Positions 1 through 64,000 of a stretch of DNA of 64,000 nt are shown one piece after another. A program made the position numbers and the translations under genes. This DNA comes from Ianthella basta (lineage: Eukaryota > Porifera > Demospongiae > Verongiida > Ianthellidae), in contig OZ025879.1 in assembly GCA_964019415.1 (NCBI GenBank), positions 4,516,637-4,580,636 of the forward strand. The letters run 5' to 3'. Every line of letters starts with the position of its first letter. Positions within the stretch are counted from its first letter, which is position 1. Under the pieces are notes generated by a model. The model worked only from the letters and a program-made list of their open reading frames with translations, was not told the origin of the DNA and ran no database searches.

Positions 1-46
1 TCTCTACCCAACATGACAACTGACACATTGCTAGAAGGTTCAGATA
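1..46 (-). CDS. Unit 1: start of FN3-C exon (cut by window edge)
   Basis: Acceptor TGTACAG, then SEPSSNVSVVMLGR, the typical first strand of an FN3 domain. It is open here, while the unit 2 counterpart has a stop at the equivalent point. Confidence 0.55.
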
Positions 47-3000
47 CTGTACAGAGGAAATTATATAGCAATGCACATGGCATGACTATACATGTACGTA
101 TGTAGGACTACACAAGTGAATATCTTTCATTTTGTATGCATTTACATAAGCACTGCATGCAGCAAAGAGGATGTGTTGCCCACTGTGCAAACCTTCTTCT
201 CTATTCTTCCCAGGAAGGAGTGGAAGAGCACTACTTCGTGCTGACTATAACCTCGAGTGCTGACAGCTGCTACTCTGACATTGTAGGTCAGCACACACAC
301 GTGTTTAAGCACTTGTAAATACTCCACACATAATGTACAGTCATGTATTCTGATCTGCACACTGAGGGGGCCACTTAGGCAACTCTGTGCACTACACTCA
401 CATGTAGCACTACCATGCCATATATAAGCGTCAAGATGTATAACTATGAATACAAACCTCTTTCCCTGCCTTGTGCAAGGCATGGTACTGAAAGGACGTC
501 ACTTGCTTGCCCTTGTGTGTTGACAGCTGCTACTCTGACATTGTAGGTCAGGAACTCATTGGGCAGTGTCAGAGTGAAGTAAGGGCTGCTGCTGCTTCCT
601 GCATTCACTGGGTCTCCAGGTGTCATTGCTGGTTCATACTCAATCTCATAGTGGATGGCTCCATTAGGGTGGAGTGGGGGGAGCCAGTTCAGTTCAATGG
701 TACTCCCATTTGGTTCTCCAGTCATGGTCAGCATGCGTAGTGGAGAGGGGGCTGGAAGAGTGGCAATGGAAGGTTTGGTTAAACAGATGTGCAGGGAAAA
801 TGCTCATACTGCGAAATCCAGTAAGCTGTGAACACCATGCATGGTCCTTACCACTTTCCACTGTTGTCACATCCATCTCTCCTGTCCCATTACTGACAGA
901 TGTCCCATCTGTAGACCACACTCTGATCCTGTAGGTTGTTCCTTGTTCCAGACCACTCAGTGTGACACTAGTGTTGTCCCCTCCCACAATCCTCGCATAT
1001 TGTGGAGTCACCACTGGGGGAGTTCCAAGGTTCTGTCTCTGATAGCTCACATAGTATCCTGTAGCACCTGACACTTGGGACCAGGAGACGCTCACTGTTG
1101 TAGTTGAGGTAGCTCCTTGTGTGATGGAAGAAGGTGGCTGCATGGCAGATTCTACTCACAGCAGAAGTAGAAGAAAGAACTGCATAATTGTATTGCTTTT
1201 GCCATCGATTAAAATTATCACATAACGTAGATATTGATTAATATTAATTCAGTCACCAGGGTATTGCAAAGTTTACAGCCATTAAATGAATTGTGTTCAC
1301 TGCTAGAAACATAAATTGTGTTATTTGCCATTGCTAGGTGGTCTTCAAAGGCCAGTTGCTACTCTGTGTATGGAGTTAGCAATGACGCATATTTCAGGAA
1401 CTGCCCTAACTCAGCATCCCTGCCCATCCAGACACTTGTGACCAGCACAACCCATTTGCAAGCTCTTTCACCATATGTTATCAAACGGATAGCAGGCAAA
1501 TATTTGTAGATACAAGTGGCTTAGACTAGCAACTTGACCTAGTCATTTGTCTACGGAGTACATAAGTGAAGTACGAATGGAGATATTCTTTCAACATGAA
1601 GTTCAAAGAGCAATATACTGCAGCTTTTTACACAAAGGGGGAGTGGGAGCAGGACATTTTGACTCGGAGGTTTTTATTAACTGCTTGCACAGAGTGGATA
1701 AAACAGAGATTAGAGGGATAATACTTGATTTGAAGCTAATATGAGTTTTTGGGATGCCTACATGCTCAGCAGTCCTAACTCAAAAGACCTGTTTTGCCAG
1801 TATACAAACTGCAGCTTGGAGACACCATACTATACATATATCTCTTTACATTCCTAATCATTGCACTCTGTGTACCACATATCTAAATCCTTAGTGCTCT
1901 GCAAGCATATGACACAAGCTCCAGCACCATTTGTATAGCTTCAATGTTGCTTTAATGCCTGCAGAATGGCAGGGTTCAAGCTACTGAGATGGAGAGAGCA
2001 CCACTCACACCCTCTCTCTCTCCCAAATATTTTGCCAATTACCGTACAAGTGACAATAATGTGATTTTAACTTTGCAGACTGCTCCAGAAGCAATTTAGA
2101 GGCCAAAAATGCAAGATTTCCTGAGACAGAACATATGAAAACAGACTCACTAGAATGTGTGCTATTATGCACTGTACTCGCTCTTCATCATGGGTGAGAG
2201 CATACATAGGCACATATCATGGGTGAGCCTCAATAGGCTAAAGGTCTTGAATCTGGTGTGCAGCACAGACACTGTTGGAAACTGCTCAATATGACAACTG
2301 CTGATAATATTGATAATGAGCAATTAATAGCCATCACTTTGCAGATATTTAAATTTCATCCCCCTTATTCAAGATGAATACCATATTCTTAAATTAGCTA
2401 CCTAAGGTTTAGGATAAATATTAATGATTTAGGCTAGATACTCAGACTATATACTCATTATTGCCAAATACCAGCGATTTAAGCTAAATACTGGCAATTT
2501 GCAACCGTTGCAGTGCGCATATGCAGAACATAAAGGGCAGCACCGGACTAACCAAGACGTCAAGACATTCAGAGATGGTGAGAGCTCTTAGGAACCGACG
2601 ACAACTGTCAGAACTCCAAGACCATTACTCAACCTTCACTTACAGGAGTCAGCTCCAGGGGAAAAGCAGGAGCCAGCTCAAGGGGAGTCCGCTCAAAGGA
2701 CCAACCAGGAGTCAGTTCAAGAGAACAACCAAGAATCAGCTCAAAGGGGCCATCATGAGTCAGTTCTGTTTAATTTGGAGGGCAATACAAGACGTTTAAC
2801 CTTGCAGAAGGTGATTTGTGGTGGAAGAGGAGTCAGCTGCATGCCACTCTATAGCTAACTGCAACTGCAGCGTCTATATGTAGCTATCACTCAGTAGCCA
2901 GGTTTGGAAGTGCTTTGCATCAGTAGTACTGGCATCGGAAGCACCTGCGTTGGACGCCAGAGCAGAGGAGGACACTGAAGGCACCCTTCTCTGCTAGTAT

Positions 3001-6000
3001 TAATAATGAACAATGAACAACACCCTCCCCTTCATGCCATTTTCAAACCACAGGACAAATTTTGAATCAAATTTGGGGAGCAAACATATCTGGGAGTGAT
3101 TCTCAGTGAGTATGGGAGAATGGAGTGTGAGTTGAAGAAGAGAACTGGTTCAGATTTAAGCGCAGCGGGGGCAGTCAGAAGCCAAGTATTTGAAAGCGGA
3201 GAATCGAGTACAAAGACACTGATGTGCAAGGCAATTATATATAGATCCAATTTTGACATAATATGGTGCAGAATCTTGGGTGGTAAAGAAGAGGGAGACA
3301 CAAATAATTAAGGCGGCAATGATGAGAGTGCTAAGGAAGATAGCAGGAGTGAGGAGAATAGATCACGTGAGAAATGACGACATTAGAGCACAGTTAAGGC
3401 ACAGGAAGGAATTGTGGAGCAGGCACACAGAAAGAGAGAAGTTTGGAAGAAACAGGTAGAATGATAGGTTGGATCTACTACAGAGATGACAATGAGTGGA
3501 GTTGTACCAGGGGAAAGACCAAGAGGGAGGCCAAGAAAACGATGGAGCGATGCTTACCGATTGATGCCAAGATGTAGACAGTATTATGATCAGTAGTGAT
3601 AATGAGCAATCACATAGCAGGTCGACAGATGGAATAATTGCAAAAATGTACGCCGTTTCGACCGCGAAGGTCTTTGTCAAATACATAACTTTCCAGTATT
3701 AATAATCTTTGGAATACTCTATAGTATCTAACTATGATAATACTAAAGCTCAATTATTCTTGTATGAATGACTCCCATGTGTTTCAAGGATTGTGTTCTA
3801 GTGATGATGATGATGATGATGAATTTGCATGGTCTTAATTAACTATGACTGGATTGGCTGACTGTTTCTTGGTATGCTGAAAATACGACAGCAGTGTGGG
3901 CTTTGTCGTTGATAGAATGCGGTTGGTGTAGTTGTTTCTAGATTGAAATGGCTTAGCTCAAGAGTCTGCATAGTCAATTTACGTATCCGCTGATCACCAG
4001 AAGGATGCTCATCACTGACAGCAACCTAGAGGACTTTTAAACAGCACAGCCAGCGTTGGAGATAGACAGACATGCTTGAACAGCTTGTATTTCAATTATG
4101 GAGTACAGAATGTAGCCAAAAAGTGTTGGAAATGTCAATTGCGTGTCACCAATAAGCATTTATATCATAAATTATGTAACACCTCTAGTGCAACACTCTT
4201 TGGCCTCTTTTCTATCTTCCAAACATGCTCAGGGAAGGAGTGATTGACTGTAAACGTAATATATGTGTTTCAAGCACCTTAATCAAAAACCGTACCAAAT
4301 ATTGTGCAGGATTATTGATTTCAACACGTGAGCCAGTGCTGTTACTTTAATCGGGAGCATTCGGTAGACTTACTCTGCCAAACTCCATGTGAACAGTGCT
4401 TTAATTCATTTTGTGTGAAGGCATTCAGTGGGGAATGTGCTACCACCTTAAGTTGCTCCCATGACTGCCACGATACACTCTTCCAATTTTGGTGAAGATT
4501 GGTTAAAATTGAAGGAGGGGTTCTGAACAATGAAATACAAATTTCCCCTATTTCTCAGATATGATGGCGACTGTAAAAGAAGCAAGAACTCAGATGGAGC
4601 AACTTTCACCCAAATTTCCGCTTGACCATGTTACGCTTGCTATACTTCACTGTATTCTTACCACGTTTGGTGACTACCGTATTTGTCCGAATAGAGGCCC
4701 AAGCCTCTATTTCTTTCCTGGAAGCTTTGACCCGCCTCTATTCGAGCCCGACTTCTATAAAAATTGATATATATTTTTTCTAAATTTTGATATTTTGTAG
4801 CCATTTCTGCAAGAGTTCCAATGTTCCTACTCAGGTAGCCAAGAATGCTCCAAGGGAAAGAATGTCTCCTGGCAAAACACAGTGCATGCCAACTAAAGGG
4901 AAGACAGTAGTGAGTGTGACAACTTTCATAAAACTGAGCATCGATCATTGTACAACAGCTCGCAAACATAATATAAGCTGACCCAACTTGATCATTGCAT
5001 TTGATAGAGTGCTATGAGTTAGCTACATGTACAGTATATAAGTACATATGATACACAGCACTCACCTCCATTAATGAGATAGACTCCAATGGATGCTGAC
5101 TGGCTTGGAAGGCTGGGAAGGGAACCAGACGCTCGGCATTCCAGGTCTTGGTTCATATATGCAGTTGAGTCAGTGTACATGTGGATATCAGTCCGTGTCT
5201 GGTTTTGAGTGTCTACACCTACACCACCATTGTTTTGACATTTTGAACCACAGGTCAAGCATGGACCCCCACAGTTCTCTAGCATTCCAGCAATGTTATA
5301 CCATGTTACCAACTGAGTTAGATCGCTACCGCCATTGCAAACAATGTGGTCATTGCCAACTGCAGGTTCATTCCTGTTTCGTGGGCTGTTAGTGTGTGTG
5401 AGTGTGGTGTTGGTGACAAAGCTGCTCCTGGGGAAGAACACTCTTAATCCACCATCTTCATTTGACAGGGACAGACCATCTGTGTGGATAGTGAACGCTT
5501 AAGTGCAAATGAGAAGTGACACCATGTGAACATACTGATTATGTTCATGTACAATACATACCGACAGGATTGTATAATATACTACACATGGGAGTAAAAA
5601 ATAACAGTCACTGAAGTCAGATATAATTTCCAATGAATTTTACTGATGTGTCATGGTTAACAATAAAGGGAGAAACCACAAGTATATAGTAACAGTAAGC
5701 CTTTGATACAACACAGCTGTAAGCAGTAATCATACACATACACACAACACTGTGCTGACTCCATGTAATTCATATGCATACAATGGCAAGGAGGAGGATA
5801 TTGATTGGATAGGTCAAAGAATAATGTATGGCAAGGCTTTTTCCAAGATATTACATGCTCCATGCTACAGAATAGAAGATTTATAGGATGTTGGACATGA
5901 TGTCATTCCACTTGCACTTGCTCTGTCATTCAAAAGGAAGCTGGTACCATTTTCCAGTCCTCAATCCACCATACTAACAACACCCACTGTAGTGCCTTGA

Positions 6001-9000
6001 CTTTACCCTTTTCCAGACTCTCTAAATTGTAACTAGCCTGTCCCGCACACACTGAAGAACACCATTCATTAACACTTTTCCCAAACACAATTCAACGCTC
6101 GCCTCACCAACAGTAATACAAAAGTACTGCTGGAGCTTGCCTTCTTGAGCCTCTTTCTGTCAAAGAGCTAGAGGTGCTCACAAGTCAGCTGATTCAGTTG
6201 AATGTAAATGAGAAACATGCTGCGCCGCAGCAATAAGAAGATACCTAGAAGCTACCAGAGATGTTGGCAATGACTGTTTTGTTCTAAATGTTCTGACGAT
6301 AACTACAGATAAGCAACTGGTGTCCAAATACAATCTGGCATACTATACACTGGTGTATTAAGTGTCCATAATAAATCTCGAATACAGTAGCAATCTTAAC
6401 CAAACTGTGCACAGGCATACACAGTACACCAGGCGAGTGTGCTATGATCCAAAATGCCTGCTTTGCACTCTGTGGGCAGCAGCATAATGGCTCCATGCAC
6501 TCACGGTATTTAATTGTTGCATAGCGCATACCTCCCAGTTTTCCAGACAGTTTACTGTGTATTGGAGGAAAGCCAAAGAAGTATAGAACACTGTCTTGCA
6601 TTGCCTATTCTGCTGTCACAATTGTACTTCGCATTTCAAATGCCTTTATTAACCTTGTTTTCTGACATATTCATTGGGCTATGCTATGATATGACAATAT
6701 ACAGTGTTAATCAAGGCGTTTGAAACTTGAACTACTAAAATGGCAATAGAATATGCTATACAGTACATTGTTCAGCACATTTTTGGCTGTCCTTCAATAC
6801 CCAGCAAACTGGCAGGAAACCCGGAGTCATTAGCTATTGGGTGATTAATTGCTGTGAGTGACAGCGATTATCTTTCTGCCAGAAGAGGACAAAGTAAGCG
6901 AAGTGGACTACAGTGCAATTACCTTATGTCACTTATACTCCTTGTCAAGTAAATTGTCACTTCTTGAAGTATCCAAAGATGGAAAGACTAAATTTCATGA
7001 GAATTTTTCACACTATTTCCTTCTTCCTGTTTTCCATTCCAAACTAAGTAGTGCCATATACTCTGCAAAACAGCCGTGAACAGGGCTATGACGCGAGAGT
7101 ACATGCTATTGCATCTTCTTTCCAGCTATTCATCTCCCTATTTTACAAAACCACCAAGCTACACACACCCATGTACATGAGTGAAGTGGTGATGAGGAAA
7201 GGCTGTCATGTAGCTAGCTATCAGGCAGCAGTGTAGGGAACAACAATAGCCAGCTTTGAAGTGCGTTTTAGCCTGTTGGTCTGCCATGGTATCATCAGAG
7301 TATGATGCATACAGTGAGTGCTGAACCCAAAGACTATATATGAGTCCTGCAACTGGTACAGAACAACACATAATGACTTGGAAGAGTTGCTAGATTGTAA
7401 AGCCCATGCAGCAAGGTAGATGTTGCCAGATGTAGGGATGGTGAAAACATACCCAAAGCAGACGAATGTTATTGCATGGGCACTTCAATTCAAGGGGAAT
7501 GGGCATGGGCAATGACACAAGAGGGAGTGGGATGCAGCACCAACACAACTTGCACAAGGGTGCAGAGTGAAACTTGTAAGTGCCGATGTGCAAGGTGTGT
7601 GTTGTTGCTGCATCTCACTCCAACTTACATATATGCTTGTGTCCAATCCCCCTGATCATGACCTTTGCATCTTGTGGTGCTATTCCTTCCATCCATTAGA
7701 GTTAGCACTCTACTTGCACTTGTGCTAGTTACCCTCTGTAAATATAGTGCTGGTGGGTGTTCAATGTAGCACTAGTGCATGCACGGATACACTTCCATAT
7801 TATGCATGTACTCGTCAATTAATTCAGATTAAACATGAGCATGACTGGAATGACATGTCCAAGGTGTCTTCTTCAGTCTATTTAGGTTGGTAATGCTTGC
7901 AGTGCACCAAGGAGTTGGACTTATAGACCTCATTCCTTGTGTGGTACACTTGAAAGTTATACATACTGCATCTTCTTTGCCTTGGTTGTTACAAGCCTGG
8001 TAGCTGTCAGACTCCCTAGTGAGTATCTAAAGGTGGTACTCTGATGAGTCATTTCAGCTGTCTTGACACTTACACCACTCCAATCTATTCTCTCTTTCCA
8101 TCCTTGGTGGTGGTGCTGGTGGGTGTTCAATGTAGCACTAGTGCAGGCACTGATGCACTTCCATATTAGGCAAGCAATTGTCAATTAATTCAGATTGAAC
8201 ATGAGAGACTGACTGGAATTACCCATACAAGTCCAAGATGTCTTCTTCAGTCTTATTAAGTTTGGTAGTTCTTGCAAGAGCGTGACTTATAAACCTCAGT
8301 TCTTGTGTGGTACACTTGAAAGTTATATGTACTGCATCTTCTTTCGCCTTGCTTGTGACAAGTCTGGGTACTGTCAGACTCCCTAGTATGCATCTAAAGG
8401 TGGCACTCTGATGAGTCATTTCAGCTGTCTGGACACTTACACCACTCCAGTTTATACTCTCTTTCCATCCTACTTTGTCTCATGCTCAGCAACTATGTAG
8501 TACATCCTTGTCCTCAGTTTCTTTGTAAAGTGTGACAGAACTGTTGCTTTGTAATGGATCCCAAATGATAATAACGTGCTACCCCATACCCATTGGTGCT
8601 ACCTTTAGTAGTTCAGAGGGTATAATTATGTAATAATACCAACACACTCAAAAGCCTCCCTGCACAACTTGTAATTATGGCCTTCAGAGTGCTTTGGAAG
8701 CACTGACTGTCTAATCAAATTCACCATCTCAATTAGCATCTCCAGGTGTCACTGATTAGTCAGTGCCTGGTGTGGGAGTTTCAAAGGAGGCTCGCTCTGG
8801 ATGGAGCGAGCCCACATTGGTATACAAGTAGGGAATGGATCAGTGGCTGTTGGCGGTGACCAGTGACCTGGCTGCTAAAGGGTTGGCTAAAGATTTGGAG
8901 GTTGCCGGGGCTTGTCTGGTTCATTGCCATTTCTCCGTCCTCCCTTCTTTCCTTACCATGTGTACGTAGTTCCGAACGTTGTCTTCGATTTGTGTCACCA

Positions 9001-10264
9001 TGGTACATAGACCATCATAATTATCACCTCCTACTGTATATTACTTGACTGCCTGCCCTATCTAACAAGGAAGTGCTACAGTAACTGCAATCTGATGATA
9101 ACTGTAGATGAGAAAATTGGTGTTTGATTACAATTACTAGACATACCACAGTGGCATAATATGTAGGTGCCTATTTTTAACATTCTCAACACAGCCCAGG
9201 CTTTGACTGTGAACTCTCAGTACGAGATGACCTTGTAAGTTACAGTATCCTGTAATACAACACTTAGTGACTTTGAAATTATTTGAAAGTTGTAGCTAGC
9301 TAAGCAGCTTTATCAACGTGACAATAATTTGCAACTGACAAGGTGTAACTCACTGTCACATCTTGCTGTGTGGTATTCTGCACTAGGCAGATGTAGGTCA
9401 AACTGCCTGAGTGAAATCTGGGGTAAGTATCAGCAACTCACTTTCAACTGTCAATGAATGGCTTGCAGATCCCACCACCTGTGCACTATCGTTATTTGCA
9501 ACAGTACAGCTGTAGGTCCCACTGTCAGCGTCATGTCTGCGCACATTCACCACCAAGATGTTGCCCTGTTGGATCCTGGCTGCCCACTCAGGATCAACTC
9601 CTGCTGCATCACAATAGTCCCCAGGACAGGTCCACTGATAGCTTAGCACAGTGGTGGATGGCACTCCTACAACTCTGCACACCAATATCAAGGTGCTGCC
9701 TTGCTCCACAGTAGGAGGGTTGGGGTAGGCATCAATGACAGCTACTAGGCAAGTACACAAGGAGACAAGATGGGCGAGTTTAGCTAGCTACATATGACAA
9801 AGGGAAGCCCTAACACTTCCACACAGGCTACCCTCCTCTACACCAGAGACATTCATGTAAAGGGTCTGCACCTCTTGGTGTGCCTTCACTTGAACCTGTA
9901 GCGTTTACACCTGCACAGAGAGAGTCGGGACAGAGCATAGGTAGCTAACTAGTTAGTTAGCTAGATGGCTAGTCAGCTAGCTAGTAGAGAACTCTAAGCC
10001 ACATTGCGAATAACTAACACAAGTATTCGCCAACAAGATCCTGATATTTGCTAAGCACTGTTACTCTTCTTTCTCATGACACAGACACAATACCGACACT
10101 TAGCTAATACGGCACCATGAATTAAGCCGCTGGATATCAAAACATGACGCCTACGATTACATCACCACTGTTTGCATGGCAGACCGCTCACCCGATATTA
10201 GCTGCAGCAATAGCAGCAGCGCTATCGACATCCGGCAGGCACAGGAGAGAAGAAAGGGTGCCAT
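1..10264 (-). CDS. Unit 1 receptor gene, 5' part (SP, Ig, Ig-like, FN3 exons); runs off the left edge
   Basis: Paralog of the unit 2 ectodomain. Exons in transcript order: 10264-10192 (signal peptide), 9910-9872 (microexon), 9741-9442 (Ig), 5479-5066 (Cys-rich Ig-like), 1151-852 (FN3-A), 751-458 (FN3-B), 46-1 (start of FN3-C, incomplete). Every exon is open, the phases match, and no lesion was found. Whether the tail is a phosphatase or the T block cannot be seen, because the window ends inside the ectodomain. Confidence 0.82.
200..311 (-). pseudogene. Truncated FN3-B duplicate (unit 1)
   Basis: Reads LTYNVRVAAVSTRG plus a decayed tail and the GTTTGC donor-like site. It is the 3' part of an FN3-B copy without an acceptor. 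Confidence 0.6.
458..751 (-). CDS. Unit 1 exon 6: FN3 domain B
   Basis: Intact FN3 exon (IELNWLPPLHPNGAIHYEIE, FLTYNVRVAAVNTQG) with acceptor CTTCCAG and donor GTTTGT, phase 1-1. Confidence 0.86.
852..1151 (-). CDS. Unit 1 exon 5: FN3 domain A
   Basis: Intact FN3 exon (VSVSWSQVSGATGYYVSYQR, LSGLEQGTTYRIRVWS) with acceptor GAGTAG and donor GTAAGG, phase 1-1. Confidence 0.86.
2390..2500. repeat. Minisatellite, GATTTAGGCTAAATACYRG type (unit 1, short allele)
   Basis: About five degenerate copies of a 22-24-bp unit. The same locus is expanded in unit 2 (28560-28830). Confidence 0.6.
2640..2775. repeat. Short tandem repeat, AGGAGTCAGCTCAAGGGG type
   Basis: Five or six diverged copies of an about 24-bp unit. 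The plus-strand frame through it (SQLKG repeats) is a by-product. Seen only in unit 1. Confidence 0.5.
3055..3580 (+). mobile_element. LINE 3' fragment (unit 1), decayed
   Basis: Plus-strand reading EQTYLGVILSEYGRMECELK, then MCKAIIYRSNFDIIW, then RVLRKIAGVRRIDHVRN, then GRPRKRW. This is the usual C-terminal end of Jockey/CR1/RTE-type LINE proteins downstream of the RT. Several frameshifts. The orthologous fragment lies in unit 2. Confidence 0.7.
4676..4775. mobile_element. Short MITE with GAATAGAGGC / GCCTCTATTC (unit 1)
   Basis: About 100 bp with an inverted GAATAGAGGC motif, shared with unit 2 (31255-31350) and missing in unit 3 near 54640. Confidence 0.5.
5066..5479 (-). CDS. Unit 1 exon 4: Cys-rich Ig-like module
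   Basis: Open 414-bp phase 1-1 exon, with the CGGPCLTCGSKC cluster and the SASIGVYLING ending. One extra codon relative to unit 2. Confidence 0.72.
6505..6600 (-). pseudogene. Candidate extra unit exon (unit 1)
   Basis: Minus-strand AMQDSVLYFFGFPPIHSKLS...RYATIKY ending at a phase 1 GTGAGT donor. It is conserved in unit 3 (56485-56620, open but donor lost) and unit 2 (donor kept). Units 1 and 2 have a stop just upstream. It may be an ancestral exon now unused. Confidence 0.3.
7745..8465. repeat. Local tandem duplication (about 360 bp) in unit 1
   Basis: 7745-8105 and 8105-8465 are direct repeats, while unit 2 has a single copy (36180-36550). On the minus strand each carries GVSVKTAEMTHxSATF...LGSLTV, which may be a decayed Ig exon (residues like ITFKCTTQ near the end). 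Confidence 0.6.
8724..9020. other. Unit 1-specific insertion of unknown type
   Basis: Absent from the equivalent point of unit 2 (about 36790). It contains a perfect 9-bp-stem hairpin GGCTCGCTC-TGGATG-GAGCGAGCC at 8788-8811 and a GC-richer body. Possibly a SINE or MITE; no A or B box was convincing. Confidence 0.4.
9322..9413 (-). pseudogene. Relic of a second Ig exon, 3' half (unit 1)
   Basis: Minus-strand reading YICLVQNTTQQDVTVSYTLS matches the end of the Ig exon in units 2 and 3, not the unit 1 exon beside it. No acceptor or N-terminal half remains. A similar fragment lies at about 37055-37135 in unit 2. Confidence 0.6.
9442..9741 (-). CDS. Unit 1 exon 3: Ig domain
   Basis: Same Ig fold as unit 2 (LILVCRVVG, YQWTCP, DSGTYSCTV), but the G strand after the last Cys differs (ANNDSAQVVGSASHSLTVES versus a QQxVTxSYTLSVA type). 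A relic of that alternative ending lies just downstream at 9322-9413. Confidence 0.85.
9872..9910 (-). CDS. Unit 1 exon 2: 39-bp microexon
   Basis: GVNATGSSEGTPR linker, phase 1-1, between a GTGCAG acceptor and a GTGCAG donor. An N-glycosylation sequon (NAT) is specific to this copy. Confidence 0.7.
10192..10264 (-). CDS. Unit 1 exon 1: signal peptide
   Basis: Starts MAPFLLSCACRMSIALLLLL with donor GTGAGC in phase 1. It differs from the unit 2 copy by an Ala-to-Ser change and a few silent changes. Confidence 0.82.
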
Positions 10265-12950
10265 AGCTATGTCTTGTACTACTCGCCTCCCCTCGTGTGG
10301 GGCGTGGCTGTTATTACAGCAGGTGAATTAATAGGAAACACACTGGCACGTGTTGGGAGTTTGCGTAACTCGCAACTATGTGGATGCAACTACGTATAGG
10401 GCTTTTAATTAAGGTAAGTACACATACATGACCTGATGTATAATATTATATTCAGTTCATACTGCAGTATGTATATACTATATGTATACGTATAAGTATA
10501 TACAGCCAGTGGGTGCAGCCTCCCTATTCCCAGGAATATCCTGGCTGCTCACATCTGCACCTTTTACACCAACAAATTGTACGCTGACCTCCTCCTGCCC
10601 ACAACTCTGCCCCATACAGCAGCACTGACTCAACCAACATCTCAGGTAACCTCACAAATGATTCTTCTCTATTCTCACCAAATGTGGCCCTGCACTTTAT
10701 CAGCCAGTCACTTAGGGGCCTAGCTATGCCTGCTTGGGCTCTATCCTAGTTCATCATGCATGTACGGCCCTTGTATACTTACAAAGAATTTGTCATGGGA
10801 TTATGCGGCTATTGAGCGAATAGATGGCTAGCCATTACTTTATCATGCAAAACCATAGCTATACAGCAAGACCGGAGCCCATACCGCACTAACAGGTGAA
10901 CTCAACTGAACAGCTTTGCACAGTCAGTCTTGTGCTGTACTACACTCCAGCTGCATCCTCTTTTTCAACACAAATTAGGATTGTGCTATTATGCTATGTG
11001 GGGCATGTGCTCAGCACAGCTTGTCAGTTTCATTGCTAGAGTTTAAACTATTATTTTGCTACCTTGGTCACAGGCATGTGAAACTACATGTGTTAATTGT
11101 TGTCAAATTAATTGTGCTACAGTACATATGTATATGTGGAGATAGTTGTTTAACTGACAAAAGTCAATTATATAAATAGCATCTCAACAATGGAAAACCA
11201 TATAATATATAGACTCATTGACCATGTTACGGCATTTCAGGCACAACAATGTAAAATGTACCATGCTAGAGTATGTCAGTTGCATTGTTGTACAATAGCA
11301 GGTATGCACTGTGCGCATTGCAATACAAGCTATTTACACAAGTCATTTAAATTTGAGCTGTCATAGCTAGAATGAGTGAATTTCTTCACTTAAATAACTA
11401 TTATCTCTAAGTGGGATAACATAACTAGGAATATGGCTACATACGAGGAATTAAATCTCACACAGCACCTCCTACAGCTGTTAATGAAAACACATTTGTT
11501 CTCCTTTACTCGTACTTGTGGAGTACTTGTTGTTCCATATGCTCAATGGGTTATCTTGGAGATGTGGGTCTTTATACAGAGCTGCATGCTAACGGTATGA
11601 AATTATAATTCAAAGGATAAGAAATATGTATAATAACTTGAGTCTAGTGTAGTGTAATCAATTTCTCTGGACATACAAAACCGTATAACATGAGAACATT
11701 ATGCACAAATTTAATTATGTTATTGTGTGGTCTGCCTGACAAATCAAAATTTGTATATACACACCCAGTGCATGCTATGAACCAGGGAAGTGCTTTTGTA
11801 CATAGATGTCCAGATTACAGCAAGCTCTGATGATGGTAAGATCTTATATCTCAGAATATTGCAGCACAATAATATAGCTGGCTATAAAATTATCCATTCC
11901 ACTGCTTAACTAACCATTCCAATGTGCCTATGACTAGAAAATTTGTTGTCTTGACAGATTTAGATAGATTTGGACAGTATTTGGGAGTGCACTTCGTGCA
12001 GAAGCAGTGAATTGCCAGAATTGTAGAATGTGATCAGTAAATACTGTGGAGAAGCTATCCATGTTGACTAATGCCTATGCCCCAAAGCTAGTCAGTTGGT
12101 GCTATCTATTTGAGATTACTGAAGATCTGTTGTAATACACTTTGCTTCCCCTCAAGTTACAACTGCATTATGTGGCATGAGCTACATATACCTTGGTTTA
12201 GAGTTTGAATGTGTACCACAACTGGGATCCTATAGCTAAAGGTACATGCACTGCAAGGTGAATGCTGGTGGATTTTCTGATGTTGAAGGGCTAGGAGATT
12301 GCTAGCTGCAGAAACATCATTTTGCACACAAATTCTCTTTGATGTCCTTTTTGACAAGAAGCCATCAATTCCTCACCATTAAAACTGAATGGCCATGCAG
12401 CATTAGAAGTTTACGTGTTGAACGTGTGTGTGTCCAATTGGATGGGATATATATAAGTCAGTTATATCCCATTTACTCATGTGATATCTGGTCATTGCCC
12501 GTGACCTTGGCTTCACCTCGGTCTTGGGCGATAACCGGATATCACACTCGTACTGAGATATAACTATAACTTATTCCAGGCTACCCAGCACACAGTAGTT
12601 TATAATTAATATAAGAGGAGGATAAGAGATACAACATACTAATGTTAACATAGTTGGACATACGTACAATGACACAATGACACTAGCTACAGGAACCCCT
12701 GTATGTATGTCTTCCAATATACCAGTACGATACATCTTTAGGCAGTTACATCACAGCAAAGTGACAATTATTCCACTCCATTACAATGGAGTGAAACACA
12801 AACACACAATTTTGAAGTATCCTAAATCCCATACATCTTGTGTCAGCGTAAAAAGAATTACTAAAGGTTATGAGAAAGCAATGTACATTATCAACTTCAT
12901 CCAATGTTGTTTACACTAGTACAAACACACTGTCTTGGTATTCAGTTTAC
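10265..12950. other. T block 1 non-coding or unassigned sequence
   Basis: Between the unit 1 start codon and the T1 transmembrane exon. Apart from the broken helical exon near 11.5 kb and the region shared with T block 3 (11845-12200), I see no supportable exon. A promoter for unit 1 presumably lies near 10265-10500, where an AT-rich TATATAC tract occurs. Confidence 0.4.
11490..11592 (-). pseudogene. T block 1: broken copy of the helical exon
   Basis: Reads MQLCIKTHISKITH and then a stop. The acceptor has changed and a small indel breaks the frame. Confidence 0.45.
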
Positions 12951-13075
12951 GTTTTCTCTATTGAAGACTGCTGCAGCAACACAGTCAGCAATAGCTGCCG
13001 TTAACAAGACACCTCCAATGAAACCTCCACTGGTCCCTCCCACACCCATACCCACACAAGAGCAGTCACATGCTA
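12951..13075 (-). CDS. T block 1: Gly/Ala-rich transmembrane exon
   Basis: Acceptor CATCCCAG, then ACDCSCVGMGVGG and a helix with GGFIGGVLLTAAIAD, ending NREN at donor GTAAAC. Paralog of 46953-47087. It lies about 4.9 kb beyond the RPTP stop codon and could be an alternative tail of unit 2 or a separate gene. Confidence 0.5.
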
Positions 13076-13231
13076 CTGGGATGAAAGGGGATGGGGAATA
13101 TGGCAGAGTTGTAGTGTCTGATGGATGGGTGTAGCTATATATGTAAAACACATAACATCATCACATCAATTAACTAAAGTTTAGCAATATAAATGCCTCG
13201 GGAGAAACAGCGAAGGTGAGAGAGTATGTAC

Positions 13232-13362
13232 CTGAACACACTGTCTGCGATGAAGAATGAGATTACCCCAGGCACTAATAGCTAAAGACTCTATGTACAC
13301 AGGCCCACTTTGAATGCCAAGATACATATGTGTCACATGTAGTTGAACCACTACTTCCAGAT
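13232..13362 (-). CDS. T block 1: candidate exon next to the retrotransposon insertion
   Basis: Acceptor TTTACAG, then LEVVVQLHVTHMYLG...SGPVYIESLAIS and donor GTACAT. It enters in phase 1 but leaves in phase 0, which does not fit the following TM exon. The retrotransposon sits about 60 bp upstream of the acceptor, inside the presumed intron. Confidence 0.4.
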
Positions 13363-13421
13363 CTGTAAAGATCCTCTTGGTCATTTTAAAACTTCATAAT
13401 TTATTATTATTATAATTATTG

Positions 13422-16400
13422 CGACCTAAATTGACATTGAAAAAATGGCGGACGCGGAGCTGTCGCGAGATGAAGAGGAAGATGAAGATGAAGAGGAAGC
13501 TGAAGCGCAACCGTCTAGAGGAGGAAGCCAAAGTGCCATCTGTGCAGTTTGTGGCAGGGTCCTTACGTTGACGAAGGCTGGATTAGTCCGAACCCATGGC
13601 CCTCTTGGCAACCGCTGCCCCGGTTCGCGCGCGCCACCTGATGCGAGCGGCGCCCCCCTTACCGCTCTCACTGAAGATGTACGAGCACCTCAGCTGCCAG
13701 CACATGGGGATGATGACTACCCTCAGCACACACTGCCCAAGCCCCGGGTTAAGCCTATACGGAGGATCCCGCGCGCATCCCGAGAACTTGCCGCCAAGAA
13801 ATTCACCTCCATAATCGAGGCTGTAGTAGCCAACCCCGCCAACGTACCTGCTTGGGATCGTCTTTTTCGTTTCAGCTCTCGCTGCCTACGAGCCCCAAGC
13901 CGGGGTGGCCGTCGGCAGAACCTAGTCAGGGTCTTCAACGAACAAATCAGGGTAGAATCGGATCCTTCAGCCCTTCCATCACCCAGTAATCCGCAGAGCC
14001 GCCGGAAGCACCAGAAAGTGCGAGACTCAATGGAATCACTCGCCGGACTTGTTGCCTCCAAACTGGAGGAAGGCGACTTCAAGGGTGCAGTCCGCCTAGC
14101 CTGCTCAGAAGACTCCATTGCTAGTCAGAATGACAGTACCCTAGAGGCTCTTAGACGGAAGCACCCCGCACCACACCCCGACTCCCAAATGCCACCTCCT
14201 CCTGAGGAATTCAGCCGCTGCCCCACTGTGTCAGAGGAGGAAGTTGCCCAAGCGATTCGTTCTTTCCCGAATGGCTCTGCAGGGGGGCCAGATGGCTTAA
14301 TGCCACAGCACCTCAAGGACATGACCGGAGCCTCTGCAGAGAGCGGGGGTCCAGTGTTACTGTCAGCACTCACTGCCCTGGTCAACATCATTCTCCAAGG
14401 CAAAGTTCCAAGGACAGTCCGGCCACTTTTCTTCGGCGCCAACCTTACAGCCCTCACAAAGAAGGATGGAGGGGTGAGACCTATCGCAGTTGGTTGCACC
14501 CTCCGCCGGCTTGCAGCAAAGTTAGCAGGGAGGTGCGTCATGGATGCCATGGGAGAGCTCTTGGCCCCGCGCCAGTTGGGGTATGGCACCAAACTAGGCT
14601 GCGAGGCTGCAGTTCATGCAACCCGCCTCTACTTGAGTAACCTTCAGCCTGGCCAAGTCATCCTCAAGCTGGACTTTCAGAATGCCTTTAACTGCATCCG
14701 CCGTGACAAGATGATACAGGCTGTGAGCATTCTGGCTCCAGAGCTTACCCCTTTTGTTCATGCCTCTTACAGTGAACCTTCCTCACTTTTCTGGGGAGAG
14801 ACCTCCCTCATGTCATCGGAAGGCGTACAGCAAGGTGACCCCCTTGGTCCCTTGCTCTTCTGCCTCACCATCCACAAGCTCACCTCCCAGCTGGGGTCTG
14901 AATTTTGCCTTTTCTACCTTGACGATGGGACCCTAGGTGGAGATGCTGAACAGGCCCTTCAGGACCTGCGTTTGGTGGAGCAAGGTGCAGGAGAGCTAGG
15001 TCTCTCCTTGAACCATGCGAAGTCTGAGGTCATCAGTAAAGACCCTGCTGCCACAGGTACCTTACTTGCTGCAGCTCCCAACCTCCAGGTGACTGACCCA
15101 GACTCTGCCACCCTCCTGGGTTCCCACCTTGGCGGCATTGACAGCATCAATGAGTCCATCCGTGACAAGGTGGAATGCCTGAGAATCTTGGGTAACAGAC
15201 TCGAGCACCTTCACACTCAAGACTCCCTCCTCCTCCTCCGCCACTCCCTAGCAATCCTGAGACTGTCATACATCCTCCGAACCTCTCCTTGTTTCCTTTC
15301 TGCAGAGCTCCGAGTTTATGATGATCTGCTGAAGTCCATCACTAGTAGCATCACCAACAACTCTCTCCAGAGCTCAGTCACAGCGTGGCCCCAGGCCTCC
15401 CTCCCAGTCAAGAATGGTGGACTGGGCATCAGGAGTGCAGTCCAGCTTGCGCCCTCTGCCTTTCTGGCATCTGCTGCTGGCTCCTCCACCCTAGTTGCCC
15501 AGATTATCCCCAGGCACTTGCGGAAGTTCCCAATCGTTGCCAGGGAGGAGGCATTCAGTTGCTGGTCACAAGGACACCACAACCCTCCCCCACCCGACTC
15601 AGTATCCCACCGCCAGAGAGAATGGGACTCCCCAAGAGTTAAAGCCTCAGCCCAAGCCCTACTTGAGGATGCCCCAGATGCAAGATCCCGTGCCCGCCTC
15701 CTAGCTGCCAGCAGAAAGGAGTCTGGTGCCTGGCTGAATGCCCTCCCGGTATCAACCCTGGGGCTACGCTTGGATGACGAGACAACGCGTGTGGCTGTGG
15801 GCCTCAGACTCGGCACACCTCTCTGCCGTCCACATGAATGCAGTAATTGTGGAACCATGGTGGATGACCTGGCCACCCACGGCCTCAGCTGCCGTTTCAG
15901 TGAAGGCCGACATCCCCGCCATGCAGCTGTCAACTGCATTATTCAGAAGGCTTTGACTTCAGCCAGGGTACCTTCCAGGTTGGAACCATCGGGACTGTAC
16001 AGGTCTGATGGGAAGCGCCCTGATGGTTGCACCATCCTGCCATGGAAGGCAGGGAAGGTATTAGTATGGGATGCCACATGTCCGGACACTTACGCACCCT
16101 CCCACATCTCCGCTGCAGCCAAAGGAGCAGGTGCAGTGGCTGCACAAGCCGAGCACTTGAAGATTTCAAAGTATGCTCACCTTGAATCGAGCCACCTTTT
16201 CGTGCCAATTGCAGTGGAGACATCAGGTGTGCTGGGCCAAGCAGCACTAGACTTTGTGAGCGACCTAGGACAACGTCTCCATCAGGTGACTGGAGAAGCT
16301 AGAAGCAAGGAATACCTCCTGCAGAAGCTGTCAATAGCTATCCAACGGGGGAATGCGGCAGCAGTGCTCGGGACTGCTGAGAAAGACAGGGATCAGGATC

Positions 16401-16603
16401 CCTTCTGGGATTAACTGATTGCATGTGCATGCTCAATGACTTGTCATTCTTGTAATTTAACTTGAGTATATTGTTAAGTAATCTTTTTCTGCATGCTATT
16501 TTGATATATTTATTTTTATCTTGCAATTGTATCATTGTATGTAGCTAGCTACAGTGGTAGCTGTTTGGTGACATTACAATAAAAAAAAACCTGCAAAAAA
16601 AAA
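13422..16603 (+). mobile_element. R2-superclade-like non-LTR retrotransposon, apparently complete
   Basis: A 3182-bp insertion flanked by an 8-bp target duplication AATTATTG (13414-13421 and 16604-16611). It has a 23-bp 5' UTR, a single intact ORF, an AATAAA signal at about 16578-16583 and a 3' A tract ending at the duplication. The paralogous locus at 47409-47416 keeps one AATTATTG and no insert, which fixes both boundaries. It inserted after the T-block duplication and stands opposite to the receptor genes. The GC-rich ORF contrasts with the AT-rich host. Confidence 0.92.
13445..16414 (+). CDS. Retrotransposon ORF: zinc finger, reverse transcriptase, restriction-like endonuclease (989 aa)
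   Basis: Polyprotein for target-primed reverse transcription: the endonuclease nicks DNA and the RT copies the element RNA there. N-terminus: an acidic stretch, then a CCHC zinc finger (C33, C36, H51, C58). RT core at about residues 310-560: ILKLDFQNAFNCI with catalytic D410, GVQQGDPLGPLLF, and FYLDDGT with D493/D494 (YLDD instead of the commoner YADD). C-terminus: zinc knuckle C799-x2-C802-x9-H812-x3-C816, RHPRH, KRPDG (D860) and VLVWDATCPD (D876), the layout of the R2-type PD-(D/E)XK nuclease. No frameshift or stop, so it may be active. The clade (R2, NeSL, Hero or other) needs a tree. Confidence 0.9.
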   Translation: MADAELSRDEEEDEDEEEAEAQPSRGGSQSAICAVCGRVLTLTKAGLVRTHGPLGNRCPGSRAPPDASGAPLTALTEDVRAPQLPAHGDDDYPQHTLPKPRVKPIRRIPRASRELAAKKFTSIIEAVVANPANVPAWDRLFRFSSRCLRAPSRGGRRQNLVRVFNEQIRVESDPSALPSPSNPQSRRKHQKVRDSMESLAGLVASKLEEGDFKGAVRLACSEDSIASQNDSTLEALRRKHPAPHPDSQMPPPPEEFSRCPTVSEEEVAQAIRSFPNGSAGGPDGLMPQHLKDMTGASAESGGPVLLSALTALVNIILQGKVPRTVRPLFFGANLTALTKKDGGVRPIAVGCTLRRLAAKLAGRCVMDAMGELLAPRQLGYGTKLGCEAAVHATRLYLSNLQPGQVILKLDFQNAFNCIRRDKMIQAVSILAPELTPFVHASYSEPSSLFWGETSLMSSEGVQQGDPLGPLLFCLTIHKLTSQLGSEFCLFYLDDGTLGGDAEQALQDLRLVEQGAGELGLSLNHAKSEVISKDPAATGTLLAAAPNLQVTDPDSATLLGSHLGGIDSINESIRDKVECLRILGNRLEHLHTQDSLLLLRHSLAILRLSYILRTSPCFLSAELRVYDDLLKSITSSITNNSLQSSVTAWPQASLPVKNGGLGIRSAVQLAPSAFLASAAGSSTLVAQIIPRHLRKFPIVAREEAFSCWSQGHHNPPPPDSVSHRQREWDSPRVKASAQALLEDAPDARSRARLLAASRKESGAWLNALPVSTLGLRLDDETTRVAVGLRLGTPLCRPHECSNCGTMVDDLATHGLSCRFSEGRHPRHAAVNCIIQKALTSARVPSRLEPSGLYRSDGKRPDGCTILPWKAGKVLVWDATCPDTYAPSHISAAAKGAGAVAAQAEHLKISKYAHLESSHLFVPIAVETSGVLGQAALDFVSDLGQRLHQVTGEARSKEYLLQKLSIAIQRGNAAAVLGTAEKDRDQDPFWD

Positions 16604-16611
16604 AATTATTG

Positions 16612-17129
16612 CTTAATCTTAGTGTTTATCACTATAGAGTGCAGTTACCTAATCTGTCATGGTGTGAGACCGTGTGCAACTCTTGGTGCCAGGCATTCAA
16701 TTAGACAGCATAGGTTTCACCAGGAGAGTCAATAAGCCGGCAATACCACAGGACATGTATCAGAGTTGCTGTCAATAGTAACCTATAGCATACTAAGCTA
16801 TCAATGATGCATTATTAATAGATCCATGGCATTGGGATGTAATTGGCTGTAAGCACAAATTTATGTAAGTATGTATGTTTTGGTCTGATATATATAAGTA
16901 ACGGAAACTAATGACAGTGGCTCAATTACACCTATATTTTGCATGAAATTCAGATGTGCAATTTTAAGGTTAACTGAGGCTATGGGCCTTGTCCTGATTG
17001 CAAATTTTAACACATAATAATAGAGTATCTTAGAGTCATGCACCTTGCATCAGAGTACAGTGTATGAGAAAGCAGGTGACTGAATCTGTCTGTACATATA
17101 CCACCTTCATCCAATGCCGCTCACATGCA
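16612..17129. other. Downstream flank of retrotransposon, T-block intron
   Basis: Collinear with 47417-47800 up to about 16.95 kb; no exon seen. This collinearity is what identifies the empty site. Confidence 0.55.
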
Positions 17130-17232
17130 TGCATAGTCTGGCTCACTATCCCCTAGCTACTTTCTGCCCCCGATTATGTGAGGGTAATCAGGGGCAGGAA
17201 GTAGGGGATAGCACAAGCCAGACTAATGCATA
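17130..17232. mobile_element. Small fold-back element
   Basis: Arms of about 45 bp (AGTCTGGCTCACTATCCCCT and a near complement) around a short loop. It interrupts sequence related to T-block copies. Confidence 0.65.
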
Positions 17233-17264
17233 CAGGGCAGTCAGTTTTCTTTAATTTCATCTCT

Positions 17265-17390
17265 ATAGAGGACTGCTGTAGCAACACAGCCAACATGCAA
17301 TGGCTGCTGTCAACGGGACACCTCCAATGAAACCTCCATTGGCACTTCAGATCCACTGAGAATATGGCAGAGTTCTCAAGTCTGATGATG
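17265..17390 (-). pseudogene. Decayed third copy of the T-block TM exon
   Basis: The segment coding GGFIGG and the Ala-rich helix is recognisable on the minus strand but broken by small insertions and stops. It lies between the RPTP 3' end and T block 1. Confidence 0.55.
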
Positions 17391-17947
17391 TACAAACTAT
17401 GCATGACACATAACAATATTGTATTGAAACAATAAAGTGAAGTTTTTAGAAATAATGGCAGTACTATCTATAATAATATTATTTTGTGAAGATGAGCTGT
17501 ATGCAGCAACTGCACATTGTGATAGCTACTATAATTATTTACACACTACACTGCAAGGTGAGAGCTCATGCAGTGCTGACACAGTGATCATGACAGCAAA
17601 GCATGTGGATGTAATGCCTTAATGCTGACTTATGGTAGTCAAATACAGCTCATTTGGTCTGCATCAAGTAGACACGCGTACGTACATTCTCCATGGAAGC
17701 ATGCATATGGACATTTGCTCATAATTATAGTTAATGATTTACAATAGAACTACAGCAGTATACTACGCAAAAGGCAACCTCCTCACTGTCTCAAGATATA
17801 TGCAGCTAATGAGTCAACTACACTGCTTACAAAGGCCTAGACTGCTCATATCTATGTACAAACTTGTGCACCTGTTTGGTAGCACTTTAAAAGTGTATTA
17901 GAATTACCATTTTAAGCATAGTTGAATTAGTATTGCACCCTTCCAGT

Positions 17948-38023
<20,076 letters not shown>

Positions 38024-39374
38024 AACTATGTCTTGTATGACTCGCCTCCCCTCCTGTGGGCGTGGCTGTTATTACAGTAGGTGAATTAATAGGAAACACA
38101 TTGGCACGTGTTGAGAGTTCGCGCATTTTGCAGCTGTAGGGCTTTTATGTATTATAAGTACACATACACTGTACATGACACGATGTATATTATATACAAT
38201 TGCACTCCTATTGTGTTCTATTTTAGTGGTCTAGGACCTTCCACCTTCTCACTCATTATTCTCTCCTCTCCCTCCCTTTCATCTGCTACACATCAATTGT
38301 CATCATAGCTAAATGGCCAACATCTTTCATCTCCCACTTTTACATTTCCTCTCTTCTCTTCTGAAACCATGGCTCTTGAACTATTGTGTGTGCTGTATTG
38401 TCATTATATAGGTCTGCATATATGTGGTCTTCACAAGTCTCATTTCGCCACAACATTGGTGCAGTGCTTGTGGATGTGTGGTTAGTTGGTGTAACAAGAT
38501 TATATCCATGGCTGTTAATTATCACTGTGAATGTAGTCATAGCTAGAAGGAAACAGCACTGACACACATTCTGGAATTTGTACGATCTACACATGTGTGT
38601 GCAGGAGTGTGTCCAGCTAGTACTTGTATGTCACCATGTACACATTCACGAACATCGCACTCCATTGCACTCTCTTCTGCAGTGTCATGTCACTTGCATA
38701 GCATATAATTATGAGCACAGAAGAATTGGGTAGCTGAATATAAAGTGAAGCCTCCCCACTGTGGCGCTAGGTCTTGTGATGGTGCTGTCTCTGTATATAA
38801 GGAGTGATTTAGATAAGCCACTGGCAAACTGTTGGCTGTTTTCCAACTCCACTGCTATCGGTGAAGAACAATAGTAGGCCCTCTCCACCTCCTCACATGC
38901 AACAGTTGTTCTCATGTCTTGCAATTCTCTTACTCCATGTGTTTGGTATATGTCTGATGAAGGACTGCATGCTACCGGAATCTATAGACTTCAGTGATCA
39001 CTTTATGGCACTTGGCACACACAATGTGTTACTATAATAATTAGGCATATGCCATGTTACAGTAACTGCTACTATTGGTGCATGACATACACATATGCAT
39101 TGAGTGTATCAAATTGACAGTCTGCATACACTGATCTGAGATTCTTGAGCAAGCAACAACTGATAATAATTAATCAATCCAATGCAGGACGTTTCGACCC
39201 GAAAGTCTTAGTTGACAAAGACTCATTCAGTTACTCATTCTATTCCATTGCAATAGAGTGAAACACAACAAACACATAAGTTTCGGAGTATCCTAAATCT
39301 CATACATCTTGTATCTGAGTAAAAAAGAATTACTGAAAGCTATGAGAAAACAGTGAACATTATCATCTTCATCT
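38024..39374. other. Upstream region of the RPTP gene
   Basis: Contains the presumed RPTP promoter (no clear TATA box or initiator identified), a decayed duplicate of the ERERMERL exon at 38237-38310, and at 38709-38924 a minus-strand frame with a decayed counterpart near 62.45-62.59 kb. Confidence 0.4.
39131..39232. mobile_element. Single arm of the 22.9-kb fold-back element
   Basis: Matches the left arm: GAGATTCTTGAGCAAG, then GCAGGACGTTTCGACCCGAA, ending at GTTGACAAAGACT. Confidence 0.65.
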
Positions 39375-39423
39375 GCAGTGCTATCGCCATCCAGCATGCA
39401 CACGAGAGAAGAAAGGGTGCCAT
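39375..39423 (-). pseudogene. Extra signal-peptide exon relic in T block 2
   Basis: Begins MAPFLLSCACWMAIAL like the receptor first exons, then passes into unrelated sequence without the usual donor. It marks an additional, mostly lost receptor copy upstream of unit 2. Confidence 0.6.
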
Positions 39424-39702
39424 AGTCTACTTCTGGTATGATACCACTTCACCACCTGTGGGGCATGGCTTCCATTATAGTGCATAAATATAAACAGGAA
39501 GCACCATATTTGCACATTCAGTACAGTCTTGCAACAGTTATGTTACAAGGTTCGTACACATGTACTTCATTATATCACAAACTCCATGTGCAGAAGCACA
39601 CATATAGGGCAACCCTACCCTGAGTAAGGGCAGGGTTCATTATACTATATAGTGTAATGAACATTATTATTTATTATACATAGTTCATAAAATCATAAAT
39701 AC

Positions 39703-39917
39703 CTCAAGTGTAGCTAATGGTTGCTTGTCTGGAGTGTGGAGTGGTGCTTGTGTGCAATGCAGACAGTGCTTCTTCCACAGACTCTCCGCTATCCTTCCAA
39801 CTTCTTCATCTGTGCATGCTCTGTGCAGCATCCTTGTCAGCCTTTCCTTCTCCTCTATACCAATCCATTCTTCTACCTTCTCACTCATTAGCCTCTCCAT
39901 TCTCTCCCTTTCATCTC
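39703..39917 (-). CDS. T block 2: charged helical exon candidate (ERERMERLMSEKVEEWIG)
   Basis: About 71 residues, highly charged and helical: ERERMERLMSEKVEEWIG, then KERLTRMLHRACTDEEVG and a CLHC motif. Acceptor ATGTAG in phase 1 and donor GTATTT. A decayed duplicate of its 5' part lies at about 38237-38310. No family recognised. Confidence 0.4.
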
Positions 39918-40785
39918 CTACATATGTTGTACACATGTCAACATAAAAACTACTAAACTCTTTCACCTCACACGATTTCTTACATATTCACTCTTCTCCA
40001 ATCAAACCACGGCTCTCAGACTATTGTGTGTGTTGTACTGTCATATATTATAGGTTTGCATAATATGGTCTTCACAAGTCGCAATATTGCCACAATGTCA
40101 GTGATGTGCTTGTGGATGACATTAACAACAGTGGTTAGTTGGTTTGAACAGATTAATATGATAATGATGCACAGATACTATCAGGCACACATGTTGTGAC
40201 ATTAATCGTTGGTTGAGCCACAAGTGGTCACAGCTAATATCAAGTGTGTAGCATTGTCATGCATTTGATGATGTATCCCCTTACATGGTACAAGCTGGTA
40301 TACACGTTATAACACCTTTGGGTAGCTGCATGTGGTGTGATGGTCACACCGAATGAACAGCGCAATTGATCACACCCTTGGTGTGAGTGCTAGTGGGTGT
40401 GATTGTCTCACTAAATTTTTAACAGTGTGCATGTACATGTATTCATACAGATCAGAAATAATGCCTGTTTTACTTCAAAGTGGGAATTAATGAGCATGGC
40501 ATGGCATGGCATGGCAATGACCCTGGCATTTGTGTGATGGTCACACTGAGTCCGCAAATATTGCTATTGCAAAACCATGGCTGCTATTTTCTTGTACAGA
40601 TGTACAATGTATAAGTACCAATGTACACTTACAGACATGTGAAGAGATTCATGGACTAAATATACAGTAAGTATAGGATTGCACACATTCACTCTAACGC
40701 ACAATGTGTATGTACAGCATACATACTTATGTATGTCACAAAATGCTTGATCGATCTGCATGCATATAGCTAGCTACAAGCGCGT

Positions 40786-40787
<2 letters not shown>

Positions 40788-40866
<79 letters not shown>

Positions 40867-40877
40867 TACACACACAC

Positions 40878-40931
<54 letters not shown>

Positions 40932-40932
40932 G

Positions 40933-40970
<38 letters not shown>
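40788..40970. repeat. (CA)n microsatellite
   Basis: About 180 bp of CA repeats with a few interruptions (CG, TA, CT). Open frames on both strands here are artefacts of the repeat. Confidence 0.97.
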
Positions 40971-40977
<7 letters not shown>

Positions 40978-41294
40978 TTTCCTGGTGGAAACTGAAATGG
41001 CATAGGTTGCTGTATATAGTTTAGGCTGTGTTTCCTAAACTGTGAACTGAGTGCTTCCCTATTTGAGGAAAGTTGAAGAAATAACTCAGTTTGTTGTTTA
41101 GGAAACAAATTACTCAAGAGTCAACAGTTTTGTTCATCAGTGCAGGTGAGCACATCTTTCTCATTCAAGTTGCTGAGTACATGTTTCCACACTCAAAACA
41201 ACAGGTCCACATTGCATATACACAATTCTTACACAGTTTATATGACATCTTGTTAAGTTTAGCAATGTGAAGTCCTTGATTATCATGCATCAAT

Positions 41295-41633
41295 TTACTG
41301 ATCTTCGCCTTGATAGATTCCCGCAATACTCCCAATTCTGCACACGGTCTGGATAATCTTCAAGGCGCACTGATAATCGTAGCACAGCAACGCTTTGGCT
41401 GGGATCAACGCTCGCAACTCTTCTCCAGAAAATTCTGCGCCTCCAAATTCACCCAGAATTGTTAAATACCCATACTTAGCGCTACCCAAAAGCTGCACAC
41501 GCTTGCTGACATTCTTCTTCACGTCTGGCACAGGGAACAAATGAACATTGTACTGTAGGCGCGCCCGTACAGTGCCGTCTCCACCATCGAAGCGGGATAG
41601 CTTCGCGTGTACCAGTTCCTGACTGTTATTCAT
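41295..41633 (-). CDS. Unidentified 112-aa ORF
   Basis: Single-copy open frame from ATG (MNNSQELVHAKLSRFDGGDG) to stop, with balanced composition and higher GC than its surroundings. It contains LLGSAKYGYLTILGEFGGAE and IPAKALLCYDYQCAL. No signal peptide, TM or known motif. It could be a transposon gene fragment or a small host gene; I do not recognise it. Confidence 0.35.
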   Translation of the reverse strand: MNNSQELVHAKLSRFDGGDGTVRARLQYNVHLFPVPDVKKNVSKRVQLLGSAKYGYLTILGEFGGAEFSGEELRALIPAKALLCYDYQCALKIIQTVCRIGSIAGIYQGEDQ

Positions 41634-41874
41634 AACAACATTCGCTGTTATTCATAACAAGAGTGCATGCCGCACATTCCACTTGCAACAGCATTTTATA
41701 CGGCATGTTACCAGGCCCTATGAAATAGGGGCTGGCTACGCGAGACTACTGGAACCTGGTGTGCTCCCTGTAGTCACCAATTCACACCAATTAGCACTGT
41801 GATTGTCACTCCAAGTTTCTAACAGTGCATGATATGGCAACAATGCCATGTTCCTGCCAATTCTATAATATATA

Positions 41875-42339
41875 CCGTGTACTTGGAAATTTTCGCGAGA
41901 CGAAATTTTCGCGAATTGCCAGCTGAACTAAAATTTTGCGTTATTATTTATATTAGTTATATAGCCTATGCATTTGTATTAATTTGAATTCAAAGAAGAT
42001 GGCGGCATCTTTCGGTTTTGCAAGCTGTGTGCACGGATATCACGTATTATATCAAGAGATATGGACGGCGACGGAGGGAGAAACATTGTTATGCAGCAGG
42101 GAGACGCACAGCAGAGAGGATCCTTTTGACGTGGCGGTGATGAAGAGCGGCGAAATCGTAGGACACGATACGAGGTAGCTAAGCGTCTCCCAAACGCGGC
42201 ACGAGGTAGCTAAGGGTGCGTGCTGTGCAGTGCCGTGTTAATGCGCAGCTATGTACAGGCAAATGTTTACAGTATCATACACAAGATATGAACAAATGGG
42301 AAATGTTCGCGCGTCTCGCGAATATTTCCAAGTACGCGG
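41875..42339. mobile_element. TA-flanked TIR element with a second HIRAN-like fragment
   Basis: 465 bp, TIR CCGTGTACTTGGAAATTTTC versus CCGCGTACTTGGAAATATTC, flanked by TA. The plus-strand frame 41984-42178 reads HGYHVLYQEIWTATEGETLL and DPFDVAVMKSGEIVGH, the first half of the same domain type as in 34102-34789. Its ATG lies in AAGATGGCGGC. Confidence 0.68.
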
Positions 42340-42341
42340 TA

Positions 42342-42830
42342 AAAAGAAGTGCAAAACGATTGTCCGCAAAGTTCTCCCGCGAGCGGCCGCCAATAGAGAC
42401 CAAGCTTTCCCAGATTATGGACGCCACACCCGATCTCAATCTAAGGGAGGCGACCTGCGCGAAGAAGCTCCTGCCGAGGAGCGCGCGGTGAAAAACCTCG
42501 AATTGACCGTCCGCCACCTTGGATGTACGGAGAAACTATACGGTTTTTCGGGCACGCTCCTATGCTGCCAATACAAAAGAAAAGAGCCCCAACCGTCGTC
42601 CGCGAACTTCTCCCGTAAGCGTCGACGAATAGCGCCCAAACATTCCCATCCGTCGCACTCTGTACCCCGTATCAATATAAGGTGGTACACGTGCTGAAAT
42701 AAACTGCTGCCAAGGAGCGCGCGGCGAAAATCCAGGATGAACCGACCGTCGGCCATCTTGGATCTTGGAAGAAAGTATATGTCATACCATAGGCGTTCGC
42801 GCTGTTTTGCCATGGCAATCAACAAAGCCT
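42342..42830 (-). repeat. GC-rich tandem pair of ATGGCSGACGG-initiated segments
   Basis: Two diverged repeats, period about 240 bp, on the minus strand (starting near 42758 and 42517). Both begin MADG and share RRALLG-type, then REKFADD-type segments (open frames 42436-42825 and 42275-42517). GC-rich against an AT-rich surrounding. Whether coding or a CpG-rich promoter-like repeat is unknown. Confidence 0.5.
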
Positions 42831-43339
42831 AAGGCCAAAGTTTGATAATCGCTGGGCTATACCTTGAACCACCCTGCTTTCCTAATGGTAAATTCTACGT
42901 GGGTTGCTCAAGAGTTGGCTGTCCTAACGACCTTTTTATTTATGCACCTGGTGGTGAGACCAGGAACAATGTTTATAGAGAAGTACTATAGTTATAAGCA
43001 TCAGCATATAGCTACACAGTAACATCTATTGATGCCTTTGTACACATAGAGCTTTCCTGTGTACATGTAATTATAGCACTCCTTTTTACATTATATAGCT
43101 TTCTATTGCAGAAAGTCTGCATATGTACGTATATACACACAGAAACCTTCAGCTTCTTACAACTACCTGTTGTTTGTCTGCAATGATCTTCCATGTAAAT
43201 TGCATGCACACATGGTAGGTCAGTGCACTGACATCACCAGGCCAGCCTGGACTTTCCTTTGCCAGAGCATGTATGATCAGCCAGTGCAGTACTAGCTGGG
43301 GCCTGAGTAGCAATGGCATTACCAGCCTGTGTCCAACCA

Positions 43340-43396
43340 GCCAGCATACGCCGGGCATGCGGAGAGACCCGCCTGAAGGGCGGGTCTGTCTGCTAG
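43340..43396 (+). mobile_element. Helitron-like 3' end
   Basis: Hairpin AGACCCGCCTGAAGGGCGGG completed by TCT, then GTCTG and CTAG before T. Same architecture as 18628 with a different stem sequence. 5' end unknown. Confidence 0.55.
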
Positions 43397-43579
43397 TACA
43401 TAATATTTCAGTGTCCTTACAGAAGACATCTGTGTAGCTGTACAGCTGTAAGTGACCATGTCCAGAAGGGAATGTACAGTTCCAAAATGCATATTATACC
43501 AAAGCTGAGACATGTTGTATTATTTATTCTACCAGGTGACATACAGCAACTTAACCTCTGTACATTTGATATGACTTGT

Positions 43580-43659
43580 ATAATTTAATTTCAATTGGTC
43601 AAACGCTCAAATTCAAATGATTGAGTGGAAACCCACCCAAAGGGCAGGTGATCAGCTAG
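43580..43659 (+). mobile_element. Helitron-like 3' end, same family as 18.6 kb
   Basis: TTGGTCAAACGCTCAAATTC, then a slightly mismatched CCCACCC...GGG hairpin and CTAG before T, 263 bp after the previous Helitron end. Confidence 0.55.
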
Positions 43660-44395
43660 TCTCATCAATAATGCAATTGTATGCATGATTGACAGATATT
43701 GAGAGGTTGGTTCATTGCAGTAAGCCACTGCAACGGCCAGACCAGGCTAGGTTGATAAAGATCACTGGATATTACGCCGACTAGCCTTCTAAACCGAAGT
43801 GTCTCAGGAGGCTGGGAGGCCGGAGCCCTATTGATGGCAACCAGTGATTGCCTTCCCCCATTACTAGTCATCCTACAAAAGTCCAGGAATTTGCTAGCAC
43901 TCATTTTAACAATTTTGTACATGAAAGATTTTTGTTTGTACAAAACATTCCTCCAGCCACCTACCAGTCTCAATCCCAAATTCCTTTGTCACTTATACTT
44001 CACTGTCACACAGTGATCCAGAAGAACCAGCACATTCCTTGAAGCACTACCAGATGTCCAAAACACGATCTCCTCTGTCGCCGACAGAACCTCCAAACAG
44101 ATCGAGGTAGGAACATCTTCAGCCAACACACGACACAACACAGGCATGGCTTCATGAGTGGAGGAGACAAAATGCCATGATTGTCAAGGTGCAAGTTGGC
44201 ACCACTGCCAACGTTGCAGCCAAACCGTCCACGAGGCAATCAGATGCTCGTAGGAACGACAGGAGGATCAGAAGAATCACAACAGGCGCGATCACGGTCA
44301 CCATCTTGGACCAATCACGAGACTAATAATGTGCTAATGTGCAAACTTACCTACTACCAACATGTAAACATGCATAAAACAATGCCATGATTAGC

Positions 44396-44456
44396 ATACA
44401 TACATACATACATACATACATACATACATGCATGCATGCATACATACAGATATACA
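44396..44456. repeat. (CATA)n / (CATG)n tetranucleotide repeat
   Basis: ACATACATACATAC run followed by GCATGCATGCATACATAC. Confidence 0.9.
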
Positions 44457-45519
44457 TGTTCATTCCTACATGGAACATATGTCAGCAACTAGTTCATGCC
44501 ACTTGTCTCTGTCTGCAGCGATGTTGGCTGCCTCTGTCAAAGACAGTCCAATGGTGGCAACGTCTTTACTTACAATGTCTATCTACTGTAAAGGTGGGCA
44601 TCTTCTTTGTCTCTTCACGTCTGATACATTGAGGGTTAGCATCAAGACCTGTGCTGCTGGCGAATTTGAGGTAGCTCGTATGCAGTGGACAAACCACTTC
44701 CGTCTTCTTCTCTGCACCATTCTGCTGATTGGCTCCTGGCCCAGCTGTTCTAGCATACAAGACTTCATTCGAAATGATGTTGGGATAGTAGATGGCAAGT
44801 AGCTGTCTGATTAGTATAGTGCAGGATATTTATAATAGTTAAGTATTTCTTATGGTTGTGGTTGAAAGCATTATATAATCTTATTATACTGTACATTTAT
44901 TTACTTGTTAGGAAAGGCAGTGTGTATATACAATCTTTCACATTTGTGACATGCATGTGTCTGCGGATGTGCATACATACATGGGTTGCAGGTATATATG
45001 TATATTAATTGGCTCATGCAGTTTCCGTTTACTGTACATGTGTTTGTTAAGTATATGCTGCAATGACAGATTGAATTGTTTCTTTATCCTGCATGCATGT
45101 TCACTTGGTGTATTGACCAATGTGAAAGATATGGCTGTGTAGCCAACAACATGTATATTGGTATCTAAACAATGGAAACTGCATTATTAGTTCATAATAA
45201 TAGAAAACAATACCTATAGACTTCAGCAACCACTTTATGTCACTCAGGCACAACAATGTATACTGCATACACCACGGTACAGTAACTGCTACATATTGTG
45301 GCATAATAATATTAATGTGTGCATATGCATTGAGTCTATTGAAAATTAATAACACTCTGCATGTAAATTTGGCAAACAGGATGAATGCATTAATTTTCTT
45401 CACTCAAAAAACTGCTCAAATGTAGGAAGCATGACTTGTTTAACATGTTAAAAGTAGGAATACTAACATGAGGAATGAAAGCTCACACGCACATTAAACA
45501 GCCATTACTGAAAACATGT

Positions 45520-45622
45520 TTCATAAGGTTCTTCTCCTTTTCCTCCCATTTGTGGAGTGCTTGCTGTTCCATATGCTGGGTTAACCTGAAGATGTGGGTC
45601 TTCATACACAGCTTCAGTCTTA
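45520..45622 (-). CDS. T block 2: helical cytoplasmic exon candidate
   Basis: Same exon as 63240-63337: VRLKLCMKTHIFRLTQHMEQ, charged helix, with acceptor CACTGCAG preserved. The 3' boundary was not resolved. Confidence 0.4.
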
Positions 45623-45779
45623 CTGCAGTGTATGTAAAAAGTGAAGATAAATCTGTGTATACTGTAACTTGTGTATGAACAAGTTTACTGGACATCTCAT
45701 TTTATATTCATACAAATTGAAATTTTTATGCACACAATTATGTTATTGTGTGTGAAAATGGATAATATACAATCCAACT

Positions 45780-46330
45780 GTGCCACATGCAATCTGCCTG
45801 TCAAATTCCCAGAGCAAATGGAGGATGGTCGAAGGGTTTTGCTAAAGTACTGAATCTCTGGAGTTGTCAGTACTTCCATAGCAATATGGCGGGTCCATAA
45901 GACAATACAGGCCATAGGGCTCAGGTGGTGCACAGTTAGTAATAACTACATACAGCTATCGCATACACTAACTGATGTTGTTTATACAAGTACACATACA
46001 TGCAGGAATATATGTTGTATATGTAAAAAGTGAAGATAAATCTAACATGAATATGATCAAGTTTACTGGACATCTCATATAGAATAGACACTGAAATTTT
46101 TAGGCACACAATTATATTATTGTGAGTGAAAATGGATAATATACCATCCACTTGTGTCACAGGTGGACTGCCTGACAAATCCCCAGAGCAAATGGAGGAT
46201 GGTCGAAGAATTTTGCTGAAGCCCTGAATCTCTGGAAATGTCAGTACTTTCATAACTATATAAGGCAGGTTCATGTGACAATACATGCAGGCCATATAAT
46301 ATAGATGGCTCAAGTGGTGCACGGTTTTCT
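45780..46330. repeat. T block 2: pair of conserved about 150-bp segments, third copy at 63480-63650
   Basis: Segments at about 45780-45930 and 46130-46330 match each other and 63480-63650. The plus-strand reading LPDKSPEHMEDGQRVLL... is fully open only in the 63.5-kb copy. The minus strand (LRPSSICSGDLSG) is open in the other two. Coding strand undecided. Confidence 0.4.
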
Positions 46331-46952
46331 GCCAGGTGGTTTTGCCATACCTTGCAGGTAGGCACTGCACCATCCCCACATCTGCCCTGTTTGGAGGAAA
46401 CATTTTTAATATAGATGACCCAGGTGGTGCATGGTTAGTAATAGCTGCATAAAGCTAACACACTGACTGTTTGAACTGGTATATGTATATACACTAACAC
46501 ATACTCATGAGCCTGGCTCAGGTCTTAATGTTTCCTTACTGCAGCATTAGCAAATGGTATATCATAGTTCTTAATAGATCAGGAAGATTGGAGATACAGC
46601 ATATAGCATAATATTGCTGGACATACAATGACACTAGCTACAGGAACTCCCTGTATGTATGTCTCCTGGTATACCAGGAGGATACATCTTCAGGCAGTTA
46701 CATCACACCAAAGTGACAATTACTCATTCTATTCCATTACAACAGAGTAAAACACAACAAACACATAAGTTTGGAGTACCCTAAATCTTATACATCTTGT
46801 ATCAGAGTAAAAAAGAATTACTAAAGTTTTGTACATGAGAAAGCAGTGAACATTATCATCTTCATCCAATGTTGTTTATATAAGTACGTACACACACATG
46901 CATGCAGAACTATAATCATAGAATACTCACACTGTTTTGGTATTCAATTTAC

Positions 46953-47087
46953 TTCTATCTCTGTAGAAGACTGCTGCAGCAACGCAGCCAGCAATGGCAG
47001 CTGTCAACAGGACACCTCCAATGAAACCTCCACTGGCACCACCCACACCCACACCCACACAGGAGCAGTCACCAGCTATGGGGATTA
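46953..47087 (-). CDS. T block 2: Gly/Ala-rich transmembrane exon
   Basis: After a pyrimidine-rich acceptor (CCCTCTTTCCAG) it encodes IPIAGDCSCVGVG followed by a Gly/Ala/Leu/Ile/Val helix containing GGFIGGVLLTAAIAG and a basic end (YRDRS). It begins in phase 1, so it can join any FN3 exon of these units. It lies 0.8 kb after the unit 3 FN3-D exon. Likely membrane anchor of a non-phosphatase tail; expression unknown. Confidence 0.55.
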
Positions 47088-47225
47088 CTGGAAAGAGGGA
47101 TATGGCAGACTAGTGTCTGTTGGTGTAGAAACTGCGGAAAATACATAACACTATTACTTCAATTAATTTAATTTTAGTAATATAAATACTTCAGGAGAAA
47201 CAGCAAATCGAAATGGAGTATGTAC

Positions 47226-47370
47226 CTGAATACACTGTCCAAAATGAAGAATGAGATTATCTCTGGCACTAATAGCTATAGACTCTACGTACACAGGCCC
47301 ATTTTGAGTGTCAAACAGACAAAAACATATGTCACATGTCACATGTAGTTGAACCACTACCACTCCAGAT
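47226..47370 (-). CDS. T block 2: candidate exon upstream of the TM exon
   Basis: Open minus-strand stretch (VVVQLHVT...NGPVYVESIAISARDN) conserved with 13232-13362 and ending at the same CAG|GTACAT donor-like site. The acceptor is clear in T block 1 but mutated here, and its phase does not match the TM exon. Boundaries or reality are therefore uncertain. Confidence 0.35.
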
Positions 47371-47869
47371 ATGTAAAGCCCTTCTTTGTCAGTTTAACAC
47401 TTTATTATAATTATTGCCTAATCTTAGTTCTTATCACTGTATCGTGCAGTTATCTAATCTGCCATGGTGTGAGACAGTGTGCAACAATGTTTGGAGCCAG
47501 GCACTGTCATCACAGGTTTGACCAGGAGAGTCGGTAAACTGGAAATACCGTGAAACTACTAGCCTAGCTGTCAATTGTAACCATTGACCACCTATGAGCT
47601 AGCCAGTTGCCTACTACAGGTGCATGCTATTGATCCTTTGAAACATATAATAATTCATCATAGCTGTTTGGGCCTAGCCTGCATACTAAGTGATCAATGA
47701 TACATTAATACTTGGCACATTGGGATATAATTCGCTATAACACAAACTTAATGCATGTTTTGGTCTTAAATACACAAGTCACAGAAATTAATGTGATAGT
47801 GGTTCATGGGACAAAGCCATGTAACCTGCACTATTCACTCCAATGCATGGTTATGGTGATTGGTCTCAC

Positions 47870-48177
47870 CTGTCATCTCTGCAGCTGGTATAACAGTGTG
47901 AAACTTTGTCACTGCAGAGAACTTACTCATGTTTCCAACAGAACTGATGGCAGCCACTGACACACTGTACTCTGCATTACAAGACACTAGAACTTGCACT
48001 GTAACACTGGTACTTGATGTATACACTATGGTATAGTCACCAGTGACATTCTGTTTGTACTTCACACTGTAGTTCGCTATGCAACATCACACATTCTAGA
48101 CTGGGAGGCAGTCCAAGACACCACAGCTGTGTCTCTTTCTATTGCAGCAACTGACACATTGGTAGGACGTTCAGGTC
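47870..48177 (-). pseudogene. Unit 3 FN3-D exon with frameshift
   Basis: Reads GPERPTNVSV...AVVSWTASQS, then meets TAG after MCDVA. Shifting frame restores ANYSVKYKQNVTG through the domain end, and the donor GTGAGA remains. A one-base loss best explains it. Confidence 0.75.
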
Positions 48178-48421
48178 CTACAAAGTGAGAGGTTAGCAAT
48201 GCACATATGACTATACACATATAGGACTAGCCATTTCATTCATTCTATATGCATGCAAGTATTTATGCACTTGCTAATACTCCACACATACAGTTCCACC
48301 GATCATGTAATCTCGTCACCACATTGAGTGACACTCAGGCAACTCTGTGCACCCCACACACATGCACCACCACCATGCTATGTACATATAAGCGTCAAGA
48401 TGTATAATTATGAATACGAAC

Positions 48422-48715
48422 CTCTTTCTCTGCCTTGTCCAAGGCATGGCATTGAAAGGACGTCACTTGCTTGCCCCTGAGTGTTGACAGCTGTTACTCT
48501 GACATAGTAGGTCAGGAACTCATTGGGCAGTGTCAGAGTGAAGTAAGGGCTGCTGCTGCTTCCTGCATTCACTGGGTCTCCAGGTGTCACTGCTGATTCA
48601 TACTCAATCTCATAGTGGATGGCTCCATTAGGGTGGAGTGGGGGGAGCCAGTTCAGTTCAATGGTACTTCCATTTGGTTCTCCAATCACAGTCAGCATGC
48701 GTAGTGGGGAGGGGG
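48422..48715 (-). pseudogene. Unit 3 FN3-B exon (open)
   Basis: 294-bp exon with acceptor CCCCAG and donor GTTCGT. Highly similar to units 1 and 2. Confidence 0.78.
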
Positions 48716-48816
48716 CTGGGGGGAGTGGCAATGGAAGGTTTAGCTAAACAGATGCGCAAGGGAACTGCTCATACTGCTGAATCCTGTAATCTGTGAACAC
48801 CATGCATGGTCCTTAC

Positions 48817-49116
48817 CAGTTTCCATTGTTTTCATATCCATCTCCCTTGCCTCACTACTGACTGATGTTCCATCTGTAGACCACACTCTGATCCTGTAGG
48901 TTGTTCCTGGTTCCAGACCACTCAGTGTGACACTAGTGTTGTTCCCTCCCACAATCCTCTCATACTGTGGAGTCACCACTAGGGGAGTTCCAAGGTCCTG
49001 TCTCTGATAGCTCACATAGTATCCTGTAGCATTTGACACTTGGGACCAGGAGACACTCACTGATGTAGTTGAGGTAGATTCTTGTGTGATGGAAGAAGGT
49101 GGCTGCATGGTGCTTT
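48817..49116 (-). pseudogene. Unit 3 FN3-A exon (open)
   Basis: Same 300-bp exon as in units 1 and 2, with few substitutions and intact splice sites. Confidence 0.78.
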
Positions 49117-49578
49117 CTACTCATAGTAGAAGTACAAGAAAAGATGTTGCTTTTGGCATCCATTGACATTATGTAGATATAGATTAATATTAATTCAGTC
49201 ACTGAAAGAATGAAAGAATTGTGTTCACATCTTGAAACATCAATTGTGCTATTTGCCATTGCTATGTAGGTCATTGCTGAATTCTTGTTGTGCTATATAG
49301 GCGAACATATTTCATTGCTGGTGTGCATATCTAGGTTTTGGTGTGTATTGGTGTACATATTTAATTAAATAAGCAGTTATATCTGATTGCCATGGGGAGT
49401 ACCATTCACTCACATGCACAATATATCTTGGCAGCACTGTCATGCTCTTGTTCATGTGTAGCCATAAAAAGGGTGCAAAAGATTCATCCTGGTAGAAGCA
49501 CTTTGCAATCCACTTACTGCTGTTAAACCGTACTGCAGCTGACAAAACTTGTGTGTGAAAGGTGACTGATTCTTCCAC

Positions 49579-49890
49579 CAGTGAGAGGGCTGATTAAGTA
49601 TTTCAGGTAGGTACCGAAAGGAACATAGAGACTACCATTATATACAGCACAAGTGATCACTGTTGCATTGTGCTGCCCCGCTGTCAGACTCCTCTGTGCC
49701 AGTGCACCTCCCTCCACCTCCAATTCTGCCACATCCTGCTGCAACACATGATTTACCATCCAAGTCTTGTTGGCACCTCCGATCACGATGCAGGAAAAAG
49801 ACAAGATATCTCCTTTGTAGACTAACATGTTTCCAGAGAGGTAGCATATGGCGATTTCTGCCTGGTTCACATTGCTCCAGGCTATCTCTC
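49579..49890 (-). pseudogene. Extra Ig-like exon present only in unit 3
   Basis: Open 312-bp phase 1-1 exon between the Ig-like and FN3-A exons. Ig hallmarks: LSFSCIVIGG, TWMVN (core Trp), ATVITCAVYN. Acceptor TTTAG; the proposed donor GTGGAA is weak, so the 3' end is uncertain. No counterpart seen in units 1 or 2. Confidence 0.6.
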
Positions 49891-50439
49891 CTAAAGATTA
49901 TAATGTTGCAATAGATTCACTCACATTTCCGTAGTACTTTCTTTTTTTTGGCAAGAAACCAATTAACATTCACCCATGCTTCTCTTAAATGGAAAATATA
50001 ATCAGTTATGACACCCCCACTTGGGATGTGGCTAATATGTAACACTAAGCACTTCAGACTTGGGTGGAAGTGCCTTCATGCCAGAATGCACATCTCTCCT
50101 GGGGGTGCCATAACTTATATATACATGTGCCTACAACAAAAGTGAGATACTGTAGTTATATATAACATACATATATATCTGTCAGTAGTGCAGTATTATA
50201 GATTATTATGAACTCATTGTAGTAACTTATAGTGTTCATTCAGATCAATGACTTATGTTGTAGCCATCAGGATTCATAAAATCATACACATACAAAAGAG
50301 TACACCTACGATAAAACTGACTTTGATACACAGACCAAAGAAATATAATTTCTAAAGTAGGGGTAGAACCATAGTAGCTGTTGTAGATGACAGCTAGGAA
50401 ATGATGTGTGAATGTATTGCATGAAATAAGTCATTGACC

Positions 50440-50900
50440 AGTGTTAATCATTGAATGCAGCAAAAATGAGATACCATGCGCACAATATGCATGGATAATG
50501 CATGGAATATGCATGATGGCTATGCACGTTTCGTGCATAGAATGTGTATGAATGACACATGGACATGCATGCTTCCATAGAATGTGTATGGACCATGCAT
50601 GGAATATGTATGAACACACATGAATTGTGCTTGGAATTGGCTTGAGTTTCCATGCCTAGAAAACCATGCCGGACCTGTGTCATACATGGAACCCACATAA
50701 AAGTATCAGAAACGCGTCCCAAATTTCTGCATGTTGCGTGCATGTTACAGGTTTCATGCATGGAAATTGCATGGTTCTACTCAATATTGAAGACAAGGGC
50801 ATGCATAATCATACAGGCCAATTCCATGCATGAAAGGTATGCCTAAAATTGTCTGTCAGATGCATGTAACATGCATGTAACAAGTGCATCATTTTCAGTA
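50440..50900. repeat. GCATGGA/CATGCATG-rich low-complexity tract
   Basis: Dozens of degenerate 8-12-bp repeats built on CATGCATG, CATGGA and CATGAA, with varying spacing, in unit 3 between the extra Ig exon and the Ig-like exon. Peptides rich in Met, His and Cys read from it are not genes. Confidence 0.75.
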
Positions 50901-51546
50901 GGAATATTACTGTTTGGTTCAGAATCTAGTAAATGTCATGATGGTCCTACTGATATCATCAAATCTGGTTTCACTAAAGACCTTGAGCAGGTCCTCAAAC
51001 GCCAGTTGCTACTCTGTGTATGGAGTTAGCAATGAATCATATTTCAGGAACCACCCCAACTCAGCATCTCCGCCCATCCAGAGGCATATGACCAGCACAA
51101 CCCAATTGCAAGCTCTTCCGTCATATGTTATCAACTGGATACCAGGCAGATACGAGTGACTTAGACAAGCAACATGACCTAGTCATTTGTCCAGGGAAGA
51201 CATAAACAAAGTAGGAATGGGATATTGCTTCAACATGAAGTTCAAAGAACAATAATATTATATTGCAGCTTTTACACAAAGTGGGAGTGGGAGCAGGACA
51301 TTTTGACTCAGAGATCTTTGTCGACTGCCTAAGTTGGTAATATATTTAAAGGGATTAAAAGGTTAATACTTGATTTCAAGCTAATCCGAGTATATTGGAA
51401 GTGCCTACATGCTCAGCAGTTCTAACTTAAAAAAACAATTCTGCCAGCATACAAAGTGCATTTGGAGACACCATACTATACATATATCTCTTTACATTCC
51501 AATCATTGCACTCTGTGTACTACATATGTCTAAATCTGTAGTGCTC

Positions 51547-51942
51547 CAGGGTTCGGGTCCAATTTTGCAATATTTCCTGTTAAACTTACAATTCTATTTA
51601 GGTTGCAAATTTTTGGGGGAAAGATGGTTTTAATATAAGGACAGTGTGAAAACTAGGGGGTCTGGGAGCATGCTCCCCAGGGAAATTTAGGATTTTTATC
51701 CTCTGAGTTTGATTCTGACATCATTTGAGAGGCAAAATGACATTTCTGAAACCATTTTTATGCACTCATCTTGTCAGCACTTGTGTGAATGATATGTTTT
51801 AAATTCCTGCACTCATAGATTCAGTGTTAGCTATACTGGAAGCCAGGTGAGAAATCTATGAAAATTTTCCATTGCAACTCTGCAAATTGGGGGAAAGCTG
51901 GAATGTTTGGGGGAGAAGTTTCCCCCAGTAGATTGAAACCTG
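51547..51942. mobile_element. hAT-like element in unit 3 with 5-bp target duplication
   Basis: Ends CAGGGTTC and (inverted) CAGGTTTC, flanked by TGCTC on both sides. Unit 1 has a single TGCTC at the equivalent place. It shares the CTGGGAGCATGCTCCCCAGG palindrome with 33373-34037. 396 bp, no ORF. Confidence 0.72.
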
Positions 51943-52749
51943 TGCTCTGTGAGCATATCACACAAAGTCATAGCTTCAATATGTTGCTTGAATTAAAATC
52001 AAAGCCTGCAGAATGGCAGGGTTCAATCTATTGAGGTGGAGGGAGTTCCCCTCAATCCCTCCCCCAAATACTTTGCCAATTACAGTAGTAGTGCATGATA
52101 ATAATGTGATTTTAACCTCACAGATTGCACTATAGATGCAGTTTAGGAGGGCCAAATATGTAAGTTTTCTTGGGACAGAACATATGAAAACAGACTTACT
52201 ACAAGGTGTGCAATTAGGTGCTCTAGTCACTCTACATCATGAGTGAGAGCAAACATAGGCATGGGGAACCTTCATAGGCTAAAGGTCTTGTTTCTGGTTC
52301 TCTTCCCTGCTTCAGGCAATTAATAAGAGAGCCTAGAGTATTATGGCCATGCTTCTTTCATGGTATGCAGGGAGTCTAAAATAGAAAAGTGGCCATGTTG
52401 GAAAATTGACTGAATCTCCAGCAGTGAAGAAGCAGTGCTCTTCTAACGTGCTGGTATGTACCTCTGTCAATCTACTACTAGTGTATCAACAACTAGTTTA
52501 CTTGTAGGTAGCTAAAGGAGTTGCATGCAATACTGCACAGTTACAAATAAAGATGGCAATATTTTGAAATTTTAACTTGCTGACTCTGGAAACTGCTGTT
52601 ATAACATATTTAACCTTTCAAACAATCAGATGTCTGGTCACCAGTGATCAATCTAGTTTGTGTACTTTATGCATGCAAAAATCTCTTCCCTAGATCTTGA
52701 GCTCAACCGTTTTTCTGTTCTTTCATTTTGCAATATTTCCTGTTAAACT

Positions 52750-53300
52750 TACAAGCTGAATACCCACCCTTTCGGTGGCATTGACACTGTGATCGGGCCA
52801 TGTTCTTAACGGGGTGCCGTTCGCCTTTGTCAACTGATTACTGTTAGCAGTTGACAAAGGCTCTCGAGCTGAAACGTCCTGCGACCCTGCTTTTATCAAA
52901 CTGCAGTATTGCTCATCTAATTATCTTACTATAATTCACGGGAACTAGGATTTTTATGTATGTTTGTTCAGCCATAAAATTGGTGCCTTGTAGGAAATCG
53001 GCTCGAGATGCTCCGTGCCAGTGGAGGGACTCGGGGGCCATGTTCTTAGCGGGGTGCCATTCGCCTGGCTGCCTTGCGGCCGAAAAGTGAGACTTCCTTC
53101 GTCAATTCTCCGCGGGCCGACACGCCATTTTTAACATTATCGACCGGCCCTTCCACACCTGGTCATTGGCGTACTTGATACGAGCTATGCCAGTAAGGGA
53201 GTGGGGGGACATGAGCTTAGAGGGGTGCAGTTCACCTAGCTGCCCTGCAGCTGAAGAGAGCGCTTCCTTTTTTCCGCGGGCCGAGACGCCATTTTTAGAT
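52750..53300. repeat. Block of three direct repeats, unit 3
   Basis: GGCCATGTTCTTARCGGGGTGC-type units start near 52797, 53037 and 53208, each followed by GCCKTTCGCCTGGCTGCC-type sequence and (for the last two) CGCGGGCCGA-ACGCCATTTTTA. GC-richer than the flanks. A GTTGACAAAGGCTCTCGAGC hairpin motif lies at 52839 and a degraded Helitron-like end at 52750-52790. Probably a composite repeat element. Confidence 0.55.
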
Positions 53301-55041
53301 ATCGGTCTCTAGTTAGTCTATATACAGTTTGCTGCTAATATATAGGACAATTGTTCCGGGGAGTGTAGTTAGACCTATCAGATCATTTTGTGGACCATTT
53401 TGGGTTCGTTCAAATGGGAAAATTTACAATCATGAAGAGAAGCAACAAGTGATCTGTCAACAGCAAGCTTGAATGCAATTTTAATAATGAATAATAAGTA
53501 ATGACCTTCCTCATGCCGTTTTCAAACCACTGGATAATAAACTGTGAATTAAATTTTCATGGCCTAAACTATGACCAGATCGGCTTAGTGTTCTTGGTAT
53601 GCTGAAAATACAACAGCAGTCTGGGCTTTGTCGTTGATAGAATGCAGTTGGTGTAGCTGTTTCTAGATTGAAATGGCTTTAGCTCGAGAGTCTGCACAGT
53701 TGATTTATGCGTTGATCACCAGAAGGATGTTCACCATCAACACATTAAACAGCACAGCCAGCTTTGGAGATAGGCAGACATGCTTGAACAGCTTGTAATT
53801 TGTTTGTGAAGCACAATCAGCAACTGCACACACAACAGCACTGACGACCTCCATATATTCATCAGACAATGCATGGATTTACTTTACATCTTGTGCAATT
53901 TTGTTCTACATGATTACCTTAATCCCATTCTTAACAGTTTACATGTCACTTAATGTCCAAATCAGTGTTAAATTAAGGTCACTCCTCATCTGTATAGTCC
54001 AATGTATCCTTTGCTTTGCTTTTCCTCTCTTTCTTTTCTTTTCGGTCTTGTTGGGTGCCTGTTAGAGTAGCCATGTGGCTAAAGGCTTTCCCAACTAAAA
54101 TAAGATTCCTGACCTGACCTGAGAATGCAGCCAAAAGTCCTCTAGTGCAACACTTTTGGCCACTTTTCTGTCTTCCAAAACTTACTCAGGGAAGGAGTGG
54201 TCAACTGTAAACTTAAGATATCTGTTTCAAGCACCTTAATCAGCAACTGTATCACAATTTGTGCAGGATTATTGATTTCAACATGGGAGCCATTGATGCT
54301 ATTTTAACCGGGAGAATTTGGTAGACTTACTCTGTCAAACTCCATGTGAACAGCACTTTTTAATGTTAATCCATTTTTTCTAAAGGCGTTCAGTGCTGAA
54401 TGTGCTAACCACCTTAAGTCACTCCCCAGAGTGCCATAATACACTCGACGTCTAATTTTGGTGAAGATTGATTAAAATTGAAGGAGGAGCTCTGAACAAT
54501 GAAATTCAATTTTATCCCCTATTCTTTAGATATGACAGCAACTGTGAAACACGCAAGAACTCAGATGGAGCAACTTTCACTCAAATTTTGGCTTGACCAT
54601 GTTATGATGCTCGCTACGCCTCCCTGTATTCTTACCATGTTTGGTGAGCATAGTAGATATCACACAGATATTTAAGCTGCTGATGGTGTATATGATTCAT
54701 ATGTACAATATTATGCACCCTTTTCCCTAGTTGGCTTTGAAATATGCATTGCAGTTCTTTGCTAGCATTTTTTATGGCATTTTGTAGCCATTTCTGCAAG
54801 AGTTCCAATGTTCCTACTGAGACAGCCAAAAATGCTCCAAGGGAGCAAGAGAATGTACAGTGCATGCCAACTAAAGGGAAGGCCCGTGGAAGTGGACAAC
54901 TTTCATATAACCAAGCATTGATCATTATACAACAGCTTGCAAACATAAGCTGACCCAACTTGATCATTGCATTTGATACAGTGTTTTGAGTTAGCTACAT
55001 GTACAGTATATAAGTACATAATTATGATACACAACACTCAC

Positions 55042-55455
55042 CTCCATTAATGAGATAGACTCCAATGAATGCTGACTGGCTGGGATGGTTGAGAAAGAAA
55101 TTAGACACTCGACATTCCAGGTCTTGGTTTACATATGCAGTTGAGTCAGTGTACATGTGGATATCTCTGTGTACCTGGACTTGATTGTCTACACCTACAC
55201 CACCATTGTTTTGACATTATGAACCACAGGCCAAGCATGGACCCCCACAGTTCTCTAGCATTCTAGCAATGTTATACCATGTTACCAACAGAGTTAGATC
55301 GCTACCACCATAGCAAACAATGTGGTCATTGCCAACTGCAGGGTCATTCCCTTTTCGTGGGCTGTTAGTGTGTGTGAGTGTGGTGTTGGTGACAAAGCTC
55401 CTCCTGGGGAAGAACACTCTTAATCCACCATCTTCATTTGACAGGGACAGACCAT
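55042..55455 (-). pseudogene. Unit 3 Cys-rich Ig-like exon with a nonsense codon
   Basis: Aligned to units 1 and 2, the codon after CGS (Lys in unit 1) is TAA. The frame reopens afterwards and the donor GTGAG is kept. A point mutation, not a frameshift, made the stop. Confidence 0.75.
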
Positions 55456-56831
55456 CTGTGTGGATAGTGAACGCTTAAGTGCAAATGAGAAGTGACACAA
55501 TGTGAACAAACTGATTATGTTCATGTACAATACATACCAACAGAATTGTATAATATACTACGAATGGGAGTAACAAATGACAGTCACTGAAGTCAGATAT
55601 AATTTCCAATGAATTTTACTGATGTGCTATGGTTAACAATAAGGAGAAACCACAAGTATTTAGTAGCAGTAAGCCTTTGATACAACACAGCTGCAAGCAG
55701 TAATACACACAATTCAGTGCAGACTCCATGTACCTCATATAAACACGCTGGCAAGGAGGAGGATATGGATTGAAAAGGTCAAGGAATAATGTATGGCAAT
55801 GCTATTTCCTTGACATTTCCATGTTATTACCTGCTCCATGCTACAGAATAGAAGATTTATAGGATGCTGGATATGATGCCATTCCACTTGCACTTGCTCT
55901 GTCCTTCGAAAGGAAGTTGGTACCATTTTTCAGTACTCAATCCACCATACTAACAACACCCACTGTAGTGCCTCGACTTAGCCCCATTCCAGACTCTCTT
56001 AATTGTAACTAGCCTGTCCTGCACACCAAAAAACACCATCCATTAACGTTTTCCCCAAACACAATTCAACATTCACCTTACCAACAGCAATACAAAAGTA
56101 CTGCTAGAGCCTGCCTTCTTGAACTTCTTTATGTCAAAGGGCTAGATGTGTTCACAAGTCAGCTTATTCCATTGGATGTAAATGAGAAAAATTCTGTGGC
56201 ACAGCAATAAGAAGATACCTAGAAGCCACCAGAGATGTTGGCAATGACTGTTTTGTTCTAAATGCTCTGATGATAACCATACCTACAGATACGCAACTGA
56301 CGTCCAAATACAATTAATGAGGTATACTATACACTGGTGTAATAAGTGTCCATAATATATCTTGAATACAGAAGCAATCTTTACCAAATGGCACAGGCAC
56401 AGACAGGCTACCAGGTGAGGGTGCTACAATCCAAAATGCCTGCTTTGCACTCTCTGAGCAGCAAGATAAAGGCTTTCTTTCATGGTATATAATTGTTGCA
56501 TAGCGCACACCTCCCAGTTTTCCAGCCAGATTACTGTGTATTGAAGGAAAGCCATAGAAGTATAGAACACTGTCTTGCATTGCATATTCTGCTGCCTCAA
56601 TTGTACTTTGCATTTTGAGCGCCTTTATTAACATTGATTTCTGCCATATTTATTGGCCTATGCTACGATATAGTGAAATACAGTGTTAATCAAGGCATTT
56701 GAAATTTGAACAGTTACTACTAAAACGGCAATAGAATACACTATACAGGACATTGTTCAGCACATTTTTGGCTGTCCTACTGTATAATACTACTTGACTG
56801 CCTGCCCTATCTAACAAGGAAGTGCTACAGT

Positions 56832-57032
56832 AAGTGGTTTCATGATTTGTAGTCCCGATTGACATTTGTGCATTGCACTCGATTGTGTGAGTAAAGTATT
56901 GGAACGATAGGCTCACACGTAGATTGAAGCACGTGCTTATCCCGTGCGAGCCTATCCTTCCAATACTTTACTCACATGATCGAGTGCAATGCACAAATGT
57001 CAATTGGGACTAGAAATTGTGAAACCATCATA
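56832..57032. mobile_element. Fold-back MITE in unit 3
   Basis: 201 bp, nearly all inverted repeat with arms over 80 bp (GGTTTCATGATTTGTAGTCC and its complement), flanked by CTACAGT duplications. Absent from the matching point in unit 1 (about 9080). Confidence 0.75.
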
Positions 57033-57273
57033 CTACAGTCTGATGATAACTGTAGAAGAGAAAATTGATGTTCAACTACAATTTCTAGGCATACCACACT
57101 GGCATTATGTAGGTGCCTATATACTTTTAACATTCTCAACATAGCCCAGGCTTTGATTGTAAACTCTTAGTTTGAGAGGGCTTATAAGTTTCCGTATTCT
57201 TTAATGCAGCAATTAGTGGCTTTGAAATTATTAGACAGTTGTAGCTATGCAGCTTTATCAACTTGACACTCAC

Positions 57274-57567
57274 TTGCAACTGACAAGGTGTAACTTGCTG
57301 TCACAACTTGCTGTGTGGATTTTTGAACAGAGCAGGTGTAGGTCCCACTGTCAGCATCATGCCTGCGCATATTCACCACCAAGATGTTGCCCTGTTGGAT
57401 CCTGGCTGCCCACTCAGGATCAACTCCTCCTGCATCACAATAGCCCCCAGGACAGGTCCACTGATAACTCAGCACAGTGGTGAATGGCACTCCTACAACT
57501 CTGCACACCAATATCAGGGTAGTGCCTTGCTCCACAGTAGCAGTGTTGGGGTAGGCATCAATGACAG
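57274..57567 (-). pseudogene. Unit 3 Ig exon (open)
   Basis: Ig domain with LILVCRVVG, YQWTCP and DSGTYTCSV, ending SYTLSVA. No lesion in the exon itself. Confidence 0.75.
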
Positions 57568-57700
57568 CTAAGGAAAGTAAGTCAACAAGAAGACAAGTGA
57601 GGCTAGACAATGACAAATGACATTGTGCAACTTCTCCACACAGGCTATACCCACTCCTCTACACCAATGACAGTAATGCGTTGGACCTGCAAGTACGTAC

Positions 57701-57739
57701 CTCTTGCTGTGGCCTCGCTGGAACCTGAAGCGCTTACGC
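57701..57739 (-). pseudogene. Unit 3 microexon
   Basis: 39 bp, GVSASGSSEATAR, phase 1-1, with acceptor ATACAG and donor GTACGT. Sequence intact, but it lies in a disrupted gene. Confidence 0.65.
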
Positions 57740-57977
57740 CTGTATAGAGAGAGTTAATTAGGACAGAATGTAGCTAGCTAGCCTGTTTCTAGCCAGCTTG
57801 CACCACAGATTGCCAGTAACCAACACTTATAGGTATTTGAAACAAGATCATTGATAGTTAAGAGCCGCTTAGCTATAGCTATGCAGCTAAGCCGTAGGGC
57901 ATCAAAACACGACGCTTACCATTACAATGCCATGGCCTCTACTAGGTTGTTAGACAGACGGTAGTCCACCTCACCTG

Positions 57978-58502
57978 CACTGTTAAAAATGGGGAGTGAT
58001 GATCACACCCAAAATTGGTGTGAATTGGTTGCCACTGTGAGCACACCCATTTGCAGTGTGATGTTCACTCCAACCATGCAGTACACAACATACCATTTAT
58101 GTGAACAGTTTGTAAGAGACTAAGCACTTCATGGTACATTTCACTACAGATAGTACACAACATACCACCTGGTGGGACTGTTTGTGGGTGATACAAAGTA
58201 TCTAATGGTACATTAAATTACACTTAGTTTGACGAGGTCCTCCCACTGTACACAACATACCATTAGGCTAAGCTGTATCCAGGGTAGCTATATATGTACT
58301 TAGTTAGCTCATAGGATTCCAAGGAAAATCTCATCTTAGCGTGTAAATTACTTCAAAGTCTCTTAATCTATCAGAAAAGATTTGAACAACAGTGTGGATA
58401 CTGGTGTCAGTGTGAACGTCACACTAAAGTAATAGTGTGACTGATCACACCATTGGTGTGAGCACTGAGTGGTGTGACGGTCACACCATATTTTTAACAG
58501 TG
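57978..58502. mobile_element. CACTGTTAAAAAT TIR element in the unit 3 signal-peptide exon
   Basis: 525 bp with perfect 13-bp terminal inverted repeats CACTGTTAAAAAT and internal GTGTGAT/ATCACACC repeats. Probable 2-bp target duplication (TG). Paralogs in units 1 and 2 lack it. Related ends occur at about 40427 and 41810. Superfamily not assigned; no transposase. Confidence 0.78.
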
Positions 58503-58574
58503 TGATGTCAGCTGGAGCAGTAACAAAAGTGCTATCGCCACCCGGCAAGCACAGGAGAGAAGAAAGCGTACCAT
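58503..58574 (-). pseudogene. Unit 3 signal-peptide exon broken by a transposon
   Basis: Begins MVRFLLSCACRVAIALLLLL like its paralogs. Three codons before the normal donor it runs into the end of the 57978-58502 element, whose first bases give His-Cys-stop. The original donor (CAGGTGAG) survives on the far side of the insertion. Confidence 0.8.
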
Positions 58575-59140
58575 AGTTCACTTCTTATTTGATACGTATC
58601 TTCCTGTGGGGCGTGGCTGTTATTACAGTGCTTGGCACATGGGAATAAGACCTAAGAAACAGGAAGCAACAGTAACACGTGCACGCGTGTTCGTATATGC
58701 AGTGCAGTCTAGACGTACAACTGCTACCATGCTGTTAACTGACCGCCTACCTTCACAGCTGCACAAAACTACTTACCTCTGAAATAAGGACACCTCTCTA
58801 ATGAGGACAGTAATGTGCTTACTGTACCAGTTGCATAGAGATGTACAAACCTATCTTTGAATATATAGCTAAGGACACCTCTCTAATCACTTGTACAAAC
58901 TGTCCCACAGGTGTATGGAGTCACAAAAAGTGCAAAACAGCTATTTAAAATATGTACAGCAATACCCATATCTGCCACTTTTATATCTGTATACTACACA
59001 CATTGTGTATTAAAGGTTCACTATTTTATGGCTCATATTTGGCATAAATATATATTACATACATGCACAAAAAGGCAGTAACCTGTCAATAGTTTTTTTG
59101 TAATATGCAGCCATTTCTTTTAAGCAGACACCTCTGAAGG

Positions 59141-59187
59141 TCCTACAGGTGGCCTAATGGACAGGCTCCATTAGGCCACCTGTAGGA
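59141..59187. repeat. Perfect 21-bp inverted repeat
   Basis: TCCTACAGGTGGCCTAATGG with one more base, and its exact complement, separated by 5 bases. A strong hairpin, probably a short MITE or its remnant. Confidence 0.8.
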
Positions 59188-59233
59188 GAAAGACTCCATT
59201 ATATACCTATCTAACAGATAACCTAATAACATC

Positions 59234-59381
59234 ATGCAATGGAAGTTTATGAGCTTTGAGCGCAGTATTGACTTCTGAATCAATAGGATACAGACACTGC
59301 TGATGAAGATCCACAGATCGAAACGTTCTGTATCCTATTGAAGTCAATACTGCGCTCAAAGCTCATGAACTTCCATTGCAT
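59234..59381. mobile_element. Palindromic fold-back element
   Basis: Near-perfect inverted arms of about 60 bp (ATGCAATGGAAGTTTATGAG and complement) around CTGCTGATGAAGATCCACAG and ATCGAAACG. The centre resembles the motif of the 22.9-kb element. Confidence 0.75.
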
Positions 59382-59704
59382 CGTGACCACACAGTAATGA
59401 ACCTCTACAGTATTATTAACATCATCTTGCTAGTATCCCCTAAGTAATTCTTGTATTGGCTATAAATGTTAACCCATTTCTGAATCAGTTCATCCACAGC
59501 CACAGCTGTGATGTGAAAGCAGGCTAGGAGGGTATTCACATGTACTTACAGCTGTTCCAACTATGTACAACGAGATGTGTACAAACTACATCTGTAATAT
59601 GGACACCTCCCTAATGAGGATACTTACTTCTGGTATAAATTGTCCCAAAGGTGTATTGAATAAAGAGGTGACAGTACCTGCTGCGCCATTCTAGTATTTA
59701 CACG

Positions 59705-60835
59705 TTACCTGAATTCTACATTTTCGATTATATCTCAGCATATTACAGCACACCAAACAGCTAGTAATAAAAAGATCGAGTTGGCTCACTGCCTAACTCT
59801 TCTACTCCAATGTGTTACAAGTACTTTATGCTGACAGATTTGGACAGTACTCGAGAGTCCCCAAGGGCAGAAGCAGTGACTTAGTGGAACTGTGAACACA
59901 AAATGCTACGAGGAACTTCTCATGTTGACTTTTGCCTATACCCCAAAGCTAACCATTGGAGCATAATTCTGTTCAAGATGTCTGGAATATGCTCTGCTTC
60001 CCCTCAAGTGATAACTGCAATCATGTGGCATGAGCTACATACATAAGTACATTTTTGGCTTTATAGTTTGCATGACTATCATCTTTGAGCTGGGATTTCA
60101 ATAAGTGGTTGAAGTACAGCATGTACTGTAAGGTGAGCAATGATGCATTTCTGTTGCTGAAGGGCTAGGAGAATGCGGCTGCAGCAAAATCATTTTTCAC
60201 TCATTTGTTCAAAAATCTCCATAGCAACAGACCATACTTACGTAAATGTACATAATAGCACAACGTAAGTTGCTCTTTATACTATAACAGCACCGCTTGC
60301 ACAATACTGTTTGTACGTGCACTCCACTAAACCCTTGGCAGTGCATTTGTATAATATGAACTACAAACACTAATGACAATACCCATGATGATTGATGTAT
60401 GAATGCTACAGCTGAATACTTAGGCTGATTGTATATGGAAACTATAGAACTCACTCCCAACTGACAGAATTCTACATTTTTGATTATATCTCAGCATATT
60501 ACAGCACACCAAACAGCTAGCAATTAATGAGTTGGCTCACTGCCTAACTCTTCTACTCCAATGTGTTACAAGTACTTAATGCTGACAGATGTGGACAGTA
60601 ATCAAGAGTGCCCAGTGTGCAGAAGCAGCGACTTAGTGGAACTGTGAACAGAAAATACTACGAGGAACTTCTCATGTTGACTTTTGCCTACCCCAAAGCT
60701 AACCATTGGAACACAATTCTCTCCATGATGTTTGGATTATGCTTCCATCCCCTCAAGTGATAACTGCAATCATGTGGCATGAGCTACATACATAAGTATA
60801 TTTTTGGCTTTATAGTTTGTATGAGTATCATCTCT
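59705..60835. repeat. Direct duplication in T block 3
   Basis: 59705-60080 and 60468-60835 are close direct repeats (TCTCAGCATATTACAGCACA, then GAGGAACTTCTCATGTTGAC, then CATGTGGCATGAGCTACATA). A diverged third version lies at 11845-12200 in T block 1. No strand is convincingly coding. Confidence 0.65.
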
Positions 60836-60839
60836 GATC

Positions 60840-61425
60840 TGGGAAGAAAGATTTCCATATCTTAGTGGTTACAGCATCGTAGTCTCCTTCCTCTCTGTTT
60901 AGCATGTGGCAGTTATTGCAGTTTATGCAGTATAGTAGGAAACAACACTTGCATGCACGTATTTGGAAGTTTGTGTCATCTACACATGACTGTAGGCCTA
61001 CTACTACTATTGTATTACCTAGTACACATTCATGACATAATGTATAACATTATGCTCACTTGCATGCTCAACTTCAGTGGTCTCTTCCGTATTTTTAATT
61101 TGTAGGCTTAGTGTGGTAGCAATATAGTTAGTTATGTACATAATCATAACATATTTATTTATGTTTCAAATGGGTAGTATATAGCATACATTCTTGTAAT
61201 GCAAACTATAATACAATGATATGCATAAAGAGTTATGTAGGTATACGGTTACAGGTATAATAGAATTCCCAATAAGTGTATGAAATGTTTTACTTACAGC
61301 AGATCTGCACTAACTACAACATGCAGTAGTACATTAATAAGGGCACTGATTCCTGTGCTAGCATGCAAGTCATAGAAATGTATATGTAATTAAGGATTAA
61401 AATCATGTATATTATTGTCCTTGAT
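60840..61425. other. T block 3 unassigned sequence
   Basis: AT-rich, no exon or repeat recognised, up to the 3' side of the R2-like relic. No poly(A) tract marks the relic's end. Confidence 0.4.
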
Positions 61426-61429
61426 TGTG

Positions 61430-62085
61430 CCCAAATGGCAGCTGCATTACCCCTCTGCTTGGCAACCGAGATCCCTGGACGAGGAATTGAAAAGAACTTG
61501 GATCCCTTGTTTCTGCCTTGAGGCAGTGTCTTAGTTCGCGGAAGGACAGGAGGGCCTCTGAGCCGCAAACACCTTGATTAATTTTATGGCCACCAGGATG
61601 AAGTGGAGGTTTGCTTCCAGCTCAGCATACTTCATTCACTTCCTCTGCTCTGCCTGATCTGCTACTACACCTGATTCCCTGGTTGTCAACGAGATGCTGG
61701 AGGGGGCATATGCGTCAGGACAAGTTGCATTTCACACATGGTATTCCATGGCATGACTGCATGTAACTCCATTTGGTTGTTTCTCATCCAATGGGCAGAT
61801 GCCAGTTGGTTCCAAGTGAGAGGGCACACCTGGCCACAGAAGTTAGTGATCGCTTAACAATATCGTTGATGGCTGCATGGTGGGTATGTCTGCCCTGGCT
61901 CCTGTGGCAACGTAGCCCTGGTGGTCCACATGTGCTTGGCAATGCTAGCATACATGTGGATGGCACAGCGAGACCCCTAAGCAGAGGCCCATGGCCACCT
62001 GGACCACCTCCTTGTCCATGTGAAGGTCCAATGATGATACAGAAAGGGCCTGCAGACATATCTCGGACTCCTATCTATGTTCTAT
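61430..62085 (-). pseudogene. Decayed 3' fragment of a related R2-like element
   Basis: Across three minus-strand frames it matches the C-terminus of the 13445-16414 protein in order: LQALSVSSLDLHMDKEVVQV, LCHPHVC, GRHTHHAAINDIVKRSLTS, CPDAYAPSSISLTTRESG, KQRGNAAAI. Frameshifts and stops throughout; the RT is missing. Divergence is much greater than expected for a copy of the intact element, so it is an older relative. Confidence 0.85.
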
Positions 62086-63239
62086 CTATGTTCTAAATGA
62101 ATTGTAGAATGATATCTCTATGCAGATGTTATTAAATACACGTGTGCTGCACCATATGCTTTCAGAATGTATCATACAACATCATTAATAAGACAATACC
62201 ACCTTATAATAGCATGTAGAATAGAGTTTTATAGCACGATATTGAAGTCCTGTCATTAATAGTACTATTGTGAGCACTGATGCAGATACAGCTTATGCAC
62301 TTATAGATACAGCCCAGATACAGACCACTTACTGTAATTCATCACACTGAGGCCATGATCACCAGACACTACATAGTGGTGATTGCATTACCTGACAAGT
62401 AATTCCCATTGGTCCAAGACTGCAGACCTGAGAATTGTGTAGCTGAGTATCATGTGCAGCCACCCCACATGTGGTGCTGTAGTTCTAGTGATGGTGCTGT
62501 CTCCGGACAAGGAGTGTTATAAGCCACCTTAAATAGTAGTGGCTGCTTTTTCCATTCCACCGCTAGCAGTGAAGACCAATGATGCATATGTCAGTGGGCT
62601 TTCTTGACTTTACATGCACCATGCCAGTTCATTTGTCTTGCAATATTCTTACTCCAGTCCTTGCCAATGGTATGTCTGGTGAAGAAGGAGTGTGTGCTAC
62701 CGGAAGGGTAGGGATTAAGCAACTATATACCAGCTGTAAGGTCCATTCAAATGCCAGATATAATCTTATAACCTAACAATTATAACAACTGTACATACAC
62801 ACAGTGTCACATACGTCATAATATTATACATGTTTACATATTTATAGTGAAAATGTTTCCCACCTACCTACCGCATGACATGTAAACATGTGACAATGCC
62901 ATCTGATTAGCATGGTGCAGAATGTGATGGCTAAGTATTCTTTGTGGTTGAAAGTAGTGCACATTTTGTCTTAGCTAACACTGTTAGGTAAGGCACAGTA
63001 TTGCATAATTATTACTCATACACAGTCTACACTTGAGACATGTGTCTGTGGATGTGTGTACATGTGGGTTGCACATTTTGACAAACAGGATTAATGCATT
63101 AATTTTCCATAATTTACTCGAAAAGCTGCTACCTCAAAATATAGGAAGCTTGACTTGTTCAACTACGTAGGAATACTAACAAGAGAAATGAAAACTCACA
63201 CAGCACATTAATCAATACATTACTGAAAGCATGTTTCAC

Positions 63240-63337
63240 AAGGTCCTTCTCCTCTTTCTCCCACTTGTAGAGTGCCTGTTGTTTCATATGCTGGGTTATC
63301 CTGGAGATGAGGATCTTCATGCACAGCTTCAGTCTTA
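63240..63337 (-). CDS. T block 3: helical cytoplasmic exon candidate
   Basis: Acceptor CACTGCAG, then VRLKLCMKILISRITQHMKQ and a Lys/Glu-rich continuation, predicted amphipathic helix. Conserved with 45520-45622 (intact) and about 11490-11590 (broken). Family unknown. Confidence 0.4.
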
Positions 63338-64000
63338 CTGCAGTGATGCAAAGAGTGAAAATAAATCCATATGTAACTTGAGTATGCTTACTGTACATTC
63401 TATATTGTTAGAAATTGAAATTTTATGTACTCAACAATAATTATTACTGTGCCCAAAACTGTGTACAATTCATCTGTGCCACAGGTAGTTTGCCTGACAA
63501 ATCACCAGAGCATATGGAGGATGGTCAAAGAGTTTTGCTGATGTTCTGGATCTCTGGAGATGCCAGCACTTTCACAACTATATGGCGGGTTAATGTGACA
63601 ACACAGGCCATACATAATTATGGCCCAGGTGGTGCATGGTTACTAATAACTACATAAATTAAAAGCTTTAGCTTACTGTTTGGCTGGCATGTATACACTA
63701 ACGCATACTCATGAGCCTGGCTCAGTGTGAATGGTCCCTTACTGCCCTATACCAGCACATGGCATACTATAGCTTTATTAGTTCAGGAGGATGGGGGATA
63801 CAGAATACTAATGTTGCTGGACATACAATGACACTAGCTGCAGAACCCCCTGCATGTATGTTTCCCAGTATACCAGCATGCTACATCTTCAGGCAGTTAT
63901 ACATCACATCACAGTGACAATTACTCTTTTATTCCATTATAATGGAGTGAAACATAATGGAGTGAAACACAAGGACATAAGTTTTGGAGTATCCTAAATC

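Follow-up and report, generated by a model that had tools for sequence, protein, structure and literature searches.

A dispersed RLE-type LINE family of the sponge Ianthella basta with a candidate promoter motif over its start codon

The insert and its empty site

The window, i.e. the whole stretch of 64,000 nucleotides of Ianthella basta analysed here, lies on contig C12 and contains a LINE-like insert that runs from 13422 to 16603 between two copies of AATTATTG (Table 1). It also harbours what is presumably a repeated host gene cluster, with three large tandem blocks (164-10365, 26299-38123 and 48256-57798, with pieces 74-91% identical) and a block labeled T that is present three times (at 12.7, 46.6 and 63 kb).

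Table 1. Coordinates in the window of the insert, its parts and the empty site.
Feature	Position	Strand	Basis
Target-site duplication, left copy (AATTATTG)	13414..13421	+	
5' junction segment of the window copy, 23 nt	13422..13444	+	comparison of copies
TISU/YY1-like motif over the start codon, AAAAATGGCGGA, 9/12	13441..13452	+	consensus comparison (PMC2518114)
Single intact ORF, 989 aa (P0001)	13445..16414	+	translation
N-terminal CCHC finger-like motif, C33-x2-C36-x14-H51-x6-C58	13541..13618	+	by eye
Reverse transcriptase, Pfam RVT_1, catalytic FYLDDG	14456..15049	+	E 1.7e-19
Linker CCHC knuckle, CX2CX9HX3C	15839..15892	+	motif
Putative restriction-like endonuclease core: RH, KRPD..D, KX2KY	15908..16174	+	motifs as defined in PMC5678591
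3' UTR, AATAAA at 16578-16583	16415..16594	+	sequence
A11 run, last two A possibly part of the duplication	16595..16605	+	sequence
Target-site duplication, right copy (AATTATTG)	16604..16611	+	
Paralogous empty site, one AATTATTG	47409..47416	+	

A sequence-only reading of the window had claimed a full reading frame, an A tail and 8-bp duplications for this element, and all three are found: the frame is free of stops, the tail is a run of eleven A, and AATTATTG stands at both ends. The duplication may measure 6-9 bp, 8 being a fair reading. A length of 9 bp is possible because a C follows both copies of AATTATTG, while the lower limit is 6 bp because the two leading As are indistinguishable from the tail.

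The exact empty site, also claimed in that reading, was recovered in block T2, which holds a single AATTATTG. When the window flanks are joined with one duplication copy and compared with T2, the alignment is gapless at the junction and shows a 13-base gap just left of it, which supports boundaries defined to the base. Since the empty paralogue holds a single site and the left flanks of the two are 76.6% identical, the simple reading is that the insertion would postdate the segmental duplication, as had been proposed, unless an exact excision is supposed. Block T3 was considered as a second empty site and rejected, AATTATTG being absent from the T3 sequence examined.

The encoded protein

Downstream of the reverse transcriptase the protein displays, in this order, LNALP, the CCHC knuckle, GRHPRH, GKRPDG, LVWDAT and KISKY. 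The restriction-like endonuclease (RLE) of LINEs has been defined by RH, PD, D and KX2KY, with NALP and a CX2-3CX7-8HX4C knuckle upstream (PMC5678591). All motifs of this published set are present except for the exact knuckle spacing, which is one residue off on either side of the His. The architecture is that of a single ORF with a central reverse transcriptase, followed by RH, K/RPD, D and KX2KY motifs that are largely conserved across subfamilies. All eight rows of alignment A2 agree in the PD, in the D further on, and in the first Lys and the Tyr of KX2KY; L059 is devoid of the His of RH, and L060 of the Arg of KRPD.

R2 proteins rank first among solved chains when searched with a four-piece profile (A3), at 4.9e-9, 7e-9, 3e-5 and 5.7e-5, followed by 8c8j (1.8e-4) and by the best chain named L1 ORF2 (3.5e-4), with others weaker. 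Another R2Bm entry, 8ibw, reaches only 0.0015 with this profile, weaker than the L1 chains. With the single sequence, the same search yields 4.3e-5 for R2, 0.19 for 8c8j and 0.38 for the named L1. The record title of 8c8j gives RNA-directed DNA polymerase only; we take this chain to be L1.

It should be noted that the RLE assignment is motif-based, because the profile of the RLE region found no meaningful match among solved structures and Pfam names no endonuclease in the protein. Pfam likewise shows no Myb match at E 1, and also misses the N-terminal finger. AlphaFold models computed from the single sequence have a mean pLDDT of 37.6 for the whole protein and 37.9 for the C-terminus, both too low to be of use. 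Four between-subfamily comparisons give dN/dS values of 0.09-0.15, at a dS of 1.5-2.3 that is near saturation; the protein, endonuclease included, has therefore been kept by purifying selection. The relatives of the reverse transcriptase and the C-terminal motifs together point to an RLE-type LINE that would belong to the R2 superclade in the broad sense, as had been suggested for it, and that we do not assign to R2 itself.

The family and its copies

The genome searched comprises 209 Mb. A DNA search with the whole element produced at least 44 matches (40 of 335 candidates scored), among them diverged relatives and separate parts of a single copy; the 3' part gave at least 41 (40 of 68 candidates scored) and the 5' part 11 (all 11 candidates scored). 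Thirty-nine loci were retrieved, and 38 of them entered the duplication test described below, L046, a 5' fragment, being left out. The test counts L047, a 72% relative, as well as both members of the pairs L032/L033 and L040/L044. These two pairs, located on contig C2, are old inserts with common flanks, carried by later host duplications.

Seven copies are full length, and the 989 codons are intact in five of them; the intact copies differ pairwise by 2-12 per 2970 bases. Given these intact frames and small differences, the family has therefore been recently active. Some other copies are truncated at the 5' end. Relatives in viral contigs were also considered, and none was confirmed.

Two further elements were met among the retrieved loci. 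L017 (282-2096) holds a second, broken RLE-like family, with the reverse transcriptase motif WFADDATAGG and C-terminal CCHC-like and FFDVR motifs, and L023 (3801-6146, minus strand) a long open LINE reverse transcriptase of another kind (FADDTTLYV).

The 5' end and the start codon

Concerning the start, the seven full-length copies were compared with three copies of a diverged subfamily (L049, L050 and L061). The 5' ends are nearly common: upstream of the ATG, any two of these ten copies stay identical without interruption for 0-13 nt. L010 and L011 have 13 nt in common there, and ATTGAAAAA, which precedes the window ATG, is common to both, the remaining segment being shared loosely (gapped) or not at all. 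When a gap or mismatch is admitted the upstream likeness extends somewhat further, within the trio L009-L011 and between L049 and L061. The distance from duplication to ATG is 23 nt in the window, 17 in L011 and 4 in L012. The ATG at 13445 is the likely start, because the next in-frame Met lies beyond the N-terminal finger. A trans-spliced leader was considered for the near-uniform 5' ends and discarded, the ten copies having no common leader.

All ten copies read ATGGCGGAC from the start codon. These ten sites are not independent, as they represent two subfamilies, and two kept codons prove little, because 87 of 197 shared residues keep identical codons between the subfamilies (C-terminal part).

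The TISU consensus is SAASATGGCGGC. Of its 12 positions, the full-length copies (L009-L015) match 9, 9, 9, 9, 10, 10 and 10, and L049, L050 and L061 match 11, 11 and 10, respectively. Among 6926 ATGs, taken from 20 loci and including the copies' own, 2.4% reach 9 matches, 0.46% reach 10 and 0.014% reach 11. The window family has AAA where TISU has AAG, and the exact TISU core, AAGATGGC (PMC2518114), is present in only two of the ten copies, L049 and L050. TISU is described as a YY1 site which in addition ensures that initiation is accurate when the leader is very short (PMC2518114), and in human L1 the start is reported to be set by YY1, through a site at the L1 5' end (PMC11602158).

R2 is described as having no internal promoter and as using that of its rDNA target (PMC13188248). 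Because the flanks of the present copies differ, the 5' end of their RNA would be set by the element itself, and a TISU/YY1-like promoter over the start codon is a candidate to which we give somewhat less than an even chance. About as tentative is the full proposal suggested by the motif comparison, namely that one TISU/YY1-like motif over the first codons could serve as promoter, start-site selector and translation start at once, freeing a dispersed RLE LINE from host promoters.

The main competing explanation, which we find possible if rather doubtful, is that the element is transcribed solely by chance from neighbouring host promoters, and that its ATG-proximal 5' end reflects processing or a reverse-transcription stop. 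There is a precedent in BLAG, whose authors assume host promoters (PMC7650587), and the 13 nt common to L010 and L011, with loosely more in the window copy, could be flank that was carried over. However, a carried-over host leader should give longer shared leaders, whereas contiguous identity in the ten copies stops within 13 nt, and does so in two subfamilies with a dS of about 2. Processing by a ribozyme is not supported either, since the four matches obtained at 13380-13800 down to E 5 comprise no R2-like 5' ribozyme, HDV-like or otherwise, and no other ribozyme family.

If the start-codon motif does act as promoter, a nearly leaderless mRNA would carry everything that is needed, and every full-length copy would be born with its promoter. 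In that case, the YY1 start site of L1 would have its counterpart among RLE elements, and the transcription of R2 relatives that lack a specific site would be explained. The papers retrieved on TISU together with retrotransposons do not deal with LINE promoters, judging by their titles and abstract openings.

Target sites

The family is dispersed and very probably non-site-specific, with 7-11-bp duplications at those A/T-rich sites that are clear. A repeat of at least 8 bp is found across the ends of 16 of the 38 copies, against 6.6% of 1406 control pairs made of ends from different copies; the other 22 show no 8-bp repeat. Among the 16, L012 and L013 are located within tandem repeats. The window copy enters the test with a value of 6, since the query includes its duplications. 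In 14 copies a duplication was picked by hand after inspection of the data; these measure 7-11 bp (median 9) and begin with A in 12 cases. Such lengths are ordinary for RLE LINEs, since R8 shows 9 bp and R4 13 bp (PMC6895275). The A+T content of the 14 copies is 74% in the duplications, 69% when 20 bp on each side are included and 55% in distant flanks. The A at the nick owes something, in part, to the A tails and to the choice of repeats by hand, and A/T-rich sites could be those where neutral inserts survive. The CTTAA that follows the duplication in the window and in L011 was dismissed as a motif, as it is missing at that spot in the other 12 of the 14.

The sequence-only reading had placed the insertion in an ordinary AT-rich intron. 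An A/T-rich, dispersed target is borne out, but the intron is not, as coding-like conservation at the locus is limited to fragments, which lie on both strands. The same reading had asked whether the other copies all lie in rDNA or in one repeat family, and they do not: Rfam at its cut-off reports no family in the window or in the 39 family loci (19 loci and 20 further ones), and hence neither rRNA, as would be seen for insertion into the 28S site of R2, nor U2 genes in the flanks. Association with U2, a trait of Utopia, was also checked from the other side: 46 of 5001 U2 candidates were scored, and the 19 matches listed contain no copy of the family. A U2 or rRNA target was thus rejected as finding no support in either comparison.

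These data also bear on the possibility that the family prefers a repeat, be it a 35-bp satellite or the U2 or rRNA genes, and that its single-copy insertions are spill-over. In its favour, one 35-bp satellite houses both L012 and L030, on contigs C9 and C15, and the two agree in their duplication, ATCTTACCT, and in its phase; partial specificity is known in Utopia (PMC4640811). Yet a tandem-repeat scan that covered these two loci places at least two of the 38 copies in the satellite, only L012 and L030 having been found there, and the Rfam and U2 results given above offer no other repeat. We regard a preference for a repeat as very unlikely, and retain dispersal over A/T-rich DNA.

3' ends and insertion outcomes

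The A11 run of the window copy starts 12 bases past AATAAA. Young copies end at many points in the 3' UTR, and among the 17 with at least 97% identity nine have seven or more consecutive A near the 3' end and eight do not. Beyond the heterogeneity of young copies, 3' extensions are common within sub-groups and differ between them (L024, L029, L035 and L038 versus L039 and L043); the 3' ends have therefore been replaced more than once. The other 13 copies for which a duplication was chosen carry 0-15 bases at the 5' junction beyond their match to the window element. L043 (970-1240) shows an inverted 5' part; on inspection by eye, this copy is bounded by 13-bp repeats, AGTTCTTAGTTTA, and has an A10 run. 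By analogy, it may resemble the twin priming of L1.

Proposed life cycle

Taken as a whole, the element is very probably a young, non-site-specific LINE, likely still competent, with a single protein that unites reverse transcriptase and restriction-like endonuclease, and the family may be active at present. Pol II transcription would proceed from the element itself, and the mRNA would begin between a few and about 20 nt ahead of the ORF. The encoded protein would nick the bottom strand of A/T-rich DNA, in most cases immediately 5' of an A, and reverse transcription would be primed on the A tail or within the A/T-rich 3' UTR. The duplication would then arise from a top-strand cut placed 7-11 bp beyond the nick, and the cDNA end would be joined to the DNA upstream, in many cases with a few bases added. 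We infer the order of these reactions by analogy with R2 and L1. That there was no LINE insertion at all, and that the window shows a rearrangement next to a tandem gene cluster or an error of assembly there, is suggested by its several tandem blocks, but has a practically negligible probability given that the same element is found full length at seven places amid different flanks, several of these copies having their own duplications and tails.

Comparison with known systems

The element resembles R2 (R2Bm and R2Tg) in reverse transcriptase similarity, NALP, a knuckle of slightly different spacing and the RH/KRPD/KX2KY motifs. It differs from R2 in that the sites examined show no rRNA and that neither a Myb nor a ribozyme match was obtained, and also by a single N-terminal CCHC finger and by duplications of 7-11 bp. 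LINE-1, which has an APE nuclease, two ORFs and a long 5' UTR, is similar in its A tails, 5' truncation and duplications, in the one 5' inversion and in the YY1-like site at the 5' end; unlike LINE-1, the window element has a putative RLE, a single ORF and a near-leaderless start. The A tails, truncation and inversion seen in the family are outcomes of the L1 kind, here combined with a putative RLE enzyme.

Utopia/NeSL elements are likewise RLE LINEs with one or more N-terminal fingers (PMC4640811), whereas the window family, unlike Utopia, has no copy among the 19 U2 matches listed. The HERO clade, compared by its published description, is also of RLE type and includes many non-specific families (PMC4640811). 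BLAG of Blattella germanica is an R2-like element that is similar in having a single ORF, a length of 3.2-3.7 kb and few, dispersed copies; its 5' UTRs are given as -37 to 436 bp under a host-promoter model (PMC7650587), while in the window family the ATG lies 4-23 nt from clear duplications. Finally, R2-homologues with variable flanks have been reported from sponges (PMC13188248). Likened by description, they are R2-related RLE LINEs outside the 28S site; the ones classed there as R2-homologous have a predicted Myb domain (PMC13188248), and in the window element Pfam detects none.

A dispersed target, for which the sequence-only reading had implied novelty, is thus not new in kind, because HERO, BLAG and the sponge R2-homologues have been published (PMC4640811, PMC7650587, PMC13188248). 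What the family offers is young intact copies, exact junctions, one empty site and a short candidate promoter sequence, and its unexpected part is the 5' end, with a near-leaderless start in a TISU/YY1-like motif.
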